A stretch of 64,000 nucleotides of DNA from an uncultured Anaeromyxobacter sp. Lineage in GTDB: Bacteria > Myxococcota > Myxococcia > Myxococcales > Anaeromyxobacteraceae. Made by a program: the position numbers and the translations under genes. The stretch is from the NCBI GenBank assembly GCA_903904005.1, contig CAIVAR010000173.1, positions 1 through 64,000 on the forward strand. The letters are read 5' to 3'. Below the pieces are notes generated by a model, which was given only the letters and a program-made list of their open reading frames with translations, was not told where the DNA came from and did not search any database. This document shows, piece after piece, positions 1-64,000 of this stretch. Each line of letters starts with the position of its first letter. The stretch's first letter is position 1.

Positions 1-88
1 CCGCAGCCGATGGCCTCGCCGGCTCGTCGCCGGCCCCCCCCCGATCCCGATGTGCAGGACGGCCGGTGCCGCGCGAAGCGCGCCCTCG

Positions 89-2092
89 CTACCCCGGGAA
101 TCCCTCGGAAATGGGGCAACACACGCTTGCCGAAGGGACACGGTTCACCTTGAGTTGCTGGAGGAGCTGGACCTTGTCGTTGGCCACCACCTGGAGGGGA
201 ACGGGCGCGCCGTTCACGTCGACGTCGAAGCCCGGGAGGGCCAGGGTGCCGCCGGTCTTCAGATAGGCCTCGTCGCCGCGCGTGCCGAAGGGGAACTTCG
301 AGAGGGGCGCCGGGACGAAGCTGGGCACGTCACCGGGGGGCGCCGAGGCCACCCGCACGTCGACGGTGTGGCGGACCTTGGTGAGGTTGCCGTCGTCCAC
401 GAAGGCGTTGAAGACGTCGCTCCAGGGGTCGAGCTGGACGTCCGGGCCGACCGGGACGTTGCGGGAATCGGTGGCGGGTGCGCCCAGCGGGCCGCGGACG
501 ACCTCGTAGAAGTTGCCGGCGCCGTCCGGCTTGAAGGTGTTGGGGTCGTTCGGCGCCGTGTTCGGCTTGTAGTAGGCGCGGGTGTGGTCGAGCCGGCTGT
601 CGTAGTAGACCAGCATCAGCTTGCCCTGCGAGAAGGTGATGGAGGGCATGAACTGGTGCCCGCGGCTGAAGCTCTCCTTGGTGCCGCGTCCGGGAATGGG
701 CGAGGCGTCCACGGTGATGGGGGCGCCGTCGACGGCACGGGCCCGGTCGAGCCGCTGGCAGGTGGCGTCGGTCTCGTCCTCCTCGCGCTCGGTGGCAGGC
801 GGCGGAGAGAGGAGCTTGGTGGCGACCACCACGCGCGCGTCGTTGGAGGCGTCGACCCGCTCCGACCAGGCGACGTGCAGACGGCGCGCGCCAAGGCGGT
901 CGACCGAGATGGCCGAGCTGGGGAAGAGCGTGACCCGGAAGCCGGTGTCGGTGGTGGTCTGGTCGAAGGGGGTGACCTCCGCCACCACCCGCGGCTTGGT
1001 GAACTTGTTGGCCCGGCTGAAGGAGCGGGAAATCAGGATGGCGTTGGACTGCGTGGCCGATCCGACCCGCCGCCAGGTCACGTAGACGTGCCCCTTCACG
1101 GGGTCGATGGCGAGGGCGGGCCCCTCGTTGGCGAGGCTGGTCGCGTCGTTCACCTTGATGGCCGCGCTCCAGGTCGTCCCGCAATCGTCGGAGTGACGGA
1201 CCATCACGTCACTCTGGGTCTGGTTGCTGGTGAGGCGCAGGTAGGCCACGTAGATGGTGTGCCCCGGGAAGCTCCGCTTCGTGGTGGTCTTGTCGGGGTT
1301 GACGACCGTGACACTGCAGGTGGGGGCGTTGGGGCGGGGCACGTCGACGGCGATCCAGGGCTTGTCGACGAAGTCGGTCGCGCTGCCGATGGCTACCACC
1401 TTCTGGTCGATGAAGCGGATCGGGTCCGTGCCCTCCGTGGCGTCGCCGTTCTCCTTGTTGTTCAGGTCGATGAAGCGGGCCAGGTAGACCTTGCCGTAGT
1501 TGGTGAAGCGCTGGAACGTGATGCCGCCGTAGTAGAACATCCCGTCGGCGCCGGCCCGCACCACCGGATCGGCGGCCGACGTGCAGGTACCGTCGGTCGC
1601 CGGGGTGTAGGGGACCTTGACGGTGCCGTCGAGGTTCAGGACCTCCTTCACCTCGCCGGTCGGGATGCCGCACCACATGAGCGTGGGCGCTGCCGATCCG
1701 GTCAGCTTCGGGTACGGCGCGAACTTGGAGTAGCGCGCCCCGTCCTGCGGGTACCCAGGCATCAGGTAGCTCTTCCAGGTCTTGCCGCCGTCGAGCGACT
1801 TGAAGATTCCGGCCCAGGCGTCGCCGGCCATCTTGTCAGCGGGGGCCTTGGCGATGTCGACCGTGCGGTAGTCGTTGGCGCCGGCGAGCAGATGCTCGGG
1901 GTTCGCCGACGAGACGGCGATCGACGGCTCGTTCTGGCGCTGCAGGAACGGATCGCCACCGGGCCACTTCGTGCCCGTGACCATGTTCACGCTCTCGCCC
2001 GCGATCTGTGCGCGCGCGATTTCGGGGGACGCGAAGAGGGTGAGTGTGAATGCAACAGCGGCAAGAATTCGTGTCGGTGCGTGTCGGCTCAA
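89..2092 (-). CDS. Secreted BNR/sialidase-fold repeat protein
   Basis: Predicted 667-residue exported protein. An in-frame ATG lies 57 nt upstream at 2149, but the TTG at 2092 has a GGGGGG Shine-Dalgarno 8 nt before it and starts a clean signal peptide (basic SRHAPTR, hydrophobic core, cleavage near ARA-Q), so the TTG is preferred. Two Asp-box motifs (S/T-x-D-x-G-x-T-W type) are visible: SLDGGKTW near residue 99 and SDDCGTTW near residue 301. These mark a BNR/sialidase-type beta-propeller. The classical sialidase arginine triad and FRIP motif were not identified, so enzymatic activity is not claimed. It may be a surface or secreted glycan-binding or hydrolytic protein. It is transcribed alone, divergently from the kinase gene. 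Confidence 0.7.
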   Translation of the reverse strand: MSRHAPTRILAAVAFTLTLFASPEIARAQIAGESVNMVTGTKWPGGDPFLQRQNEPSIAVSSANPEHLLAGANDYRTVDIAKAPADKMAGDAWAGIFKSLDGGKTWKSYLMPGYPQDGARYSKFAPYPKLTGSAAPTLMWCGIPTGEVKEVLNLDGTVKVPYTPATDGTCTSAADPVVRAGADGMFYYGGITFQRFTNYGKVYLARFIDLNNKENGDATEGTDPIRFIDQKVVAIGSATDFVDKPWIAVDVPRPNAPTCSVTVVNPDKTTTKRSFPGHTIYVAYLRLTSNQTQSDVMVRHSDDCGTTWSAAIKVNDATSLANEGPALAIDPVKGHVYVTWRRVGSATQSNAILISRSFSRANKFTKPRVVAEVTPFDQTTTDTGFRVTLFPSSAISVDRLGARRLHVAWSERVDASNDARVVVATKLLSPPPATEREEDETDATCQRLDRARAVDGAPITVDASPIPGRGTKESFSRGHQFMPSITFSQGKLMLVYYDSRLDHTRAYYKPNTAPNDPNTFKPDGAGNFYEVVRGPLGAPATDSRNVPVGPDVQLDPWSDVFNAFVDDGNLTKVRHTVDVRVASAPPGDVPSFVPAPLSKFPFGTRGDEAYLKTGGTLALPGFDVDVNGAPVPLQVVANDKVQLLQQLKVNRVPSASVCCPISEGFPG

Positions 2093-2450
2093 GTGGTATT
2101 CCCCCCGGAAAGCGGCAAACAAAATTTGCGCGAACATATCAGAGGACATCTTTGAAATGCTTATCTGACGGGGAATTCCGCTATGTCATGGATCCATGCA
2201 TCTCTTGCGTTCGGGTGACTCCTTGATTTCCGTCACTTGTATTGGAGATCTCTCAACACAATCAGGGCATCGACGCGACGCGTTGCGAACGGGGTCACGA
2301 GCGGGCCAGGACCCTCCGGATGGGGGGTGCCTGCCCGGGCGGAGGTCCGGTCTTCGGTTCCCCCCTGTCGTTTGACCAAGGGATCCGATCTCTGGTCAAA
2401 CATCCGGGCGGGTTGGAGGAGCCGGACGTACATCGAACGCAGGGGGCGAC
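2093..2450. other. Divergent intergenic region with two palindromes
   Basis: This 358-nt gap separates two divergent genes that both appear to start with TTG. No credible coding frame was seen. It holds a perfect 12-nt palindrome (CATGGATCCATG, 2187-2198) and a 9-bp inverted repeat at 2370-2401 that is annotated separately. No convincing sigma-70 -35/-10 pair was recognised. The left part (about 2100-2260) is visibly richer in A and T than the flanking genes, as expected for a promoter region. Confidence 0.5.
2370..2401. promoter_or_regulatory. 9-bp perfect inverted repeat upstream of kinase gene
   Basis: GTTTGACCA (2370-2378) and TGGTCAAAC (2393-2401) are perfect inverted repeats around a 14-nt centre that can itself pair partly. 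The element ends 49 nt before the kinase TTG start. It could be an operator for a dimeric regulator or a hairpin in the 5' untranslated region. No T-tract follows, so it is not a typical intrinsic terminator. The binding factor is unknown. Confidence 0.45.
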
Positions 2451-5400
2451 TTGTCGAAGGGCAGCCATCCGGGACCGGGCGAGCGTGGAGATCACGCTCC
2501 GCTGACGCCGTCCGGCGACGCCGGCAAGCCCCGCGGGTCCGACGATTCGGCCGACGGCCGTTCGGCGCTCTTCGAGAAACTCGCCCAGGCGGCGCCCGCG
2601 GAGGGCGCCGGCTCGGATCCCACCCGCCTCTCCCCGGCCTCCATGATGGGCGCCGCCGACGGACGCTCGGCCCTCCTCGAGCACTTCGCACGCCCAGCCG
2701 AGCCGGGGACGACGGACGCCGAGAAGTCCCGCATGCTCGTCGAGGCTCTCGCCTCGATGGTGGCCGGCGCCGACGGCCGCTCGCTGCTCGTCGAGCAGTT
2801 CGCGAAGCCCGCGCAGGGCGGCGACGCGGCTGCCGAGATGACCCGCCTCGCGGCCAACCTCCTCACCATGAACGCCCCCGGGGCCGACGGCCGCTCCGCC
2901 CTCCTCGAACAACTCGCGAAGGGACAGCCCGGGGAGACAGGCGGCGCGGGCGCGCAGGCCACGGTGGCGAACCTGCTGGCGAGCATCCTGGCCGCGCCGG
3001 AGGGGCGCTCGGCGCTCCTGCAGCAGCTGGCCCGGGCCGGGGGCGCCCAGGGGGCCACGCGGGCCCAACCGGAGAAGGCGCGTGCGGCGCCGTCCTCGAA
3101 GGAGCTCGTCCCCGGCATGGTGGTCGGCCGCTTCGAGATGGTGAAGGAGATCGGCAGCGGCGGCTTCGGCGTGGTCTTCGAGGCCCGGGACAAGGACCTG
3201 GGCCGATCGGTGGCCTTCAAGGCCGTCCGCCCCGGCGTCCGCACCCGGCAGCTCGACGCCATGCTCCTCAAGGAGGCCGAGTCGGCGGCCAGCCTCCAGC
3301 ACGAGAACATCGTCTCCATCTTCGACTATGGCCAAGGAGAGGCCGGTCCCTACCTGGTGCTGGAGCTCCTCCGCGGGGAGACGCTGGCCGCAAAGATCTC
3401 CCGCGGTCCACTCCCCGTGAACGAGGCGGTCCACGTCGGCATCCAGGTGGCCCGCGCGCTGGCCCACGCCCACGGCGCCGGCCTCCTCCACCGCGACCTC
3501 AAGCCCGGGAACGTCTTCCTCACCCAGTCCGGCGGGGTGAAGGTGATGGACCTCGGGCTGGCCCACTTCTTCGGGCAGCCCACCGGCCTCTCCGGCACGC
3601 CGGCCTACATGGCCCCCGAGCAATGGAAGGGGGAGGCCCAGGACGGGCGCACCGACGTCTTCGCGCTGGGCGTCACCCTCTTCGAGATGCTGGCGGCCCG
3701 CCGCCCCTACGAGGTGCGGGCCGACCGGAGCACCGTGCTCGATCCGGGCCCGGAGCCGAGGCTCGAGCACGCCCACGTCCCGGCGCGGCTCCGCAAGCTG
3801 GTGGAGCGCTGCATCGCCAAGGACCCGGCGAAGCGCCCGGCCAGCGCCCGGGCCGTGCAGGAGGAGCTGCTCGCGGTGGAGCGCGACCTCGCCACCGGGC
3901 AGGTGCGCAAGGGGCAGCTCTCCATGGTCCTCGTGCTGGGCGGCATCCTCACCGCACTCGGCATCGGGGGCGTCGCCGCCTGGAAGTTCTGGCCCCGCGC
4001 CATCGCCAAGGGCGCGCCGCGCACGGTGCTGGTCGCCGACTTCGAGAACAAGACCGGCGAGGACGTCTTCGACGGCACGCTGGAGCCGGCCATCGGCATC
4101 GCGCTGGAAGGCGCCCCCTTCATCACCACCTTCAAGCGGTCCACGGCGCTCGGCACGGCCAACCGGCTCAAGCTCGACGGGACGGGCCTGGGGGAGGCGC
4201 GGGCCCGGCTCATCGCGCAGCGGGAGGGGATCCACGTGGTGGTGGCCGGCACGGCCGAGAAGGCCGGCACCGGCTACAGGGTGAGCGCCCGCGCCATCGA
4301 CGGCTTCACCGGCAGCTCCATCGCCAGCAAGACCGAGGAGGTCAGCGGCAAGGACGCGGTGCTGGGCGCCACGACCAAGCTCGCCGTCCACGTCCGCACG
4401 GCGCTCGGCGACACCAAGCCCGAGGCGGTCCAGCTCAAGGAGGCCGAGACCTACAGCGCCGCGTCGCTGGAGGCGGCCCACGCCTACGCCCTCGGGATGA
4501 CGGCCGCCGGCGAGGGGCAGGTTGCCGAGGCGAAGAAGCAGTACCAGGAGGCATTGCGGCTCGACCCGGGCATGGGGCGCGCCCAGAGCGGGCTCGCGGT
4601 GCTGGAGTACAACGCCGGCCACCACGCCGAGGCCGATCGCTGGTTCCAGGCCGCCATGTCCAACCTGGGACGCATGAGCGACCGCGAGAAGCTGCGCACG
4701 CGCGGCAACTACTACGGGTTCAAGCGGGACGCCGACGCGGCGGTGACCGCCAACGAGGCGCTCGTGAAGGACTTCCCGGCCGACACGGCGGGCTGGGCCA
4801 ACCTGGCCGTGGCCTACCAGCTGAAGCGGGACTTCCCGAACGCCGTCAAGGCGGCGCGCCATGCCATCGAGATCTACCCGCGCAACGTCCCCCAGACCAA
4901 CAACGTGGGGCTCTTCGAGATGTACGCCGGGAACCTCGACGAGGCCATCCGGGTTCAGCAGCGGGCGCTCGAGATGAACCCGAAGTTCCCCAACGCCCTC
5001 ACCGGGCTCGCGCTCGCCCAGTTCCTCTCCGGCAAGCGCGACGACGCGATGGCCACCTGGACCCGCCTCCAGGCGGTGGACCCGTCGGCCGCGGCCGAGG
5101 CACTCGCCGATCTGGCCGTCCACGACGGGCGGCTCTCCGAGGCCCGCACCCTCCTCGAGAAGGCGATCCAGGCCGACCTGGCCTCCGGCGATGGCGACGC
5201 GGCGGCCCGCAAGCTCACCTCGATCGCCAGCGTGTACGTCCTCACCGGGCAGCCGAAGAAGGCCGTCGCCGTGGCCGAGCAGGCGCTCTCGAAGAGCAAG
5301 GAGCCGTACGTCCTCTTCGCGGCCGGGCGGGCGCTCGCCGAGGCGGGCGAGGCGAAGCGCGCGCAGCAGGTCGCCGACGACCTCGACAAGCAGGCCGCCG

Positions 5401-5801
5401 CCGAGTCACGCATGTACGCCGAGCTGGTCCGGGGCGCGGTGGCGTCGAAGCGCGGGGCCGCGGCCGAGGCGGTGACCCACGCCCGGGCCGCGGTGAAGCT
5501 CGTCGACGCCTGGCTGGCCCGGCTCGCCCTGGCCCGCGCGCAGGTGGAGGCGGGCGCCTGGCCGGAGGCGCTCGACGAGCTGGACCGGCTGGAGAAGCGG
5601 CGCGGCGAGGGCGTGGACGTCTACCTCGAGATCGCCCCCTCGGTGCGCTTCCTCCCGTCCGTCGCCTACTTCACCGGGCGTGCACGGGATGGACTGAAGG
5701 ATCCCCGGGCGGCCGACGCCTACCGCGCCTTCCTGGCCGTGAAGCAGGGGGACGAGGACCCGATGGCCGCCGACGCGCGCAAGCGGGTCGGCAAGCCGTA
5801 G
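2451..5801 (+). CDS. Transmembrane Ser/Thr protein kinase with N-terminal DGRS repeats and C-terminal TPRs
   Basis: 1116 residues, TTG start with AGGGGG 4 nt upstream. Order: five DGRSALLE-type repeats (residues 35-195); a Hanks-type kinase domain (about 226-475) with the GSGGFGVV loop, ATP lysine K257, HRD 347-349, N354, D367-L-G in place of DFG, and APE 388-390; one membrane segment (about 491-510); then an extracytoplasmic half with an FENKTGEDVFDGTL region typical of bacterial kinase-TPR fusions and several TPR-like helical repeats (about 600-1100). All catalytic residues are present, so an active kinase is expected. The TPR half probably senses or scaffolds partners. It ends 1 nt before the convergent gene at 5803. 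The N-terminal repeat array is not part of any kinase architecture I recognise. Confidence 0.9.
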   Translation: MSKGSHPGPGERGDHAPLTPSGDAGKPRGSDDSADGRSALFEKLAQAAPAEGAGSDPTRLSPASMMGAADGRSALLEHFARPAEPGTTDAEKSRMLVEALASMVAGADGRSLLVEQFAKPAQGGDAAAEMTRLAANLLTMNAPGADGRSALLEQLAKGQPGETGGAGAQATVANLLASILAAPEGRSALLQQLARAGGAQGATRAQPEKARAAPSSKELVPGMVVGRFEMVKEIGSGGFGVVFEARDKDLGRSVAFKAVRPGVRTRQLDAMLLKEAESAASLQHENIVSIFDYGQGEAGPYLVLELLRGETLAAKISRGPLPVNEAVHVGIQVARALAHAHGAGLLHRDLKPGNVFLTQSGGVKVMDLGLAHFFGQPTGLSGTPAYMAPEQWKGEAQDGRTDVFALGVTLFEMLAARRPYEVRADRSTVLDPGPEPRLEHAHVPARLRKLVERCIAKDPAKRPASARAVQEELLAVERDLATGQVRKGQLSMVLVLGGILTALGIGGVAAWKFWPRAIAKGAPRTVLVADFENKTGEDVFDGTLEPAIGIALEGAPFITTFKRSTALGTANRLKLDGTGLGEARARLIAQREGIHVVVAGTAEKAGTGYRVSARAIDGFTGSSIASKTEEVSGKDAVLGATTKLAVHVRTALGDTKPEAVQLKEAETYSAASLEAAHAYALGMTAAGEGQVAEAKKQYQEALRLDPGMGRAQSGLAVLEYNAGHHAEADRWFQAAMSNLGRMSDREKLRTRGNYYGFKRDADAAVTANEALVKDFPADTAGWANLAVAYQLKRDFPNAVKAARHAIEIYPRNVPQTNNVGLFEMYAGNLDEAIRVQQRALEMNPKFPNALTGLALAQFLSGKRDDAMATWTRLQAVDPSAAAEALADLAVHDGRLSEARTLLEKAIQADLASGDGDAAARKLTSIASVYVLTGQPKKAVAVAEQALSKSKEPYVLFAAGRALAEAGEAKRAQQVADDLDKQAAAESRMYAELVRGAVASKRGAAAEAVTHARAAVKLVDAWLARLALARAQVEAGAWPEALDELDRLEKRRGEGVDVYLEIAPSVRFLPSVAYFTGRARDGLKDPRAADAYRAFLAVKQGDEDPMAADARKRVGKP
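2553..3035 (+). repeat. Five-copy ~38-residue coding repeat (DGRSALLEQLA)
   Basis: Within the kinase gene the motif [DE]GRS-[AL]-L-[LFV]-[EQ]-x-[FL]-A occurs at residues 35, 70, 108, 146 and 184, giving spacings of 35, 38, 38 and 38. Between cores lies a helical stretch such as ANLLTM or ANLLASIL. The DNA copies are diverged, so this is an old protein repeat rather than a recent tandem duplication. Confidence 0.85.
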
Positions 5802-5802
5802 C

Positions 5803-7338
5803 TCAGGCGCCGGCCGGCGGGTGCGCCTCGTGCGCCCCCTTCTTCCCACGCGCCTCGTGCTTGTGGTCCCAGGGGCGCAGGACGAGGAGCGCCGCGATGC
5901 CGGTGCCCACGGCCAGGATCCCGGCGGTCCACCGCATCCACCCCTCGTGGATGTGGGGGAGCTCGATGACGAAGAACTTGATGAGCTCGGCGGCGTAGGC
6001 CACCACGATGAAGACCTCGATCCAGACCAGCGCCATGTGGATGCGGTGGGCGCTCTCCTGGGACTCGACCGACTGCTTGGCGATGTCCCGCTGGGCCTCG
6101 GCGATCTCCACCTGCTGCTTCGCGGAGAGCTGCGCCTCCAGGTCGCCGAGCGCGCTGCGCACCTGCTCCAGGTTGCGGTCGAGATCGACCGCCTCCTGGC
6201 ACATCCGGTAGTAGCGGTGGAGCGAGTAGCGGACGCTCACCTCGGGGAGAGCGCCGGCCAGGGCGAAGGCCAGCACGTCGGAGCGCAGCTGGGAGACCGC
6301 CACCCGCTTCACGTCCTCCCGGACCACCATGTCGGTGGCCTCCTCGGCCGCCTTCTTGATGGCGCAGCGCTGGAGGAGCGCCGTGAGGTACGGGACGAAG
6401 TAGCGGTCCCGCGCCTCGGCCACGGTGTCCTCGCCCGGTCCGGGGGCGTCGGGTGCCGCGAGCAGGTGGCCGGCGCCCTGGAGGCTCGCGGCTGCCCAGT
6501 GGTTGGCCGCCGTGAAGAGGTTGGGGACGCCCAGCTCACCCCGCTCCGGCCCCGGCCGGAAGGTGGGGTTCACCTGCGCCAGCGCGGCCAGGAACGGCCC
6601 GGTCCAGGTCCGGTTCTCCGCCGCCCCGATGTCCACGTCGTGCGGGAGGGCGACCACCGCGTAGGCCGAGAGCGATTCCTGGATGGGCGCGATGCCCATG
6701 CCGCGGAGCGGCTCGAGGAGCTGGGCGAGCAGCTCCGCCATCGAGAAACGGGCGCCCGGGTGGCCCAGCCGGTCGCCCAGCGGGATGCCGGTCGAATGGT
6801 GCTCCTCCGTTGCTGCGGGCACGGCCGCCCCGTCGGGCACCGGGGCCGAGAGCCAGGGCGCCCGGTCTCCGGGACGGGTCAGGATGGAGAGGCGCCGGTT
6901 CAGCTCGAGGACCTCGCCCAGCGCCGCGTCGGCGCCGAGGTCGAAGGTGATGGAGAGGACGCCGGCGCCGTGCGCGGTGAGGAAGAGTTCTACTCCTGGT
7001 GACGCGGCCAGGCCGACCCGGGCCACCCTCGACCCCAGGTCGACGTCGACGGCGCCCAGCCACCGCTTGATGCGCTCGCCGGAGGCGTGCAGGTAGGCCC
7101 CCTCCACCGCGCCCTTCTCCCCGTGGGAGAAGAGGAAGCGATCGAGGTGCCCGGTCATCTCCAGCCGGTAGCGGTAGAGCTTGCGGGGTGGCTCGCGGAC
7201 CCAGAGGCCGCGGGCGATGCCGGCCGACGCGCTGGCGAGCGCCTCCGCGGCCCGGTCGGCGGCGCGCCGCTCGAAGAGGAACGGAAGCAAGAGGCGGGTC
7301 TGGGCGGACAGAGCGCGAGGAATCGGCACGGGCGGCAT
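5803..7338 (-). CDS. Hypothetical protein with C-terminal two-TM hairpin
   Basis: 511 residues, function not recognised. The first 400 residues look soluble and lack familiar motifs. Residues about 405-430 are charged and Gln/Glu-rich, possibly a short coiled coil (LEAQLSAKQQVEIAEAQRDI). Two hydrophobic segments follow (ALVWIEVFIVVAYAAEL and WTAGILAVGTGIAALLVL), then a basic, His-rich tail. The topology is loosely like DUF155/RMND1-type or CorA-type proteins, but no signature supports either. The gene converges on the kinase with a 1-nt gap. Its ATG overlaps the ATG of the divergent methyltransferase within one CATG. A GGGGAGGGG sequence lies 12 nt upstream. Confidence 0.65.
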   Translation of the reverse strand: MPPVPIPRALSAQTRLLLPFLFERRAADRAAEALASASAGIARGLWVREPPRKLYRYRLEMTGHLDRFLFSHGEKGAVEGAYLHASGERIKRWLGAVDVDLGSRVARVGLAASPGVELFLTAHGAGVLSITFDLGADAALGEVLELNRRLSILTRPGDRAPWLSAPVPDGAAVPAATEEHHSTGIPLGDRLGHPGARFSMAELLAQLLEPLRGMGIAPIQESLSAYAVVALPHDVDIGAAENRTWTGPFLAALAQVNPTFRPGPERGELGVPNLFTAANHWAAASLQGAGHLLAAPDAPGPGEDTVAEARDRYFVPYLTALLQRCAIKKAAEEATDMVVREDVKRVAVSQLRSDVLAFALAGALPEVSVRYSLHRYYRMCQEAVDLDRNLEQVRSALGDLEAQLSAKQQVEIAEAQRDIAKQSVESQESAHRIHMALVWIEVFIVVAYAAELIKFFVIELPHIHEGWMRWTAGILAVGTGIAALLVLRPWDHKHEARGKKGAHEAHPPAGA

Positions 7339-8500
7339 GTTAGATCAGAACCCCTCCCCTGGAGCACCCCTGCCCCTTCCTCAGATCCCGCTGCCCTCCG
7401 AAGGCACCCCGCGCACGTCCGCCTGGCTCTCCGCCTCGGCGTCACCTCCCCGCCGCCTGGGAGCGGCCGACGACCGCACCACGGCCGACGACGCGCTGCG
7501 GCGCATCCATGCCGGCGAGTCGCTTCTTTACGGCGGTGACTTCCAGAACGCCCGGCAGCTGCTCGCCGCGCTGGGGCGGCGGCTGACGCGCCGTCCGCCG
7601 AAGGGGGTGCCTCCCGCCGAGGTCTTCCGCCGGGAACGCCACCGGCGGCGCGAGGCCCACCTGCTCCTGAGCCGGCTCGTGGTCCCGGTGGAGGACGGCT
7701 GGCGCATCCCCCTGCCCCGCGCACCCGACGTGGCCGACGCCCTCACCGGTGCGCTGGGGGAGGCGCCGGAGGGCGGCGGGCTGCTCCCGCTCCGGGAGAT
7801 CCTCGGGGCGGTGGGGGCCCACGAGTGGCGGAAGGGCGGCGTCCCGGTGGCGGCGCTGGCCGCCCGGGTCCATCCCCACCACGGCGTCTTCGCCCCGGTG
7901 CGGGGGGAGTACGCGGAACTGGTCGGGGCGGCGCTCGCCGGACGCGACCTGGAAGGCAAGCGGGTCTTCGACGTGGGAACGGGCACCGGGGTGCTGGCCT
8001 TCCTGGCGGCGCGGCGGGGGGCCGTGGTCGTGGCCACCGACAGCGAGCCGCGCGCGGTGGCCTGTGCCCGCGACAACGCGACCCGGCTCGGCCTGGCGGA
8101 TCGGGTCGAGGTCCGGGAGGGGGACCTCTTCCCGGAGGGGCAGGCCGACCTCGTCCTGTGCAACCCGCCCTGGATCCCGGCCGACGCCCACACGCCGCTC
8201 GAGCGCACGGTCTACGACCCGGGCGGAAGGTTCCTGGACGGCTTCCTCGCGGGGCTCGCCGCCCACCTGGCACCCGGAGGCGAGGGCTGGCTCGTCCTCT
8301 CCGACCTGGCCGAGCGGCTCGGGCTGCGGGAGCCGGGCGCGCTGGAGGCCGCCTTCGCCGGGGCCGGACTGCGGCGCGTGGAGGCCCGCTCCGCTAAGGC
8401 CGCGCACCCCCGGTCAAAGGAGGTGGAGGACCCGCTCCACGCCGCCCGGGCCGGTGAGGTCACGACGCTTCACGTGCTGCGCCCCCTCGGATCGGTGTGA
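7337..8500 (+). CDS. Class I SAM-dependent methyltransferase (NPPW type)
   Basis: 387 residues. The C-terminal two thirds form a Rossmann methyltransferase: motif I VFDVGTGTGVLAFLAAR, an acidic loop ATDSEP, and the NPPW catalytic motif. NPPW/NPPY is known from N5-glutamine (HemK/PrmC-like) and N6-adenine methyltransferases, so an amino or amide nitrogen acceptor is likely; the substrate is unknown. The N-terminal ~120 residues (GESLLYGGDFQNARQLLAAL) resemble the extra domain of RsmC/HemK-like proteins. The start is uncertain: the ATG overlaps the divergent gene and lacks a strong ribosome site. The ferredoxin-like gene follows after 12 nt, suggesting co-transcription. Confidence 0.8.
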   Translation: MLDQNPSPGAPLPLPQIPLPSEGTPRTSAWLSASASPPRRLGAADDRTTADDALRRIHAGESLLYGGDFQNARQLLAALGRRLTRRPPKGVPPAEVFRRERHRRREAHLLLSRLVVPVEDGWRIPLPRAPDVADALTGALGEAPEGGGLLPLREILGAVGAHEWRKGGVPVAALAARVHPHHGVFAPVRGEYAELVGAALAGRDLEGKRVFDVGTGTGVLAFLAARRGAVVVATDSEPRAVACARDNATRLGLADRVEVREGDLFPEGQADLVLCNPPWIPADAHTPLERTVYDPGGRFLDGFLAGLAAHLAPGGEGWLVLSDLAERLGLREPGALEAAFAGAGLRRVEARSAKAAHPRSKEVEDPLHAARAGEVTTLHVLRPLGSV

Positions 8501-8512
8501 TACGGATTCCGC

Positions 8513-9820
8513 ATGGGTCACCTCGGCAAGCTGAAGGACGAGTACCGCGAGCTCATCGGCCGGCTCGACCAGGGCACCGTCGCACTGCCCGAGCCCACCG
8601 ATCCAGCCGCCTGGCAGGGCTGGCGGGAGATCCTGGAGATCCTCTACACGCCCGAGGAGGCGGCGCTGGCCGCCCGCATGCCCTGGCGCCCCACCTCGCT
8701 CGGGACGCTCTCGCGCCGGCTCGGGATCCCGGAGGCCGAGCTCGGGCCCCGGCTCGACGCCATGTGCGACAAGGGGGTGGTGATGGACCTCGTCCATCCC
8801 CGCACCGGCAAGGCCGCCTACCTTCTCTCCCCGCCGGTGGTCGGCTTCTTCGAGTACTCGCTCATGCGCTCGAAGGACTCCATCCCCAAGAAGCGGATGG
8901 CCGAGGCGCTCAAGGCCTACACCCACGGTGACGAGGCCTTCGCGCGGGAGGCGCTGGGGCGGGACACGGTGATCGGGCGCGCGCTGGTGCACGAGACCGC
9001 CCTCTCCGACGATCCCCTGCCCGACGTCCTCGACTGGGAACGCGCCACCCACGTGGTGGGCGAGGCGCGGGCCTGGGCCGTTTCGCTCTGCTACTGCCGC
9101 CACAAGCAGGAGCACCTCGGGGAGGCCTGCGACGCCCCCATGGACGTGTGCCTCACCCTGAACGGCGGGGCCGACTTCGTGGCGCGCCGCGGCTTCGGCC
9201 GGGCGGTGGAGCGCGCCGAGGCGATGGACATCCTCCAGGCCTCCCGCGAGAAGGGGCTCGTCCAGATCGCCGACAACGTGCAGGACCGTCCCACCTTCGT
9301 CTGCAACTGCTGCGGTTGCTGCTGCGAGCAGCTCCAGGCCGCCAACCGGTGGGGGCTGCGCGCGGTGAACGGCAGCGGGTTCGCCCCCCGCTCCGACGGG
9401 GAGCGCTGCAGCGGCTGCTCCCGCTGCGCCCGGGCCTGCCCGGTGGCCGCGGTGCAGATGGTCCCGGCCCGCCGCCCGGCCGACCGCAAGAACGCGATGG
9501 CGCCCCGCTTCGACCTCGAGACCTGCATCGGCTGCGGCGTCTGCGCCACCGCCTGCCACAAGGATGCCCTGCACATGGAGCGCGGCGGGGAGCGGCGCCC
9601 GGTCCCGGCGAACCCGGTCGAGAAGGCCGTCCGGCAGGCGCTCGAGCGCAACCGGCTGGCCGAGTTGCTCTTCGACGGGGGCGAGGGGCTGGGCAACCGC
9701 TTCCTCCGCCAGGCCACCCGGGCCATCACCTCGCTCCCGCCCGCGAAGCGGCTGCTGGCGACCGAGCAGGTCCGCTCCCGCTTCGTCCAGGCCGCCATGG
9801 CCCGCTTCAAGGGGGGGTGA
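8513..9820 (+). CDS. Cys-rich 4Fe-4S dicluster ferredoxin-like protein
   Basis: 435 residues, cytoplasmic. The N-terminal half resembles a winged-helix-like region (TSLGTLSRRLGIPEAELGPRLDAM). The middle holds CYCRHK and a dense CNCCGCCC cluster near residue 263. Two 4Fe-4S motifs follow: CSGCSRCARACP and CIGCGVCATAC. Proteins of this build are found in anaerobes and are usually called 4Fe-4S binding proteins; the electron partner is not established. The extra Cys cluster could hold another Fe-S centre or another metal. It lies 12 nt downstream of the methyltransferase gene. Confidence 0.85.
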   Translation: MGHLGKLKDEYRELIGRLDQGTVALPEPTDPAAWQGWREILEILYTPEEAALAARMPWRPTSLGTLSRRLGIPEAELGPRLDAMCDKGVVMDLVHPRTGKAAYLLSPPVVGFFEYSLMRSKDSIPKKRMAEALKAYTHGDEAFAREALGRDTVIGRALVHETALSDDPLPDVLDWERATHVVGEARAWAVSLCYCRHKQEHLGEACDAPMDVCLTLNGGADFVARRGFGRAVERAEAMDILQASREKGLVQIADNVQDRPTFVCNCCGCCCEQLQAANRWGLRAVNGSGFAPRSDGERCSGCSRCARACPVAAVQMVPARRPADRKNAMAPRFDLETCIGCGVCATACHKDALHMERGGERRPVPANPVEKAVRQALERNRLAELLFDGGEGLGNRFLRQATRAITSLPPAKRLLATEQVRSRFVQAAMARFKGG

Positions 9821-9920
9821 GGCCCGGGCCGGTCAGCCGGACTCCCCAGACCTGGCTCAGGTATAAGCAGGGGGTACCAAGGACGGGGGGTCCCCATGCG
9901 CGTCGGGTCGGGGTCGTCGT

Positions 9921-10856
9921 TCACTTTCCGTTGGTTTCGCCGCTGGCTCCGGGCCGTCGTCGCCAGGGTCCTCTGGGCCTGAGGCGGCGCCGGGCCAGCT
10001 CGATCCAGGCGCGGGTCGCGGGAGACCGCTGGCCCTCGCGGCGCCACACCAGCGCCACGTCCCAGGGGATGACCGGGTCGGAGAGGCGCACCGAGCGCAC
10101 CTGCCTGCGGTCGAGGAGCCGGCACACGGTCACCGGCAGCAGCGCGAGCCCGATGTTGGACGCCACCATGGCCACGATGAAGTCCCAGTGGGAGCTCTCG
10201 CTCACCACGGTGGGCTGGAAGCCGGAGCGGCGGCAGGCCTCCAGGATGTGGCCGTGGAGCGCGAATTCCGGGCGGTAGAGCACGAACGGCGTTCCGGCGA
10301 GCTCCCGCAGCGTGACCGACCTCCGGTGGGCGAGCGGGTGGGACGGGTGGAGCACGGCGCGCAGCTGGTCGCGGACGAAGGGGAGCGTTTCGAAGGCGGC
10401 CTCGTCGGTGGGGAGCACCACCGCGCCGACGTCCAGCTCGTGGGCCCGGACCAGCTCCTCGATCTGGTGCGAGCCCTCCTCGCGAAGCTCGAGCGCGATC
10501 CCCGGGTAGGCGGCGTGGAAGGCGGCCAGCAGCGGGGGGAGGAAGGCCACGCCCACGATGGGTGGGGTCCCGATGCGGAGCCGCCCCCGGCGCAGGTCGG
10601 CCAGCTCCTGGACCTCCTCCTCCATGACCCGCATGGCGTCGAGGATCCCCTGGGCGCGCGCCAGCACCACCTGCCCGGCATCGGTGAGCCGCAGCCGGCG
10701 CCGCTCCCGGATGAGCAACGGCGTCCCCAGCTCCTCCTCCATGCCCAGCACGATCTTGCTGATGGCGGGCTGGGTGAGCCGGAGCGCGCGGCTGGCCCGG
10801 GTGAAGCCCTGCTGCCGGACCACCTCGGCAAAGACCCGCAGTGCGTGTACGTCCAT
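9921..10856 (-). CDS. LysR-family transcriptional regulator
   Basis: 311 residues. The ATG at 10856 (MDVHALRVFAEVV) is chosen because GGAGG lies just upstream; an ATG 30 nt earlier lacks such a site. Residues 1-60 carry the LysR winged helix-turn-helix (FTRASRALRLTQPAISKIVLGMEEELGTPLL). Residues about 85-290 form the two-lobed effector domain, and the tail is Arg-rich. It is divergent from the universal-stress operon with a ~120-nt A/T-rich gap containing an inverted repeat. By analogy with other LysR genes it may control that operon and itself. The ligand cannot be predicted. Confidence 0.92.
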   Translation of the reverse strand: MDVHALRVFAEVVRQQGFTRASRALRLTQPAISKIVLGMEEELGTPLLIRERRRLRLTDAGQVVLARAQGILDAMRVMEEEVQELADLRRGRLRIGTPPIVGVAFLPPLLAAFHAAYPGIALELREEGSHQIEELVRAHELDVGAVVLPTDEAAFETLPFVRDQLRAVLHPSHPLAHRRSVTLRELAGTPFVLYRPEFALHGHILEACRRSGFQPTVVSESSHWDFIVAMVASNIGLALLPVTVCRLLDRRQVRSVRLSDPVIPWDVALVWRREGQRSPATRAWIELARRRLRPRGPWRRRPGASGETNGK

Positions 10857-10891
10857 CCGTCCCTCCATTCCTGTTTGGAATGCCAAGTATA

Positions 10892-10915
10892 TCCATAATC
10901 GATTTCCGTAATGGA
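10892..10915. promoter_or_regulatory. Candidate LysR operator/promoter region
   Basis: In the LysR/stress-operon gap, TCCAT (10892-10896) and ATGGA (10911-10915) form an inverted repeat around an A/T-rich centre (ATAATCGATTTCC). This is the only A/T-rich stretch between the divergent genes and is a plausible regulator and polymerase site. The match to a LysR box (T-N11-A) is only suggestive. Confidence 0.35.
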
Positions 10916-10977
10916 GTGGTCGAGGCTAGGAAAGAGCGCACCCGGGGCGCGACTCGCCCCGGACCGAGGAGATGCAC

Positions 10978-11466
10978 GTGGACATCGTGGAACTGTTGAG
11001 GAACGACGAGGACGCCATCGTGGCCGAGGCCCTGACCGCCGTGAACTGGCTCGAGCACTACGGCCGGGACGGAGCGGACGTCACCCGGGAGCGGCTGCGC
11101 GCGCTCTGCCGGCTGGTGGCAGGTGCCATCCGGGCCCAGGACCTGGGCGGACTCGTCGAGCACGCCGAGCGGATCGCGCTGGAGCGCCGCGCCGCCGGGT
11201 ACGACCGTGCCGAGGTCTCCGGCGCCTTCTCCGCCGTCGAGGAGGCCATCTGGCACCGGACCTTCGTGGCCATGCCCGCCGCCGACCGGGCCTGGGCGCT
11301 CGGTCTCGTGGGCACGGCGCTGGCCCACGCCCGCGAGGCGCTGGTGCGCGCCTTCGCCGAGGCCGGCCCGGGCAACATCCCCGCCTTCGTCGACCTGTCG
11401 CCGATCTTCCGCGGCGCCGGCGGGGGGCGCGGGCGGTACGACGAGGACATGGTCGCGCCCGTCTGA
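10978..11466 (+). CDS. Hypothetical small helical protein, RsbRD-N-like
   Basis: 162 residues. An ATG at 10972 directly abuts GAGGAG, whereas the GTG at 10978 lies 6 nt after it, so GTG is preferred (sequence MDIVELLRNDED). It is mostly alpha-helical with no membrane segment. The pattern of helices and an internal WLEHYG-x-D resembles N-terminal globin-like regions of RsbR-type stress proteins, but this is a weak impression. A universal stress protein gene follows after 11 nt, so a shared stress role is likely. It could be a sensor or partner of that protein. Confidence 0.65.
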   Translation: MDIVELLRNDEDAIVAEALTAVNWLEHYGRDGADVTRERLRALCRLVAGAIRAQDLGGLVEHAERIALERRAAGYDRAEVSGAFSAVEEAIWHRTFVAMPAADRAWALGLVGTALAHAREALVRAFAEAGPGNIPAFVDLSPIFRGAGGGRGRYDEDMVAPV

Positions 11467-11477
11467 GGGAGGACCGG

Positions 11478-12290
11478 ATGGACCTGCGCCACCTGCTCGT
11501 TCACGTCGACGCGCACCCCCGCTCCGCGGACCGCGTCGCGCTCGCCGCCACCCTGGCCCGTCGCCACGGTGCGCGCCTCACCGGTCTCTTCGCCGAGAGC
11601 AGCTCCCTCGGCCCGGGCATCGTGGGGGTTCGCGATCCGGACCGCCTTGCCGCCGACGAGGCCGCGGCGCGCGCCGTCTTCACGGAGCGGACCGCCGGGC
11701 TCGCCACCGACTGGTGGTCGATCGCCGGCGGGGAGTGGTCCCAGGTGGTGGGATGGACCTCGGCCTGCTGCCGGTATGCCGACCTGGCCATCCTCGGGCA
11801 GCATCCGGACGAGGGGACGCGCCTGCCCGCCGACGCCATCGAGCAGGTGATCGAGGACTCCGGTCGGCCGGTGCTGGTGGTCCCGTCGGCAGGCCGGCAC
11901 GCCGACGTGGGGCGGCGGGTGCTCGTCGCCTGGACCGGGAGCCGCGAGTCGGCCCGCGCGCTCGCCGACGCGATGCCCTTCCTCCTCGGCGCCGAGCACG
12001 TGACCGTGCTCTCCATCCAGCTGCCCGGATCGGGAGAAGGCGGCGCCTTCCCGCCGGTGGACGTGATGGCCCACCTGGCCGCACACGGGGTGAAGGCCAG
12101 CCACGAACGGATCGTCGCCGACGCGGAGGTGCGGGTGATCCACCAGGTCCTGAACCGCGCCGCCGAGGAGTTCGCCGACCTCACGGTCATGGGCGCCCAC
12201 TTCGAGCGGGCCTTCCCCTACCTCCCGCGAAGCGGAACGGCCCACGAACTCCTGCGGACCATGACCAACCCGGTGCTGCTGTCGCGGTGA
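11478..12290 (+). CDS. Universal stress protein, tandem-domain
   Basis: 270 residues, about twice a single UspA domain, so two tandem domains are likely. The ATG has GAGGGAGG 5 nt upstream. The N-terminal domain begins MDLRHLLVHVDAHPRSADRVALAATLARRHGARLTGL-like. The second begins RRVLVAWTGSRESARALADA and ends DLTVMGAHFERAFPYLPRSGTAHELL, where the usual G-2x-G-9x-G(S/T) nucleotide motif is degenerate. ATP binding is therefore uncertain. UspA proteins are cytoplasmic stress responders. The gene is second in an operon opposite the LysR regulator. Confidence 0.9.
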   Translation: MDLRHLLVHVDAHPRSADRVALAATLARRHGARLTGLFAESSSLGPGIVGVRDPDRLAADEAAARAVFTERTAGLATDWWSIAGGEWSQVVGWTSACCRYADLAILGQHPDEGTRLPADAIEQVIEDSGRPVLVVPSAGRHADVGRRVLVAWTGSRESARALADAMPFLLGAEHVTVLSIQLPGSGEGGAFPPVDVMAHLAAHGVKASHERIVADAEVRVIHQVLNRAAEEFADLTVMGAHFERAFPYLPRSGTAHELLRTMTNPVLLSR

Positions 12291-12306
12291 ACGGCGGGCG
12301 CCGCGC

Positions 12307-13467
12307 CTACCCGGGCGCGGCCGCCAGGCGGGCGTCGAGCCGGGCCCGCTCCGCGTCGAAGGCGGGGCGCTCCGCGGCCGGGATCGACCCCCGGGTGGTG
12401 CGGTGGACCTTGAACGGGTCGAGCACCTTCCCGGACGCGTCCTCGAGCTGGTAGTGCAGGTGGGGCGCGGTGGAGTGGCCGCTGTTCCCGGAGGCCGCGA
12501 TCTCCTCCCCCTTCTTCACGGCGCGCCCCTTCTGCATCGACTTCGGGACGACGTCGAGGTGGAGGAAGATGGCGCGGCGCCCGGTGGCCGGGTCGACCAC
12601 GTCGAGGCAGTTCCCGTTGGCCGAGAACTTCCAGTTGCGCCGCTCGACCACGCCGTCGAACGTCGCGTACACGGGCGTCCCCGTCGCGGTGCGGAAGTCC
12701 ACCCCCTTGTGGCGGCGGCCGTCCTTCACGAGCGAGGTGATCTGCTCGTAGTCGCGGATGGGTCCGTCGACGAGCCGCTCCTCCACCTCGGTGCCGTCCT
12801 CCCGGTAGTAGTGGGCGACCTTCGCCCCGGGGGGCTGGAAGCGGTAGGCGGTGAAGGTCTTGCCGAACTTCTGCGAGCCGTAGCGGAGCGCCTCGACCAC
12901 CGGCTCCTGCGAGTGGGTCGGGCCGGAGCCGCCGGGGGGCGCGGGGGAGAAGAGGATCTCTATCTTGTCGCCGCGGCGCGCGTCCTTCGAGACCTGGAGG
13001 CTCCAGACCAGCAGCCGGTTCACCACCTGGGTGAGCTCGGCGGCGAGCGCCTGCTGGCCGGGGCCGAGGGCGGCGGTGATCGATTCCTCGAGGGGGCCGG
13101 CCACTGTGGCCGAGACGCGGCGGGGCCCCGACGGCGCGGGCGCGGCGGGCGCGGGCGAGGCGGCGGACGGCGCGGCGGGGTTGACAGCGGGTGAAGCGAC
13201 TGCGGTGCCCCCAGCGGACGCGGGGCCGGACGGAGCAGGAGCCCCGGGCGTGGCGGGCATGGCCGCCACCGGGGCGGCTCCGGCCGGGGCGGGCGCGGCA
13301 CCCTTCGGCGCTTCGACCTGGGGGGGCGGACGTGCCGGCTCCCTACGCCCGAGCCAGTAACCGATCCCCGCCGCGATCGCGGCGAGGAGGACGAAGAGCA
13401 GGATTCCGCCCAGGCGCCCGGACTTGCGCGAGCCGGAGGACTGGGGATCGAGGTCGATGAGCGCCAT
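12307..13467 (-). CDS. M23/LytM-type peptidase, membrane-anchored
   Basis: 386 residues from the preferred ATG (MALIDLDPQ); another ATG lies 18 nt upstream at 13485, and neither has a clear ribosome site. After a short basic leader comes one membrane segment (GILLFVLLAAIAAGIGYWLG), then a ~100-residue Pro/Ala-rich linker suited to crossing the periplasm. The C-terminal domain has the M23 zinc signature HxxxD (HKGVDF) and HxH (HLHYQL), so active-site metal ligands are present. Such enzymes or scaffolds cut cell-wall cross-bridges or activate amidases. It converges on the universal stress gene with a 16-nt gap. Confidence 0.9.
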   Translation of the reverse strand: MALIDLDPQSSGSRKSGRLGGILLFVLLAAIAAGIGYWLGRREPARPPPQVEAPKGAAPAPAGAAPVAAMPATPGAPAPSGPASAGGTAVASPAVNPAAPSAASPAPAAPAPSGPRRVSATVAGPLEESITAALGPGQQALAAELTQVVNRLLVWSLQVSKDARRGDKIEILFSPAPPGGSGPTHSQEPVVEALRYGSQKFGKTFTAYRFQPPGAKVAHYYREDGTEVEERLVDGPIRDYEQITSLVKDGRRHKGVDFRTATGTPVYATFDGVVERRNWKFSANGNCLDVVDPATGRRAIFLHLDVVPKSMQKGRAVKKGEEIAASGNSGHSTAPHLHYQLEDASGKVLDPFKVHRTTRGSIPAAERPAFDAERARLDARLAAAPG

Positions 13468-13913
13468 GGGGCGCGCAAGATACATCGAACGGGCGCGCCA
13501 CGCAGCGCGGACCGACGCTATTCACTTATGGTCAACCCGGGATCGACGCGTCGCCGGGGCGGGATCGGGTCGGCGGGGTGCGAAGGGCGGATCTGGCCCG
13601 AATTCCCGGCCACTAGATGCCCACCTCCGACGTCTACTTTGGGGCGTAAATTCAACTTTGCATGATCGAATTGTCGCACCGACATGGGCTGATGAGACCG
13701 TTCAAAGGGACAGGATCTACCCCTTCGGGGGCAATGTAGAGTCGTCTTGTCTGTGAAATGCACAGGTCGCTTCATGCATCGGAATACTGGGACAATTTGC
13801 CGCAGTCCCCAGATGTAGGTGTATGTATTTTTGGAATTTTTAATTTATGACGAGACGGGTGTCCTTTGACACGGCCGGCATGCTTGTTCGGTGAGAGGTA
13901 CCTCATTTTGGGT
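13468..13913. other. A/T-rich non-coding region upstream of oxidase 1
   Basis: No coding frame with a ribosome site was seen. About 13620-13870 is markedly A/T-rich compared with the surrounding DNA. A stem TCTAC/GTAGA (13716-13720 with 13736-13740) encloses a CCCC-TTCG-GGGG-like hairpin. A TTGACA hexamer sits near 13867 but has no good -10 partner at the usual spacing. The region probably contains the promoter of the downstream oxidase. Confidence 0.4.
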
Positions 13914-14068
13914 ACGTGCAGTTTTCGCCGCTCGTAAGCAATTTGCCCCCGAGCCGAGAGGCTGCGCGTGCAGAGGGCACGCGTCAGTCCCTCGGGAGTT
14001 CCCCGGTGGGGAAACCATTCACCCTAAGTGGTTGCTTCGCCGAGTCCGGCAGCTTCCAGGAGAAAAAC
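13914..14068 (+). promoter_or_regulatory. Structured leader of multicopper oxidase 1
   Basis: Stem-loops: CGCGTGC/GCACGCG with loop AGAGG (13965-13983); TTCCCC/GGGGAA with loop GGT (13999-14013); TCAC/GTGG with loop CCTAA (14019-14031); GCCG/CGGC with loop AGTC (14039-14050). Conserved words ATTCACC (14017) and GCTTCGCCG (14034) lie 17 nt apart. Each element has a counterpart at nearly the same place before the second oxidase, with paired bases changed together in the first stem. The ribosome site AGGAGA follows at 14058. A cis-regulatory RNA is inferred; it does not match a riboswitch class I know. Confidence 0.6.
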
Positions 14069-17000
14069 GTGGACAGGATCCAGAGGTCGATTTTGGCGAT
14101 CGCGGCGGCGGGAGGGCTCGCGTGGGCGTCGATGGCGAGCGCGCAAATTCCGTACAACACCGCGGTCAACCCGGGACCCGACCTGCAGGGGGCCCCGTAC
14201 AACCGGGCCTCGCCGCTGCAGAACGCGGCCGGACCGAAGGGCAACAACTACCAGACCAACTACCCGTACCCGGGGCAGTGCGTCGCTGACAAGACCGCCA
14301 ACGGCGGCCTGTACCCCACGCTGAACCAGTGCGCCGGCGGCAGCTTCGCGAGCCCGTCCCAGCGCACCGACGGCGGCTGGGCTGGCCCCGGCAGCACCGC
14401 CTGGGGCTTCAAGGTGGTCAACCCGGTCTTCCCTTCCCCGACCACGCTGAAGTTCGTCTACGAAGTGCTGAACCCGATGGACTACACGCCCGACACCACC
14501 ACCTATCCGGGCGCCGACTTCTACGTCCTCGGCGTGCACGAGTCGTGGGGCGCGCAGAACATCGCGACCGCCGCCACCGCGCTCGGCCCGACCCTCAAGC
14601 CCCCGTTCGGCCTCTTCCCCGACCCCACGCAGCTCGCGGGCGCGGCCTGCGGCGGCGTGGCGGTGGGCACGATCCCCAACGGCTGTGACATCCCGAACGG
14701 CATGCAGTGGACGGGACTCACCTGCCAGACGACCGGCGGCTGCACCTGCCCCGCCGACTATTCGGGCGCCTATGCGACGAAGTACTGCGCCGGCGGCAAG
14801 ATCCCCGTCGGCAACCCCCTCTTCACGCCTATCTGGGGCGTCGGCCAGATCAACATGGCCGGTGGCCCGGTCACCTCGACCCTCGTCGGGGCCGCCGCCA
14901 CGGTCGGCGTCATCCCTGGCACGCTCGCCATCCCCGCCGCGACCCCGACCGCCGCCTACGCCGCTCCCACGACCGGCCGCTGGTCAACCAACGGTTACAT
15001 CGCCACCTGGCCCTCCATCAGCGTCCGCGCCAACAAGGGCACGCCGGTCGTCGTCCAGTGGGTGAACGAGTTCCCGAACTCCCACGTCCTCTGCCCGCAC
15101 CCCGAGGCCGCCGACTGGCCCTGCGCCATCGACCGCACCTTCATGGGCGTGAAGGCCCGCATCGACCCCAGCCTCGTCCCGGTCGTCGCCGGCAAGTTCT
15201 CCATCCCGCCCAACGGCGTGAACGAGTTCGGTAGCCCGCAGCAGCCGGACAACTCCTGGGTGACCCACCTCCACGGCGGCGAGATCCCGCCCTCCACCGA
15301 CGGCTTCGCCGAGAAGTGGTTCGGCAACGTGGTCACCGCGGCCAAGTACAACGGCGTGGCCGGCAACAACATCCAGCCTCCGTTCGAGTCCCCGGTGGCG
15401 AGCACCCTCAACGCCACGACCGGCGCCTACGAGAGCATCGAGCTGAAGCGCCCCACCGGCTCCACCGACACCTACAGCTACCCGATGGTGCAGGAAGAGG
15501 CGACCATCTGGTTCCACGACCACACCCTCGGCAAGACCCACCACAACGTGATCGCCGGCCCGGCGGGCTTCTTCCCCGTCCGCGAGCCGCTGAAGCACGG
15601 ATCGGTCACCGGCTTCTTGTTCCCGAACCCGGCCGCCGCCGCCGCCGCCACCACCCTGCCCGTCTCGCTGCCGGCCGGTGCCGATTACACCTGGCTCGAC
15701 CCGGTCACCGAGCCGCGCGGCGCCCTCGGCATCCCGATGTACGACCTCTTCCTGGCCCTCCAGGACCGGGCCTTCAACGATGACGGCAGCATCAACTTCT
15801 CGAACGGCCTGGGGCAGCCCATTCCCACCGTCGCGCCGCTGCCCCCCGGCGGCTACACGCCAGTCACCAACGGCGTGAACCCGCTCGTCCACCCGACCTG
15901 GGTTCCCGAGTACTTCGGCGATCACTCGGTCGTGAACGGCACCCTCTGGCCGAAGATCACCGTCGAGCCGGGCTGGTACCGCATCCGCCTCGTCGACGGC
16001 TCCGACTCGCGCTGCTACACCATCGGACTGACCGTGAAGCCCGGGCTCAACGCCCCCACGCCGGCTCCCGGCGGCGGGACGGCGATCGTGGCTCCTGCGA
16101 CCGTGGCTGAGATTCCCCGCAACCTGGCCTTCTGGGTCATCGCCAACGACCAGGGCTACCTGCCGCAGCCGGTCAAGACCTCCTCCTTCACGATGTGCCC
16201 CGGCGAGCGGTACGAGCTGCTCATCAACTTCGGCGCGGTTGGCAACAAGGTCGCGAACGGTGGCGCCGCCACCGTCTTCGTGACCAACACGGCCGCGGCC
16301 CCGTTCCCGGCCGGCATCACGCCCCAGGCGGCCCTCAGCCCCTACGCCGACATGAACGTCCTCTTCCGGTTCGACGTGAACCCGGCCAAGGGTCCTGGCC
16401 TGAAGAGCTGCGGCACGGCGGGCGCTCCCCCCGCGCTGACCTGGGTTGCCGGCGGAACCACCCTTACCCAGTCGACCAACCTCACCCGCGCCGGCACCGC
16501 AGCTGCACCGGGCGCGTACCTGAACGCCTGCATGCCGGCGCAGCCGCAGTTCGTGAAGGACCCGGGCTTCTGTGACCTCCGGGCCGCTCCGACCGCGGCC
16601 TGCCCGGCCCCGGCGACGAACGTCACCCGGCAGGTCTACCTGAACGAGAAGGTGGACGGCGTCACGCTCATGCCGCTCGGCATGCAGCTGAACGGCGTTC
16701 CCTTCGAGTACAAGGTCACCGAGACCCCCAAGGTCGACACGCGTGAGACCTGGCAGTTCATCAACCTCACCGTGGACGCCCACCCGATGCACCCGCACCT
16801 CGTGAAGCACCAGATCGTGAGCCGTCAGCCGCTCAACGTCGGCGTCTTCAAGTCGGCGCTCTGCGGCAGCACGACCTGCCAGCCCGGCCCCGCTCCGGGC
16901 AACGAGATGCAGGTGATTCCGGACGTGACCACGCTCAAGACGGCTGCTGGCGTTGCTGCCCTGGGCGCCGCGGTGGCCGTTACCTCGGCCAGCGTCGAAG

Positions 17001-17269
17001 GCGGCTTCAAGGACGTGTCGCAGGTCCCGCCCGCCAAGGTGACGACCATCGTCGCCGACTGGACCGCTCGCTGGAAGGGCGCCGGCTCGGCCCTCTTCCC
17101 GGTGGGCGCCGCTGCCAACGCCCCCGGAACGGCGACCCCGGTCGCCACTGGGACCGCTGCCTCCTCGTTCGTATACGAACCGGTGACCTCCGGCCCGTAC
17201 GTGTGGCACTGCCACATCAACTCCCACGAGGACTCGGAGATGATGCGGACCAGCCTCGTCGTCCCGTAG
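14069..17269 (+). CDS. Large secreted multicopper oxidase, paralogue 1
   Basis: 1066 residues; GTG start with AGGAGA 5 nt upstream. A signal peptide ends near ASMASA-Q. All copper motifs are present: HLHGG (H400, H402), HDH (483-485), HPMHPH (905-910), and HCH-x3-H-x4-M (H1047 to M1058), giving the trinuclear site and a type 1 site with Met as axial ligand. CotA/laccase-type enzymes of ~500 residues oxidise phenols or metals with O2. This one is about twice as long through long insertions, a size also seen in surface metal-oxidising or metal-respiration oxidases such as OmpB or MofA; homology to those is not shown here. The paralogue at 19753 shares most of the sequence. A strong terminator follows. 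Confidence 0.93.
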   Translation: MDRIQRSILAIAAAGGLAWASMASAQIPYNTAVNPGPDLQGAPYNRASPLQNAAGPKGNNYQTNYPYPGQCVADKTANGGLYPTLNQCAGGSFASPSQRTDGGWAGPGSTAWGFKVVNPVFPSPTTLKFVYEVLNPMDYTPDTTTYPGADFYVLGVHESWGAQNIATAATALGPTLKPPFGLFPDPTQLAGAACGGVAVGTIPNGCDIPNGMQWTGLTCQTTGGCTCPADYSGAYATKYCAGGKIPVGNPLFTPIWGVGQINMAGGPVTSTLVGAAATVGVIPGTLAIPAATPTAAYAAPTTGRWSTNGYIATWPSISVRANKGTPVVVQWVNEFPNSHVLCPHPEAADWPCAIDRTFMGVKARIDPSLVPVVAGKFSIPPNGVNEFGSPQQPDNSWVTHLHGGEIPPSTDGFAEKWFGNVVTAAKYNGVAGNNIQPPFESPVASTLNATTGAYESIELKRPTGSTDTYSYPMVQEEATIWFHDHTLGKTHHNVIAGPAGFFPVREPLKHGSVTGFLFPNPAAAAAATTLPVSLPAGADYTWLDPVTEPRGALGIPMYDLFLALQDRAFNDDGSINFSNGLGQPIPTVAPLPPGGYTPVTNGVNPLVHPTWVPEYFGDHSVVNGTLWPKITVEPGWYRIRLVDGSDSRCYTIGLTVKPGLNAPTPAPGGGTAIVAPATVAEIPRNLAFWVIANDQGYLPQPVKTSSFTMCPGERYELLINFGAVGNKVANGGAATVFVTNTAAAPFPAGITPQAALSPYADMNVLFRFDVNPAKGPGLKSCGTAGAPPALTWVAGGTTLTQSTNLTRAGTAAAPGAYLNACMPAQPQFVKDPGFCDLRAAPTAACPAPATNVTRQVYLNEKVDGVTLMPLGMQLNGVPFEYKVTETPKVDTRETWQFINLTVDAHPMHPHLVKHQIVSRQPLNVGVFKSALCGSTTCQPGPAPGNEMQVIPDVTTLKTAAGVAALGAAVAVTSASVEGGFKDVSQVPPAKVTTIVADWTARWKGAGSALFPVGAAANAPGTATPVATGTAASSFVYEPVTSGPYVWHCHINSHEDSEMMRTSLVVP

Positions 17270-17294
17270 CGCAGGGGCGAGGAAGCTTCATCTC

Positions 17295-17326
17295 GGGGCG
17301 GCGTCCTTCGGGGCGCCGCCCCTTTT
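17295..17326 (+). terminator. Rho-independent terminator after oxidase 1
   Basis: A 12-bp stem beginning GGGGCGGCG closes with a TTCG tetraloop, ends CGCCGCCCC, and is followed by TTTT. It sits 25 nt after the oxidase stop and just before the stop of the convergent gene. Confidence 0.9.
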
Positions 17327-17328
17327 CA

Positions 17329-17970
17329 TTACTGGCTCACCCGGAACGGGACCCGGTAGCGCTGCCCGTCCTTCACCCCCTGCACCTCGACGGAGCGGCC
17401 GCGGAGGATGCGCTGGACGCAGGCGACGAGCCCCTCGCCGGCCGAGCCCTGGGTCTCGATGGGCGCGTCGACGATCTCCACGCTGCCCTGCTGGGCCTCG
17501 AGCTGGAGCATGAGGATCGTGTTCTGGCCGTCCTCCTCGATGGGGGAGCCGTCCTGGGTCCTCGTCACACGGAGTGGACCGTGGCGGGCCTGGACGTCTT
17601 CGTCGAAGCAGACGTCGATCTCGTCCTTGAGCTCGTTGAGGCCGCGGCCGATGGCCGCGCCAACCGGGCCGAGCGCGCCCAGCCTGGCAGCCGGCTTCAC
17701 GGCCTCCCAGGAGCCCTCGGGCGGCGGAGGCGGGGACGGCTCGTAGGTGGGGAGCGGCGCCGGGGCGGTGACGTCGATGGCGCTCCCGCCCGTGCCCCGC
17801 TCGTTCCCCAGGCTCGCGCCGGGAGGGAGCGGCGGCAGCACGATCGGCGGCGGCGGCGGCGGACCGGAGTCGAAGAAGCCGCTCCCCTCGGGCATGAGGA
17901 GCAGCGAACCGACGGCGATTCCGCCGACGACGAAAATGCCCCCCGCCCCGTACAGGATCTTCTTGTTCAC
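17329..17970 (-). CDS. AgmX/PglI C-terminal-domain-like envelope protein (cassette 1)
   Basis: 213 residues, GTG start with AGGGGG 5 nt upstream. It has an N-terminal membrane segment (ILYGAGGIFVVGGIAVGSLLLM), a Pro-rich linker, and a C-terminal domain with CFDEDVQARHGPLRV and GLVACVQRILRGR. Paired cysteines and this ending resemble the AgmX/PglI C-terminal domain of myxobacterial envelope proteins. The related protein at 22927-23568 keeps the CFDE-x-QARHG and LVAC-x-QRILRG motifs. It is the last gene of a three-gene operon convergent with the oxidase. Anchored in the inner membrane with a periplasmic domain; exact role unknown. Confidence 0.8.
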   Translation of the reverse strand: MNKKILYGAGGIFVVGGIAVGSLLLMPEGSGFFDSGPPPPPPIVLPPLPPGASLGNERGTGGSAIDVTAPAPLPTYEPSPPPPPEGSWEAVKPAARLGALGPVGAAIGRGLNELKDEIDVCFDEDVQARHGPLRVTRTQDGSPIEEDGQNTILMLQLEAQQGSVEIVDAPIETQGSAGEGLVACVQRILRGRSVEVQGVKDGQRYRVPFRVSQ

Positions 17971-17978
17971 GTTGCCCC

Positions 17979-18467
17979 CTAGAACTTCACGTCGACGACG
18001 ACCTCCCCGGTCTTCCCGCCGCCCGCGGGGATGAGCCGTGCGCGATAGGTACCGTGGACCTCCCAGGCCCCCTTCACCTTCGTGCTCTTCTTCACCTTCG
18101 AGAGAACGAGATTCACCTCACCCCGCTGCCCGGTGGTCTTGGTGGCCGTGTACAGCGTGCCGCCGTCGGCGGCCACGCTGGCCCTCCCCATGCCCAGGTC
18201 GCCAAGCTCGTACGTCCCCGGCTTCAGCTGATCGGTGACGTCGAAGGAGCCCGGGACGAGGCCCGGGACGCCGTCGACCTGCGTCTTCGCCATGATGACG
18301 AGGTAGACCCGGTTCTCGTCACCGGCGGTGACGGCGACCTCGCAGTCGAACTTGCCGGTGACCGAGCCGGAGAGCGTTCCCTTGCAGGCGGGATCGGCGG
18401 CGCCGGCGGGGCCGGGAAGCGCCCCGAGGACCATCGCCAGGAGCGCCGGGGCGAGAGACCTTCTCAT
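17979..18467 (-). CDS. Secreted hypothetical protein specific to cassette 1
   Basis: 162 residues; ATG with AGGAGGA 5 nt upstream. The signal peptide is MRRSLAPALLAMVLGALPGPAGA. The mature protein is beta-rich with two early cysteines (ACKGTLSG, FDCEVAV) and looks like a small periplasmic beta-sandwich. No known family was recognised. It is the middle gene of the operon, 10 nt after the upstream stop and 8 nt before the AgmX-like gene. The second cassette has no equivalent, where the neighbours instead overlap by 4 nt. Confidence 0.75.
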   Translation of the reverse strand: MRRSLAPALLAMVLGALPGPAGAADPACKGTLSGSVTGKFDCEVAVTAGDENRVYLVIMAKTQVDGVPGLVPGSFDVTDQLKPGTYELGDLGMGRASVAADGGTLYTATKTTGQRGEVNLVLSKVKKSTKVKGAWEVHGTYRARLIPAGGGKTGEVVVDVKF

Positions 18468-18477
18468 CGTCGTCCTC

Positions 18478-19134
18478 CTACTTCTTCGTGGCCGGCGCCG
18501 GGGTGGCCGCGAGCGCGGCATCCGCGTCGGCGAGCGCCTTGCCGAACTCCTGGGTCGATCGCCCCAGCCGTCCGAGGATGAGGTCAGTGGCGTCGGTGCA
18601 GCGCGTGACGTCGGCCCGGGCCGTGGTCATGGCAGCGGACTTCTCGGCGCCCTCCGGCATGTGCATGAGCCCCTCGAGCTGCTGGGCCGGGTACTGGCAG
18701 CCGCGGGTGGGATCGACCGGCCACTGGCTGCTCACGATCTCGCTGTTCTCCGCCCACGCTGCCTGAACCTTGCTCGCGAGCGCCTTCAGGCGCGCAGCCT
18801 CCGCCTCGGGCTTTCCCTTTGCGAGTTCCGCGAGCCGGGTGTCGTACGTGCCGATCTTGGCCTTCCACTGCAGCCGGGCGGCGTCGGCCCTGGCGATCGA
18901 GATGGCGTTGCTCCGGTCGATGGCCTTCTGCCAGAGCGCCTGATCCGCCTTGGTGCCGGGGGGCGCCTCCATCGGATTGGCGGCCTGGTAGGTCGACGCG
19001 TCGGGCGCGGCCGGCACGTCGGCAGGCGGCTGGGTGGCCTGCGGATCGGCGGCGCCCCGGGAAGGGGCGGCGAGCCCGAGCCCGAGCACGAGGAGCGCGG
19101 CGAGGAGTTCAGGACGGAGCGGATTCGTGTGCAT
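18478..19134 (-). CDS. Secreted helical protein with WP-x-DPTR-x-CQY motif (cassette 1)
   Basis: 218 residues with a signal peptide (PELLAALLVLGLGLAAPSRGA). The mature part is largely helical. It shares DQALW, a WKAKI/WKI stretch and W-P-[VI]-D-P-T-R-x-C-Q-Y with the protein at 23565-24146, so the two are paralogues. I do not recognise the family. It is first in the operon behind oxidase 1. A periplasmic partner of the AgmX-like protein is a reasonable guess from conserved context, but no activity is implied by sequence. Confidence 0.75.
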   Translation of the reverse strand: MHTNPLRPELLAALLVLGLGLAAPSRGAADPQATQPPADVPAAPDASTYQAANPMEAPPGTKADQALWQKAIDRSNAISIARADAARLQWKAKIGTYDTRLAELAKGKPEAEAARLKALASKVQAAWAENSEIVSSQWPVDPTRGCQYPAQQLEGLMHMPEGAEKSAAMTTARADVTRCTDATDLILGRLGRSTQEFGKALADADAALAATPAPATKK

Positions 19135-19593
19135 CGCCCAATTCTAGCGCTTCCGGTGCCGGGTGGCCGCGCGGAATGTGGTCGCTCTTGGGGCGCGGCG
19201 AGGAGCGGCGAGCCGCACGGACGCGGCTCCCACCGGACCCCTGGATCGCCATTCACCAACAGTGATGCACCCGGAATGGGATTCCGGTCCGCTCGGGGGA
19301 GGGAGATAAAAATCTACTTCACGGCTCCATCTTGGGTCGTAAGCGCGAGTTTTCCACGACCGAGATGTCATGGCCCGAAGCCTCCCCGGACGGGGCTACC
19401 CGCCAGGCGCAGCCCGTCGGGGTCGAGCCCAGACCAGAGGAGATTTTCATCATAAGCACATGACGCTTCTATCATTTTTCGCCAACCCTCCAGGATTCAG
19501 CCTGTCTTCTCGGCTCCTTAGAAGACCCCGCCGGGTCGGCCTGAATTGACCAAGAGCAAATAAGATCTTCACATCGCGTACCCGGATGCGGGG
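19135..19593. other. Non-coding region between cassettes
   Basis: No supported gene was seen. The region holds promoters for the leftward operon (start 19134) and for oxidase 2. A/T-rich patches occur around 19305-19325 and 19440-19490. A CTCCCCGGACGGGG hairpin-like sequence lies near 19381. An ATTCACC word at 19250 resembles the leader motif but lacks the other conserved elements. Confidence 0.4.
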
Positions 19594-19752
19594 ACGTGTG
19601 CGCATTCGCGCACCTCGCAAACATCGCCTCCGAAGCTTGGCTCCGGTGCGCGCGGGGGGCGCGCGCAGGGATGCCGGCAAGTCCCCGGACGGGGGAGCGA
19701 TTCACCGAAAGTGGAAGCTTCGCCGGAACCGGAAATCGTGGAGGAGAGGGCC
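19594..19752 (+). promoter_or_regulatory. Structured leader of multicopper oxidase 2
   Basis: Stems: TGCGCGCG/CGCGCGCA with loop GGGGG (19647-19667); TCCCC/GGGGA with loop GGACG (19682-19696); TCAC/GTGG with loop CGAAA (19702-19714); CCG/CGG with loop GAAC (19723-19732). ATTCACC (19700) and GCTTCGCCG (19717) are again 17 nt apart, and the ATTCACC-to-start distance is 53 nt against 52 nt in leader 1. The first stem differs in sequence but keeps pairing and a 5-nt purine loop. Confidence 0.6.
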
Positions 19753-22700
19753 GTGAAAACGATGAAGCGGGCATTCCTGGCAGTGGCAGCGGCTGGCGGG
19801 TTGGCGTGGGCGTCGGCGGGCAGCGCGCAGATGACCATCACGAAGCTCAACACGGATCCCAGGGCGGCCAATGCCGCCTTCCCGGTCCAGAACCCGTTCG
19901 GTCCGTCCGGGTCGAACCTCCAGGTGAACTATCCGTACCCGGGCCAGTGCCTGGCGAGCAGCGCGAACGGCGCGATGTTCCCGTCGCTGGGAACGGAGCT
20001 TTGCGACACCCTTCCCTCGACCAGCTTCAGCTGCGAGGACTCCGCCGCCCCGGTGATCAGCCAGCGCTCGGCGGGTGGCTGGGCCGGCTGCGGGCTCCCG
20101 TCGGCCTTCCCGTTCAAGACCCTCGCGCCGGTCGTCCCCAGCCTCACGAACGGGCCGAACGGAACGCCGAAGTTCGCCTGGGAGGTCCTGAATCCTCCCG
20201 ACTACACGCCGGACACCGGCATCTACTCGGGCGCCGACTACTACGAGATCGGCCTGCACGAATCCTTCGGCTTCCAGGGGCTCGCCTCGGCCGGCCTGTT
20301 CCCCAACCCCACCACGCTGAACTGCGGGACCGCGGCGGCGCCGAAGCCGTGCCCCCCGGTGCCCAACGGCATGCAGTGGACCGGCCTCACCTGCAACATC
20401 GTCGGCGGCTGCGCCTGCCCGGCCGACGCGAGCGCCGCGTTCAAGGCCACCTATTGCACCGCACCTGGCACGAAGGTTCCCCGCGGCAAGGCGCTCCTCA
20501 CCCCGATCTGGGGCATCGGCCAGAAGAACGCCGGCGGCGGCCCGGTCACCGCCGTCCTCTCCAACCTCGGCACCTGCCAGACCGCGACGACCCAGACCTG
20601 CATCGCCGGCGCCACCACCGCACCGTGGGCCTGCCCCGCCGGTGATACCTGCGTGATCTTCAACCCGCCGCTCTTCGCCCCGGGCAAGCCCTCGAGCTGG
20701 TCGAAGAACGACTACGTGGCCACCTGGCCCTCCATCAGCATCCGCGGCACCACCGGCCGCCCGGTCGTCGTGAAGTGGGTGAACGAGTTCCCGAACAACC
20801 ACGTCCTCTGCCCGCACCCGGAGGCCGCCGACTGGCCCTGCGCCATCGACCGGACCTTCATGGGCGTGAAGACCCGCATCGACCCGGCCATCGCGACCGC
20901 GAACGTTCCTCCGGACGGCGTCAACCAGTACGGCAGCCCGCAGCAGCCCGACAACTCCTGGGTCACCCACCTGCACGGCGGCGAGATCCCGCCCTCCACC
21001 GATGGCTTCGCAGAGAAGTGGTTCGGCAATGCCAACACGGCGACGAAGTACGCCGGCGTGGCCGGGAACTACGTGCAGCCGGCCTTCGAGAACCCCTCCA
21101 ACATCGCGCTCAAGCGCCCCACCGGGAACGCCGACGTCTACACGTACCCGATGGTCCAGGAGGAGGCGACCATCTGGTTCCACGACCACACCCTCGGCAA
21201 GACCCACCACAACGTGATCGCCGGCCCGGCGGGCTTCTTCCCCGTCCGGGATCCGTCCAGGCACGGCAAGGTGGCCAACTGGGACGGCGCGACCGCGCTG
21301 CCCGCCGCATCGGCCTACACCTGGCTCGACCCGGTCACCGAGCCCCGTGACGCGCTCGGCATCCCCAAGTACGACCTCTTCTTCGCCATCCAGGACCGCG
21401 CCTTCAACGAGGACGGCAGCATCAACTTCTCGAACGGCCTCGGCCAGACGCCGCTGCCGCCGCCCCCCGGCCTCGGCGTGGTGGGCCAGACGCCGGTGAT
21501 CCCCGGCGTGAATCCCCAGGTGCACCCGACCTGGGTCCCGGAGTACTTCGGCGATCACGTGCTCGTGAACGGCGTGCTCTGGCCCAAGAAGACCGTGGAG
21601 CCGGGCTACTACCGCATCCGCTTCGCGAACGGCTCCGACTCGCGCTGCTACACCTCCGGCCTCCTCACCCAGCGTGTGAACGTGCCGGCGCCCGCGCCCA
21701 ACGCCCTCGTGAACGGGAACACCTGGTTCTGGGTCATCGCCAACGACCAGGGCTACCTCCAGAAGCCGGTTCGCACGAAGACCCTCACCATGTGCCCGGG
21801 CGAGCGCTACGAGATCCTCGTGGACTTCGGCAACCTGGGCGTGGGCGGCATCAACGCCTTCGGCGACGCCGCGGTCTACATGACCAACTCGGCACCGGCG
21901 CCCTTCCCGGCCGGGTTCCCCCCGTACCAGAGCGCGCTCGGGGCCTCCCCGTTCCCGCACCTGAACGTCATCATGCGGTTCGACGTGCGCGCGGCCAAGG
22001 GGCCCGGCGTCCGCTTCTGCGGCGCAGCGGCCGCCCCGAAGCGGCTCACCTGGGATCCCGACCAGCCGCTCGCGACCAACGTGCTGACCGGCTGCATGCC
22101 GCCCGACCCCACCAAGGTCATCGACCCGACCTTCGTCGACCTGCGCGCCGCCAACGCGGCGCTGCCGGCCGGCCAGACGAAGCAGATCGTGCGCCACGTC
22201 TACCTGAACGAGCGGATCGACGGCGTCACGCTCTTCCCGCTCGGCATGCAGCTGAACGGCGTGCCCTTCGAGTACAAGGTGACCGAGACCCCGAACTTCG
22301 GGACCCGGGAGATCTGGAAGTTCATCAACCTGACGGTCGACACCCACCCGATGCACCCGCACCTCGTCCGGCACCAGATCGTGAGCCGCCAGGGGCTCGA
22401 CGTGGCCGGCTTCAAGACCGACCTGTGCGGGAGCGCCACCTGCCAGCCGGGACCCTCCCCCGGCAACGAGATGCAGGTCGTTCCCAACGTCGACGGCGTG
22501 AGCGCGCTCAAGCTCCCCTTCCTGCTCGGCGCGGCGACGCCGGTGACGGCGGCGAGCGTCGAGGGTGGCTGGAAGGACGTGGTCCAGGTCCCGCCCGCCA
22601 TGGTGACGACCATCGTGGCCGACTGGGCGCCGCGGTGGCTGGGCGCCGGATCGGGAACGGCGAAGAACCCGCTGGGCGCGCCCGACGCCCCGGGCACGGC

Positions 22701-22866
22701 CCTGAACCCGATCGACAACAGCCCGACCGCCACCTGCCCGACCAGGTCCTGCGCCAAGGCTCCGTGGACCTACGAGGCCGTGACCGCCGGTCCGTACGTG
22801 TGGCACTGCCACATCAACTCGCACGAGGACTCGGAGATGATGCGCACGAGCCTCGTGGTGCCGTAG
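19753..22866 (+). CDS. Large secreted multicopper oxidase, paralogue 2
   Basis: 1037 residues; GTG start with GGAGGAG about 6 nt upstream (an ATG 9 nt later is possible). The signal peptide resembles paralogue 1 (AAAGGLAWAS, cleavage near GSAQ). Copper motifs are intact: HLHGGEIPPSTDG, FHDHTLGKTHH, HPMHPHLVRH and WHCHINSHEDSEMM. Most differences from paralogue 1 are in loops and Cys-bearing insertions (for example FSCED and ATTQTCIAG here). An extracytoplasmic O2-dependent oxidase is expected; the substrate (phenolic, metal ion or other) is unknown. Leader and terminator organisation mirrors paralogue 1. Confidence 0.93.
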   Translation: MKTMKRAFLAVAAAGGLAWASAGSAQMTITKLNTDPRAANAAFPVQNPFGPSGSNLQVNYPYPGQCLASSANGAMFPSLGTELCDTLPSTSFSCEDSAAPVISQRSAGGWAGCGLPSAFPFKTLAPVVPSLTNGPNGTPKFAWEVLNPPDYTPDTGIYSGADYYEIGLHESFGFQGLASAGLFPNPTTLNCGTAAAPKPCPPVPNGMQWTGLTCNIVGGCACPADASAAFKATYCTAPGTKVPRGKALLTPIWGIGQKNAGGGPVTAVLSNLGTCQTATTQTCIAGATTAPWACPAGDTCVIFNPPLFAPGKPSSWSKNDYVATWPSISIRGTTGRPVVVKWVNEFPNNHVLCPHPEAADWPCAIDRTFMGVKTRIDPAIATANVPPDGVNQYGSPQQPDNSWVTHLHGGEIPPSTDGFAEKWFGNANTATKYAGVAGNYVQPAFENPSNIALKRPTGNADVYTYPMVQEEATIWFHDHTLGKTHHNVIAGPAGFFPVRDPSRHGKVANWDGATALPAASAYTWLDPVTEPRDALGIPKYDLFFAIQDRAFNEDGSINFSNGLGQTPLPPPPGLGVVGQTPVIPGVNPQVHPTWVPEYFGDHVLVNGVLWPKKTVEPGYYRIRFANGSDSRCYTSGLLTQRVNVPAPAPNALVNGNTWFWVIANDQGYLQKPVRTKTLTMCPGERYEILVDFGNLGVGGINAFGDAAVYMTNSAPAPFPAGFPPYQSALGASPFPHLNVIMRFDVRAAKGPGVRFCGAAAAPKRLTWDPDQPLATNVLTGCMPPDPTKVIDPTFVDLRAANAALPAGQTKQIVRHVYLNERIDGVTLFPLGMQLNGVPFEYKVTETPNFGTREIWKFINLTVDTHPMHPHLVRHQIVSRQGLDVAGFKTDLCGSATCQPGPSPGNEMQVVPNVDGVSALKLPFLLGAATPVTAASVEGGWKDVVQVPPAMVTTIVADWAPRWLGAGSGTAKNPLGAPDAPGTALNPIDNSPTATCPTRSCAKAPWTYEAVTAGPYVWHCHINSHEDSEMMRTSLVVP

Positions 22867-22893
22867 CCGGCGCGAGAGCCTGAAACGGTTCCC

Positions 22894-22927
22894 GGGGGGC
22901 GGTGCCGATCGGCGCCGCCCCCTTCTT
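22894..22927 (+). terminator. Rho-independent terminator after oxidase 2
   Basis: A GC-rich stem GGGGGCGG-T-GCC / GGC-G-CCGCCCCC with a short loop is followed by TTCTT, 28 nt past the oxidase stop. It occupies the same place as the terminator of cassette 1 and abuts the convergent gene. Confidence 0.85.
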
Positions 22928-23568
22928 CACGGGTTGAGGGGGAAGATCAGGCGCGCCCGCCCCGGCGCACCCACCGCCGGCGTCGGGATGACGTGGCCGC
23001 GCAGGATGCGCTGGGCGCAGGCGACGAGCCCGTCGGAGGCCTTGCCCTGCGACTCCACCGGGGCGTCCGCGATGCGGATCTGGCCGGGCTGCATCTCGAG
23101 GAGGAGCACGAGCAGGGTCACGCCGCTCTCCTGCGCCGTCCGGCCGTCGAGGGGGCGGGAGACGAGGAGGTGTCCGTGGCGCGCCTGGTTCTCCTCGTCG
23201 AAGCAGAGGGCGAGCCGGGGCTGGAGCTCGTTCAGCTCGTTGGCCATGACCGGCCCGATCGCCCCCAGCCGGTTCGGCCGCGCCGCCGTGGGCACCGCCT
23301 CCCACGACTCCGGGTCGGGGAGCACCGGTCCCGGGCCGTACTCGACGGGAGGGGCGGCCTCCACCGCCACGAGCTGGCCATCAGGCCCGATGCCGGGAAC
23401 GGGGCCGAGCGGGATAGGCGCCGGGACGGACCGGGCGGAGACCTCCGGCGGCGGGGCATCGGGTCCTGGCCCCGGATCGCCCCCGGTGGAGAGGATGATG
23501 GCGATGGCGCCGCCCCCCAGGAGCAGGATGCCACCCGCGGCGAGGGCGAGGCGGGAGCGCACGGTCAC
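22927..23568 (-). CDS. AgmX/PglI C-terminal-domain-like envelope protein (cassette 2)
   Basis: 213 residues, the same length as its paralogue in cassette 1. The GTG start overlaps the upstream stop (GTGA), implying translational coupling; a second GTG 6 nt later is possible. One membrane segment (LALAAGGILLLGGGAIAIIL), a Pro-rich linker and a periplasmic domain with CFDEENQARHG and GLVACAQRILRG follow. The two cysteines match those of the paralogue. It is last in a two-gene operon convergent with oxidase 2. Confidence 0.8.
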   Translation of the reverse strand: MTVRSRLALAAGGILLLGGGAIAIILSTGGDPGPGPDAPPPEVSARSVPAPIPLGPVPGIGPDGQLVAVEAAPPVEYGPGPVLPDPESWEAVPTAARPNRLGAIGPVMANELNELQPRLALCFDEENQARHGHLLVSRPLDGRTAQESGVTLLVLLLEMQPGQIRIADAPVESQGKASDGLVACAQRILRGHVIPTPAVGAPGRARLIFPLNP

Positions 23569-24146
23569 TTCCCCGCGGAGGCGGTGGCGGCCAGGGCCTC
23601 CTCGACGGCCGTCACCTCCCGGGCGAGGTCGTCGGTGGACCGCTTCACCCGGACCAGCGTGGCCTTGCCCAGATCCAGGCAGCGCGTCGCGGCGGCACGC
23701 GCCTGCCCCAGCTGGGCCCGATCGCCCCGGGTCGCCGCCACCTCCATCGCGCTCCCCAGGAGCAGCTGGTCGTACTGGCAGGCGCGCGTGGGGTCGATGG
23801 GCCACTTCCCGGTGAGGTCGGCGTGGCTCGCGGTCTGGGCGGCGGCGAGCCGCTTGCGAAGGTCGTCGAGCCGCTTCGCCGCGGCCGGGTCGGCCCTGGC
23901 GGCGGCCTCCAGCCGGGCGTGCAGGTCATCGGTCCGGATCTTCCAGTGGAGGGCGTTGCCCGCCCAGCGCACCGACGTGAGCTCGTTGCCCACGTCGCCC
24001 GTCGCCTTCCAGAGGGCCTGGTCCTCGGGCGAGCCGGAAGGCAGCGGGAGCGGGTCGGGCGTGGCCTCCTGGGCCGACGCCGGGGCGCCGAGGAGGAGCA
24101 GGCCAGCCAGTGCCAGCGGGAGCGGGAGCGGGCGAATCCAAGCCAT
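23565..24146 (-). CDS. Secreted helical protein with WP-x-DPTR-x-CQY motif (cassette 2)
   Basis: 193 residues with a signal peptide (PLPLPLALAGLLLLGAPASAQ). It contains DQALW, LHWKI and WPIDPTRACQY, matching the paralogue at 18478-19134, and a long Ala/Arg/Leu helical middle. The family is not recognised. The start ATG was chosen because it begins the signal peptide; upstream in-frame codons lack one. It overlaps the next gene by 4 nt. Confidence 0.75.
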   Translation of the reverse strand: MAWIRPLPLPLALAGLLLLGAPASAQEATPDPLPLPSGSPEDQALWKATGDVGNELTSVRWAGNALHWKIRTDDLHARLEAAARADPAAAKRLDDLRKRLAAAQTASHADLTGKWPIDPTRACQYDQLLLGSAMEVAATRGDRAQLGQARAAATRCLDLGKATLVRVKRSTDDLAREVTAVEEALAATASAGK

Positions 24147-24210
24147 GTCCCGATGATAACGGACGTCCCGCCGCGCGCAGGGGAGCTGCGGGCCTTGGTA
24201 GGATGGCCTC

Positions 24211-24717
24211 ATGCGCATCCTCCCGGTCGCCGCGGCCCTCGCCCTCGCCCTCGCCTCCCCCGGCACCCGTGCCGCCGCCCCGGAGCCCGCCTCCCCGGGA
24301 GGCTGGCGCGGCGCCCGCTTCGGGATGACCACGGACGAGGTGCTCGCCACCTTTCCGAAGGAGGCGACCCGCATCTCGCCCGAGGTGAAGCTCGCCGACG
24401 GCAACACCATCGGCGCGGCCATCGACGGCTTCGCGTTCGAGGGGCTCACCTTCGACGTCCGCTTCATCTTCGAGGGCGGGAAGCTGGCGCTCGTCAGCCT
24501 GCGGACGCCCCAGAAGAAGTACGTCGACGCCGACGGCTACACGCGGATTCGCGAGGCCCTGGTGAAGAAATGGGGGCAGCCCCTCGAGGACACCCGGGAC
24601 GACAACTTCATCGACCTGCGCCAGACCCGCTGGAACCGGGGGGCGGAGCGGGTGGACCTCAAGTACATCCCGGGCGTGGTGGCGATCGTCCACTACCCCA
24701 GGCCCGCCGCCCCGTAG
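24211..24717 (+). CDS. Secreted hypothetical protein
   Basis: 168 residues with an obvious signal peptide (RILPVAAALALALASPGTRA-A). The mature part starts GGWRGARFGMTTDEVLATFPKEA, a pattern common in small periplasmic proteins that begin with a W-x-G-x-x-F-G-M motif and a helix. No catalytic motif was seen. It is single, divergent from cassette 2 with a 64-nt gap, and convergent with the hemolysin-III gene with a 3-nt gap. Confidence 0.7.
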   Translation: MRILPVAAALALALASPGTRAAAPEPASPGGWRGARFGMTTDEVLATFPKEATRISPEVKLADGNTIGAAIDGFAFEGLTFDVRFIFEGGKLALVSLRTPQKKYVDADGYTRIREALVKKWGQPLEDTRDDNFIDLRQTRWNRGAERVDLKYIPGVVAIVHYPRPAAP

Positions 24718-24720
24718 CGG

Positions 24721-25398
24721 CTATCCCGCGGCGCCGATGACCCGCACCGCCGCCGTCACGGCCACGAACTGGAAGGCCGCCGCCGCGACCACGAGCACGT
24801 GGAAGATCTCGTGGAAGCCGAAGACCGTGGGGAACGGGTCGGGGCGACGGGTCGCGTAGATGACCGCACCCAGCGTGTAGCAGGCGCCGCCGACCAGGAC
24901 GAGCAGGAAGGGACCGGTGCCCATGGCGGCGTGGAGCGCCGGGAGGAAGGGCACGATGAACCAGCCGAGCATGACGTAGATGGCCGAACGGACCGGCTTG
25001 GGCGTGCCCGGAAAGAAGACCACGATCACCATCCCCACGAGCGCGCTGGCCCAGACGGTGGCGAGCAGCGCGTACCCACCGGCGTGGCCGATGAGGAGGC
25101 AGAAGGGGGTGTAGGTGCCGGCGATGAGGACGAAGATGGCGGAGTGGTCGATGCGCCCCATCGCCGCCCGGTGCCTGCGGTCGGCCCAGTAGACGCGGTG
25201 GTAGATGGCACTGGTGGTGAACAGCACCACGAGCGACGCCCCGTAGACCGCGGCGCCGATCGCGGCGGTGCGGGAGGCGGAGCGCGAGACGAGCCAGGCC
25301 GCCGCCGGGAACGCCCCGAAGGCGGCCACCAGGTGGAACACCCCGCGCAGGAGCGGTCGGGGGCGATCCTCGGGTGACGACCTCTGGCGCGGGGACAT
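24721..25398 (-). CDS. Hemolysin III family (PAQR/YqfA-like) membrane protein
   Basis: 225 residues with seven predicted membrane helices. The family signature is clear: TSAIYHRVYW (Ser/His), DHSAIFVLIAGTYTPF, and FGFHEIFHVLVV near the C-terminus, giving the conserved Ser-Asp-His set of the PAQR/HlyIII/alkaline-ceramidase superfamily. Bacterial members sit in the inner membrane; hemolysis has been reported for some, but the physiological role is usually membrane or lipid homeostasis. It appears monocistronic. Confidence 0.92.
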   Translation of the reverse strand: MSPRQRSSPEDRPRPLLRGVFHLVAAFGAFPAAAWLVSRSASRTAAIGAAVYGASLVVLFTTSAIYHRVYWADRRHRAAMGRIDHSAIFVLIAGTYTPFCLLIGHAGGYALLATVWASALVGMVIVVFFPGTPKPVRSAIYVMLGWFIVPFLPALHAAMGTGPFLLVLVGGACYTLGAVIYATRRPDPFPTVFGFHEIFHVLVVAAAAFQFVAVTAAVRVIGAAG

Positions 25399-25458
25399 CG
25401 CACCAGCCTACCGCATCGGTATCGCGTGCTACATTCCGCACTCGTCCGGGAGGCCGAC

Positions 25459-26562
25459 GTGATCCACGTCGTCGAACAGCTGCTGAAGGACCAGCGGGGA
25501 CATTGCTACAGCTTCAACCTGAGCCTCTGCCGCGCCGCCGGTGGCGCGCCGATCCGGCTCTGGGTGGCCCGGGGCGCCTCCCTCCCCGGCCTCCCGCCGG
25601 GCGTCGAGGTGGTCCGTCACTTCTTCCGGGGGCTGGGGCGCATCCAGGCCCCGTTCCTGTACCGCCGACTCCTCGCGAGCGGCCAGCGGGTCCTCGTCTC
25701 CACGGCCGAGCGGACCGACCTGATCGCCCTCGACCTGGCCTCGGGCGGTCGCCCCATCCCTCCCGACCGGTTCTTCCTCTACTTCCACTGGTTCACGGAT
25801 CGTCCGGGGAAGCGGAAGGCCCTCGAGCGGCTGGCGCGGCGCCAGCCCGGGCTCACCATCCTGGGGCCCACCGAGACGGTCGTCGGGATCTACCGGGGGT
25901 TCGGGTTCCCCCGCACCGCGGTGGTGCCCTACCCCATCTCGGCGGCGCCGGCCGCCCCGGAGGGGCCGGTCCCGTTTCGTCGGGTGCTCTTCGCCGGGTC
26001 CCCGCGAAGCGACAAGGGGTTCGGCGCCTTCGCCGGGCTCGTCGAGGAGATGGCGCGGACCGGCGCGGGTCTCCCGGTGGCCTTCCAGGCCGACCTCGCC
26101 GACACCGGGCGCTACCGGACCGACGTCCGGGGAGACCTGGAGCGGATCCGGGCGCTCGGATACCCGTCGCTCGAGGTCCTGCCCGACCCGCTCCCGGCCG
26201 ACCAGTACGCCGGCACCTTCCGGGGCGGCATCTGCGTGCAGCCTTACCAGGCGATGAAGTTCGTCGACCGGGTGAGCGGGGTGACGCTCGACGCGCTCCT
26301 GGCCGGGTGCCCGGTGGTGGCCGTGGAGGGAACCTGGAGCGCACGCGTGGTCGAGCGCTTCGGCGCCGGGCGCGTGGTCGCCGACACGTCGCCCGGGGCG
26401 CTGCTCGCCGCCGTGCACGCCATCGAGGCCGGGTATGCCGCCCACGCCGAGGGTGCACGCCGCGGCGGACGCGCCATGCTCGAGGAGAACGACGCCCGGG
26501 CGCTCTACGACGTGGTCGCCGGTGCCGGCCCGGGCGAGGGCGCGCCCACCAGCTCCGCGTAG
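25459..26562 (+). CDS. Glycosyltransferase, GT4-like (group 1)
   Basis: 367 residues from GTG at 25459, which has GGGAGG 5 nt upstream; a GTG 33 nt earlier lacks one. The C-terminal half shows a GT-B pattern (RRVLFAGSPRSDKGF, then LDALLAGCPVVAVEGTWSARVVERFGAGRVV), consistent with nucleotide-sugar binding. The N-terminal half is less typical. It is likely cytoplasmic and involved in a cell-surface polysaccharide. Its 3' end overlaps the convergent glycosyltransferase by 58 nt. Confidence 0.82.
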   Translation: MIHVVEQLLKDQRGHCYSFNLSLCRAAGGAPIRLWVARGASLPGLPPGVEVVRHFFRGLGRIQAPFLYRRLLASGQRVLVSTAERTDLIALDLASGGRPIPPDRFFLYFHWFTDRPGKRKALERLARRQPGLTILGPTETVVGIYRGFGFPRTAVVPYPISAAPAAPEGPVPFRRVLFAGSPRSDKGFGAFAGLVEEMARTGAGLPVAFQADLADTGRYRTDVRGDLERIRALGYPSLEVLPDPLPADQYAGTFRGGICVQPYQAMKFVDRVSGVTLDALLAGCPVVAVEGTWSARVVERFGAGRVVADTSPGALLAAVHAIEAGYAAHAEGARRGGRAMLEENDARALYDVVAGAGPGEGAPTSSA

Positions 26563-27671
26563 TACGCCCAGGTCTCCCGGGCGGTGCGCTCCCAGGAGAA
26601 CTCCCGGGCCCGAAGGCGCCCCGCCTCGATCATGCCCTTCCGCAGCGGCTCGTCATGGAGGACCCGGTCGATCGCGGTCCGGATCGACTCCTCGCTGGCC
26701 GGATCGAAGTACGACGCCGCCTCCCCGCCGATCTCGGGCAGCGAGCTCGATCGGGCCAGCACTGCCGGGCAGCCGAAGGCGAAGGACTCGAGCACCGGGA
26801 GGCCGAACCCCTCGTAGCGCGACGGGAACGCGAAGGCGCGGGCGTGCTGGTAGAGCGCGGCGAGCGCGGCGTCGCTCGGCCCGGCGACGTGAAGGACCCG
26901 CCCGTCGACGGAGAGCGCCCGGGCCGCCTCGAGCTCCGCCGCGTCGAAGGCCCGCCCCCCGGCGCAGACCACGCGCAGGCGCCCGTCGTCGCGGAGCAGC
27001 GGGGCCATGCCGGCGAGGAAGGTGGCGAAGTTCTTGTAGTCGCCGCGCTGCCCCACGAAGAGGACGTACGGATCGGAGAGCCCCGGAGGCGGGGGCAGCT
27101 CGCGCTCCAGGACCTTCGGGCCGCCCAGGTGGATGGTCCGGACCTTCTCCGGCGGCAGGCCCAGGAGCCGGATCGCGTCCCTCCGCGTGCTCTCCGAGAT
27201 GGCGATGATCCCGGCCGCCTTCGCGGCGAGGAGGCGCTTGCGCTCCGCCGTCCGGCCGCTCGACCCGGACGTGTGGGGCAAGAGCTCGTGGATCATGTCG
27301 TAGATGGTGAGGACGAAGGGGCGCGCCCCCAGGCTCGGCAGGAAGGACGTGCCGTAGTAGGTGGGGTGGAGGAGGTCGAAGTCCCCCCGGGCGATGCAGT
27401 GGAGCGACCAGCGCCGGTTCACCGCCGTGAGGTGGTTCCCCTTGCGCAGCCAGCGGACGCCCGGGAAGAAGCGGGCCGGCCGGGGGAAGGGCGCGTCCTT
27501 CAGGTAGTCGTTGTTGGAGAGGAGCGCGCCGAGCCGGCAGCGGGGGGCCCCGGCCTTCCAGGCCTCCCGGAGAAGCTCCACGAAGTAGCGGGAGATCCCG
27601 CCGTGGATCTGCGAGTCGAAGACCTGGTGGTCGTAGAGGATGCGGAGCGGCGTCTGGCTCGGCGGGCCCAC
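26505..27671 (-). CDS. Glycosyltransferase family 4
   Basis: 388 residues. Typical GT4: N-terminal LRILYDHQVFDSQIHGGISRYFVEL, then ISESTRRDAIRLLG, PYVLFVGQRGDYKNFATFL, and the C-terminal nucleotide-sugar signature FAFPSRYEGFGLPVLESFAFG with the E-x7-E glutamates. It probably transfers a sugar to a surface polysaccharide. The GTG at 27671 is the best start available but has no good ribosome site; TATAGT a few bases upstream could be a -10 of a near-leaderless message. The methyltransferase gene starts 33 nt away on the other strand. Confidence 0.88.
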   Translation of the reverse strand: MGPPSQTPLRILYDHQVFDSQIHGGISRYFVELLREAWKAGAPRCRLGALLSNNDYLKDAPFPRPARFFPGVRWLRKGNHLTAVNRRWSLHCIARGDFDLLHPTYYGTSFLPSLGARPFVLTIYDMIHELLPHTSGSSGRTAERKRLLAAKAAGIIAISESTRRDAIRLLGLPPEKVRTIHLGGPKVLERELPPPPGLSDPYVLFVGQRGDYKNFATFLAGMAPLLRDDGRLRVVCAGGRAFDAAELEAARALSVDGRVLHVAGPSDAALAALYQHARAFAFPSRYEGFGLPVLESFAFGCPAVLARSSSLPEIGGEAASYFDPASEESIRTAIDRVLHDEPLRKGMIEAGRLRAREFSWERTARETWAYYAELVGAPSPGPAPATTS

Positions 27672-27704
27672 GGGGGAGCGACTATACCTGCTAACCTGGG
27701 TCCG

Positions 27705-28496
27705 ATGGCCTGCCCGATCTGCCAGGGGGAGATGGTCCCCCGCTTCACCCGGCGTGTCCTGGCGCGGTACGACGTGGCCTACCACTGGTGCCCGGCCTGC
27801 GGCCTCCTGCGGACCGAGGAGCCCTACTGGCTGGAGGAGGCCTACGGGTCGGCGATCACCTCGCTCGACACCGGCCTCGTCCGGCGGAACGTCCGGTTCT
27901 CCGAGATCACCGCGAGCCTCCTCTACTTCGCCTTCGACCCCCGGGGCGCCTTCGTCGACGTCGCCGGGGGCTACGGCCTTCTCACCCGGATGATGCGCGA
28001 CATCGGCTTCGACTTCCGCTGGTCGGACCGGTACGCGGAGAACCTCATGGCCCGCGGCTTCGAGGCCCAGGAGGGGGCGGCCCACGAGGCCGTCACCGCC
28101 TTCGAGGTCCTGGAGCACGTCCCGGACCCGGTGCCCTTCCTGGAGGAGGCCCTCTCCCGCTGGAAGACCCGCACCCTCCTCTTCACCACCGACCTCTACC
28201 AGGGCGAGCCGCCGGACCCGGAGGCCTGGTGGTACTACGCCTTCGACACCGGGCAGCACGTCTCCTTCTACAGCCGCCGCACGCTCGAGGCGATCGGCGC
28301 GCGGCTGGGGCTCCGGCTCTACTCCCACGCCGGCTTCCACGTCCTCACCGATCGCCGCATCGGATGGCCCTGGTACCCGCTGGCCTTCGGAAACCGGTCC
28401 CGGACGTTCGCCCACTACGTGAAGAAGCGCATGCGGTCGCGGACGTCGTCCGACCGCCGGGCGCTGCAGGGCGGCGGGACGGACGCCGGCGGATAG
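27705..28496 (+). CDS. Zinc-ribbon class I methyltransferase
   Basis: 263 residues. It starts with a two-CxxC zinc ribbon (CPIC at 3-6, CPAC at 27-30), then a SAM-binding core (FVDVAGGYGLLTRMM; AVTAFEVLEHVPDP). This build is usual for methyltransferases in polysaccharide clusters (type 11/12). The first Gly-rich loop reads DVAGGYG rather than DxGxGxG. With the two adjacent glycosyltransferases it forms a small surface-sugar module, so methylation of a glycan is inferred. Confidence 0.85.
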   Translation: MACPICQGEMVPRFTRRVLARYDVAYHWCPACGLLRTEEPYWLEEAYGSAITSLDTGLVRRNVRFSEITASLLYFAFDPRGAFVDVAGGYGLLTRMMRDIGFDFRWSDRYAENLMARGFEAQEGAAHEAVTAFEVLEHVPDPVPFLEEALSRWKTRTLLFTTDLYQGEPPDPEAWWYYAFDTGQHVSFYSRRTLEAIGARLGLRLYSHAGFHVLTDRRIGWPWYPLAFGNRSRTFAHYVKKRMRSRTSSDRRALQGGGTDAGG

Positions 28497-28512
28497 CGCG
28501 CCGGGGCGGGGC

Positions 28513-28707
28513 TCAGCGGCCGCCGGCGGAGAGCCGGCTGGCGACGACGCCGGCCGCGAGGGCCAGGATGCTCACCACGCCCACGATGAGCCAGTCATCG
28601 CTCTTCATGGCGATCCAGCCGGCCGTGAAGACGCAGAAGGCGCTCAGCCCCACGCCGGCCTTCGCAGCGAGGCGACGGAGCTTCTCCTTGCCGGCCGGGT
28701 CGGTCAC
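28513..28707 (-). CDS. Small two-TM membrane protein
   Basis: 64 residues: a short charged N-terminus (TDPAGKEKLRRLAAKAG) then two hydrophobic segments (VGLSAFCVFTAGWIAM; LIVGVVSILALAAGVVA). The ATG overlaps the stop of the PH-like gene (ATGA), so the two are coupled. Function unknown. Confidence 0.65.
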   Translation of the reverse strand: MTDPAGKEKLRRLAAKAGVGLSAFCVFTAGWIAMKSDDWLIVGVVSILALAAGVVASRLSAGGR

Positions 28708-29321
28708 CGCGATGCCCCGCCGGCGACGCCGTCCTCGTCCTTCATCTCGGCCACCAGCTGCTCGAGGGCCTCGCGGGTCGTCGCGTCGGCGGCGAGAACG
28801 GCCGGAGGCACCCGGGCGAGCGCCTCCTCGGCGAAGTCACCGATGCCGGCCATGTTCTCCGGGACCCAGAGCCGGATGCCGCCGGGGCCGGCCAGGAAGA
28901 ACCAGCGGGAGACGCCGTTGTAGGCGAGCTTCTCCACCTGCCCCCACGGGATGATCTGCGTCCGGAACGGGTCGTCCCGTTCCACGGCACGGTCGGTCAC
29001 CCGGACCTGCATCTTCCGCTCGGCGAGCAGGAAGTAGGCGAAGACGAAGACGCCCAGGGCGACCGCAAGGGAGACGACGACCATCCCGGCCACCCCGATC
29101 CCCTCCTCCTTGCGAAGCGCCGTCGCCGTGACGACCACCACGAGCAGCGTGGGGCCGATGGCCATGGCCGCGAGGATGGCGTTGCGGCCCCGGGGGGGGC
29201 GGAGGACCACGATTCCCCCGGTGCGGACGCCCCGGAGGCGCGCGGGCGGGACCGGGCGGAGGAGCCAGCCGCCCCCGACGAGGAGGACGCCGAGGACCGC
29301 GAAGGCGATGATGAGCTGCAT
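28704..29321 (-). CDS. Membrane protein with PH-like cytoplasmic domain
   Basis: 205 residues from ATG at 29321. An N-terminal membrane helix (MQLIIAFAVLGVLLVGGGWLL) and two further hydrophobic segments (about 60-80 and 90-110) lead into a C-terminal domain with KMQVRVTDRAVERDDPFRTQIIPWGQVEKLAYNG, the pattern of a bacterial PH-like domain. No enzyme motif was seen. It is first in a two-gene unit with the small membrane protein, and divergent from the sigma-factor operon. Confidence 0.65.
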   Translation of the reverse strand: MQLIIAFAVLGVLLVGGGWLLRPVPPARLRGVRTGGIVVLRPPRGRNAILAAMAIGPTLLVVVVTATALRKEEGIGVAGMVVVSLAVALGVFVFAYFLLAERKMQVRVTDRAVERDDPFRTQIIPWGQVEKLAYNGVSRWFFLAGPGGIRLWVPENMAGIGDFAEEALARVPPAVLAADATTREALEQLVAEMKDEDGVAGGASR

Positions 29322-29459
29322 CGCGCGACTCTCGCCCGTGAAAGCGCCCCCGCGCAAGGGGAACCGGGACGAAAAGGAGCGGCGGGAGGCGGACGGTTCC
29401 CATCCCGGTGCCCCGAAGGGCTATCCTGCCCCGACTTCGAAGGGGGCGGGAGGCGTGGC

Positions 29460-30038
29460 GTGGACGAGGTGGACCTGCTGGAGCGGGAGATCCGGGAGCT
29501 GCTCGCCCAGGGAAAAGGCGAGGCGGCGGCCACCCGGGCCATCCAGGGGTACGGGCCCCAGGTGCTCCGCTACCTCCGCTCGGTGCTCGGTGACGAGGAG
29601 GATTCGCGCGATGCCTTCGCGCAGTTCGCCGAGAACCTCTGGCGCGGGTTGCCCGAGTTCCGGGGCACGGCGCCCTTCCGCATCTGGGCCTACCGGATCG
29701 CCTGGAACGTCGCCTGCGACCTGCGCAAGCAGCCCTGGCGGAACCGCAGGCTCCGCCTCGAGACGGGCGAGGCCTCGCGGATCGCCCAGACGATCGCCAC
29801 CTCGTCGGAGGAGCGGATGGAGCGCCGGCGCCTCGAACTGCTCTCGCTCCGCGAGTCGCTCTCCCTCGACGACCGGGCCCTCGCGGCCCTCCGCATCGAC
29901 CAGGGGCTCTCCTGGGGCGAGTGCGCCGAGGCGCTCTCCCGGGACGGAGGGGTCGTGAAGGCCAACACCCTCACCAAGCGCTTCGAGCGGATCAAGGAGC
30001 GGCTCGGTGCGCTGGCGCGGAAGCGGGGGCTCCTCTAA
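29460..30038 (+). CDS. ECF-type RNA polymerase sigma factor
   Basis: 192 residues; GTG start with GGGAGG 6 nt upstream. Region 2 spans about residues 25-90 (DSRDAFAQFAENLWRGL, FRIWAYRIAWNVACDLRKQ), and region 4 about 130-185 (LDDRALAALRIDQGLSWGECAEAL). The recognition helix region reads VKANTLTKRFERIKERL. No sigma-3 domain, so an ECF type is supported. It is the first gene of a four-gene operon with a secreted YCII-like protein, a c-type cytochrome and a diiron protein. There is no recognisable anti-sigma gene next to it. Confidence 0.9.
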   Translation: MDEVDLLEREIRELLAQGKGEAAATRAIQGYGPQVLRYLRSVLGDEEDSRDAFAQFAENLWRGLPEFRGTAPFRIWAYRIAWNVACDLRKQPWRNRRLRLETGEASRIAQTIATSSEERMERRRLELLSLRESLSLDDRALAALRIDQGLSWGECAEALSRDGGVVKANTLTKRFERIKERLGALARKRGLL

Positions 30039-30065
30039 GGAAGGGGGACCCCGCCCGGAGGTCCC

Positions 30066-30509
30066 ATGCGCCGCGCCCGTCTCGCCGTCCTCGCCGCCGC
30101 CGTCCTCGCCGCGGTCACCGCCGCGCCCCCCTCCCTCGCCGCCGACCCGCCCTTCGAGATGGAGTCGGTGCAGCTCGTCCTGCTCCTGCGCGCGCCCACC
30201 TGGAAGAAGCTCCCCGCGGAGGAGGCCGAGGCCCTGCAGAAGCAGCACATGGCCCACCTGACCGCCATGGGGACGTCGGGCAAGATGGTCGGCGCCGGAC
30301 CCTTCTCCGACCAGTCCGACCCGGCCTACCGGGGCGTCTGCATCTACCGGGTGGGCTCGGCCGCCGAGGCCCGCGGGCTGGCGGAGCAGGATCCCAGCGT
30401 GAAGGCCGGGCAGCTCCGCGTGGAGGCCATGACCTGGTGGTTCGGCAAGGGATCGGTGACCTTCCCGAAGGCCGTGGAGCAGGCGCCGGAGAAGAAGGCG
30501 GTGCCATGA
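30066..30509 (+). CDS. Secreted YCII-related protein
   Basis: 147 residues with a signal peptide (RRARLAVLAAAVLAAVTAAPPSLAA). The mature part matches the YciI-like alpha-beta ferredoxin fold: QLVLLLRAP, HMAHLTAMGTSGKMVGAGPF, YRGVCIYRVGSAAEARGLAEQDP. Classical YciI has His-Asp active residues; here one conserved His is seen (HMAHL). Most YciI proteins are cytoplasmic, so the exported form is unusual. The next gene overlaps by 4 nt (ATGA). Confidence 0.82.
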   Translation: MRRARLAVLAAAVLAAVTAAPPSLAADPPFEMESVQLVLLLRAPTWKKLPAEEAEALQKQHMAHLTAMGTSGKMVGAGPFSDQSDPAYRGVCIYRVGSAAEARGLAEQDPSVKAGQLRVEAMTWWFGKGSVTFPKAVEQAPEKKAVP

Positions 30510-30934
30510 CGTCGCTGGCCCCCGTGGCGCTGATCGCCCTGCTCTCCGCCGCCGCGCCACCGGAGACGCCGCAGGCGCTCGCCCGCGGCGAGGACCGGAT
30601 GCGCGACTTCTGCTTCGCCTGCCATGTCTTCGAGCCCGGGCCGGGGGTGACGAACCCGCTCCACCCGCGCATCACCCCGGAGAAGTGGGGCACCTACGAC
30701 CAGGCCTACGCGAACATCGGCAACCTGAGCCGCATCCGGCCGCAGATGTCCCACGCCTTCCGCGGGAACGACGAGGACCGGCAGGCGCTGGCCCTCTTCC
30801 TCTCCAAGCTGGGGCGGGAGAACGTGGTCCCATGGTGGCGGCGCGCCCTGCCCTACGCTGGCCTCGGCCTGGCGGTGGCGGTGGCCGGCGCGTGGTTCGT
30901 CGGCGCCTCGCGGCGCTCGAAGGGAAGGAGCTGA
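30506..30934 (+). CDS. Membrane-anchored mono-heme c-type cytochrome
   Basis: 142 residues. An N-terminal hydrophobic leader is followed by one heme motif CFACH (C36, C39, H40) and a C-terminal membrane helix (ALPYAGLGLAVAVAGAWFVG) with a basic tail. The distal axial ligand may be Met in RIRPQMSHAF. It is expected to face the periplasm and carry electrons. It overlaps the upstream gene by 4 nt, and the diiron gene follows after 1 nt, so the cytochrome could supply electrons to or be regulated with it. Confidence 0.82.
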   Translation: MTSLAPVALIALLSAAAPPETPQALARGEDRMRDFCFACHVFEPGPGVTNPLHPRITPEKWGTYDQAYANIGNLSRIRPQMSHAFRGNDEDRQALALFLSKLGRENVVPWWRRALPYAGLGLAVAVAGAWFVGASRRSKGRS

Positions 30935-30935
30935 C

Positions 30936-32027
30936 ATGGACATCCCCAGGAATCCCCGCGTGCTCCGGTCGCTCCTCGGACCGGCCTGGCGCGGCCTCGT
31001 CCAGCACAAGGGGCGGAGCACCGGCCGGTCGTCGATCCGGGTCGGCGTCGACGCCTCCTTCGACTGGGAGTACGACCGGAGCTTCCCCGAGCTGGCCCGG
31101 CTCTACGAGGTGGCGAAGGAGAGCCAGTGGAACGGCGCCACTGCCCTCGACTGGAGCCGCCCGGTCGAGACCCGCGACCCGGCCCGCCCGCTCCTGCCCG
31201 AGTCCTTCGTGCCCTTCGCGTCGCTGCGCGGGTGGAGGCAGGGCTCCCCGGAGCAGCGCGCCATGCTCACCCACGCGCTCACCTCCTGGCTGCTCTCCCA
31301 GTTCCTCCACGGCGAGCAGGGGGCGCTCTTCGCCGCGGCGCAGGTCACCGAGGCCGTCCCCTGGCTCGACGCCAAGCTCTACGGCTCGACCCAGGTGGTG
31401 GACGAGGGGCGGCACGTCGAGGTCTTCCACCGCTACCTGTCGACGAAGCTGGAGTGGCTCTACGACATCGACGACAACCTCCACGTGGTGATCGACGCGC
31501 TGATGAGCGACCGGCGCTGGGACGTGAAGTTCCTGGGCATGCAGATCCTCATCGAGGGGCTGGCGCTCGGCGCCTTCGGGATGATCCGCCGCCTCACGAC
31601 GGAGCCGGTCCTGCGCGACGTGCTGAAGAACGTCATCACCGACGAGGCCCGGCACGTCCACTTCGGGGTCGCCGCCCTCCAGCGGTACTACCGGGAGGGC
31701 ATCGAGGAGCCGGCGCGCCGCGAGCGGGAGGACTGGGCCTTCGAGGTGGCGATGCTGCTCCGCAACCGGTTCCTGGCCCGGGAGCTCCACGGAGAGTTCT
31801 TCGGCCAGGAGGTGTCGCGCGCCGAGTGGGACCGCACCCTGCTCGCCTCGCCGATGATGGCCCTCTTCCGGGAGACCATGTTCCGGCGCATCGTGCCCAA
31901 TCTGAAGGCGATCGGGCTGCTCTCCGACCGGATCCGCCCCCGCTACGAGAAGGAGGGGCTCCTGCGATACGAGAACGAGAAGTCGGCCCCCGAGCTCACG
32001 GCGGAAGATCTGCTGTCCGACGGTTGA
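30936..32027 (+). CDS. Ferritin-like diiron protein (AurF/ribonucleotide-reductase-like fold)
   Basis: 363 residues; ATG with AGGAGC 4 nt upstream. Helical throughout. Probable iron ligands lie in FLHGEQGAL, VVDEGRHVEVFHRY, ILIEGLALGAFG and ITDEARHVHFGVAAL, which give the two E-x2-H sets plus two Glu of a four-helix diiron site. Related proteins oxidise or hydroxylate small substrates with O2; the substrate is unknown. It is last in the sigma-factor operon. Its 3' end overlaps the convergent membrane-protein gene by 32 nt. Confidence 0.85.
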   Translation: MDIPRNPRVLRSLLGPAWRGLVQHKGRSTGRSSIRVGVDASFDWEYDRSFPELARLYEVAKESQWNGATALDWSRPVETRDPARPLLPESFVPFASLRGWRQGSPEQRAMLTHALTSWLLSQFLHGEQGALFAAAQVTEAVPWLDAKLYGSTQVVDEGRHVEVFHRYLSTKLEWLYDIDDNLHVVIDALMSDRRWDVKFLGMQILIEGLALGAFGMIRRLTTEPVLRDVLKNVITDEARHVHFGVAALQRYYREGIEEPARREREDWAFEVAMLLRNRFLARELHGEFFGQEVSRAEWDRTLLASPMMALFRETMFRRIVPNLKAIGLLSDRIRPRYEKEGLLRYENEKSAPELTAEDLLSDG

Positions 32028-32901
32028 GGCGCGCCTCCTGGTCGACGCGGGCGATGCGCGTGAGCCCGGCCAGGCGCACGGCCCGCCCGTAGCCCACCGC
32101 CATCGCGGCGACCTGGGCGAGGAGCACGCCGGCGAAGACCGCCCAGCGCGGCCCGGCCGGGAGCCGCTCCCGGATCGCCATCACCGTGAGCCCCAGAACC
32201 GGGCCGGCGAGCACGCCGGCGAGGCCGACGGCCAGGGAGGAGACCGGCCGACGCAGGACGAGCCACGTCCCGGAGAACCAGGCGAGGAGCGCGCTGCGCC
32301 GGTCGGAGCGAGCTGCCATGCGCGCCCGCCCGGCGTCGAGCGTGAGGTGGGCCACGAAGAAGAGCGCGCCGATGGCGACGAACGACCAGCGCGTGCGGGA
32401 GGCGGCCGCGCCCTCGGTGACCATCCGTTCCACCGCCTTCCCGGTGGACTTCGAGACGAGCCCCACCCCGACCCCGGCGAGCCCCAGCGGGATCATCCCC
32501 ACCACCGCCATCCGGACCATCCGGGCGTACCAGCGCCCCGCGCCGGTGAGGAGCGGCCGGAAGCGGAGCGGGTGGTCCGAGCCGGCCTCGGCGAGCATGG
32601 CGCCGGCGAGGGCCGGGGCGAGGAGGAAGGCGACCAGGAACGCGCTCAGGAACCAGGCTGGGGTGGCCTGCCCCTGCGGGCTGTCCCCCATGGCCCGGGC
32701 CAGGTCCGGGAGCCAGGACCCCTCGAGGCCGCTTGCCAGCAACTCGGCCCGGGGCGCGTGGGCGAGCAACCCGGAGAGGAGCCGCCAGACCGGGACGGTG
32801 GCGAGCGCGGCGGGGATCGCCGAGAAGAGGGCGCAGAGCAGGAGCAGGCGCCAGCGGGTGGCGCGGCGGAAGCCCGTGCGGATCGGCTCTCCGAAGGTCA
32901 C
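31996..32901 (-). CDS. Polytopic membrane protein, unknown function
   Basis: 301 residues; the GTG start overlaps the upstream peptidase stop (GTGA). Five or six hydrophobic segments are visible (LLLLCALFSAIPAALATVPVW, FLSAFLVAFLLAPALAGAML, AVVGMIPLGLAGVGVGLV, WSFVAIGALFFVAHLTLDAG, SLAVGLAGVLAGPVLGLTVM, WAVFAGVLLAQVAAMAVGYG). No motif was recognised. It is coupled to the M1-type peptidase, so a membrane partner or accessory is possible. Confidence 0.75.
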   Translation of the reverse strand: MTFGEPIRTGFRRATRWRLLLLCALFSAIPAALATVPVWRLLSGLLAHAPRAELLASGLEGSWLPDLARAMGDSPQGQATPAWFLSAFLVAFLLAPALAGAMLAEAGSDHPLRFRPLLTGAGRWYARMVRMAVVGMIPLGLAGVGVGLVSKSTGKAVERMVTEGAAASRTRWSFVAIGALFFVAHLTLDAGRARMAARSDRRSALLAWFSGTWLVLRRPVSSLAVGLAGVLAGPVLGLTVMAIRERLPAGPRWAVFAGVLLAQVAAMAVGYGRAVRLAGLTRIARVDQEARLNRRTADLPP

Positions 32902-35054
32902 ATGGCCTCCAGCAGGGCGAGGAGGAACTGGAACCAGCCGCCCAGGGAGAGGGCCATCCGCGCGGGCGGCCCGTTCTTCGCCTCCCGCGTGCGTCCGTCG
33001 TCGAGCTTGTTCAGGTCGAGGAAGACGTTTCGCTCCCCGTCGATCTGGGCCGAGCGGACCTTCACCGGACGGACGAACTCCCAGTGGCCCCAGCCCTCCT
33101 CGGTGGGCCAGTCGAGCTTCTCCACGCTCCCGTCCTCGAAGGTGACCACCACGACCTGGGGGACGCCCACGCCGTAGCGTCGGGCAGAGACCACGTTGCG
33201 CCAGGGGAACGGCCCCGGCTTGCCGTCGGCCGGCTCGCCGTGCGCCTTCTTCCAGGCCTCGCGGGCCTCGGAGATCGCCTTCTGCCGCGACTTCTCGGTG
33301 ACCTCCTGCCGCTTGCCTTCCACCTCGAACAGGCCGAGCGCGGGGAGCTCCTCGGTGGCCTTCACGGTCACGATCCGGTCGTCGACGGGGCCGTTCGCGA
33401 AGACCTGCTCCGCGAACCAGCGGTCGATGAAGGCCCGATCGGCGCCGGCGTCGACGAAGGCCTCGCGCAGGTCGGCGGTGCTCGGGTGCCGGAAGTGCCA
33501 GCGCTCGTAGTAGAGCTTCATCGCCTTCTCGAAGAGCGGCGTGCCGATGGCCTGCTCGAGGTCGTGGAAGACGAGCGCGGTCCGGGCGTAGACGAGGTTG
33601 TAGCTCCCGCTCGACCAGCGCTTCCACGAGTTGCCGGCGATGGGATCGGCCTGGTGACGGGCGGTGCCGGTCGCGCGTTCCATGTCCCAGAGCCCCAGGG
33701 GCGGGGCCCGGATGCCCAGGAAGCGCGCCAGTCCAGGCAGGCGCAGCCGGAACCCCTCCGCCTCCATCATGCGCGCGTCCCAGAGCTCGTTCATCCCCTC
33801 GTCGAGGAAGGGCTCCTCGAACTCGTTGGAGGCCAGCAGCCCCATGAAGTAACCGTGCCCGAACTCGTGGACGGTGATGTAGCGGGTCAGCCCCTCGGTG
33901 TTCATGGGGAACTGGTTCGAGGCGATGGTGGTGAAGAAGGTCTCGTACTCCATGCCCCCCGCCTCGAGGGCGTTGAAGGGCGGGAGGAGCACGACGAGGT
34001 GCGGGTACGGGTAGGGGCCGAGGGTGCGGGAGAAGTAGGAGAGCGCGTCGGTGGTCGCCTTCAGGGCCTCGCGGGCCGAGGGCTCGAACTCGGGCGGGTA
34101 CCACACCTCCACCTTCACCTCCGGGCTCCCCGGACCGGTCCAGGTGGCGGTGAGCGGCGGGGCGAAACCGTTCCAGGCGGTGAAGACGACGTCGTGGACG
34201 TCCTCGGCCCGGAACTTCCAGGCGACGCCACCGTCGGTCTTCCGCGGGGCACCCACCGGCACGCCGCTTCCCGCCACCCGGTAGCCCTCCGGGACCACCA
34301 CCTCGAGGTCGTAGGCGCCGAAGTCGGCGTAGAACTCGCTGTGAAGGTGGAGCTCGTGGACGTTCCAGCGCGGCCGGGTCGCGCCCCGCTCGCCGGGGAG
34401 CTCGAGCACGCCGATCTTCGGGTACCACTGCCCCACCAGGTGGAAGGTGTCGAACCATCCGGTGCGGGCCACCACCCGCGGGAGCTGATCCGTGAAGTCG
34501 ATCTGGAGCGTCGTCGTGCCGCCGGGCGGGACCGGCTCGGGGAGGTCCACCCGGACCACGGTGTGATCGGTCTCCGGGCCGCCGTCGGGATGGACGAAGG
34601 TCCACGGGGCGGGGCGGCCGCCCTGCTCGACCCGCTCGAGCCCGATGAAGCCCCACTCCCCCTCCTCGGTGTCGACGTCGGTGCGGAAGCCGCCGTAACG
34701 GCGCTGCTCCTGCATGAAGGTCGACCCCTCCGACTCGAAGGCGTTCAGGTAGAGGTGGAGGTAGACGCTGCGGATCGGGACGGCGCTGCGGTTCCTCCAG
34801 GTGAGCTTCTCGGTGCCGGTGAGGCGGTGCGTCACCGGGTCGAGCACGGCCCGGATGTCGTAGTCGGCGACACGGTCGGAGAGGGTCGGCTCCTTTCCGG
34901 TACGTGGGCCGCCCCAGGCGCCGGGGGCGCTCGGAACCCGGACGGCGCCGGCGTCTGCGCCGGCCACCTCGACGTCGGGAGGGGGAGAAACTTTTTCTCC
35001 CGCGGGGACGGCTGCGAGGAGCAGGAGCGAGATCGCCAGGGGGGCCGTCTGCAT
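32898..35054 (-). CDS. M1-family zinc metallopeptidase, secreted
   Basis: 718 residues with a signal peptide (MQTAPLAISLLLLAAVPAG). The gluzincin signature is complete: HEFGH (H396, E397, H400) and E419 18 residues later, plus a GGMEY motif (366-370) in place of the usual GAMEN. This supports an M1-type aminopeptidase, although the diverged GxMEN suggests altered exopeptidase specificity. The N-terminal beta-sandwich (about 55-300) is typical of M1. It is exported and probably periplasmic or outer-membrane associated. The downstream membrane-protein gene overlaps by 4 nt. Confidence 0.9.
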   Translation of the reverse strand: MQTAPLAISLLLLAAVPAGEKVSPPPDVEVAGADAGAVRVPSAPGAWGGPRTGKEPTLSDRVADYDIRAVLDPVTHRLTGTEKLTWRNRSAVPIRSVYLHLYLNAFESEGSTFMQEQRRYGGFRTDVDTEEGEWGFIGLERVEQGGRPAPWTFVHPDGGPETDHTVVRVDLPEPVPPGGTTTLQIDFTDQLPRVVARTGWFDTFHLVGQWYPKIGVLELPGERGATRPRWNVHELHLHSEFYADFGAYDLEVVVPEGYRVAGSGVPVGAPRKTDGGVAWKFRAEDVHDVVFTAWNGFAPPLTATWTGPGSPEVKVEVWYPPEFEPSAREALKATTDALSYFSRTLGPYPYPHLVVLLPPFNALEAGGMEYETFFTTIASNQFPMNTEGLTRYITVHEFGHGYFMGLLASNEFEEPFLDEGMNELWDARMMEAEGFRLRLPGLARFLGIRAPPLGLWDMERATGTARHQADPIAGNSWKRWSSGSYNLVYARTALVFHDLEQAIGTPLFEKAMKLYYERWHFRHPSTADLREAFVDAGADRAFIDRWFAEQVFANGPVDDRIVTVKATEELPALGLFEVEGKRQEVTEKSRQKAISEAREAWKKAHGEPADGKPGPFPWRNVVSARRYGVGVPQVVVVTFEDGSVEKLDWPTEEGWGHWEFVRPVKVRSAQIDGERNVFLDLNKLDDGRTREAKNGPPARMALSLGGWFQFLLALLEAM

Positions 35055-35114
35055 GCTCCCCCAATACCCCGATGTGGCCTTTCCTTGCCAGCCCCGGGGC
35101 CCTAAGTCCCGGTC

Positions 35115-35834
35115 ATGCTCACCCTCCGACGCGCCGAGGACCGGGGCCACGCCGACCACGGCTGGCTCGACACCCGCCACACCTTCTCGTTCGCCGACTA
35201 CCGGGACGAGCGCTTCATGGGCTTCTCCGACCTCCGGGTGGTGAACGAGGACCGGGTGAAGGCGGGACAGGGCTTCGGCACCCACGGCCACAGGGACATG
35301 GAGATCCTGTCCTACGTGCTCGAGGGGGAGCTCGCCCACCGCGACTCGATGGGCAACGGCTCCACCATCCGCCCGGGCGACGTGCAGCGCATGAGCGCCG
35401 GCACCGGAGTGACCCACAGCGAGCGGAACCCCTCCCCCACGGCGCCGGTCCACTTCCTCCAGATCTGGATCCTCCCCGCCGATACCGGGATCCGCCCGGG
35501 ATACGAGCAGCGCGCCTTCCCGTTCGAGGAACGGCGGGGGCAGCTGCGCCTGCTGGCCTCCCCCTTCGGGCGGGACGGCTCGCTCACCATCCACCAGGAC
35601 GCATCGATGTTCGGGGCGATCCTGTCGCCAGGGCAGCGGGTCCGCCACGCCATCCCGGCAGGGCGCGTCGCCTGGGTCCAGGTGGCGCGCGGCGAGGTCA
35701 CGGTGAACGGGCAGCGGCTGCGGGCCGGCGACGGTCTCGCCGCGGTGGACGAGGCCGGGATCGACGTCTCCGGGGCGGGGTCCGGCGACGCCGACGTGCT
35801 GGTCTTCGACCTGGCCGCCCGGACGCGCGGGTAG
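35115..35834 (+). CDS. Pirin family protein (YhaK/YhhW-like bicupin)
   Basis: 239 residues. It opens MLTLRRAEDRGHADHGWLDTRHTFSF-like, then the metal-binding cupin motif THGHRDMEILSYVLEGELAHRDS with two His and a Glu, and GVTHSE as a further His. The second cupin is degenerate (AWVQVARGEVTVNGQRL). Pirins of this type bind iron or another metal; YhhW has quercetinase activity in vitro. The in vivo role here is unknown. It is monocistronic, divergent from the M1 peptidase. Confidence 0.93.
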   Translation: MLTLRRAEDRGHADHGWLDTRHTFSFADYRDERFMGFSDLRVVNEDRVKAGQGFGTHGHRDMEILSYVLEGELAHRDSMGNGSTIRPGDVQRMSAGTGVTHSERNPSPTAPVHFLQIWILPADTGIRPGYEQRAFPFEERRGQLRLLASPFGRDGSLTIHQDASMFGAILSPGQRVRHAIPAGRVAWVQVARGEVTVNGQRLRAGDGLAAVDEAGIDVSGAGSGDADVLVFDLAARTRG

Positions 35835-35840
35835 CGCCGG

Positions 35841-36245
35841 TCAGCGCTGCGGCGGCCCCCCGGCCGGCGCGCAGGCCAGCTGCTGGCCGCCCCCCGGCCC
35901 GCTCCGGCACGTCCCCGACATCGACTGCCCCTGGATGGAGACCGTGCAGCTGGATCCCTCGGCGAGCGACTGGCAGGCCTGGAAGGCCTCCGGGGGCGGC
36001 CCGCGGTGCGGGGGCGCGCAGGCGAAGGACTGCCCGTCGGGGGAGGTGCGGCAGGTGCCGGACATCGAGCGATCCCCCATCGTGAACTTGCAGGTGGCGC
36101 CGTCGGCCGCGCCCTGGCAGGCCCGCACCGCCTCGGCGGGCGGCGTCGGCGGCGGTCCGCGCCCCTCCTGCGCCCGTGCTGCGCCACCACCGACGAGCAG
36201 CAGGGCCGCGGCCAGGATCCCCTTCGCCATTCCGTTGCTTCGCAT
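35841..36245 (-). CDS. Secreted Cys-rich protein with two tandem repeats
   Basis: 134 residues with a signal peptide (AKGILAAALLLVGGGAARAQ). ATG with GGAGAG 6 nt upstream. The mature protein is two ~45-residue repeats, each with pattern A-C-Q-x2-A-[DE]-G-[AS]-[TS]-C-x8-MSGTCR-x2-P-x-G-Q-x-[FL]-ACAP, giving four cysteines per unit, presumably as disulfides. A similar unit is not known to me. It is convergent with the pirin gene. Confidence 0.75.
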   Translation of the reverse strand: MRSNGMAKGILAAALLLVGGGAARAQEGRGPPPTPPAEAVRACQGAADGATCKFTMGDRSMSGTCRTSPDGQSFACAPPHRGPPPEAFQACQSLAEGSSCTVSIQGQSMSGTCRSGPGGGQQLACAPAGGPPQR

Positions 36246-36248
36246 GTC

Positions 36249-36488
36249 GTTCTCTCCGTTGGGCCGGGGGCGGGTACCTCGCCAGGGCTGCCTCAGGTCC
36301 TCGCCGAGGGTGCGCAGGACGGCGTCGAGCACCCCCTCCCGCGTCCATTTCTGGAACCGGCGGTGACGGGTCTGCGGGGGTGGGTCGCGCCAGGGGCGCC
36401 CCCCGCGTGCCCCGCTCCCTTCCCTCTCGGTGGCCGGGATGAGGCGGCGGATGGTCTCCCACTGCGGGTTGGTCAGGTCGTTGGCCAT
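36249..36488 (-). pseudogene. IS5-family transposase remnant, internally deleted
   Basis: An ATG at 36488 starts MANDLTNPQWETIRRLIPA, the usual N-terminus of IS5-type transposases (L-T-x-x-Q-W-x-x-I). After GARGGRP the frame jumps to WRDPPPQTRHRRFQKWTREGVLD, which in intact proteins lies about 30 residues later, so an internal segment is lost. The DDE catalytic part is absent and the frame runs on towards the Cys-rich gene. Inverted repeats were not identified. A relic of an old insertion. Confidence 0.8.
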
Positions 36489-36578
36489 GCACCCAGGAGA
36501 CCCCCGACGCCCCTCCTTCGTTAGGGATCGGGGCTGGGCTATAAGTGTGCGCCAGCAGACCACATCTCGAGGAAATCC

Positions 36579-37727
36579 ATGCCCCGCTCCGGTTCCGCCG
36601 TCCTCCTCTCCGCCCTGATCCTCGCCACCTCGGCTTGCTCGAAGGAGAAGGCGGCGCCCGCCATGCCCCCCCTGGAGGTCCCGGTGGTCACGGTGGTGGC
36701 GAAGGACACGCCGCTCGACTTCGAGCTCGTGGCCCAGCTGCGTGGGTTCGAAGACGTGGAGATCCGGGCCCGGGTGGAGGGCTATCTCGAGTCGATCGAC
36801 TACAAGGAGGGCTCGACGGTGAGGAAGGGGGCGCGCCTCTTCACCATCGACGACCTGCAGTACATCGCCGCCCTGGCCCAGGCCCAGGCCACCCTGGCGA
36901 GCGCCCAGAACCAGTTCGACAAGGCCGACCTCGACGTGAAGCGCTTCACGCCGCTCGCCGCCGAGCGGGCGGTCAGCCAGGCCGAGCTCGACAACGCGGT
37001 CTCGGCCCGGAAGACCGGCCTGGCCCAGATCGAGGCGGCCAAGGCCAACGTCGAGAGGGCGCGGCTCAACCTCTCGTACACGAAGATCACCTCCCCCATC
37101 GAAGGGATCGCCGGCAAGGCCGAACACAAGGTGGGCGACCTCGTGGGCAAGGGCGAGCCGACGCTCCTCACCACGGTCTCCTCCGTCGACCCCATCCGCG
37201 TCAGCGTGGCCATCCCCGAGGCCGACTACCTCCGCTTCACCCGCTCGGTCGACACCGGCCAGGCCGCGCCCTCGAAGGCCAAGCCGACCCTGATCCTCTC
37301 CGACGGCACCCAGCACCCCTACCCGGGCAAGGTTCTCTTCGTGGACCGGGCCGTCGATCCGCAGACCGGGACGCTGCGCGTCGACCTCGCCTTCCCCAAT
37401 CCCCAGAAGACGCTCCGCCCCGGGCTCTACGGCAAGGTGAAGGCCGAGTCGGAGGTGGTGAAGAACGCGATCCTCGTCCCGCAGCGGGCCGTCCAGGAAC
37501 TGCAGGGCACCTACACCGTGGTCGTGGTCACGCCGGACGACAAGGTGGAGACACGGAAGGTGAAGCCGGGCCAGAAGGTGGGCAGCAACTGGATCATCGA
37601 GGAGGGGCTGAAGAGCGGCGACAGGGTGGTGGCCGAGGGCATCCAGCGGCTCCGGGACGGCATGACCGTGGTGCCGAAGCCCGCCGCCGCCCCTGCCGCC
37701 GCGGCGCCGGCCGCCGGAGGCAAGTAG
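36579..37727 (+). CDS. RND efflux periplasmic adaptor lipoprotein (MexA/AcrA type)
   Basis: 382 residues. Lipoprotein signal with lipobox LATSAC, Cys20 as the lipidated residue. Family features: barrel-sandwich segment EIRARVEGYLESIDYKEGSTVRKG, a coiled-coil hairpin (about 100-160) and LNLSYTKITSPIEGIAGKAEHKVGDLV. It links the inner-membrane pump to the outer-membrane channel. Pump and channel genes follow with 3- and 8-nt gaps, forming a complete tripartite operon. The substrate is unknown; regulation by a local TetR-type repressor is not seen here. Confidence 0.95.
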   Translation: MPRSGSAVLLSALILATSACSKEKAAPAMPPLEVPVVTVVAKDTPLDFELVAQLRGFEDVEIRARVEGYLESIDYKEGSTVRKGARLFTIDDLQYIAALAQAQATLASAQNQFDKADLDVKRFTPLAAERAVSQAELDNAVSARKTGLAQIEAAKANVERARLNLSYTKITSPIEGIAGKAEHKVGDLVGKGEPTLLTTVSSVDPIRVSVAIPEADYLRFTRSVDTGQAAPSKAKPTLILSDGTQHPYPGKVLFVDRAVDPQTGTLRVDLAFPNPQKTLRPGLYGKVKAESEVVKNAILVPQRAVQELQGTYTVVVVTPDDKVETRKVKPGQKVGSNWIIEEGLKSGDRVVAEGIQRLRDGMTVVPKPAAAPAAAAPAAGGK

Positions 37728-37730
37728 GCC

Positions 37731-40700
37731 ATGGGCTCCTTCTTCATCCGTCGCCCGATCGTGGCGATGGTGATCTCCATCGTCACCATCATCATGGGGG
37801 CGGTGGCGCTGACCCGCCTGCCGATCGCCCAGTACCCGGACATCACCCCGCCGCTCATCCAGGTGGCCGCCACCTACACGGGCGCCTCGGCGCTCGACGT
37901 GGAGTCGTCGGTGGCCGCGCCCGTCGAGCAGCAGGTGAACGGCGTCGAGAACATGATCTACATGAAGTCGACGAACGCCAACGACGGCACCTACAGCCTC
38001 CAGGTGTCCTTCGACGTCGGGTCCAACCTCGACATGTCGAACGTGCTCGTCCAGAACCGGGTCTCGCAGGCCACCGCCTCGCTGCCCAGCGCGGTGCGCA
38101 ACTACGGCGTGAACGTGAAGAAGTCGCTCAACTTCCCGCTCATGCTCGTCACCCTCACCTCGCCGTCGGGCGCCTTCGACAACAACTTCCTGTCGAACTA
38201 CGCCGCCATCAACATCAACGACCAGATCAAGCGCATCTCCGGCGTGGGCGACGTGGTGCTCTTCGGCGGCTCCGACTACGCCATGCGCATCTGGGTGCGC
38301 CCCGACCGGCTGAAGACGCTCGGGCTCACCGTGGCCGACCTCTCCGACGCCGTGCAGCAGCAGAACGTGCTGCTCCCGGCCGGCCAGATCGGCGGGCCGC
38401 CCGCGCCGAAGGGCACCGAGTTCACCTACGCGGTGCGGACCCGGGGGCGCCTCCTCGACGCGAGCGAGTTCGGCGAGATCATCGTCCGCTCCAACCCGGA
38501 CGGCTCACAGACGCGCCTCAAGGACGTGGCCCGGATCGAGCTCGGCTCCCTGCTCTACAACTCCCAGGGGCGCCTGGACGGCAAGCCCGCCGCGGTCATC
38601 GCCGTCTACCAGACCCCGGGCTCGAACGCGCTCGCCGTCGCCGGCGAGGTGAAGAAGACCGTCGCGGATCTGGAGCGGAGCTTCCCGCCCGGGATCCAGC
38701 AGGCGGTCACGCTCGACACCACGCTCGCCATCTCGGCCGGCATCGAGGAGATCGTGAGCACCCTCTTCGAGGCCGTGCTCCTCGTCATCCTGGTGGTCTT
38801 CATCTTCCTGCAGAACTGGCGGGCCACCCTCATCCCCCTCCTCACCGTGCCGGTCTCGCTCATCGGCACCTTCATCGTCTTCCCGCTGCTGGGCTTCTCG
38901 ATCAACACCCTCTCCCTGCTGGGGCTGGTGCTCGCCATCGGCATCGTGGTCGACGACGCCATCGTGGTGGTCGAGGCGGTCATGCACCACATCGAGAACG
39001 GGATGTCGCCCAAGGAGGCGACCGCCCAGGCCATGAAGGAGGTCTCCGGACCGGTCATCGCCATCGCGCTGGTGCTCTGCGCCGTCTTCATCCCGGTGGC
39101 CTTCATCGCCGGCATCTCCGGCCAGCTCTACCAGCAGTTCGCCATCACCATCGCCGTCTCGGTGATGTTCTCGGCGATGAACGCGCTCACGCTCTCGCCG
39201 GCGCTGGCGTCGCTGCTCCTCAAGCCCAAGGGCACGAAGCGCTCCTTCCTCCAGCCCTTCTACGACGGCTTCAACAAGGTCTTCGACAAGTTCACCGGCG
39301 GTTACCTGACGGTCACCGGCCACCTCACCCGCAAGCTGTTCAGGAGCGCGGTGCTGGTCGGGATCACCGCCGTGGCGGCGGTGCTGATCGCCGGGCGCAT
39401 CCCCTCCGGGTTCGTGCCCGACGAGGACAACGGGTACTTCATGGCTGCGGTCCAGCTGCCCGACGCCTCGTCGCTCGAGCGCACCGACGCGGTCACGCGC
39501 AAGGCCGAGGCGATCCTCATGTCGGAGCCGACGGTGGCCTACACCACCACCATCACCGGCTTCAGCCTGCTCTCGGGCGCGTACGCCTCCAATACAGCGT
39601 TCTTCTTCGTCTCGATGAAGCCCTGGGAGGAGCGCAAGGGAAAGTCCAACCAGGTCTTCGAGGTGATCCGGCGGCTCAACGGGAAGTTGTTCGTGGGCAT
39701 CCCGGAGGCGACCGTCTTCGCCTTCGGACCGCCGCCGATCCCCGGCCTGGGCACCGGCTCCGGCTTCTCCTTCATGCTCCAGGACCGCAGCGGCGGAACC
39801 CCGGAGTACCTGGCCGAGAACCTCCAGAAGTTCCTGGCCGAGGCCAAGAAGCGCCCCGAGATCGGGATGGCCAACAGCGTCTACCGGGCGGCCGTGCCGC
39901 AGGTCTTCGCCGACGTCGACCGGGACAAGGTCTTCAAGGTGGGCGTCCCCCTCACCGACGTGCTCTCCACCATGGGGGCCTACCTGGGCGGAAACTACAT
40001 CAACGACTTCAACCGCTTCGGGCGCGTCTACAAGGTCTTCCTGCAGGCCGAGCCGGAGTACCGCAAGTCCCCCAAGGACCTGGGCCAGTTCTACGTCCGG
40101 GGCCCGAACAAGGACATGATCCCGCTCGACACGCTGGTGTCGACGAAGGCCACCTCCGGCCCCGAGTTCACCAACCGTTTCAACCTCTACCGTTCCGCCG
40201 AGGTCACCGGGGTCCCGTCGCCGGGCTTCAGCTCCGCCCAGGCGATGAAGGCGCTCGAGGAGACCGCCGCCGCGGTCCTGCCCAAGGACATGGGCTACCA
40301 GTGGTCCAACGTCTCCTTCCAGGAGAAGAAGGCCGAAGGCACCGCCGCCATCGTCTTCGTCTTCGCCATGATCATGGTGTTCCTCATCCTGGCGGCCCAG
40401 TACGAGAGCTGGTCGCTCCCCGGCAGCGTGCTGCTCGGCACGCCGTTCGCGGCGCTGGGCGCCTTCCTGGGGCTGTGGCTGGCCCGCTTCACGAGCGACA
40501 GCTACGTGAACAACATCTTCGCGCAGATCGGGCTCATCATGCTGGTGGGGCTCGCCGCCAAGAACGCCATCCTCATCGTCGAGTTCGCCAAGATGAACGT
40601 GGAGAAGGGCATGGAGCCGGTGGAGGCGGCCCTGAACGCCGCCAAGCTGCGGCTGCGCCCCATCCTCATGACCGCCTTCGCCTTCATCCTGGGCGTGCTT

Positions 40701-40904
40701 CCGCTGGTTCGCGCCGCCGGCGCCGGCGCCGAGAGCCGCAAGGTCATGGGCATCGCGGTCTTCGCCGGGATGCTCGTCGCCACGTTCCTGGCGGTGTTCC
40801 TGGTCCCGGCCCTCTTCGTCATGATCCAGAAGCTGGGCGGCAAGCGCGCCCCACCCCCACCCGAGCCCGGGGTCTCCGCCCCGCCGGCTCCCACCTCCCA
40901 CTGA
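37731..40904 (+). CDS. RND multidrug efflux transporter (AcrB/MexB, HAE1)
   Basis: 1057 residues, the usual length, with 12 predicted membrane helices and two large periplasmic loops. It begins GSFFIRRPIVAMVISI. The TM4 proton-relay aspartates are in GIVVDDAIVVVE near residue 406. The C-terminal half has MLVGLAAKNAILIVEF, where Lys of the relay region is retained, and RLRPILMTAFAFILGVLPL. A proton-driven exporter of hydrophobic compounds is expected. Partner of the adaptor and channel genes on either side. Confidence 0.97.
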   Translation: MGSFFIRRPIVAMVISIVTIIMGAVALTRLPIAQYPDITPPLIQVAATYTGASALDVESSVAAPVEQQVNGVENMIYMKSTNANDGTYSLQVSFDVGSNLDMSNVLVQNRVSQATASLPSAVRNYGVNVKKSLNFPLMLVTLTSPSGAFDNNFLSNYAAININDQIKRISGVGDVVLFGGSDYAMRIWVRPDRLKTLGLTVADLSDAVQQQNVLLPAGQIGGPPAPKGTEFTYAVRTRGRLLDASEFGEIIVRSNPDGSQTRLKDVARIELGSLLYNSQGRLDGKPAAVIAVYQTPGSNALAVAGEVKKTVADLERSFPPGIQQAVTLDTTLAISAGIEEIVSTLFEAVLLVILVVFIFLQNWRATLIPLLTVPVSLIGTFIVFPLLGFSINTLSLLGLVLAIGIVVDDAIVVVEAVMHHIENGMSPKEATAQAMKEVSGPVIAIALVLCAVFIPVAFIAGISGQLYQQFAITIAVSVMFSAMNALTLSPALASLLLKPKGTKRSFLQPFYDGFNKVFDKFTGGYLTVTGHLTRKLFRSAVLVGITAVAAVLIAGRIPSGFVPDEDNGYFMAAVQLPDASSLERTDAVTRKAEAILMSEPTVAYTTTITGFSLLSGAYASNTAFFFVSMKPWEERKGKSNQVFEVIRRLNGKLFVGIPEATVFAFGPPPIPGLGTGSGFSFMLQDRSGGTPEYLAENLQKFLAEAKKRPEIGMANSVYRAAVPQVFADVDRDKVFKVGVPLTDVLSTMGAYLGGNYINDFNRFGRVYKVFLQAEPEYRKSPKDLGQFYVRGPNKDMIPLDTLVSTKATSGPEFTNRFNLYRSAEVTGVPSPGFSSAQAMKALEETAAAVLPKDMGYQWSNVSFQEKKAEGTAAIVFVFAMIMVFLILAAQYESWSLPGSVLLGTPFAALGAFLGLWLARFTSDSYVNNIFAQIGLIMLVGLAAKNAILIVEFAKMNVEKGMEPVEAALNAAKLRLRPILMTAFAFILGVLPLVRAAGAGAESRKVMGIAVFAGMLVATFLAVFLVPALFVMIQKLGGKRAPPPPEPGVSAPPAPTSH

Positions 40905-40912
40905 GAGAACCC

Positions 40913-42355
40913 GTGACGAGATCGCTCGCCGCCCTCTCCCTCCTCGCCTTCTCCGCCTGCGCCGTCGGCCCGAAGTACCAGCGGCCGGAGACCGAGGTCC
41001 CGACGGCCTTCCGCTACACCCTCTCGGCCGACGAGGCCGCGTCCATCGCCGACCTCGGCTGGTGGGAGATGTACCGGGACCCCATCCTCCAGGGGCTCAT
41101 CGAGGAAGCGCTGAAGAGCAACCAGGACCTCCGGATCGCGATCGCACGGGTCGCCCAGTTCCGGGCGCTGGTGGGCGTCGCCGCCGCCGACTTCTATCCC
41201 CAGGTGGGGCTGCAGGCCGGAGGCAGCTACGGCCAGCAGACCGCCAAGAACTACATCCCGGGCCAGGGCCCCTCCGGCGCCTTCACGGCCAACCTGGGGA
41301 TGAGCTGGGAGCTCGACATCTGGGGGCGGGTCCGCAACGCCACCGACTCCGCGAAGGCCCAGCTGCTCGCGACCGAGGAGTTCCGCCGCGGCGTGGTGCT
41401 CTCGCTCGTCGCCGACGTGGCCCAGACCTACGCCGAGCTGATGGAGCTCGACGTGGAGCTGGAGGTGGCGCGGCGCAACACCACCACCCGTCAGGGAACC
41501 CTCGACCTCTTCACGAAGCGCTCCCTGGGCGGCGTGGGCAACGACCTCGAGGTGAACCAGGCCCGCGCTGACCTGGCCGTCACCGCGGCCGCCATCCCCA
41601 ACACCGAGAGGTCCATCGCGCTCAAGGAGAGCCAGATGGGGGTCCTCCTCGGGCGGCCGCCGGGGCCCATCCCCCGCTCCAGGGCCCCCGTGCAGCAGGT
41701 GGCCCCCGCGCTCCCGATGGGGGTTCCGGCTGCGCTCCTGGAGCGGCGTCCGGACATCCGGGCCGCGGAGCAGCGGGTAATGGCGGCGACCTCCGACGTG
41801 GGGGTCTCCATCGCAAACCGCCTGCCCAAGCTCTCCCTGGAGGGCATCATCGGGCTCGCGGGCCCGTCCCTCGCCACCACCTTCAGCCCCACCGGGCTCG
41901 CCTGGGGAATCGGCGCCGGCCTGCTCGCGCCGGTCTTCGAGGGTGGCCGGCTCGCCTCGCAGGAGGAGGCGGCCTGGGCCAGGCTCGACGAGTTCGTCGC
42001 CGCCTACCGGCAGCAGGTCATCTCCGCCTGGCGCGAGGTGAACGACGCGGCGATCGGCGTCCGGAAGCTCGGCGAGGTGGCAACCCAGCTGGAGATCCAG
42101 GTCGCCGCGGCCAAGACCGCCGAGCGGCTGGCGCGGCTCCGCTACGACGGCGGCGTCTCGAACTACCTCGAGGTCCTCGACGCCCAGCGTTCGCTCTTCA
42201 GCTCGGAGCTGACGCTCGCCCAGAGCAACCGCGACCAGCTCGTCGCCATGGTCCAGCTCTACCGGGCCCTCGGAGGCGGCTGCCAGGAGAAGGTCCCGGC
42301 CAGCGCCGCGACGCAACCCGCCTCGCCCACCCCGGCTCCGCCGTCCAAGGGATAG
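40913..42355 (+). CDS. RND outer-membrane channel lipoprotein (OprM/NodT type)
   Basis: 480 residues; GTG start 8 nt after the pump stop. Lipobox LLAFSAC (Cys16) followed by AVGPKYQRPETEVP, the classic OprM/NodT start. The TolC-like repeats include WWEMYRDPILQGLIEEAL and LAERRPDI-type ALLERRPDIRAAEQ. It forms the trimeric outer-membrane tunnel. Last gene of the efflux operon; it ends 9 nt before a convergent gene. Confidence 0.95.
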   Translation: MTRSLAALSLLAFSACAVGPKYQRPETEVPTAFRYTLSADEAASIADLGWWEMYRDPILQGLIEEALKSNQDLRIAIARVAQFRALVGVAAADFYPQVGLQAGGSYGQQTAKNYIPGQGPSGAFTANLGMSWELDIWGRVRNATDSAKAQLLATEEFRRGVVLSLVADVAQTYAELMELDVELEVARRNTTTRQGTLDLFTKRSLGGVGNDLEVNQARADLAVTAAAIPNTERSIALKESQMGVLLGRPPGPIPRSRAPVQQVAPALPMGVPAALLERRPDIRAAEQRVMAATSDVGVSIANRLPKLSLEGIIGLAGPSLATTFSPTGLAWGIGAGLLAPVFEGGRLASQEEAAWARLDEFVAAYRQQVISAWREVNDAAIGVRKLGEVATQLEIQVAAAKTAERLARLRYDGGVSNYLEVLDAQRSLFSSELTLAQSNRDQLVAMVQLYRALGGGCQEKVPASAATQPASPTPAPPSKG

Positions 42356-42364
42356 GAGACCTGG

Positions 42365-42877
42365 CTAGATCGACCCGATGACCGCGAAGATCCACTGCGG
42401 CATCGGGACGTCGGGCCACTTGTTGGCCGTGCCCTTGAAGTGCACGGTGTTGGTGCGGCTGCCGCTCAGGTAGCAGTAGCCGTCGGGCTCCCGGCCGCAC
42501 TCCACCTGGTTGTTTCCCACCCGGCCCACGAAGGTGGTCGCGGTCGCCTTCACGCGCACCCGGATGCCCGAGATCATCCCCTCGACCGAGAGGGTGTTCG
42601 CGTCCTGCTTGACCACCAGGTTCACGCCGGCGCCGGTGATCCGGTCGGGCGCGATCTTCAGCATGACGTCCTTGGTGAGGAGGTTGCCGCCCCAGCGGCC
42701 GTCCTTGGTGATCGACATGTTGACGTTCGGGCCGCGCACCCGCGTGGCGTCGTAGGCCGCCGACGTGCGGTAGACGATCTCGCCGTTCGACACGAAGGGG
42801 CCCTCGGGCTCGGCGCCCAGGGCGGGCGGCGCGATGGCGACGAGGGCGAGGACCACGGGAACCAGGGCGTAGCGCAT
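42365..42877 (-). CDS. Secreted hypothetical protein
   Basis: 170 residues with a signal peptide (RYALVPVVLALVAIAPPALGA). The mature part is beta-rich with two cysteines (VECGREPDGYCYL), probably disulfide-linked, and a C-terminal hydrophobic patch (WIFAVIGSI). No known family was recognised. Convergent with the efflux operon and 31 nt downstream of the Cys-motif protein on the same strand. Confidence 0.7.
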   Translation of the reverse strand: MRYALVPVVLALVAIAPPALGAEPEGPFVSNGEIVYRTSAAYDATRVRGPNVNMSITKDGRWGGNLLTKDVMLKIAPDRITGAGVNLVVKQDANTLSVEGMISGIRVRVKATATTFVGRVGNNQVECGREPDGYCYLSGSRTNTVHFKGTANKWPDVPMPQWIFAVIGSI

Positions 42878-42908
42878 GTCGACTCCTCCGGAGCGGGCTG
42901 TGGCTGGA

Positions 42909-43532
42909 CTAGCCGGTCTTATCTCCCACGAACTTGTCGCGCTCGTCCCGGAAGAGCAGGTTGAAGCTGGTCAGGCTCCCGTAGCACTTCGTGACGTAGC
43001 CCTGCATGTCCACCTTCTCCGCGTCCGAGAGCTTCGGGTGCGCGTTGACCTTCTGCTCGAGCACCCGCAGCCGGTCGCGGACCATGACCACCTTGTGGAA
43101 GAGGGCGTCGAGCGGCAACTCCTTGGCCTGGAGCGACGGGTCTCCGGGCTTCACCAGGATGCTCCCGCCCTCCCACTTGGGCGCGAGCGGCACGTCGGGG
43201 GATTCCTCTCGCAGCGCATCGCGGATGGCCTGGGCGAACTCTTCACGCGTCATGGCGAGGATCTCCTCGGGCAGCGGGGGAAGCGGGGCACGGTGGACGG
43301 CGGGAGGGCGCGCCGCCGGGGCGCGGCGGGTCTCGCGCGGCGGGGCGGGAGCGGGGATGGAGCGGTCGCGCCCCAGGTACTTCTCGCAGACCGGCGCGGT
43401 CCCGGGGAAGTCGCCGGTCCGGGCGCCGTAGCGGCACGGACCGATGGGGCCGCGCGCGTCCTCGAGAATGGGGCGCCACCAGCGGCAACTGCCGCATTCC
43501 CTGGGCCCGTATTCCCGCTCCTCGGCGTCCAT
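42909..43532 (-). CDS. Hypothetical protein with N-terminal Cys motif
   Basis: 207 residues. The start (MDAEEREYGPRECGSCRWW) leads into a CxxC-x(n)-C-x(n)-C set (CGSC, GPCRYG, APVCEKYL), suggesting a small metal-binding module of the kind found in many proteins of this size. A Pro/Ala/Arg-rich linker follows, then a helical C-terminal part (REEFAQAIRDALREE; VVMVRDRLRVLEQKVNAHPKLSDAEK). Function unknown. Transcribed away from the ligase gene. Confidence 0.65.
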   Translation of the reverse strand: MDAEEREYGPRECGSCRWWRPILEDARGPIGPCRYGARTGDFPGTAPVCEKYLGRDRSIPAPAPPRETRRAPAARPPAVHRAPLPPLPEEILAMTREEFAQAIRDALREESPDVPLAPKWEGGSILVKPGDPSLQAKELPLDALFHKVVMVRDRLRVLEQKVNAHPKLSDAEKVDMQGYVTKCYGSLTSFNLLFRDERDKFVGDKTG

Positions 43533-43608
43533 CCGGGGCGGGAGTCTAGCCCCGGCCGGGTCGGGGCACCACCGTTCCCGCCCGTTCGTGATACGCCGGA
43601 CCCACGCC

Positions 43609-45420
43609 ATGACCACGCCCAAGCTCGAGATGAAGCGGTTTCCCGATCGCACCCTCCCCGCCATCCTCCGGGGAACCGCCCGCCGCCGCCCCCACGCCGT
43701 CTTCCTGCGCGTCCTCGACGGCCCGGCGCGGAACTCGCCGCCCCGCGACGTCACCTTCGCCGCCTTCGAGCGGGGGGTGCGCAGGGCCGCGGCCTCGCTC
43801 TTCCGGGCTGGCCTGCGCGCCGGGGACCGGGTGCTGATGCTCGCCGACAACTCCCCGGCCTGGCAGGAGATCTCGCTCGGCGCCCAGGCGCTGCGGGCCG
43901 AGCCTGCGGCCCTCTTCGCCAGCCTGGCCGGCGAGCCGGCCCGCGCCATTGCACTTCGGGTGAAGCCGCGGGTGGCCTTCGTCTCCGGCCCCGTGCAGTG
44001 GGAGAAGCTGGCCCCGTCGGCCGGGGAACTGGCCGCGGCCGGGCTCGTGGCGGTGGTGAGCACCGAACCGCTCGCCGCGGACGCCGTGCCACCGGGGGTC
44101 CGGGTCCTCACCGCAGCCGAGGTCTCCGGCGACGAGGCCACCCCGCTCGACGACGCCGCCTGGAACGCCCTCGTCGACGGCGTGGGCGAGGAGGACCCGT
44201 TCCTCATGATCTTCACGAGCGGGACCACCGGGCGCCCCAAGGGCGTGCGCCTCCCCCAGCGCTCGATCGTCCACGCGGTCGACGCGGGGAACCTCGCCGT
44301 GGGCACCACCGAGGCGGACCTGGGGGTCCACTTCCTCCCCTTCGCCCACGTGGCCGGGCACGACCAGTTCTTCCTGGCGCTGGCGCAGGGACATGCGCTC
44401 GTGCTCGTGCTCAAGCGCGAGGACATCGAGCGCTCCTTCGGCTTCGGCCCGACCTACGCCTTCTCCGTTCCGCTCATCTACGACCGGTTCCGCACCACGG
44501 TGGAGGCCAAGGTCGACGCGCTCCGCCCCCTGGTCCGGCGGGTCACCCGGGCCGCGCTGGCGGCGGGTGTCCGCGTCCGCGTGGAGGGGAGCAAGAGCCC
44601 CTGGGACCGCATCCTCGCCCGCCTCGCCGACCGGCTGGTGGGGACCCCCTTGCGCGAGAAGCTGGGCGGGCGCATCCGCGCCCTCTTCTCCGGCGGCGCC
44701 CCGGCCTCGCCGGCGCTCTTCCGGTTCCTGGAGGGGCTCGGCATCCCCTGCGTCGAGCTCTACGGCATGACCGAGACCGGCGGCATGGTCTCGTCGAACC
44801 TCCTCCACGGGAAGCGGCGGCCCGGCTGCGCCGGGGTGCTCACCCCCGACCACGAGGTCCGCTTCGACGCCGACGGCGAGCTGCTCCTGCGCGGACCGCT
44901 GCTCCTCTCCGGCTACCTCGAGCCCGAGGACATGGCCGGCGCCTTCACCGCGGACGGCTTCTACCGCACCGGCGACCGGGCCCGCATCGACGAGGAGGGC
45001 TTCCTGCGGGTGGAGGGGCGGAAGAAGCACCTGCTCGTCCTCTCCACGGGAAAGAAGCTCGCCCCCGAACCCCTCGAGCAGGCCATCTCGGGGACCCCGC
45101 CGTTCAACGGGGCGGTGCTGCTCGGGGAAGGGCGCCCCTTCGTCTCTGCGGCGGTCTTCGTGGCACCGGAGTTCCTGGCCCGGCTCGCCGCCGAGGGGCG
45201 CGACGCCGCCGAGGCGCTCCTGCCCGTGGTTCGCTCGGCCCTGCACGCCTTCAGCGACTACGAGAAGCCCCACAAGATCGTGATCATCCCGGGGTCGCCG
45301 GCGGACCACCCCACCATGGTCACGCCCACGCTCAAGGTGAAGCGGGACGCGGTGCTCGCCTACCTGGGGCCGAACGTGGCCGCGCTCTACGAGCCGCGCG
45401 TGCGGCCGGCGTCGGCATAG
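43609..45420 (+). CDS. AMP-binding long-chain acyl-CoA synthetase-like ligase
   Basis: 603 residues. ANL-family motifs: FTSGTTGRPKGVRLP (P-loop, about residue 203), YGMTETGGMVSSN, and YRTGDRARIDEEGFLRVEGRKKHLLVLSTGKKLAPEPLE with the catalytic hinge. The order and length match bacterial FadD15-like ligases, which adenylate fatty acids and load CoA. The catalytic Lys region at the C-terminus (LKVKRDAVL) is present. Monocistronic; it is separate from the aryl-polyene operon, so a housekeeping lipid role is more likely than a pathway one. Confidence 0.9.
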   Translation: MTTPKLEMKRFPDRTLPAILRGTARRRPHAVFLRVLDGPARNSPPRDVTFAAFERGVRRAAASLFRAGLRAGDRVLMLADNSPAWQEISLGAQALRAEPAALFASLAGEPARAIALRVKPRVAFVSGPVQWEKLAPSAGELAAAGLVAVVSTEPLAADAVPPGVRVLTAAEVSGDEATPLDDAAWNALVDGVGEEDPFLMIFTSGTTGRPKGVRLPQRSIVHAVDAGNLAVGTTEADLGVHFLPFAHVAGHDQFFLALAQGHALVLVLKREDIERSFGFGPTYAFSVPLIYDRFRTTVEAKVDALRPLVRRVTRAALAAGVRVRVEGSKSPWDRILARLADRLVGTPLREKLGGRIRALFSGGAPASPALFRFLEGLGIPCVELYGMTETGGMVSSNLLHGKRRPGCAGVLTPDHEVRFDADGELLLRGPLLLSGYLEPEDMAGAFTADGFYRTGDRARIDEEGFLRVEGRKKHLLVLSTGKKLAPEPLEQAISGTPPFNGAVLLGEGRPFVSAAVFVAPEFLARLAAEGRDAAEALLPVVRSALHAFSDYEKPHKIVIIPGSPADHPTMVTPTLKVKRDAVLAYLGPNVAALYEPRVRPASA

Positions 45421-45435
45421 CGCGGCGGCGGCGCC

Positions 45436-46170
45436 TCAGACGGCCAGGCGGTCGAGGAAGTAGGGGAGCATCTTCCGCCACCAGGGCCAGTCGTGCGCCA
45501 CGTCGGCGCCCCAGTAGTCGAACCAGGCCGGGATCCCCTTCTCGCGCAGGATGGCCTCGAGCGCCCGGGTGTCGGCGAGGCAGTCCTCCTCCCAGGAGCC
45601 CTGCCCCACCGCGAAGGCGATGGCCGAGTGGCGATAGCGATCCAGGTAGGTGGGGTCGGCGAGCCCGGGGAGGTACTGGAGCGGGCTGTTGAAGTAGGTG
45701 GCGTCGTCCCACTGTCCGTCCACGAAGCTCGTCGCCGAGTAGAGGCCGGAGAGCCCGATCACGCCGTCGAAGGCGTCGGGGCGACGGAAGAAGAAGTTGG
45801 CGGCGTGGAAGGCCCCCATGCTGCACCCGGTGACCCACATCGTCCTTCGCCCGGTCGCGGTGCGCACGAAGGGAACGAGCTCGTCCATCACGTAGCGGTC
45901 GTAGTCGAGGTGGCGGCGTGCCCGCTCGGCGGGGCGGGCGGCAGCGTTGGTCCAGCTCTGCCAGTCGATGCCGTCGACCGCCACCAGCCGGAGCCGGCCG
46001 GCATCCAGGAACTCGGCGCAGGCGTCGATCATCCCGAAGCCGGCGAAGTCGCCCATCCGCCCGTCCTGCGACGGGAAGGCGAGAACCGGGCGTCCGGCGT
46101 GGCCGTAGATCTCGCACTCCATCTCCTGGCCCAGCGCCGGGCTGTGCCAGCGGTGTTTCTCCCCCTGCAT
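45436..46170 (-). CDS. Esterase-family alpha/beta hydrolase
   Basis: 244 residues. The nucleophile elbow is GCSMG (G-x-S-x-G), preceded by a strand (TMWVTGCSMGAFHAANFFFRRPDAFDG). Candidate Asp and His lie in the C-terminal part (FDYWGADVAHDWPWWRKML, with HDW giving the His). The fold resembles the D-esterase/Fes-like family of putative enzymes. It lies 14 nt after an ATP-grasp ligase gene, a pairing that suggests a ligase plus cognate hydrolase acting on the same small molecule. Cytoplasmic, no signal peptide. Confidence 0.85.
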   Translation of the reverse strand: MQGEKHRWHSPALGQEMECEIYGHAGRPVLAFPSQDGRMGDFAGFGMIDACAEFLDAGRLRLVAVDGIDWQSWTNAAARPAERARRHLDYDRYVMDELVPFVRTATGRRTMWVTGCSMGAFHAANFFFRRPDAFDGVIGLSGLYSATSFVDGQWDDATYFNSPLQYLPGLADPTYLDRYRHSAIAFAVGQGSWEEDCLADTRALEAILREKGIPAWFDYWGADVAHDWPWWRKMLPYFLDRLAV

Positions 46171-46184
46171 GTCCCGCCCTTCCC

Positions 46185-47345
46185 TCAGGCCTTGGCCTGG
46201 ATGTCGGCGGCCGCCTGCGCGAGCACGTCGAGCTCGGGCGACCGGAGGATGAAGCCGTAGTTCCCGATGGCTGCGCTGAAGACGTCGTTCACCGGCTCGT
46301 GGTGGACGAGGAGGTGCGCGTATCGCGAGAGGACCTCCTGGAGGGGCAGCGCGTACCGGTAGCGGTCCTTGCGCCCCACGTAGGCCACGACCCAGGGGCG
46401 CTCGAAGCGCTGGGCGACGTTGCCGTGCACGAGGAGGTCGGCCCAGGCCCGGTAGAGGTTGGCGTCGTTCTGGTAGTTCCACATGTCGACGGTCATGCCG
46501 CCCGGAGGGCGCATGTTCACCTCGAGCGCCGCCAGCGAGCCGTCCTTGCGCCGGAAAAACTCGATGTGGAAGAAGCGCTCGCGGATGTCGAAGGCGCGGA
46601 CCAGCCGGCGCCCGGCCTCGGCCAGGTCGGGCTCGATGTCGCGGGGGGCGTGGTACCAGACGTCGGCGTCCTCGTTGACGACCTCCATGATCCCGCGGCT
46701 GTAGCGGAGCGAGGCATCGAAGACCACCCGGCCGTCCCGGTCGGCGAGCCCGTCGTAGGTGACGATGTCCCCGTCGACGAACCCCTCGAGGACGTAGTCG
46801 ACGGCGGGGCGCGCCCCCAGGAAGGCCTCCAGGTCGGCGGCGCCCTCGAGCTTCCAGGTGCGCGACGCCCCGACGCCGACGTCGGGCTTGGCGACGAGCG
46901 GGTAACCGACCTGGGCCACGAACGCACGGGCCGCCTCGGGTTCCCGGACCAGGTGGGCGGGCGCGGCGGGGATCCCCGCCCTGGCGAAGAGCCCCTTCAT
47001 GCCGGTCTTGCGCTGGATCACGGCCAGGTCGGACGGTCGGAGCCCGGGGACGTTGAAGTCCTCGCGAAGCCTGGCCTCGGTCGAGAGCCAGTACTCGCTC
47101 ATGGAGTCGATCCGGTCGATCTTCCCGTGGCGGTAGGTGAGGAAGCCCACCGCCCGCAGCATGTCGTCGTACCGGTGCATGTCCGGCACCCGGTAGTACT
47201 CGGACACGGCGGCCTGGAGCTCGGGGCGCAGCCGCTCCCAGGGCTCGTCGGCGATCGCCAGCGCCGTGGCCCCGGCGTCCCGCAGGGCAGCCACGAAGTG
47301 CCAGAAGTTCAGGGGGAAATGTGGGGAAATGAAGACGACGTTCAC
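46185..47345 (-). CDS. ATP-grasp domain ligase
   Basis: 386 residues. GTG at 47345 has GGGGAGG about 5 nt upstream and begins MNVVFISPHFPLNFW; a start 27 nt earlier is less likely. ATP-grasp features: PLVAKPDVGVGASRTWKLEG (nucleotide loop), VLEGFVDGDIVTYDG and ALEVNMRPPGGMTVDMWN (metal-binding E/N). Such ligases join a carboxylate to an amine through an acyl-phosphate. The substrate is unknown. First gene of a two-gene operon with the esterase, and divergent from the Tsx-like gene. Confidence 0.88.
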   Translation of the reverse strand: MNVVFISPHFPLNFWHFVAALRDAGATALAIADEPWERLRPELQAAVSEYYRVPDMHRYDDMLRAVGFLTYRHGKIDRIDSMSEYWLSTEARLREDFNVPGLRPSDLAVIQRKTGMKGLFARAGIPAAPAHLVREPEAARAFVAQVGYPLVAKPDVGVGASRTWKLEGAADLEAFLGARPAVDYVLEGFVDGDIVTYDGLADRDGRVVFDASLRYSRGIMEVVNEDADVWYHAPRDIEPDLAEAGRRLVRAFDIRERFFHIEFFRRKDGSLAALEVNMRPPGGMTVDMWNYQNDANLYRAWADLLVHGNVAQRFERPWVVAYVGRKDRYRYALPLQEVLSRYAHLLVHHEPVNDVFSAAIGNYGFILRSPELDVLAQAAADIQAKA

Positions 47346-47461
47346 GTGGGCCTCCCCCCCGAGGATTACCACGATCGGGCCTGTCCTTCGTGGATGACAA
47401 CGTCAGACGAGCGATCTAGTTTGCGTCGCTTCTTTTCACCAACCAGAGGGCTCACACCACC

Positions 47462-48319
47462 ATGAACCAGTCGTTCCTTCGACGGAAGCTCCCGCTTCTC
47501 GCCGCTCTCCTCTCGCTCGCCATCGCCGCGCCGGCCGCCGCCGAGTCGCCGCCGCCGCCCACCGCGGACAACTTCTTCACCACCACCAACATCCAGCTGC
47601 TCTGGGGCGGTGGGTTCTCCGACCGGCAGCTCGGGTACATCACCAAGACCCAGAGCATGTTCACGCTGACGCTCAACAACTACACGCAGTTCAAGTACGG
47701 CGACAGCTTCGCCTTCGTCGACATGTACCAGGGCGACTTCGTCGACCCGGTCGACACCAGCCTCTCGGCGGGCAACGCCAAGATCTACGCCGAGTGGCAC
47801 CCGCGCATCCTCATCAACAAGTTCATCGATCCCAAGGCCGCCCCGGCCTTCGGCTTCATCGGCAACTGGGGCGTGGCCGGCGAGATCAACGTCGGCAGCA
47901 ACTTCTCGGCCTACCTGGTCGGCCCCAGCGTCGACCTGTTCCTGCCCTGGAACATCTACGTCGGCGTGGCCCTCTACTACCGGTACAGCCAGCTCTGGTT
48001 CGCCATCCCGGGCGTCGGGCCGGGCGTCTCCATCTACACGAGCACCTGGCAGTTCAGCCCGTACTGGACGGTGCCCTTCCAGATCGGCCCCGTGCCCTTC
48101 GTCTTCACCGGCTTCATGGACATGTACCAGTACAGCACCGGCGGCATGGACGTGATGTTCCAGCCCGAGCTCATGGTCGACGTCCTCGCGCCGTTCGGCG
48201 GCAAGAGCAACACCGTCTTCGCCGGCCTCGAGTGGTACCTGCACTCCTACGTCTTCGACGGCGGGACGCGCCACACCGTCTCGGCGCCGCAGGTCATGGT
48301 CCAGTGGAACATCCACTGA
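47462..48319 (+). CDS. Tsx-like nucleoside outer-membrane channel
   Basis: 285 residues with a signal peptide (PLLAALLSLAIAAPAAAE). The mature part is a series of amphipathic beta strands rich in aromatic residues (NIQLLWGGGF, YLVGPSVDLFLPWNIYVGVALYYRY) and ends in aromatic/His (VQWNIH), as for outer-membrane barrels. Length and the NIQLL start fit Tsx/OmpW-size channels. Two nucleobase permease genes follow (36- and 11-nt gaps), which supports nucleoside or nucleobase passage. Likely first gene of an uptake operon. Confidence 0.8.
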   Translation: MNQSFLRRKLPLLAALLSLAIAAPAAAESPPPPTADNFFTTTNIQLLWGGGFSDRQLGYITKTQSMFTLTLNNYTQFKYGDSFAFVDMYQGDFVDPVDTSLSAGNAKIYAEWHPRILINKFIDPKAAPAFGFIGNWGVAGEINVGSNFSAYLVGPSVDLFLPWNIYVGVALYYRYSQLWFAIPGVGPGVSIYTSTWQFSPYWTVPFQIGPVPFVFTGFMDMYQYSTGGMDVMFQPELMVDVLAPFGGKSNTVFAGLEWYLHSYVFDGGTRHTVSAPQVMVQWNIH

Positions 48320-48354
48320 GCCTGGCCTGACGCGAGGGCGCGTCGGGACACGGC

Positions 48355-49743
48355 ATGACGTCGGCGACCGACCCGGGAATGCTGGACCGCTTCTTCGGAA
48401 TCACGGAGCGCGGTTCCAGCGTGCGGACGGAGGTGATCGCGGGAGCGACCACCTTCATGACGATGGCGTACATCCTCTTCGTCAATCCGGTCATCCTGGG
48501 GAAGGTCGCCGACGTAGCCGGGAACCGGCTGCCCTTCGCCGCCGTCCTCACCTCCACGGCGCTGGTGGCCGCCGTCGCCACCGTCGCCATGGGGCTCCTC
48601 GCCAACCTGCCGCTGGCGCTGGCGGCGGGCATGGGAATCAACTCCGTGGTCGCGTTCCAGCTGGTGGCGACCATGCACCTCACCTGGCCCCAGGCCATGG
48701 GGGTGGTGGTCGCCGAGGGGCTCGCGGTCACCGCGCTCGTCCTCTCCGGCTTCCGCCGGGCCGTCTCCGACGCCGTCCCGCTCGGCATGAAGCGGGCGCT
48801 GGGAATCGGCATCGGCCTCTTCCTCACCATCATCGGCTTCGTCGAGGCGGGCTTCGTCTCGCGCAGCCCGGCCGGTCCGGTTCCCGTCACGCTCGGCCAC
48901 GCCGGCCGGCTCGAGGGCTTCCCGGTCCTGCTCTTCGTGCTCACCCTCCTCTTCACGGCCTGGCTCGTGATGCGAAACGTGCGCGGGGCGCTCCTCATCG
49001 GCATCCTCTCCGCCACCGTGGTGGCGGTGCTGGCACGGCTCCTCTTCGGCGACGCGGCCGGTTTCCGCCCCGGCGAGGTCGCCATCCCCCGGTCGATCCT
49101 GGCCGCGCCCGACTTCTCCCAGCTGGGGCGGTTCGACTTCTCCTTCGTCGGGGCGCTGGGGGTGGGCGGGGCCGCGCTCACCGTCTTCTCGCTCATGCTC
49201 TCCGACTTCTTCGACACGGTGGGCACGGTGGTGGCGGTGGGCTCGGAGGCGCGCTACCTCGACGCCAAGGGGAACTACCCGCGCGCCACCACGGTGCTGC
49301 TCGTCGACGCGCTGGCCGCCACCGCCGGCGGCGCGGCCGGGTGCAGCTCGGCCACGACCTACGTGGAGAGCGCGTCGGGGGCCGCGGCGGGCGGGCGCAC
49401 CGGGCTCGCCTCGGTGGTGACCGGACTCCTCTTCGCCGCCTGCCTCTTCATCTCGCCGGTGGCGGGCGTGGTGCCGGCGCAGGCCACCGGCGCCGTGCTC
49501 GTGCTGGTGGGCTTCGTCATGATGCGGGACGTGGGCAGCCTCCCCTGGAACGACCTCACCGAGGCCATCCCGTCCTTCCTCGTCCTCACCGTCATGCCCT
49601 TCACCTACAGCATCACGAACGGCATCGGCGTCGGCTTCATCTCGCTCGTGCTCCTCAAGCTGCTCGCCGGGCGCGGGCGGGAGATCCACCCGCTCATGTA
49701 CCTGACCTCGCTCGGATTCGTCGTCTACTTCGTCGTCAACTGA
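48355..49743 (+). CDS. NCS2-family purine permease (AzgA/PbuG type)
   Basis: 462 residues, polytopic. Starts GMLDRFFGITERGSSVRTEVIAGATTFMTMAYILFVNP, the hallmark of AzgA-like guanine/hypoxanthine/adenine permeases. Also typical are GMGINSVVAFQ and LMLSDFFDTVGTVVAVG, and SATTYVESASGAAAGGRTGLASV. Proton-driven purine uptake across the inner membrane is expected. Between the Tsx-like and uracil permease genes. Confidence 0.95.
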   Translation: MTSATDPGMLDRFFGITERGSSVRTEVIAGATTFMTMAYILFVNPVILGKVADVAGNRLPFAAVLTSTALVAAVATVAMGLLANLPLALAAGMGINSVVAFQLVATMHLTWPQAMGVVVAEGLAVTALVLSGFRRAVSDAVPLGMKRALGIGIGLFLTIIGFVEAGFVSRSPAGPVPVTLGHAGRLEGFPVLLFVLTLLFTAWLVMRNVRGALLIGILSATVVAVLARLLFGDAAGFRPGEVAIPRSILAAPDFSQLGRFDFSFVGALGVGGAALTVFSLMLSDFFDTVGTVVAVGSEARYLDAKGNYPRATTVLLVDALAATAGGAAGCSSATTYVESASGAAAGGRTGLASVVTGLLFAACLFISPVAGVVPAQATGAVLVLVGFVMMRDVGSLPWNDLTEAIPSFLVLTVMPFTYSITNGIGVGFISLVLLKLLAGRGREIHPLMYLTSLGFVVYFVVN

Positions 49744-49754
49744 CCGGAGGACCC

Positions 49755-51050
49755 TTGGCCAATCGCACCGTGGGCATCACCGAGCGGCTCCCGCTCCTGC
49801 AGGCGCTGCCCCTCTCGCTCCAGCACCTCTTCGCCATGTTCGGGGCCACCGTCCTGGTTCCCTTCCTGGTGGGGCTCGACACCTCGGTGACCCTCTTCAC
49901 GAGCGGTGTGGGCACGCTGCTGTACATCGTCATCACCAAGGGGCGCATCCCCGCCTACCTCGGCTCCTCGTTCGCCTTCATCGCCGCCCTCTCCGGCATC
50001 CTGGCGGTGAAACCCGGCCAGATCGCCCCCGACGAGCGGGTCGCCATCGCCATGGGCGGCTGTGTCACCGTCGGCCTCATCTACGTCGTGGTGGCGGCCG
50101 CCATCGGCAAGTTCGGCACCGGCTGGGTCGACAAGCTCCTGCCGCCGGTGGTCATCGGCCCTGTGGTCATGGTGATCGGGCTCGGGCTCGCCGGCGTGGC
50201 GGTGAACGTCATGGCCATGCAGGGCGGGACGGGCACCTACCACCCCGAGTACTTCCGGGTGGCGCTCGTGGCGCTCGCCATATCCATCCTGGCGGCCGTC
50301 TTCCTGAAGGGCTTCCTGGGGGTCATCCCCATCCTCATCGGCATCGTGGGTGGCTACCTGGTGGCCCTCGCCGTCGGACAGGTGAACCTCTCCGGCATCG
50401 CCGCCGCGAAGGCCGTGGCCATCCCCCACTTCACCCTGCCCAAGTTCCAGTGGGGCGCCATCCTGACGCTGGCCCCCATCTCGCTCGTCGTCATCACCGA
50501 GCACATCGGCCACCTCATCGTCACCGAGAACGTGGTCGGGCAGAAGCTGGTGAAGGACCCTGGCCTCCACCGATCGCTCGCCGGCGACGGCATCGCCACC
50601 ATGGTCTCCGGCCTGCTGGGCGGCCCGCCCAACACCACCTACGGCGAGAACATCGGCGTCATGGCCATCACCCGGGTGTTCAGCGTCTGGGTCATCGGGG
50701 GCGCGGCGGTCATCGCCATCGTCATGTCCTTCTTCCCGCCCATCGGCGCGCTCATCCGCAGCATCCCCACCCAGGTGATGGGCGGCATCTGCATCCTGCT
50801 CTTCGGGATCATCGCCTCGGCCGGCGTGCGCATGCTGGTCGACGCCAGGGTCGACTTCTCCCAGACCCGCAACCTCATCATCGCCTCGGTGATCCTGGTC
50901 ATCGGGATCGGCGGCGCCAAGATCCACCTCGGGCCGGTGGAGATCGGTGAGATGTCTCTCGCCACCTACGTGGGCGTGCTCCTCAACCTCGTGCTCCCCT
51001 CCGGGAAGGGCACGCACGAGGGCGAGGTCGCGGCGGCACCCGACGTGTAG
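49755..51050 (+). CDS. Uracil/xanthine permease (UraA-type NCS2)
   Basis: 431 residues from TTG at 49755, which has CGGAGG 4 nt upstream. Core features of NAT/NCS2: [22 protein letters not shown], the NAT-like motif region QSTTYGEN-type [17 protein letters not shown], and [14 protein letters not shown] with the conserved Glu/His. It probably imports uracil or another nucleobase. Last gene of the uptake operon; a partial stem (GTAGG.../...CCTAC) follows but without a T-tract. Confidence 0.93.
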
Positions 51051-51077
51051 GCCCGGCGCGCCGACCGGCTTCGGGCC

Positions 51078-52280
51078 CTACCCCTCGGCGTAGGGCTCGA
51101 AGCGCCGGCGCTTGCTCTCGAGCAGCATGTCCTGGAAGGGGTTGTCGTCCCGCCAGACGTCGCCGGCCAAGGTGCTGATGAGGCCGGCGCGGATGGCCGG
51201 GTCGGGGTCCTTCGCGAAGAAGACGTTCTGCACGATGTGGGTCTGGTAGAAGGCGCCGATGAGGCTGCCGAAGGTGGTGTAGGCCCGGGCCATGTGGTCG
51301 GACACCGGACGGGTCAGCTCCGGGTCGGCCTCGCTCCCGGTGCGCAGGGCCGGCACGAGCACGTCGGCGAACCGCTCGCCGGAGAGCATGGCCAGCGACA
51401 CGCCCGACGAGAAGACCGGGTCGAGGAAGAGGGCCGCGTCCCCCAGGCAGGACCAGCGCGGTCCGCGGCTCCTCACGTTCCGGTAGCTGAAGTTCCGGAT
51501 GATGCGGAGCTCGGTGCGCGGGCTGCCGTGGGTGAGCCGCTGCAGCATCGGCGACGCCGCCCAGGTCCGGTCGAAGAGGTCGAGGGTGACCCCCTTCTTG
51601 CGCGTCACCACGCCGACGCTCACCCGTCGCCCGGCGAGCGGGATGATCCAGACCCAGCCGTCCTCGACCACGAGGATGCGGATGCTCCCCTGCCCCTCGT
51701 CGGCCAGCTCCGCCCAGACGGCGTCGGAGAGGTCGTCGAAGTGCCGGAAGACGGCGGCCAGGCCGAAGTCCTCGATCCCGCGGATGGAGCGCCCGCCGTG
51801 ACCGAGGAGCGCGTCCTGCCCGGTGGCGTCGATGGCGTATCGCGCGCGCCTCGGCCCCTGGCTGGTCTGGACGGTCACGCCGGCGTCGTCGGCCTCGATC
51901 CCGGCCACCCGGACGCCGAATTCCACCCGGGCGCCCTCGCGGACGGCCTGGTCGAGGACGTGGGCGTCGAAGCGGGCCCGCTCGACCTGGTAGGCGTGGC
52001 CGGGCGTGCCCGGCAGCCCCTCCGAGAAGTGGAAGCGGGCGTGGTCCCCCGACCGCTCGTCGAAGAACTCGGCCCCCGCCTTGTAGAGGAAGCCCTGGCC
52101 GGCCATGTCCATGCCGAGCCGCTCGAAGAGGGGGAGGTCGCAGGGGAGGAGCGATTCCCCGATGTGGAAGCGGGGGAACGGGTCCTTCTCGAGCACGGCG
52201 ACGTCCACGCCCGCACGGGCGAGCAGCGCAGCCACCGTGGCCCCTCCGGGCCCGGCCCCGACGACGACGACCTCGCTCAC
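51078..52280 (-). CDS. FAD-dependent oxidoreductase, halogenase-like
   Basis: 400 residues; GTG start overlaps the upstream stop (GTGA). Motifs: GAGPGG dinucleotide loop (9-14), FHIGESLLP (39-46), FLYKAGAEFF with K67, and DGWVWIIP, matching W-x-W-x-I-P (W209, W211, I213, P214). The last motif and the conserved Lys are signatures of flavin-dependent halogenases, although relatives of the geranylgeranyl-reductase type share parts. At 400 residues it is shorter than tryptophan halogenases (about 500). Last gene of the aryl-polyene operon, so it may halogenate or oxidise the aryl head. Confidence 0.82.
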   Translation of the reverse strand: MSEVVVVGAGPGGATVAALLARAGVDVAVLEKDPFPRFHIGESLLPCDLPLFERLGMDMAGQGFLYKAGAEFFDERSGDHARFHFSEGLPGTPGHAYQVERARFDAHVLDQAVREGARVEFGVRVAGIEADDAGVTVQTSQGPRRARYAIDATGQDALLGHGGRSIRGIEDFGLAAVFRHFDDLSDAVWAELADEGQGSIRILVVEDGWVWIIPLAGRRVSVGVVTRKKGVTLDLFDRTWAASPMLQRLTHGSPRTELRIIRNFSYRNVRSRGPRWSCLGDAALFLDPVFSSGVSLAMLSGERFADVLVPALRTGSEADPELTRPVSDHMARAYTTFGSLIGAFYQTHIVQNVFFAKDPDPAIRAGLISTLAGDVWRDDNPFQDMLLESKRRRFEPYAEG

Positions 52281-52768
52281 GGGGCGGGCTTCGCCTCGGG
52301 CGCCTTGGTCTCGGACGCCTTCGGGGCCGCGGGCTTGAGCTTCGCGATGGTCCCCTTGAACGCGACCCCGGCGACGGTCGCACCGGCACCGCACATGAAC
52401 TGGGTCTCGCTCTTGAAGGTCTCCTTCTTGTAGTAGCTCTCGATCCCGATGACGGCGTTCCCGCCGGCCTCGCGGGCCCGCTTCTGGAGGTCGATGAGCA
52501 CGCTCAGGAAGACCCACTCGCAGGCCACCCGGTCGGACTTGCCGATCGAGTTGGTCTTGAGGTTCACGATGGTCTCGCCCATCTTCTGGACCACCTCGGG
52601 GTGGGGCGCGCCGCCGAAGTAGAAGGCCACGTCGGAGCGGAGCTTCTCGTTGGCCGCCGGGGTGGTGATGGCGTCCTTGATCGAGAACATCAGCCGATCG
52701 TCGCGCGCCACGCCGGTCGCCGGGATCGCGAGCAGGGTCATCGCCATGGCCGCCAGTGTCGTCTTCAT
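52277..52768 (-). CDS. Small secreted protein, aryl-polyene-associated
   Basis: 163 residues; ATG with GAGGAGA about 7 nt upstream. A signal peptide (MKTTLAAMAMTLLAIPATGVA) is followed by a domain with AREAGGNAVIGIESYYKKETF, which resembles the short YbjQ-like proteins that are sometimes mislabelled as excinuclease subunits. Ends in a Pro/Ala/Lys-rich tail. Similar small proteins occur in aryl-polyene clusters; the function is unknown. Confidence 0.75.
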   Translation of the reverse strand: MKTTLAAMAMTLLAIPATGVARDDRLMFSIKDAITTPAANEKLRSDVAFYFGGAPHPEVVQKMGETIVNLKTNSIGKSDRVACEWVFLSVLIDLQKRAREAGGNAVIGIESYYKKETFKSETQFMCGAGATVAGVAFKGTIAKLKPAAPKASETKAPEAKPAP

Positions 52769-52817
52769 CGGTCGTTCTCCTCGAAGGTGGGGGTGGGTAT
52801 TCTACGGGATCCCGGCC

Positions 52818-53333
52818 TCACCGGGAATCGCAACGGACATCGAGCGTTCGCACCTCGATCCACGGGAGGGTGCGGCCGTCGAGCCGCCAGGTGATCCGCT
52901 CCGGGAAGCGGCAGCCCGCCTCCCCGCCCGGGGCGGAGGTGACGACCTCCCAGCGCCCCACCCGGACCTTCGTCCCGTCCCCGGAGCCCCGGATGTCGCC
53001 GGAGCCGTAGAGCGCCGAGACGTCGCGCAGCAGCGCCTCGACGTCGGACGCGGGCATGGGGAACTCGACGAACCGCTCCTCCACGAAGGCGTCGCCGACC
53101 AGGCGCGCCGAGACGAGGGGCGCCTGGAGGGCGGGGTCGAGGAAGACGACCTCGAAGCGCCCGGGCTCCCGCCACACGCTCGCGAGCAGGGTCTGGTCCC
53201 CCCGCTCCGCGTGGACGGTCACCACCTGCGTGGCGGCGAAGGCGCCAGGGAAGGCGAAGGTGGGCCCGGCGCGCGGGACGGTGGCGCAGGCGGTGAGCAG
53301 CGCCAGCGCGAGGGTCGCCGCTCCCCTCCTCAC
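52818..53333 (-). CDS. DUF3261-like lipoprotein of aryl-polyene cluster
   Basis: 171 residues; GTG start overlaps the exporter stop (GTGA). Lipoprotein signal with LLTACATVP (lipid-modified Cys near residue 15). The mature part is beta-rich (FAATQVVTVHAERGDQTLLASVWREPGRFEVVFLDP), and keeps the size and layout of DUF3261 proteins adjacent to aryl-polyene exporters. Likely outer-membrane, possibly receiving the lipid-linked pigment from the exporter or carrier. 49 nt separate it from the next gene. Confidence 0.8.
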   Translation of the reverse strand: MRRGAATLALALLTACATVPRAGPTFAFPGAFAATQVVTVHAERGDQTLLASVWREPGRFEVVFLDPALQAPLVSARLVGDAFVEERFVEFPMPASDVEALLRDVSALYGSGDIRGSGDGTKVRVGRWEVVTSAPGGEAGCRFPERITWRLDGRTLPWIEVRTLDVRCDSR

Positions 53334-55438
53334 CGGGCGCCTCCGGGGGCCTGGCGCAGCCGGACGAGGAGCGCGAAGGCGAGGGACGGCAGCGCGCCCG
53401 CCACCACGGTCGCCCCCAGCGAGCGGAGGATGGGGTGGCGCGCCAGCATGAGGACCCCGAAGGTGGCCACCGCCGACAACCCGGTCAGGAGGATCTTGGA
53501 GCGCTCGACGTCGCCGTGGTCGGTGGAGACCGCCACCGCGGTGTAGTCGACGGCGATGGCGATGACGAGCGAGAACCCCATGAAGTGGACGATGGTGAGG
53601 GGCGTGCCGGTGAGGCGCGACCAGGCCGCGAACCCGAGGGCCACGGCGAGGACCGGGGCGAACACGTAGAGGATCCGCGCGGCATCGCGCTGGATCCAGG
53701 CCAGGTAGACCACCATGGCCGCGAAACCGGCCAGGAAGAGCCAGCCGAGCTGGCGCGAGAGGTCGGTGAGGAGGGCGTCGTAGTGGGTCCGCGGCCCGAG
53801 CGGCACGAGCCCCCGGGCGGCGAGGTCCGGTGGTACCCGCCGCAGGCCGGCGTGGACGAAGCGCCGGCCCCCCACCTCGTCCGACCAGCGGAGCGGACCG
53901 GCCTCGCCGAGAAGCCCGAGGTATTCCCACTCCCCGAGCCGGCGGCCGGGCGGTGTCCCGACGATCTCGAGACGGAGTCCTTCACCCTCCGTGATTCGCG
54001 CGAGCAGGCTCCGGGCCCCGTCCCAGCGGGCGCGGAGGGCGGCCAGGGTGGCCTCCTGCGCCGCGGGGTCCCGGAAGCGCGCCAGGGGATGGTCGTCCCA
54101 GGCGAGGAGCCCCTCGGCGGCCAGCGGCCGGAGCGCCTCCGACGGGGAGCCGGGAGCGGGGACGGCCACGACGTCGCCGAGCGCGGCCGCGTCGAGCCGG
54201 CGCGAGAAGTGATCCACCTCCCGCCCCAGGGCCGCCGACTGGTAGCGGAACGCGTCGATCCGGGTCTCCACCCGGGGCGGACCGACGAGGAGCAGGCCCG
54301 CCGCCGACGCGCCGCAGATTGCGCCCGGGAGCCAGCGGGGCGCCGTCCAGCCCGGAAGCGGAACGATCCGGAAGCGGATCCCGTCCACCGTGCGGCGGTA
54401 GGGCACGAGGAAGACCAGGAAGGCGAGGAGCCCGGCGATGGAGGCGATCGACATCTGCCGGACGAGCACCGACCGGCCGAGCAGCATCACCGCCATCCCG
54501 AGCAGCGTGGTGCCGATGGCGGACCAGACCCCGACGAGCGTTCGGGCCCGGCGCCCCTCCTCGATGCCCGACAGGTGCACGAGCGACTCGGTGTTGAAGC
54601 TCACGAAGGTGGACGTGTAGACCAGCACCACCGCGAAGATCTCGGCGTAGAAGACCCGGATGGCGAGCACGCCGGCGAGGTAGGAAACGAGCGACCCCAC
54701 CGCCAGCAGCCAGAGGAGCACCCACCGCCGGGTGAACCAGACGAAGAGCCCCAGCGTGAGCAGGAGGGTGAGCGTGGAGCAGACGAGGACGTCGCGCCGG
54801 ACGGCGCGGTAGTTCTCGACCGCGAAGAAGTCGGCACCGATGTAGTGGACGCGGGGGGAGAGCGCGGCGAGCGCCTCCTCGACCTTCTCCACGTCCGCGT
54901 AGACGAGCGGGCGCGGGCTCTCGTAGACGCGGGGCGGCGCGCCCCCGCCTCCGCCTTCCCCACCCTTCCCGGAACCGAGGAACCGGCCGACCAGCGCCGG
55001 CCCGACGCCCAGCGGGTCGACCTCCAGCTGGCGCAGCACCTCCCCACCGCCGGGGAGCGCCGCCACGGCCAGGATCTCGGCGGCGCGGCGGCGCAGGGCC
55101 TCCTCGGCGGCGAGCCCCTCGATCGTCTCGACGGGGAGCTGCGAGGCGAGGTCGAGCAGCCGGGTCGGGTCGGGAATGGCGAGGAGGGAGACCTCCCGGT
55201 AGCCGGCCCGCGCGAGGACGTCCGCGAGCCGTGCCTGCTCGCCCGGGGCGAGCCCGCCCATCTCGACGAAGATCCGGCCCCGGAACGGGCTGCGCTCCTG
55301 GTAGCGGTCGAAGAGCGCCGCGGCCACCGGGTCGGCCATGGCGAGCGACCGGATGGGATCGTCCTCGAGCCGGAACGAACGCTCCACCGCGAACGCCAGC
55401 GCGGCGATGGCCGCGGCCACGAGGAGGTTGCGCTTCAC
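53330..55438 (-). CDS. MMPL/RND-type exporter of aryl-polyene cluster
   Basis: 702 residues. The N-terminus has one membrane helix and a large periplasmic loop (about 30-220). A bundle follows (LTLLLTLGLFVWFTRRW, VLLWLLAVGSLVSYLAGVLAI, IFAVVLVYTSTFVSFNTESLVHL), a second loop, and the C-terminal bundle (FLAGFAAMVVYLAWI, ILYVFAPVLAVALGFAAW, VHFMGFSLVIAIAVDYTAVAV). The topology is the MMPL form of RND proteins. It probably moves the acyl-linked polyene out of the inner membrane with the LolA-like carrier, whose gene overlaps by 4 nt. Confidence 0.9.
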   Translation of the reverse strand: MKRNLLVAAAIAALAFAVERSFRLEDDPIRSLAMADPVAAALFDRYQERSPFRGRIFVEMGGLAPGEQARLADVLARAGYREVSLLAIPDPTRLLDLASQLPVETIEGLAAEEALRRRAAEILAVAALPGGGEVLRQLEVDPLGVGPALVGRFLGSGKGGEGGGGGAPPRVYESPRPLVYADVEKVEEALAALSPRVHYIGADFFAVENYRAVRRDVLVCSTLTLLLTLGLFVWFTRRWVLLWLLAVGSLVSYLAGVLAIRVFYAEIFAVVLVYTSTFVSFNTESLVHLSGIEEGRRARTLVGVWSAIGTTLLGMAVMLLGRSVLVRQMSIASIAGLLAFLVFLVPYRRTVDGIRFRIVPLPGWTAPRWLPGAICGASAAGLLLVGPPRVETRIDAFRYQSAALGREVDHFSRRLDAAALGDVVAVPAPGSPSEALRPLAAEGLLAWDDHPLARFRDPAAQEATLAALRARWDGARSLLARITEGEGLRLEIVGTPPGRRLGEWEYLGLLGEAGPLRWSDEVGGRRFVHAGLRRVPPDLAARGLVPLGPRTHYDALLTDLSRQLGWLFLAGFAAMVVYLAWIQRDAARILYVFAPVLAVALGFAAWSRLTGTPLTIVHFMGFSLVIAIAVDYTAVAVSTDHGDVERSKILLTGLSAVATFGVLMLARHPILRSLGATVVAGALPSLAFALLVRLRQAPGGAR

Positions 55439-55992
55439 CGGACCCGCTCGACCCGCTGGAACTCGAGCCGCGTGGTCTCGGAGGGGCTCTCGAGCTCGAT
55501 GCGGCGAACCTCGAGGTCGTCCCCGAAGACCAGCCGGACCTTCTTCACCATGGAGAGGCTCGACCCGGCCCGCGGCGTGGCGACCACCTCGCGCGGGCCC
55601 CAGGCGAGCACGAAGTCACCCTCCAGGGCCGGGAGGTCGAAGGCGGCGAGGGCCCGGAGGAAGCGGACCAGCGCGGCGAAGCGGGGGTCGCGCGCCTGCG
55701 CCCCCAGGTCCCGCGCAGCGCCGCCGGAGAGGACCTGCACCCGGTCCCCCTCGATGACGACGGTGGAGGGGACGGGGTCGAGCGTCTCCCACTCCACCCG
55801 TGCCGGCGTCCAGCGCAGCCGGACGTGGCTCGTGAGCGGCCGCGCCCAGTACCGCCCCTCCTTGGTCTGGACCACCTCGGCCGTGAGGGAGCGCGCGCCG
55901 GCGTGGCGGGCCTGCAGCGCCTCCGGCGTCAGGGTGGCCGGAGCCGCGGGGGCCGCGAGGAGCATCGCGGCCATGGCTGCGGCGGCAATCAC
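55435..55992 (-). CDS. LolA-like outer-membrane lipoprotein carrier
   Basis: 185 residues with a signal peptide (AAAAMAAMLLAAPAAPATL). Beta-rich with LTAEVVQTKEGRYWARPLTSHVRLRWTPARVEWETLDPVPSTVVIEGDRVQVLSG, the LolA-like half-barrel pattern. In aryl-polyene and flexirubin clusters such carriers are thought to ferry the lipid-linked product across the periplasm. Overlaps the exporter by 4 nt (ATGA) and the thioesterase by 4 nt. Confidence 0.87.
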   Translation of the reverse strand: MIAAAAMAAMLLAAPAAPATLTPEALQARHAGARSLTAEVVQTKEGRYWARPLTSHVRLRWTPARVEWETLDPVPSTVVIEGDRVQVLSGGAARDLGAQARDPRFAALVRFLRALAAFDLPALEGDFVLAWGPREVVATPRAGSSLSMVKKVRLVFGDDLEVRRIELESPSETTRLEFQRVERVR

Positions 55993-56435
55993 CCGCCCGC
56001 CCCTCGCACCGGCGGGGCCCGCAGCCGCTCCAGGATGGCGTCGGGCGTGGCCATGCAGAGCTCCGCCTGGTGCGTCAGCGTGACGAGGCTGGTCCGGGCG
56101 GTGGCCACGCGCTTGCCGGTGGCGACGTCGCAGAGCTCGTAGACCATGTCGATGCGGCTCTCGTCGCCGTCGATCCAGCAGGTGACCCGCACCACGTCGC
56201 CGTAGCGGAGCGGGGCGAGGTGGCGGACGCGGGTCTCGGCGACGACGAAGGCGAAGCCGAGCGCCTGCATGTCGGAGAGGTCGAGCCGGTGCTCGCGCAG
56301 GAAGGCGCCCTGGGCGGCCTCGAGGTACTCGATGTAGCGCCCGTGCCAGACGATGCGCAGGAAGTCGATGTGGTGGAAGGGGACGCGGATCTCCACCCGG
56401 GTGGCCCCGGCGGGCGGCTCGGGATAGCGGCTCAT
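55989..56435 (-). CDS. Hotdog-fold acyl-CoA/acyl-ACP thioesterase
   Basis: 148 residues, 4-hydroxybenzoyl-CoA thioesterase type: VEIRVPFHHIDFLRIVWHGRYIEYLEAAQGAFL. The Asp in HHIDF corresponds to the usual catalytic Asp (motif D-x-x-x-x-x-x-H). It probably releases or edits aryl-polyene intermediates. Overlaps its neighbours by 4 nt on each side. Confidence 0.92.
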   Translation of the reverse strand: MSRYPEPPAGATRVEIRVPFHHIDFLRIVWHGRYIEYLEAAQGAFLREHRLDLSDMQALGFAFVVAETRVRHLAPLRYGDVVRVTCWIDGDESRIDMVYELCDVATGKRVATARTSLVTLTHQAELCMATPDAILERLRAPPVRGAGG

Positions 56436-57979
56436 GGCTCCCCCGCCTCTCCCACGGGGATCCGGCCGTCGGCCAGGCGGGCGATCACCTCCCGGATGTC
56501 GGCATCCATGGCCCGGTCGGCATCGACCACCGGGATGGAGTCCCGTACCGCGGCGAGCACCTCCCGCGTGCGCGGCCGGCAGGAGTCCGCCCCGCGCAGG
56601 TCGGCCGCCTGGCAGGCGACGAGCAGCCCGATGGCCAGGACCCGCTCGGAGAGCTCGAGGACCCGCAGCGCGTCGCGGGCCGCGATGGTCCCCATCGAGA
56701 CCTTGTCCTGGTTGTGGCACTCGGTGGAGCGGCTGAAGGAGGCGGCCGGCATGGTGAGCTTGAGCGCCTCGGCGGTGAGCGCCGACGCGGAGATCTGCAT
56801 CGCCTTGAAGGCGTGGTGGGCGTGACGGTCGGGGCCGGTGCGTGCGACCAGGTTGGCGGGCAGGCCGTTGCTCGTGGCCGGGTTGCAGACGAGCGCCACC
56901 TGCCGGTCGAGCAGGTCGGCGATGCTCGCCACGGCCGCCTTGAGCCCGTCCATGGCGAAGGCCACGTGCCCGCCGTAGAAGTTGCCGCCGTGCAGGACGT
57001 CGCCGGTGTCGGGATCGACGAGCGGGTTGTCGCTCGCGCCGTTCACCTCGATCTCGAGCGTCCGGCGCATGGCGGGCAGGGCGTCGAGCAGCACGCCGAT
57101 CACATGGGGCGCGCAGCGGATGGAGTAGCGGTCCTGCACCCGCGCGCCGGGCGGCCTCGCCCCCGGGCCGCCCGCGAGGTGCTCCCGGATCCAGCGGGCG
57201 CAGAGCGCCTGCCCGGGATGGGGCTTCCAGGCGAAGATGCGGGCGTCGAAGTGGCCCGGCTCTCCGAGGAGCACGTCGCTCGCCATGGCCGTCACGGTGG
57301 CCGAGGCGCGGGCGAGCCGCCGGGCCCGGTCGAAGGCGAGGCAGCCGAGCGCGGCCATGACGCTCGTCCCGTTCATGATCGAGAGGCTCTCCTTGGGCTC
57401 GAGCGGGAGCGGCGCGAGGCCGGCGGCGGCGAGCGCCCGGGCGGCCGGGACCACCTCCCCGCGAAAGCGAACCTCCCGCTCCCCCATGACCACCGCGGCG
57501 AGGTAGGAGAGCGGCGTCAGGTCGCCGCTCGCGCCGACCGAACCTTCCGAGGGGATCACCGGGAGGATCCCGTGGGCGAGCAGCGCGCAGAGCCGTTCCA
57601 GGAGTTCCACCCGGACGCCGGAGTGCCCGCCTGCCAGCGTGGCCAGCCGGACGACGACGACGGCGGCCGACTCCTCGTCGGCGAGGGGTTGCCCGGTCCC
57701 GCAACCGTGGAAGCGGACCAGGTTGGCGGCCATCGCCGCCGCCTCGCCCTCCCCCACCTCGTTCTCGCAGGAGTCCCCGAAGCCGGTCGTGACCCCGTAG
57801 ACCCGGTCGCCCCGCGCCACCGACCTTCGCACGTGCTCGGCGCTTCGCCGCAACCGGTCGCGGAAGGCGGGATCGGGGTCGAGCTCGGGAACGGCGGCGC
57901 CCCGCGCGAGGCACAGCACGTCGTCGATCGAGAGCGGCTCTCGGCCGACCAGCCGGGTGGGACTCTGGCGCTGGGTCAT
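56432..57979 (-). CDS. Aromatic amino-acid ammonia-lyase (HAL/PAL/TAL family)
   Basis: 515 residues. The MIO-forming triad Ala-Ser-Gly is at 150-152 (GSVGASGDLTPL), the catalytic Tyr61 is in YGVTTGFG, and CNPATSNGLPAN and EIEVNGASDNPL are further active-site motifs. The selectivity pair is F90-H91 (VRFHGCGTG), against Ser-His in HAL, His-Leu in TAL and Phe-Leu in PAL, so the preferred amino acid is uncertain. In this operon it would supply a cinnamate or coumarate starter to the polyene, as TAL does in flexirubin clusters. Confidence 0.93.
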   Translation of the reverse strand: MTQRQSPTRLVGREPLSIDDVLCLARGAAVPELDPDPAFRDRLRRSAEHVRRSVARGDRVYGVTTGFGDSCENEVGEGEAAAMAANLVRFHGCGTGQPLADEESAAVVVVRLATLAGGHSGVRVELLERLCALLAHGILPVIPSEGSVGASGDLTPLSYLAAVVMGEREVRFRGEVVPAARALAAAGLAPLPLEPKESLSIMNGTSVMAALGCLAFDRARRLARASATVTAMASDVLLGEPGHFDARIFAWKPHPGQALCARWIREHLAGGPGARPPGARVQDRYSIRCAPHVIGVLLDALPAMRRTLEIEVNGASDNPLVDPDTGDVLHGGNFYGGHVAFAMDGLKAAVASIADLLDRQVALVCNPATSNGLPANLVARTGPDRHAHHAFKAMQISASALTAEALKLTMPAASFSRSTECHNQDKVSMGTIAARDALRVLELSERVLAIGLLVACQAADLRGADSCRPRTREVLAAVRDSIPVVDADRAMDADIREVIARLADGRIPVGEAGEP

Positions 57980-58872
57980 CGCTCTGGACTCCAGAAATCG
58001 TAGAAGTTGAACCAATTGCAAGGGGCCGCGCGGCAGAGTGCCTCGAGCCTCGTGGCGTAGGCCTGGACGTGGCGGGCGAGGGCCTCCTCGCGGGCGCCGC
58101 GCGGAAGCTCGATCCGGTCCGCGAAGGGCTCGATGTGGAGGTCGTAGCGGTCCGGTTCCCGGTAGATCCCGAAGGCCAGGTAGACGGGGCAGCGCAGGAC
58201 CGCGGCGAGCAGGTACGGCCCGGTCGGGAACGAGGCGCGCCCGCCGAGGAAGTCGGCGTCCGCCCGCTTGCCGTCCGAGCCCACCCGGTCGCCCATGGTG
58301 GCGACGATGCCCCCGGCCGAGATGCGATCCTCGACCGCCAGCACGAAGGGGGCTCCCTCCTCGATCTGGATGAGGTCCTGGTCGACCGCGGGATTGATGC
58401 GGCGGAGCGCCTCCGTGATCATCCGGGCGTTCCGGAAGTCGCCGATGGCGGAGACGCGGACGCCGCGCACGGCGGACCAGGCGCGCATGCCGTCGTAGCT
58501 GCCGAGGTGGGAGAGGACCAGGATGGCGCCTCGCCCGGCGACCCGGATCCGCTCGAAGTGCTCCTCGCCCGTGGAGGTGATGCGGAACGGCCGGAGGTCT
58601 CCGCGCGCCAGGAAGAGCCGGTCGAGGGCGACCCGGGCGAATGTGCGAACGTGCCGGTGGACCTCGCGGAGTCCGACCGGACCGGGCAGCACGCGCCGGA
58701 GGTAGCCCGCCGAGGCGCGCCGGACGTCGGCGTGGAGGAGCACGAACCACCAGGTGATGGGGACGAGGAGCAGCCGGGCCACCCGGCGCCCCAGGCTCGT
58801 CGCGACGAGGACGAGGATGGCGATGCCCGTCGCCCCGCCCTTCTCGCCCACCTCCTGCCAGCCCGCGCTCAT
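57976..58872 (-). CDS. LpxL/HtrB-like acyltransferase
   Basis: 298 residues, one N-terminal hydrophobic segment (IAILVLVATSLGRRVARLLLVPITWWFVLL). The H-x4-D catalytic pair is H122 and D127 (LSHLGSYDGM). The rest fits lysophospholipid/lipid A acyltransferases of the LpxL family. In aryl-polyene clusters such proteins are proposed to attach the polyene to a lipid. ATGA overlap with both neighbours. Confidence 0.9.
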   Translation of the reverse strand: MSAGWQEVGEKGGATGIAILVLVATSLGRRVARLLLVPITWWFVLLHADVRRASAGYLRRVLPGPVGLREVHRHVRTFARVALDRLFLARGDLRPFRITSTGEEHFERIRVAGRGAILVLSHLGSYDGMRAWSAVRGVRVSAIGDFRNARMITEALRRINPAVDQDLIQIEEGAPFVLAVEDRISAGGIVATMGDRVGSDGKRADADFLGGRASFPTGPYLLAAVLRCPVYLAFGIYREPDRYDLHIEPFADRIELPRGAREEALARHVQAYATRLEALCRAAPCNWFNFYDFWSPER

Positions 58873-59603
58873 CGCCGCCCCAGCCCGCGGAAGGTGAGCA
58901 GCCGGAGGACGGCGAGCGTGCAGAGCCGGGTGTGCCCCCAGCTGATGCGCACGTTGTCGCGGAACATCCGGAAGTGGGAGACGCCGCCCTGCTCCGCCGA
59001 GAGGTAGCGGACCTGGGTCGGGAGGTTCACCACCGGACAACCACCCCAGACCATGCGGACGGCGATCTCGGGATCGAAGTCCATGCGATCCCCGCGCGCC
59101 CCGGCCGCGAGCGCCGCCTCGACCGGGTAGACGCGGAAGCCGCAGAGCGGATCGGCGATGACCCGCCCGCCCGTCTCCAGCGTGGTCCAGAAGATGCTCA
59201 CCTTCCGGCCGCGCAGCCGCCCCGGAGGAACCGACGCGTCGAAGACCGGCTGCCCGAGCACGAGCGCGCGGGGGGCCGCCCGCGCGGCCTCGAGGAAGCG
59301 CGGGACGTCACCGAGTTCGTGCTGCCCGTCGGCGTCGACCTGCAGCGCGTGGGTGAAGCCGAGCTCACGGGCGGCGGCGAGGCCGGTCTTCACGGCCGCT
59401 CCCTTCCCCCGGTTCCGGTCGTGCCGGCGCAGGACGGCGACACCCCGCGCCGCGAGCCCGTCGAGCACGTCGCGGGCCGGGCCGGTGCTGCCGTCGTCGA
59501 CCACCACCACGGCGGGCAGGTGGCGGCCGAGCGCCTCGACGACGGCGCCCACCGTCCGCGGGTTGTCGAACGTGGGGACGACGGCGCAGGCCCGGAAGGT
59601 CAC
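58869..59603 (-). CDS. Family 2 glycosyltransferase
   Basis: 244 residues; GTG start overlaps the upstream stop. GT-A fold: AVVPTFDNPRTVGAVVEAL, VVVVDDGSTG, and VDADGQHELGD with the metal-binding DxD. Mid-length family 2 enzymes of this kind accompany aryl-polyene synthesis. The C-terminus (RISWGHTRLCTLAVLRLLTF) may be membrane associated. Attachment of a sugar or of a glycerol-like head to the pigment is inferred, not shown. Confidence 0.92.
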   Translation of the reverse strand: MTFRACAVVPTFDNPRTVGAVVEALGRHLPAVVVVDDGSTGPARDVLDGLAARGVAVLRRHDRNRGKGAAVKTGLAAARELGFTHALQVDADGQHELGDVPRFLEAARAAPRALVLGQPVFDASVPPGRLRGRKVSIFWTTLETGGRVIADPLCGFRVYPVEAALAAGARGDRMDFDPEIAVRMVWGGCPVVNLPTQVRYLSAEQGGVSHFRMFRDNVRISWGHTRLCTLAVLRLLTFRGLGRR

Positions 59604-61228
59604 GGGGCCGCTCCGAGGTCGAAGCGCCCCGACGAGCAGGGCTCCCCCCCGCAGGTGATCTGGAACTCCAGGCGGGCCTCGCCGGCCGGCCGGGAGATCC
59701 GCACCGCCAGCGTCTCCCCGGGACGGATGAGCCGCTGGAACTTGAGGCGGCGGATCCGGACCGGGTCGCCGAGGTCGGGCCAGCGCCGGCGGGCGGGTCG
59801 GAGGACGAGCTCGAGAAGCTGGACCACGCCGGGGAGCACCGGGAATCCCTCGAAGTGCCCCTCGAACCAGGGGGCAGCGGAATCGTCCAGTTCGTGGTCG
59901 AACGCGAGCGTGTCCCCCTCCGGCGCCAGCACCGCGAGGAGCCGGTCCCGCGGGATCTTCCCGGTGCTCTCCCGCGGCAGCGCCTCCACCAGCCGGATCC
60001 GGCGGGGCAGCGTGACCGGATCGAGCCAGGCGAGGAGGCCGGACCGGATCGCCGCCTCGTCGAGCCCCGGCGCCACCACCGCCGCCCGGAGCTCCACCTC
60101 CCGCATCCCGGGCGAGGGAACCGCCATCACCGCGGCGTCGCGGACCCCGGGCAGGGAGAGCAGCCGCGCCTCCACCTCGGCGAGGGCGATCCGCTTCCCG
60201 CCCACCTTGATCACGCCGTCGGCGCGGCCGAGGAGCCGGAAGGCCCCTCCCGCGGCCGGCTCGGCCAGGTCGCCCGGGACGAACGGCCGCGGCGCGCCCG
60301 GGGGGAGGAAGGGGGACTCGACCTGGAGCCGCCCGTCGTCGCCGATGGCCACCTCCACCCCGGGGAAGGGGATCCAGGGTCCGTCGGCCTCGCCCCGGTG
60401 GGCGACGCCGCCGGTCTCGGTCGACCCGTAGATCTCGACGACGGAGAGGCCGAGGCGGGAGGCGAGCCGGCCGCGGACGTCGGAGGCGAGCGCGCCGCCG
60501 GAGCAGAAGGCCCGCTCGAGCGCCGGCAGGGCGTCGAGCACGAGCAGTCCGTGGAGATGGGCCGGGCTCGACACGAGGTGGGTCGCGCCCGCGGAGCGCA
60601 GCGCGGCGGCGACCTCCTCGGCGTGAAGCGGGCTCCTGCGCCCGAGTGCTCCCCCGGCGGCGAGCGGCGCGAGCACGCCGAAGAGGAGGCCGTAGATGTG
60701 GTGCGCCGGGACCGTGGCGACGACGCGCGCGCCGGGCCGGATGGCGAAGAGGCGCGGCAGCAGGAGGGCCTCGCCGAGGATCTGGCCGGCGGTCTTGGGG
60801 TAGCGCTGGGGCGCTCCGGTCGAGCCCGACGTCCACAGCGTGACGAGGTGTCGCCCCTCCGCGACCTCCGGGAACGCGACGGCCCCTGCGGGACCCTCGA
60901 GCAGCGAGCGGAGGTCCACGCCGTCCACCGCGCCGGCCCGGTCGTGGAGAAGCACGCCCGACGCTGAGCCCCGGACGGCGGCGCGAACCGCCTCGTCCTG
61001 GCCGTTGGGCGGGAGCGCCACCGGTCGGCCGGCCATCCAGGATCCGAGCAGCGCGGCGGCCGCGTGGTAGCGGTCCTCGCAGGCGAGGGTGAGCTCTCCA
61101 GGCGGGAACCGCTCGAGCGCGCGGGCGATGCGCCCGGCGTCCGCGAGCAGGTCGGCTGCGCTCCGCTCGCCCCCCTCGCCGAAGGCGACGGGATCGGCGG
61201 ACCGGTGCGGGACGAGCGCCCGGATCAC
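59600..61228 (-). CDS. AMP-ligase fused to FabZ-like hotdog dehydratase
   Basis: 542 residues. Residues 1-425 are an ANL ligase: LWTSGSTGAPQRYPKT (P-loop), IYGSTETGGVAHRG, LLGRADGVIKVGGKRIALAEVE and the ESTGKIPRDRLL catalytic Lys. From about 440 a hotdog domain follows with HFEGFPVLPGVVQLLEL, the FabZ/ApeI active-site His and motif. The ligase should load an aryl acid (from the ammonia-lyase) onto an ACP; the hotdog domain should dehydrate the 3-hydroxyacyl. In better-known clusters these are separate genes. Overlaps its neighbours by 4 nt. Confidence 0.9.
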   Translation of the reverse strand: MIRALVPHRSADPVAFGEGGERSAADLLADAGRIARALERFPPGELTLACEDRYHAAAALLGSWMAGRPVALPPNGQDEAVRAAVRGSASGVLLHDRAGAVDGVDLRSLLEGPAGAVAFPEVAEGRHLVTLWTSGSTGAPQRYPKTAGQILGEALLLPRLFAIRPGARVVATVPAHHIYGLLFGVLAPLAAGGALGRRSPLHAEEVAAALRSAGATHLVSSPAHLHGLLVLDALPALERAFCSGGALASDVRGRLASRLGLSVVEIYGSTETGGVAHRGEADGPWIPFPGVEVAIGDDGRLQVESPFLPPGAPRPFVPGDLAEPAAGGAFRLLGRADGVIKVGGKRIALAEVEARLLSLPGVRDAAVMAVPSPGMREVELRAAVVAPGLDEAAIRSGLLAWLDPVTLPRRIRLVEALPRESTGKIPRDRLLAVLAPEGDTLAFDHELDDSAAPWFEGHFEGFPVLPGVVQLLELVLRPARRRWPDLGDPVRIRRLKFQRLIRPGETLAVRISRPAGEARLEFQITCGGEPCSSGRFDLGAAP

Positions 61229-61845
61229 GGGGCTGCCCCCGGCGAGGGCGGGAACTTCATCCGCCGGACGAGGAACTCGGCAGCGAACAGGATCCCCATG
61301 AGGACGTAGGCCACTGCGCCCGTGTAGAGCGCCCAGAGCCCCTGCCGGCCGGAGAGGGCGAGCACGGCCGCCACCGCGCCGTTGGCGACGAAGAAGGCGC
61401 ACCAGACCCAGGTGACGGTCCGGCAGTAGGCCACCTCGGCGGGAGACAGTTCGGGCTTCTGCAGGCGTGCGAAGCCCTCCACGATGGACCGCCCTCCACG
61501 CAGCGAGACGAGGAACGCGACGAGCAGCGCGCCGCTCACCAGCACCGGCCAGGCGAGCAGGAAGCGGCCGTCGTCGAGCACCGCCGCGGCCACCGCCACC
61601 GCCACCGCTCCCCCCGCGAGGTAGAGCGAGCGTCGCCCCGCCGCCCGCTCCCCCCGGGCGGCGCGGAAGATGCCGGGGAGCAGGAGCAGGACGACGATCG
61701 CGGCGGTCCAGCGCGTTCCCACCAGGCGCGAGCCGCCGATGACGACGAAGGGCCAGGCCACCATCGCGAGGGCCTGGAGGAGCCCGGGCAGGGTCCGGAG
61801 CAGGCGGCCTCCACGGCCGAGGGGTGGGCGGCTCGCGTCGCGCAT
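61225..61845 (-). CDS. Polytopic membrane protein of aryl-polyene cluster (COG4648-like)
   Basis: 206 residues with six or so membrane segments (LLQALAMVAWPFVVIGG, AAIVVLLLLPGIF, LAGGAVAVAVAAAVL, FLLAWPVLVSGALLVAFLVS, VTWVWCAFFVANGAVAAVLAL, LYTGAVAYVLMGILFAAEFLV). The ending V-R-R-x-K-F after the last helix resembles COG4648 membrane proteins of aryl-polyene clusters. Role unproven. Its ATG shares one nucleotide with the upstream TGA. Confidence 0.75.
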   Translation of the reverse strand: MRDASRPPLGRGGRLLRTLPGLLQALAMVAWPFVVIGGSRLVGTRWTAAIVVLLLLPGIFRAARGERAAGRRSLYLAGGAVAVAVAAAVLDDGRFLLAWPVLVSGALLVAFLVSLRGGRSIVEGFARLQKPELSPAEVAYCRTVTWVWCAFFVANGAVAAVLALSGRQGLWALYTGAVAYVLMGILFAAEFLVRRMKFPPSPGAAP

Positions 61846-63200
61846 CACGCCACCGAGAGCCACTCCCAGAGCGGGCCGGCCCGACCCCGCTCGTGCAGGT
61901 AGGCCACCTGGTCCTGGACCCGCTGGGCACCGTCCCCGACCACCCAGGCCGGGCGGGTCGCCGCGTGGCGCGACACGCGCTCGACGATGGCGTCGAGCCC
62001 GATGGCCGCGGGGCGGTAGTACGTCGGCTCGAGCAGCGGGGCGGCGGGATCGACCTGCCCCTCCTCGACCGCCCGGCTCCAGAGCCCGGTCCCCGGGTAG
62101 ATGCGCATGCCGCAGAAGACGAAGAGCGGCGCCCCGTCGAGTTCCTCCGCCGCGGCGAGGGTCTCCTCGACCGTCTCCGCCGTCTCGCCCGGGCCACCGA
62201 AGAGGAGGAAATGGGCGACGTGGACTCCCGCCGCGCGGGCCGCCCGGTGGGCGGCGAGCACGTCGCCCTTCCGGAACGACTTGCCGATGCGGGGGAGCAT
62301 CGGGTCGGAGAGGGACTCGGTTCCGAACTCGACGTGGGACAGCCCTGCCGCCGCCAGCCGCTCGTAGAATCCGGCGGGCGGCGCGGTCGGGGCGAAGAAG
62401 GCGCTCCAGGGGACGGCAACGCCGGCGGCGCGGAAGGCGTCGGCGATCGCCAGGCAATGCTCGGGGTGCGCGTTGAAGACCGAGTCGGTGATGGCGAGGT
62501 ACCTCGCCCCTGCGTCCTGGAGCCGGCGGGCCCTATCGGCCGCCGACACCGCGTCGAAGAGGCGCGAGCGGCTTCCCTCGATGGCCGGGTAGGTGCAGTA
62601 GGTGCACCGGAACGGGCAGCCGCGCTGGGTCTGGAGATTCAGGATCCCGCCGTGGGCCAGGTACCAGCCGAGCGCGGGGTTGAGCCCCGGGGCGGCCGGC
62701 CCGCGCGGATCGATGCCGCGCGCCGGCGCCGGAAGCGATCCTCCGGGCGCGACGACGCCGGGCACCCCCTGGGGGCTCCGCCCCGCCTCGATCGCCTCGA
62801 AGAGCGGGGCGCAGGCCTCGCCCTCTCCGAGGAACCCCCAGTCGGCCCCGGTCACACGGAGGAGTTCCCGCGGGAAGAGCGCGAAGCCCGCCCCCCCGAG
62901 CACCACCGGGGCGGAGGTGGCCCCGCGGATCGCCGCCACCGCGTCGCGGACGTCCCCGGCGAACCCTCGCTGCGCGGTGAAGTCGGTGCTGTCGACGTTG
63001 CGGACCGAGATGCCCACCGCATCCGGGACGAACTCCCGGACGGCCGCCTCGAGCGCCCCTCCTCCCGGCTCCCCCGGGCAGAGATCGACGATGCGCACGT
63101 CGTGGCCCGGGGCGAGGGCCGCCGCCACGTGGTCGAGTCCGAGGGGATAGACGGGGTACGGGTGGCGCACCCGGTTGATCGAGACGAGCAGGACTCTCAC
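61845..63200 (-). CDS. B12-binding-domain-like radical SAM protein
   Basis: 451 residues. Residues 1-150 form a Rossmann-like domain as in cobalamin-binding radical SAM proteins (MRVLLVSINRVRHPYPVYPLG, VVLGGAGFALFP), but no D-x-H-x-x-G cobalt-ligand His is visible. The 4Fe-4S cluster motif is C195, C199, C202 (CPFRCTYC). A TIM-barrel follows with HFLLFGGPGETAETVEETL. It could methylate or otherwise modify a sp2 carbon of the polyene or lipid. Such a gene is unusual in an aryl-polyene operon; target unknown. Confidence 0.9.
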   Translation of the reverse strand: MRVLLVSINRVRHPYPVYPLGLDHVAAALAPGHDVRIVDLCPGEPGGGALEAAVREFVPDAVGISVRNVDSTDFTAQRGFAGDVRDAVAAIRGATSAPVVLGGAGFALFPRELLRVTGADWGFLGEGEACAPLFEAIEAGRSPQGVPGVVAPGGSLPAPARGIDPRGPAAPGLNPALGWYLAHGGILNLQTQRGCPFRCTYCTYPAIEGSRSRLFDAVSAADRARRLQDAGARYLAITDSVFNAHPEHCLAIADAFRAAGVAVPWSAFFAPTAPPAGFYERLAAAGLSHVEFGTESLSDPMLPRIGKSFRKGDVLAAHRAARAAGVHVAHFLLFGGPGETAETVEETLAAAEELDGAPLFVFCGMRIYPGTGLWSRAVEEGQVDPAAPLLEPTYYRPAAIGLDAIVERVSRHAATRPAWVVGDGAQRVQDQVAYLHERGRAGPLWEWLSVA

Positions 63201-63469
63201 GGGGTCGGCGGGGCGCCGTTCGGATCCTCGGCGAGGTGGCTCTCGACCAGGGAGACGATGTCGCCCACGGTGCGGACCTTCCGCAGCCCCTCCTCGGCCA
63301 CGCGCCGGCCGGTGAGCCGCTGCAGCTCCACGACGAGATCGATGGCGTCGAGGCTCGTGAGCTTCAGGTCCTCGAACTTCGACTCCGGCGTGATCGTGGC
63401 CGGGTCGAGGTCGAACAGCTCGACCATCGTCTGCGTCACCTTCTGGAGGATCATCTCGCGCGTCATCAT
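63197..63469 (-). CDS. Acyl carrier protein 2
   Basis: 90 residues, four-helix ACP. The phosphopantetheine Ser is S39 in LKLTSLDAIDLVVEL. Sequence DxSL is replaced by TSL, still consistent with loading. ATG overlaps the upstream ACP stop (ATGA); a second ATG 3 nt later is possible. The pathway has two ACPs in tandem, as in aryl-polyene systems where one may carry the starter and the other the growing chain. Confidence 0.92.
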   Translation of the reverse strand: MMTREMILQKVTQTMVELFDLDPATITPESKFEDLKLTSLDAIDLVVELQRLTGRRVAEEGLRKVRTVGDIVSLVESHLAEDPNGAPPTP

Positions 63470-63738
63470 GTCGGGCTCGGGGGCTGTCGGTTGCGGGAGA
63501 CGAACCCGGCCAGGCTCCGGATGCTGCCGAAGACCTCGCGGTTCGCTGCGTTGCTGGCCTCGAACTTCACGCCGTAGCGCTTCCGGAGCGCCATGGCGAG
63601 TTCCAGGGCGTCGATCGAGTCGAGGCCGAGCCCCTCTCCGAACAGCGGCGCCTCGGACTGGATGCTCTCGGGCGTGACCCCCTCGAGCTTCAGGCTCTCG
63701 ACGATGAGCCCCTTGATCTCGCGCTCCAGCTCTTCCAT
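63466..63738 (-). CDS. Acyl carrier protein 1
   Basis: 90 residues with the ACP motif GLDSIDALEL (S41 is the phosphopantetheine site). Acidic helix I (EELEREIKGLIVESLKLEG). The ATG lies 7 nt after the stop of the upstream acyltransferase gene, so co-transcription is likely. Confidence 0.94.
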   Translation of the reverse strand: MEELEREIKGLIVESLKLEGVTPESIQSEAPLFGEGLGLDSIDALELAMALRKRYGVKFEASNAANREVFGSIRSLAGFVSRNRQPPSPT

Positions 63739-63745
63739 TCCGTCC

Positions 63746-64000
63746 TCAGCTCCCGGTGGGCTCGTACCCGAGCGCCTGCAGGTAGACCCCCCGGAGCCGG
63801 CCGGCAAGGTCGGTCGGGGCGGGGCCGGGCAGGCAGGGTCGGGTCAAGAGTTCGATGGTCATCCGCGCCGTCTCCGGCGGTACGTCGTACCACGCGTCGC
63901 CCCGCTTGAGCGTGGGAGGCTCGCAGCGAACGAGCAGGGGCACCACCGGGACCCCGGCGCGGGCCGCGATCTGGAAGGCCCCGGCGTGGAAGTTCCCCAG
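63746..64000 (-). CDS. PlsC-type acyltransferase, 5' end outside window (partial)
   Basis: The last 84 codons of a longer gene. The remaining segment begins LGNFHAGAFQIAARAGVPVVPLLVRCEPP, the conserved IAxxAGVPVVPV region of 1-acylglycerol-phosphate acyltransferases (after the NHxxxxD and EGTRS motifs, which would lie off the edge). It resembles ApeJ/ApeK-type acyltransferases placed next to ACPs. It is probably the entry to the rest of the cluster on the right. Confidence 0.85.
   Translation of the reverse strand: MGNFHAGAFQIAARAGVPVVPLLVRCEPPTLKRGDAWYDVPPETARMTIELLTRPCLPGPAPTDLAGRLRGVYLQALGYEPTGS

Follow-up and report, generated by a model that had tools for sequence, protein, structure and literature searches.

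The window, that is the whole stretch of 64,000 nucleotides that was analysed, comes from a soil or sediment bacterium of the Anaeromyxobacter family. It carries two units, in each of which a giant oxidase gene is followed by a hairpin and then by convergent small genes. Unit 1 begins with OX1, a CotA/bilirubin-oxidase-type multicopper oxidase of 1066 aa with a GTG start (14069..17269, forward strand), recognised by its Pfam and PDB matches and ligand motifs. After the hairpin (17295..17322, forward strand), three genes lie on the reverse strand: AGM1 (17329..17970), a 213 aa protein for which alignment and hydropathy indicate an anchor, a Pro-rich linker and a periplasmic domain; MID (17979..18467), the open reading frame between AGM1 and WP1, encoding a secreted protein of 162 aa; and WP1 (18478..19134), a secreted protein of 218 aa, aligned and modelled as a helical bundle, with the motif WPVDPTRGCQY. 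Unit 2 consists of OX2 (19753..22866, forward strand), a CotA-type oxidase of 1037 aa, also starting with GTG and with complete copper ligands according to Pfam, alignment and motifs, a second hairpin (22895..22922, forward strand), and, on the reverse strand, AGM2 (22927..23568; 213 aa, anchored by alignment and hydropathy) and WP2 (23565..24146; 193 aa, secreted, motif WPIDPTRACQY by alignment), without MID. The GTG start of AGM2 overlaps the stop of WP2. The open reading frames, operons and hairpins lie where the original prediction had placed them, with an oxidase, a terminator and a convergent small-gene operon per unit; its gene list was right on AGM and WP in both units, but overlooked MID, the third convergent gene of unit 1. 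The small proteins are paralogous between units, as it had proposed: AGM1 and AGM2 share 46% identity over 151 aa (E 5e-37), WP1 and WP2 34% over 159 aa (E 3e-22).

Both hairpins are terminator-like. The unit 1 hairpin, picked up by a terminator scan whose sites were overall not more numerous than in shuffled sequence, is GC-rich, with 12 pairs, 11 of them G-C, and a T tail; that of unit 2, seen in sequence and fold, has a 12-bp GC stem followed by CTTCTTC (CUUCUUC in the RNA) and a folding z of -2.5. Alignment of the regions upstream of the two oxidases revealed leader segments resembling each other, ATTCACCCTAAGTGGTTGCTTCGCCG 5′ of OX1 (14017..14042, forward strand) and ATTCACCGAAAGTGGAAGCTTCGCCG 5′ of OX2 (19700..19725, forward strand). 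A sigma-70 promoter scan returned no site. Divergent from WP2 is a gene for a secreted protein of 168 aa (24211..24717, forward strand), brought out by clustering of cassette neighbours and without Pfam match; in G026, G028 and G029 its family (cl4) occupies the same cassette edge, in G027 a nearby place, and it is probably an edge member of the cassette.

OX1 and OX2 are about 64–65% identical, and both score above the cut-off for Pfam Cu-oxidase_2 and Cu-oxidase_3. The top PDB matches are CotA-type (E 2e-34), and a profile search against solved CotA-type oxidases gave E 9e-61. OX1 has a Sec-type signal peptide ending in ASA-Q, and the ligand motifs HLHG, WFHDH, HPMHPH and WHCHINSHEDSEMM. All four copper motifs, including the type-1 Cys and the axial Met, are present in 13/13 full-length homologs; a copy in G026, truncated by the contig end, has three of them. 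The oxidase profile is collinear with 7z5p over 7z5p residues 4–506, which covers three cupredoxin domains with one ligand set. OX1 and OX2 are therefore of the CotA-laccase type and carry a single complete copper-ligand set, and a domain duplication is ruled out as the cause of their size. They had been described as twice the usual length, which is true relative to CotA (513 aa), but the gain consists of an N-terminal extension of about 130 aa and several Cys-rich insertions in a single three-domain oxidase. Long forms measure 964–1074 aa and conserve 17 Cys beyond the type-1 copper Cys; short forms (709–796 aa) occur in G015 and G032.

Thus OX1 and OX2 share with CotA laccase, bilirubin oxidase and phenoxazinone synthase the three-domain scaffold and all copper-ligand motifs, and differ from CotA by their length, extension, insertions and extra conserved Cys, and by the AGM and WP genes beside them. 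Mn(II) oxidation has been reported for Bacillus CotA (PMC3618234). A second likeness is to Geobacter OmpB/OmpC and Leptothrix MofA: these multicopper oxidases are likewise secreted and very large, and their hosts cycle metals. OmpB resides in the outer membrane and is required for Fe(III) oxide reduction (PMC5566968). Taking OmpB and MofA by their description, OX1 and OX2 differ in lacking the FN3 reported for OmpB and in matching CotA best, and no MofB, MofC or SCO1 gene was recognised beside them.

By trees and identities, the cassettes of other genus members are nearer to unit 2 than unit 1 is. Unit 2 is the ortholog of the genus cassette and unit 1 an older lineage, and a recent tandem duplication is ruled out. 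The cassette that had been called duplicated does exist as two units, but these are old paralogs. Nor are gene order and orientation strictly kept, as had been supposed: the small genes are on the oxidase strand in G035 and G015, they lie about 3 kb from the oxidase in G027, and one G029 locus is split across contigs. A WP-MID-AGM set that seems orphaned in G029 (L086, where its neighbour is an 833-aa lipoprotein) was discarded as counter-evidence, being the tilS/ftsH-side half of this split locus; the amt-side half, with the oxidase, is on a separate contig, and the same locus is contiguous in G022 and G030. One G029 oxidase (C3) has no adjoining small genes, and in unit 2 of G028 WP is present but AGM absent.

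Among 195 Myxococcota genomes, WP was found in 11, exactly the 11 that have the oxidase, and no case of WP without oxidase was seen. Finding the small proteins widely without the oxidase would have spoken against the idea that the parts belong together; for WP the reverse was observed, and the idea gains support. WP adjoins the oxidase at every locus save one, the half of the split ancestral locus in G029. Counting just 24 family members, the coincidence of WP and oxidase stands at 4e-7, a figure that ignores shared ancestry. Shared ancestry accounts for part of the linkage, because all oxidase and WP examples lie in the Anaeromyxobacteraceae. The WP model is a confident helical bundle in which a cofactor motif is absent, two Cys are conserved (C146 and C179 in WP1), and its fold search returned generic helical bundles, nothing informative.

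AGM is broader than WP, yet not randomly placed. We gathered 26 family copies by the AGM sequence itself and tallied their neighbours using our own gene finder and a motif-based oxidase test, which may have got single assignments wrong: 23 adjoin a giant oxidase or a multihaem cytochrome, 20 of them with a giant multicopper oxidase no more than 4 kb away and three beside a multihaem protein of at least 1400 aa. This is despite PF07731 matching only 0–6 times per genome. Two copies adjoin a 770-aa cadherin-domain protein without redox motif. Within the Anaeromyxobacteraceae, homologs are also found next to apparent OmpB/MofA-like oxidases, and at three loci (L104, L107 and L137) AGM is close to and co-directional with the oxidase. 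Outside this family, the copies of G122 and G123 adjoin a protein of about 400 aa, with no giant redox protein on their short contigs; the matches in G096 and G105 were unconfirmed as genes by a simple gene finder. Since orientation differs between contexts (convergent, co-directional or divergent), what is kept for AGM is adjacency and not an inherited order. The notion of a periplasmic partner set of the oxidase hence holds for WP, but AGM also partners several other kinds of giant redox exoproteins.

Because the small proteins track the oxidase, and AGM adjoins other giant metal-handling proteins, they probably help giant secreted proteins to mature and exit the cell. We tentatively propose, at somewhat less than an even chance, that either unit consists of genes for a giant secreted CotA-type oxidase and for a dedicated periplasmic maturation and secretion set. 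The oxidase would enter the periplasm via Sec and need about eight potential disulfides and four coppers installed there. The small proteins may act like the membrane-anchored type II chaperones, and the oxidase would then work extracellularly or on the cell surface, phenols, Mn(II) and Fe(II) being candidate substrates. A type II secretin was present in 8/8 genomes tested. Lif, LipB and CpaB are membrane-anchored type II chaperones encoded beside their effector (PMC4713064), and AGM resembles them by its predicted N-terminal anchor, its single periplasmic domain and its position beside a putatively secreted client. It has no detectable homology to Lif or to the CpaB SRPBCC domain, with no match to Pfam lipase-chaperone or SRPBCC in any of 22 AGM, and one AGM family lies beside several client types. 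A point against the chaperone reading is that most OX units have their small genes facing the oxidase in convergent orientation, and not in one operon with it as for Lif and CpaB.

AGM, WP and MID gave no sequence match to known chaperones, nor did the AGM and WP models give a fold match to them; PDB profile searches with all three produced nothing, the AGM matches being Pro-rich low complexity. AGM had been called AgmX/PglI-like, and all 22 aligned AGM do have a single N-terminal hydrophobic segment, a Pro-rich linker and a soluble domain (hydropathy and Pro count, topology being predicted), the plan of TonB, TolA and the Myxococcus gliding proteins GltG (PglI) and GltJ (AgmX). A near-invariant Cys pair in the periplasmic domain (C121 and C184 in AGM1) and the order of helices and strands fit the GltG C-termini by eye. 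One could thus imagine AGM as a small transducer or tether, whose C-terminal domain contacts a partner in the outer membrane, either holding the giant redox protein at the cell surface or driving it there. Foldseek with the AGM model did rank TonB first and 23rd, TolA domain III second and seventh and HasB 43rd, but these matches are weak, with a best E of only 0.52. The comparison with GltG C-terminal profiles failed (hhalign probability 0.3 percent, E 0.19), Pfam TonB_C was unmatched, and membership based on NCBIfam GltJ matches was rejected, only anchor and linker being covered. Moreover, AGM is about 200 aa, against 640–674 aa for GltG/GltJ, and has no FHA or other cytosolic domain; His is absent from the membrane segment in 22/22 AGM, and no motor genes were recognised near the cassettes. 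The AgmX/PglI assignment is therefore not supported, beyond a likeness in architecture and Cys pattern, and we consider a transducer unlikely.

A role in loading copper into the oxidase, rather than in folding or secretion, would suit a Sec-exported apo-oxidase, which requires periplasmic copper, and a copper chaperone gene is often found within OmpB/MofA clusters (PMC5566968). It appears improbable, as AGM and WP conserve no Met/His/Cys metal cluster, the two Cys kept by each of them are best read as a disulfide, and AGM adjoins haem proteins too. Hardly any better is the prospect that the mature oxidase complex stably contains AGM, MID and WP, as structural or regulatory subunits or as inhibitors: a subunit should co-occur strictly with its oxidase type, as WP does, but AGM is membrane-anchored and adjoins several unrelated giant proteins, and WP and AGM diverge far faster (34–40% identity between units) than the oxidase (64%). 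That the genes have stayed adjacent simply by descent in one bacterial family, with no functional tie, is suggested by the confinement of oxidase and WP to the Anaeromyxobacteraceae, but is very improbable, given that the linkage persists through different orders, orientations and genomic neighbourhoods, that G029 retains both halves of its split locus, and that AGM repeatedly lies next to unrelated giant redox proteins.

The maturation and secretion reading can be extended from the cassette to AGM as a whole, with more reserve than for the units themselves. AGM could be a new family of cargo-dedicated, inner-membrane-anchored assembly or secretion factors for several giant redox proteins of the cell exterior that are unrelated to each other (CotA-type giant laccases, giant oxidases of the OmpB/MofA-like kind and giant multihaem-FN3 cytochromes), a common export module in the Anaeromyxobacteraceae for which WP would be the laccase-specific partner. 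In Anaeromyxobacter and Geobacter relatives, metal cycling is tied to giant extracellular oxidases and multihaem cytochromes, large proteins rich in disulfides and cofactors whose maturation and export are poorly known. The cassette offers three uncharacterised families, AGM, MID and WP, as candidates for these steps, and AGM hints at a handling step shared by several unrelated electron-transfer proteins. In the literature searched, no paper describes this composition of oxidase and small proteins, in agreement with the original prediction. In favour of the maturation reading, one AGM gene lies in a cluster with a giant oxidase and an FKBP isomerase, and the isomerase MofB has been proposed to fold MofA (PMC5566968).

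The contig that holds the window is 92 kb long and belongs to a 4.56-Mb genome (G000; 98% complete, 186 contigs) whose closest named relatives are Anaeromyxobacter-type MAGs. In unit 1, the giant oxidase gene OX1 (14069-17269, + strand) is separated by a hairpin (17295-17322) from three minus-strand genes, encoding the small anchored protein AGM1 (17329-17970) and the secreted proteins MID (17979-18467) and WP1 (18478-19134). Unit 2 consists of OX2 (19753-22866, +), AGM2 (22927-23568, -) with a hairpin between the two (22895-22922), and WP2 (23565-24146, -); the stop of WP2 and the start of AGM2 overlap. The original prediction had described both units correctly except for MID, which it overlooked. 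Divergent from WP2 is a gene for a 168-aa secreted protein (24211-24717) without a Pfam match, whose family keeps this cassette-edge place in several genomes. Elsewhere the window encodes an AcrB-type RND pump (37731-40901) and a TPR-repeat Ser/Thr kinase (2451-5798), neither of them related to the cassette.

WP was sought by alignment in 195 Myxococcota genomes, and the oxidase in 147 genomes of the class. At E < 1e-20, WP was present in 11 of the 195, the same 11 that carry the oxidase, and the two are adjacent at every locus except one (G029, contig C9), though gene order varies. The small genes are convergent to the oxidase in G000, G026, G028, G030, G031, G022 and on contig C27 of G029, share its strand in G035 and G015, and lie about 3 kb from it in G027. 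In G029, amt and the oxidase gene are on C3, and tilS, WP, MID and AGM, in that order, on C9. These are halves of one broken locus, each of them kept, and the exception is accounted for because G022 and G030 carry the matching halves as a single locus (amt, oxidase, AGM, WP, tilS side). Wide occurrence of the small proteins without the oxidase would have spoken against the predicted cassette; given the co-occurrence of WP and oxidase (11 of 11), the adjacency and the explained exception, no such pattern is seen. At four loci from two other genera of the Anaeromyxobacteraceae, g3 and g5 (L084, L087, L088, L091), an ammonium transporter gene (PF00909) is divergent from the oxidase, and a conserved 253-267-aa secreted protein usually comes next.

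Identity between units is 64% for the oxidase, 40% for AGM and 34% for WP, and a similar 26-base stretch is kept in the leaders 5' of OX1 and OX2. Trees of the oxidase and of WP put unit 2 on a strongly supported branch with G026 and G028, and unit 1 is separate. Two G028 contigs (C113, locus L081; C28, L082) both terminate inside the oxidase 5' part with 141 identical bases in common, and their gene orders are those of units 1 and 2, which suggests that G028 holds a similar tandem cassette, split by the assembler.

OX1 and OX2 score above cut-off for Pfam Cu-oxidase_2 and _3; the nearest solved structures are CotA-type laccases, with phenoxazinone synthase and bilirubin oxidase next. Every full-length homolog examined has the complete set of copper-ligand motifs, the axial Met among them. 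The extra length comes from insertions and a ~130-residue N-terminal extension, and 17 Cys beyond the type-1 copper Cys are conserved in at least 80% of long forms. The N-terminus (..ASA-Q, no twin-arginine motif) looks like a Sec signal peptide. The G015 and G032 oxidases are shorter (709-796 aa), and a secreted WG-repeat-type protein (L092:8091-9155, L093:2887-3945) adjoins them besides WP. A third G000 oxidase (689 aa) has a twin-arginine-type N-terminus and, with its 477-aa adaptor-like and 1107-aa RND-pump-like neighbours (L094:157-6990, contig C161), probably serves metal efflux.

WP is secreted, with invariant C146 and C179, and is confidently predicted to be a helical bundle (pLDDT ~95 across residues 61-210). 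MID, also secreted, has two invariant Cys and would be beta-rich from its sequence pattern. Sequence and profile searches gave no significant match of AGM, WP or MID to any known family. The oxidase is a known kind of enzyme, enlarged, and the partner set is uncharacterised; no description of the combination was found in the open-licence papers searched, and the mode of action proposed below has precedents.

The likeliest role of AGM, WP and MID, put forward tentatively, would be as a set dedicated to maturation and secretion of the giant oxidase. Its established steps are the genes, the copper ligands and the linkage; topology, chaperone function, route and substrate we infer. This role is favoured because the plan of AGM, with its Pro-rich tether, recalls the membrane-anchored type II chaperones Lif, LipB and CpaB, likewise anchored and encoded next to an exported client (for AGM, a large, disulfide-rich enzyme) (PMC4713064), because a type II secretin was found in all eight genomes tested, and because Mehta et al. 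(2006), as cited in PMC6199725, are reported to have found a Geobacter multicopper protein to be secreted through a type II system of atypical kind. The main rival, a TonB/TolA-like tether, fits the AGM architecture and draws weak fold matches, but homology of AGM to GltG is unsupported by profile comparison, and we consider such a tether unlikely.

AGM homologs were also gathered by the AGM sequence itself before context was inspected. In the family, 20 of 26 copies have a giant multicopper oxidase within 4 kb. The others adjoin giant multihaem proteins (3/26) or a 770-aa cadherin-domain protein (2/26), or belong to the split locus (1/26). Of the 26 AGM in this tally two are shortened, and one neighbour (G026, C22) was assigned by visual inspection of its N-terminus. 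As many copies are orthologs, the 26 amount to about six independent contexts. From the 0-6 PF07731 matches per genome, we estimate chance adjacency at ~1-2% per copy.

Several AGM-adjoining oxidases reach 1237-2104 aa, with FN3 domains in L104 (weaker in L107 and L110) and Ig-like repeats in L109. In G015 (L106:7702-12879), a 1237-aa multicopper oxidase, an FKBP isomerase and AGM form a same-strand row, resembling mofAB in oxidase and isomerase, with AGM added (PMC5566968). In G024 (L109:9749-15271), a 1840-aa multicopper oxidase that carries several HYDIN/ASH-type Ig-like domains at its C-terminal end is followed by a 361-aa PPC/Big_2 protein, then AGM. AGM and a 778-781-aa protein adjoin 1780-2100-aa oxidases at L103:9011-15325 (G028 C25) and L112:1-5348 (G000 C73), within an apparent exopolysaccharide-type gene cluster. 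AGM paralogs are convergent to 1400-1550-aa CxxCH proteins at L095:7454-12845 (G000 C171), L096:165-5126 (G000 C184) and L100:3254-8398 (G029 C26); each complete copy has five haem motifs, and the proteins at L095 and L100 contain FN3 domains.

Follow-up and report, generated by a model that had tools for sequence, protein, structure and literature searches.

We found an intact gene for a predicted class-1 cobalamin-dependent radical-SAM protein inside what reads as a complete aryl polyene (APE) gene cluster of an uncultured Anaeromyxobacter sp. The cluster lies at the end of the stretch of DNA analyzed here, called the window (64,000 nucleotides; positions 1 to 64,000 of contig CAIVAR010000173.1). 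The best reading of the gene is that it supplies an optional, add-on tailoring step, and we tentatively lean toward C-methylation of the polyene. What is new is the association of such a protein with APE clusters that carry an aromatic ammonia-lyase, together with an active site that is half like that of TsrM. A literature search returned no paper combining polyene, radical SAM, cobalamin, and acyl carrier protein (ACP), although the link may still be published.

An intact radical-SAM gene with a cobalamin-binding domain

The open reading frame runs from 63200 to 61845 on the minus strand and encodes 451 amino acids from a GTG start, with no internal stop. By direct reading of the sequence, this start codon overlaps the stop codon of the upstream ACP gene, falling within the final codons of the second ACP, and the terminal TGA overlaps the start codon (ATG) of the gene that follows. 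The gene is intact, real, and in the right place. Pfam profiles matched a B12-binding domain at residues 14 to 129 (PF02310; E = 2.3e-15) and a radical-SAM domain at residues 191 to 349 (PF04055; E = 1.1e-18). A CX3CX2C motif (C195, C199, and C202) is present, its cysteines shared by all 26 aligned sequences, and the protein contains no DxHxxG cobalamin ligand motif, reading D39-L-C-P-G-E after strand 2. An earlier sequence-only reading of this DNA had named the same three cysteines of a radical-SAM protein and a cobalamin-binding-like domain lacking DxHxxG; it was exact on the first point and agrees with the PF02310 match on the second. Both Pfam and model superposition place an N-terminal Rossmann B12 domain before radical-SAM and C-terminal domains, the arrangement of class 1. 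Assignment to this class is well supported by sequence and predicted structure, and use of cobalamin, a 4Fe-4S cluster, and SAM is predicted. Radical-SAM domains occur at 36 places in the same genome (E 0.001), just one of which matches the NCBIfam family TIGR04072 at E 1e-60.

A divergent relative of TIGR04072

The best NCBIfam match was to TIGR04072 (rSAM_ladder_B12, "lipid biosynthesis"), at 352 bits, 8 below the curated cutoff of 360 bits. Because this match spans the full length of the protein with an E value of 4e-105, it is not due to chance. Three relatives do pass the cutoff (L093, L091, and L095, with 388, 391, and 372 bits), and the window protein sits in a 14-row clade (support, 100/100) of which several rows pass it. 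By sequence, the protein is a somewhat divergent relative of a known family rather than an orphan. The family is named after ladderane-type clusters, and our literature search gave no assigned reaction for any member. The window protein shares with TIGR04072 the same two domains, the RN and DxxFN signatures, and a type II fatty-acid/polyketide context; however, it belongs to a distinct lyase-linked clade, and its expected product is an aryl polyene, not a ladderane. Identity is 49 to 50% with relatives from Syntrophus and a Desulfobacteraceae genome, 35 to 36% with those from Desulfuromonadales, and 32% with that of the anammox bacterium Jettenia.

The next profiles were BzaD (TIGR04385; 121.8 bits, cutoff 450) and the TsrM type (TIGR04428; 121.5 bits, cutoff 500), both short of their cutoffs. 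BzaD methylates its substrate on the ring. The enzyme belongs to the benzimidazole pathway of lower-ligand biosynthesis, where it is called a methyltransferase (PMC8123684); although it is among the nearest profiles, the window protein has a polyene cluster as its context. A search for BzaD as a tree outgroup matched 0 of 146 Desulfuromonadia genomes at E 1e-100, a result that, coming without a positive control, is silent on absence.

A TsrM-like cobalt site with an iron predicted to be open to SAM

The AlphaFold model, built on 26 sequences (mean pLDDT 91.8), superposes on TsrM (6wtf) over its whole length (Z 38.1; 2.4 Å over 448 residues; Foldseek TMq 0.86). TsrM is by far the nearest solved structure and is also the best by sequence; superposition on OxsB, CysS, and TokK covers 406 to 418 residues. 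With TsrM residue numbers counted from its pairwise alignment with the window protein, Arg67 corresponds to TsrM Arg69, beneath the cobalt. This arginine is invariant in 26 of 26 aligned sequences and was found in 12/12 family members versus 1/40 other B12/radical-SAM proteins, the latter being 40 of 73 non-family loci (33 omitted). In TsrM, Arg69 blocks the lower face of the cobalt, and an arginine there would stabilize cob(I)alamin (PMC13331322). TsrM is also reported to make no radical because its Glu273 ligates the cluster iron (PMC8992657). In the window protein, Val241 stands where TsrM has this SAM-blocking glutamate (Glu in 1 of 26 aligned sequences), so the iron should be open to SAM and radical chemistry should be possible. 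Taken together, Arg67 and Val241 suggest that the cobalt site of the window protein is like that of TsrM, whereas its iron is accessible to SAM. The window protein resembles TsrM, a tryptophan 2-C-methyltransferase, in its whole-chain fold, its CX3CX2C motif, the arginine beneath the cobalt, and the absence of a His ligand; it differs in lacking the Glu273 iron ligand, in its shorter chain, and in its context, which is a polyene cluster rather than a thiopeptide cluster.

The RN and DxxFN signatures are common to all clades aligned. We considered Asp73 as a substrate marker, since the lyase-linked clades A, A2, and B (described below) have Asp and clades C and D have Thr at this position, and rejected it because the pattern follows the tree. 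Solitary family members and L127 also have Asp, and the residue provides no independent evidence.

The surrounding aryl polyene cluster

The cluster runs beyond the window end to about 69.4 kb on the same 92-kb contig. Its minus-strand run is tightly packed. It opens with AcpS, an acyltransferase (PF01553; 3' part at 63746..64000, whole gene at L009:3746-4519, past the window end), and two PP-binding proteins matched by Pfam, ACP 1 (63466..63738) and ACP 2 (63197..63466), followed by the radical-SAM gene. Next come a 206-amino-acid membrane-like protein (61225..61845), an AMP-binding ligase (59600..61225), a family 2 glycosyltransferase (GT2; 58869..59600), a lipid A acyltransferase-like (LpxL-like) protein (PF03279; 57976..58872), and an aromatic amino-acid ammonia-lyase (PF00221, 540.9 bits; 56432..57979) with an ASG motif in its sequence. 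The run continues with a 4HBT thioesterase (55989..56435), a LolA-like protein (55435..55983), a large RND/MMPL-like membrane exporter (53330..55438), a lipoprotein where E. coli has ApeN (DUF3261; 52818..53330), a small secreted protein (52277..52768), and a tryptophan-halogenase-type flavoprotein (PF04820; 51078..52280). Upstream of the acyltransferase, AcpS is followed by a divergent plus-strand run of ketosynthase (KS), chain-length factor (CLF), ApeP-type dehydratase, ketoreductase (KR), and KS genes (L009:4519-9367, AcpS included). Six of these names were given by position or look only: the membrane-like protein (in the place of E. coli ApeG), the LolA-like protein, the exporter, the lipoprotein, and the small protein, none of which had a Pfam match, and the KR, which was assigned outside the Pfam scan from the look of its sequence and its conserved context. 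The sequence-only reading had placed the radical-SAM gene between the ACP genes and the ligase; this is right on the ACP side, but the membrane-like gene intervenes before the ligase.

The locus holds the KS, CLF, ApeP-type dehydratase, KR, two ACPs, and acyl ligase of an aryl polyene cluster. Compared with the E. coli gene table for apeA-R (PMC8253772), it reads as a complete APE-type cluster to which the lyase and the radical-SAM gene have been added. Both have two ACPs, an acyl-ACP ligase, glycosyltransferase and acyltransferase genes, a thioesterase, Lol/RND-type export genes, KS, CLF, KR, and dehydratase. That table includes ApeB, a class-I methyltransferase, and lists neither a radical-SAM enzyme nor an aromatic lyase, whereas the window cluster adds both of these, along with AcpS and the flavin halogenase-like gene. 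The lyase is the probable source of the aryl starter, and the probable product of the cluster is an aryl polyene, a yellow pigment bound to the membrane. No cobalamin riboswitch was detected at the gathering threshold near the operon in L009, L114, L121, L122, or L131. Two minor features were also seen: the ligase has a C-terminal dehydratase-like (hot-dog) part, as though E. coli ApeH and ApeI were fused, and tblastn with the small secreted protein also finds relatives that end APE clusters lacking the radical-SAM gene.

Optional presence in aryl polyene clusters

In the window's phylum, 19 of 195 genomes match TIGR04072 (E 1e-60), and 58 of 195 have an ApeP-type dehydratase. The radical-SAM gene was found in all 3 ApeP genomes of family f1 (plus one incomplete genome with radical-SAM fragments beside polyene genes) and in all 4 of family f8. 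Among the Myxococcales APE genomes of family f6, the clade A gene was found in 0 of 42, and the same APE core was present where clusters were read. Since otherwise equal APE clusters lack the gene, a role in tailoring rather than in building the polyene is indicated. The tailoring step proposed by the sequence-only reading thus stands as the best reading, but the protein is not wholly new, since it belongs with TIGR04072. Genomes with clade A or A2 members had ApeP in 9/13 cases versus 49/182 for the others (Fisher P = 0.003, uncorrected for relatedness). Beyond the phylum, members (E 1e-60) were found in 125 of 194 genomes in the class to which the Desulfuromonadales genome L015 belongs and in 35 of 62 genomes in the anammox order of L013, both counts including solitary members.

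Genomic contexts were read by tblastn with the proteins of the window's cluster. Clade A consists of Myxococcales aryl polyene clusters, with the lyase wherever the sequence read is long enough and the radical-SAM gene is inside the cluster. Clade A2 consists of polyene clusters from another family, with the lyase within 10 kb in 3 of 5 (L112, L117, and L123). Clade B comprises Desulfuromonadia clusters with lyase, GT2, LpxL, ACP, KS, and two radical-SAM genes. The window lyase gave no tblastn match in the clusters of clade C (Desulfuromonadia) or in the anammox fatty-acid clusters of clade D. A tree of 45 rows joins the window protein with A, A2, and two syntrophic relatives (100/100) and places B as their sister (97/92); C and D lie on another branch (C+D node, 80/23). 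L127, from an aryl polyene cluster, falls long-branched on the C/D side, so the split by context is imperfect. L016 was in the 26-sequence alignment and left out of the tree; the contig-end fragments L130 and L131 were in neither. Polyene-cluster genes lie within 10 kb at 12 of the 14 clade A and A2 places. With this synteny and optional presence, together with the profiles and the model, the broader claim of the sequence-only reading, that a radical-SAM enzyme with a 4Fe-4S cluster and a cobalamin domain without the His ligand acts in a polyene operon, is well supported.

Several relatives have further genes beside the radical-SAM gene. A polysaccharide deacetylase-like gene adjoins it at L121:10633-11500 (+), L122, L130, L114, L119, and L112:10681-11529 (with a Pfam match for L112); no deacetylase was found among the Pfam-scanned proteins of the window cluster. 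Together with GT2 and the LpxL-like acyltransferase, the deacetylase-like gene may tie these polyenes to an amino-sugar lipid. In genome G159, a radical-SAM gene of the same clade (L118:9296-10660) lies away from polyene genes, while a different contig of that genome carries ApeP and other APE genes. Four lyase-bearing Desulfuromonadia clusters (L014, L015, L220, and L221) have two adjacent B12/radical-SAM-like genes, a TIGR04072 member and a neighbor 21 to 24% identical to it, so that a single product could undergo two radical steps in succession.

Candidate reactions

Most of the class-1 enzymes known so far are methylases. Those closest in fold and profile, TsrM (acting on indole) and BzaD, act on aromatic carbons. 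In E. coli, methylation of the APE head group is attributed to ApeB, and methyl groups are known from some APE head groups (PMC8253772). For these reasons, and because the arginine beneath the cobalt favors cob(I)alamin, C-methylation is our first choice: we tentatively read the window protein, with slightly less than even confidence, as a B12-dependent C-methylase of the aryl polyene, of its ring before its chain. What the data show are the gene, its domains and motif, the model fold, the cluster, the family, and the optional presence; the cofactor loading, the methylation, and its site, timing, and carrier are inferred. Cob(I)alamin, with no lower ligand, would sit above Arg67 and be methylated by one SAM. 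Another SAM would bind at the open iron of the C195/C199/C202 cluster to give a 5'-deoxyadenosyl radical, and methylcobalamin would pass its methyl group to a carbon of the aryl polyene, at a best guess a ring carbon next to the phenol oxygen. The product would be a methylated head group like that made in E. coli through the class-I enzyme ApeB, formed here by another type of enzyme. A carrier-bound substrate would have precedent, as CysS and TokK act on carrier-type (pantetheinylated) substrates according to structure entry titles and, for CysS, PMC12846815.

We rejected strict replacement of ApeB by the radical-SAM enzyme as a rule. In the window cluster, neither a motif scan nor Pfam searches with 20 proteins of the cluster region turned up a class-I methyltransferase; the f6 APE clusters without the radical-SAM gene likewise had none by motif scan, so no swap is seen. 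Three relatives carry both, with a class-I methyltransferase motif adjoining the radical-SAM gene in L113, L117, and L123 (Pfam check for L113); the two enzyme types are therefore not exclusive. The motif was a regular expression that may miss divergent enzymes; it was applied to L013 and gave nothing there, while Pfam found methyltransferases in the related anammox locus L235.

Counting against a ring substrate as a family-wide rule, relatives occur in anammox fatty-acid clusters, and Jettenia, the one anammox genome searched, had no aromatic lyase; an aryl ring may therefore not be the substrate of the whole family. The supposed product of the anammox cluster has no aryl group, which would favor a polyene-directed step. 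Such a step is the core of the main rival, unlikely but substantive, in which the enzyme forms a ring or cross-link or rearranges the polyene chain, as B12/radical-SAM enzymes have been proposed to do in making ladderane cyclobutanes (PMC13142503, PMC2649909). Consistent with it, clusters with and without the lyase would have a polyene substrate in common, the RN and DxxFN signatures run through all clades aligned, and the neighbors of family members in anammox fatty-acid clusters include SPASM radical-SAM, ketosynthase, methyltransferase, and phytoene-desaturase-like flavoprotein genes. The naming of the family after ladderane-type clusters points the same way. However, the window protein groups with the lyase-linked clades, and its arginine under the cobalt is TsrM-like and missing from the BchE/HpnJ-type relatives L018 and L027. 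The anammox sequences fall elsewhere, although the branch that unites them with the lyase-less Desulfuromonadia has weak support (80/23). Moreover, Rattray 2009 favors Kuste2803 as the cyclase and detected no ladderanes in Desulfotalea, which shares the clusters (PMC2649909).

Quite unlikely is a modification of the lipid or sugar anchor instead of the polyene. The deacetylase-like genes adjoining the radical-SAM gene in L112, L114, L119, L121, L122, and L130, and the GT2 and LpxL-like genes in clusters of several clades, fit this idea; nevertheless, the window cluster has no deacetylase among its scanned proteins, APE clusters without the radical-SAM gene carry the same GT2 and LpxL genes, and the enzymes with the nearest solved structures have small aromatics, antibiotics, or proteins as substrates. 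Finally, a TsrM-like enzyme working without radicals, or a role unrelated to the pigment, would agree with the TsrM fold and Arg69 equivalent and with the separate gene of G159 (L118), but it is very unlikely given the missing Glu273, the overlap of the gene with both neighbors, and the proximity to polyene genes at 12 of 14 clade A and A2 places.

Relation to ladderane-type clusters

"Ladderane" clusters in Myxococcota and Desulfobacterota are described in PMC9902471 as having no known function. Our comparison suggests that some of these are aryl polyene clusters with a B12 tailoring enzyme. For the anammox and Desulfotalea clusters, Rattray 2009 lists B12 and other radical-SAM genes and suggests Kuste2803 as the cyclase (PMC2649909). 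The genes of L235 come in an order (a gene that looks deacetylase-like, KS genes, methyltransferase, SPASM radical-SAM, TIGR04072 member, KR, ACP, and amine-oxidase-like) that resembles the Kuste3352-3335 operon as presented there. This likeness makes Kuste3342 or Kuste3343, rather than Kuste2803, the probable counterpart of the TIGR04072 member of L235.

We consider it improbable that the whole TIGR04072 family performs one B12/SAM radical step, carbon-carbon ring closure, on ACP-bound polyenes. If ring closure did apply here, the pigment cluster would make a cyclized aryl polyene and offer a color-coded, non-anammox stand-in for the ladderane ring-forming step. How ladderane rings are made is an unsolved problem, and this enzyme type is otherwise met in anammox bacteria, which are hard to grow. 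With a pigment as the expected product, the reaction could be followed by color and mass shift after deletion of a single gene.

Further relatives were observed in other settings. Lyase-less Desulfuromonadia lipid clusters (L222-L230) contain further radical-SAM-matching regions beside one ACP and KS genes. Solitary TIGR04072-like proteins with the RN and DxxFN signatures (5 of the 7 examined) occur outside lipid clusters (L231-L234 and L237-L239).
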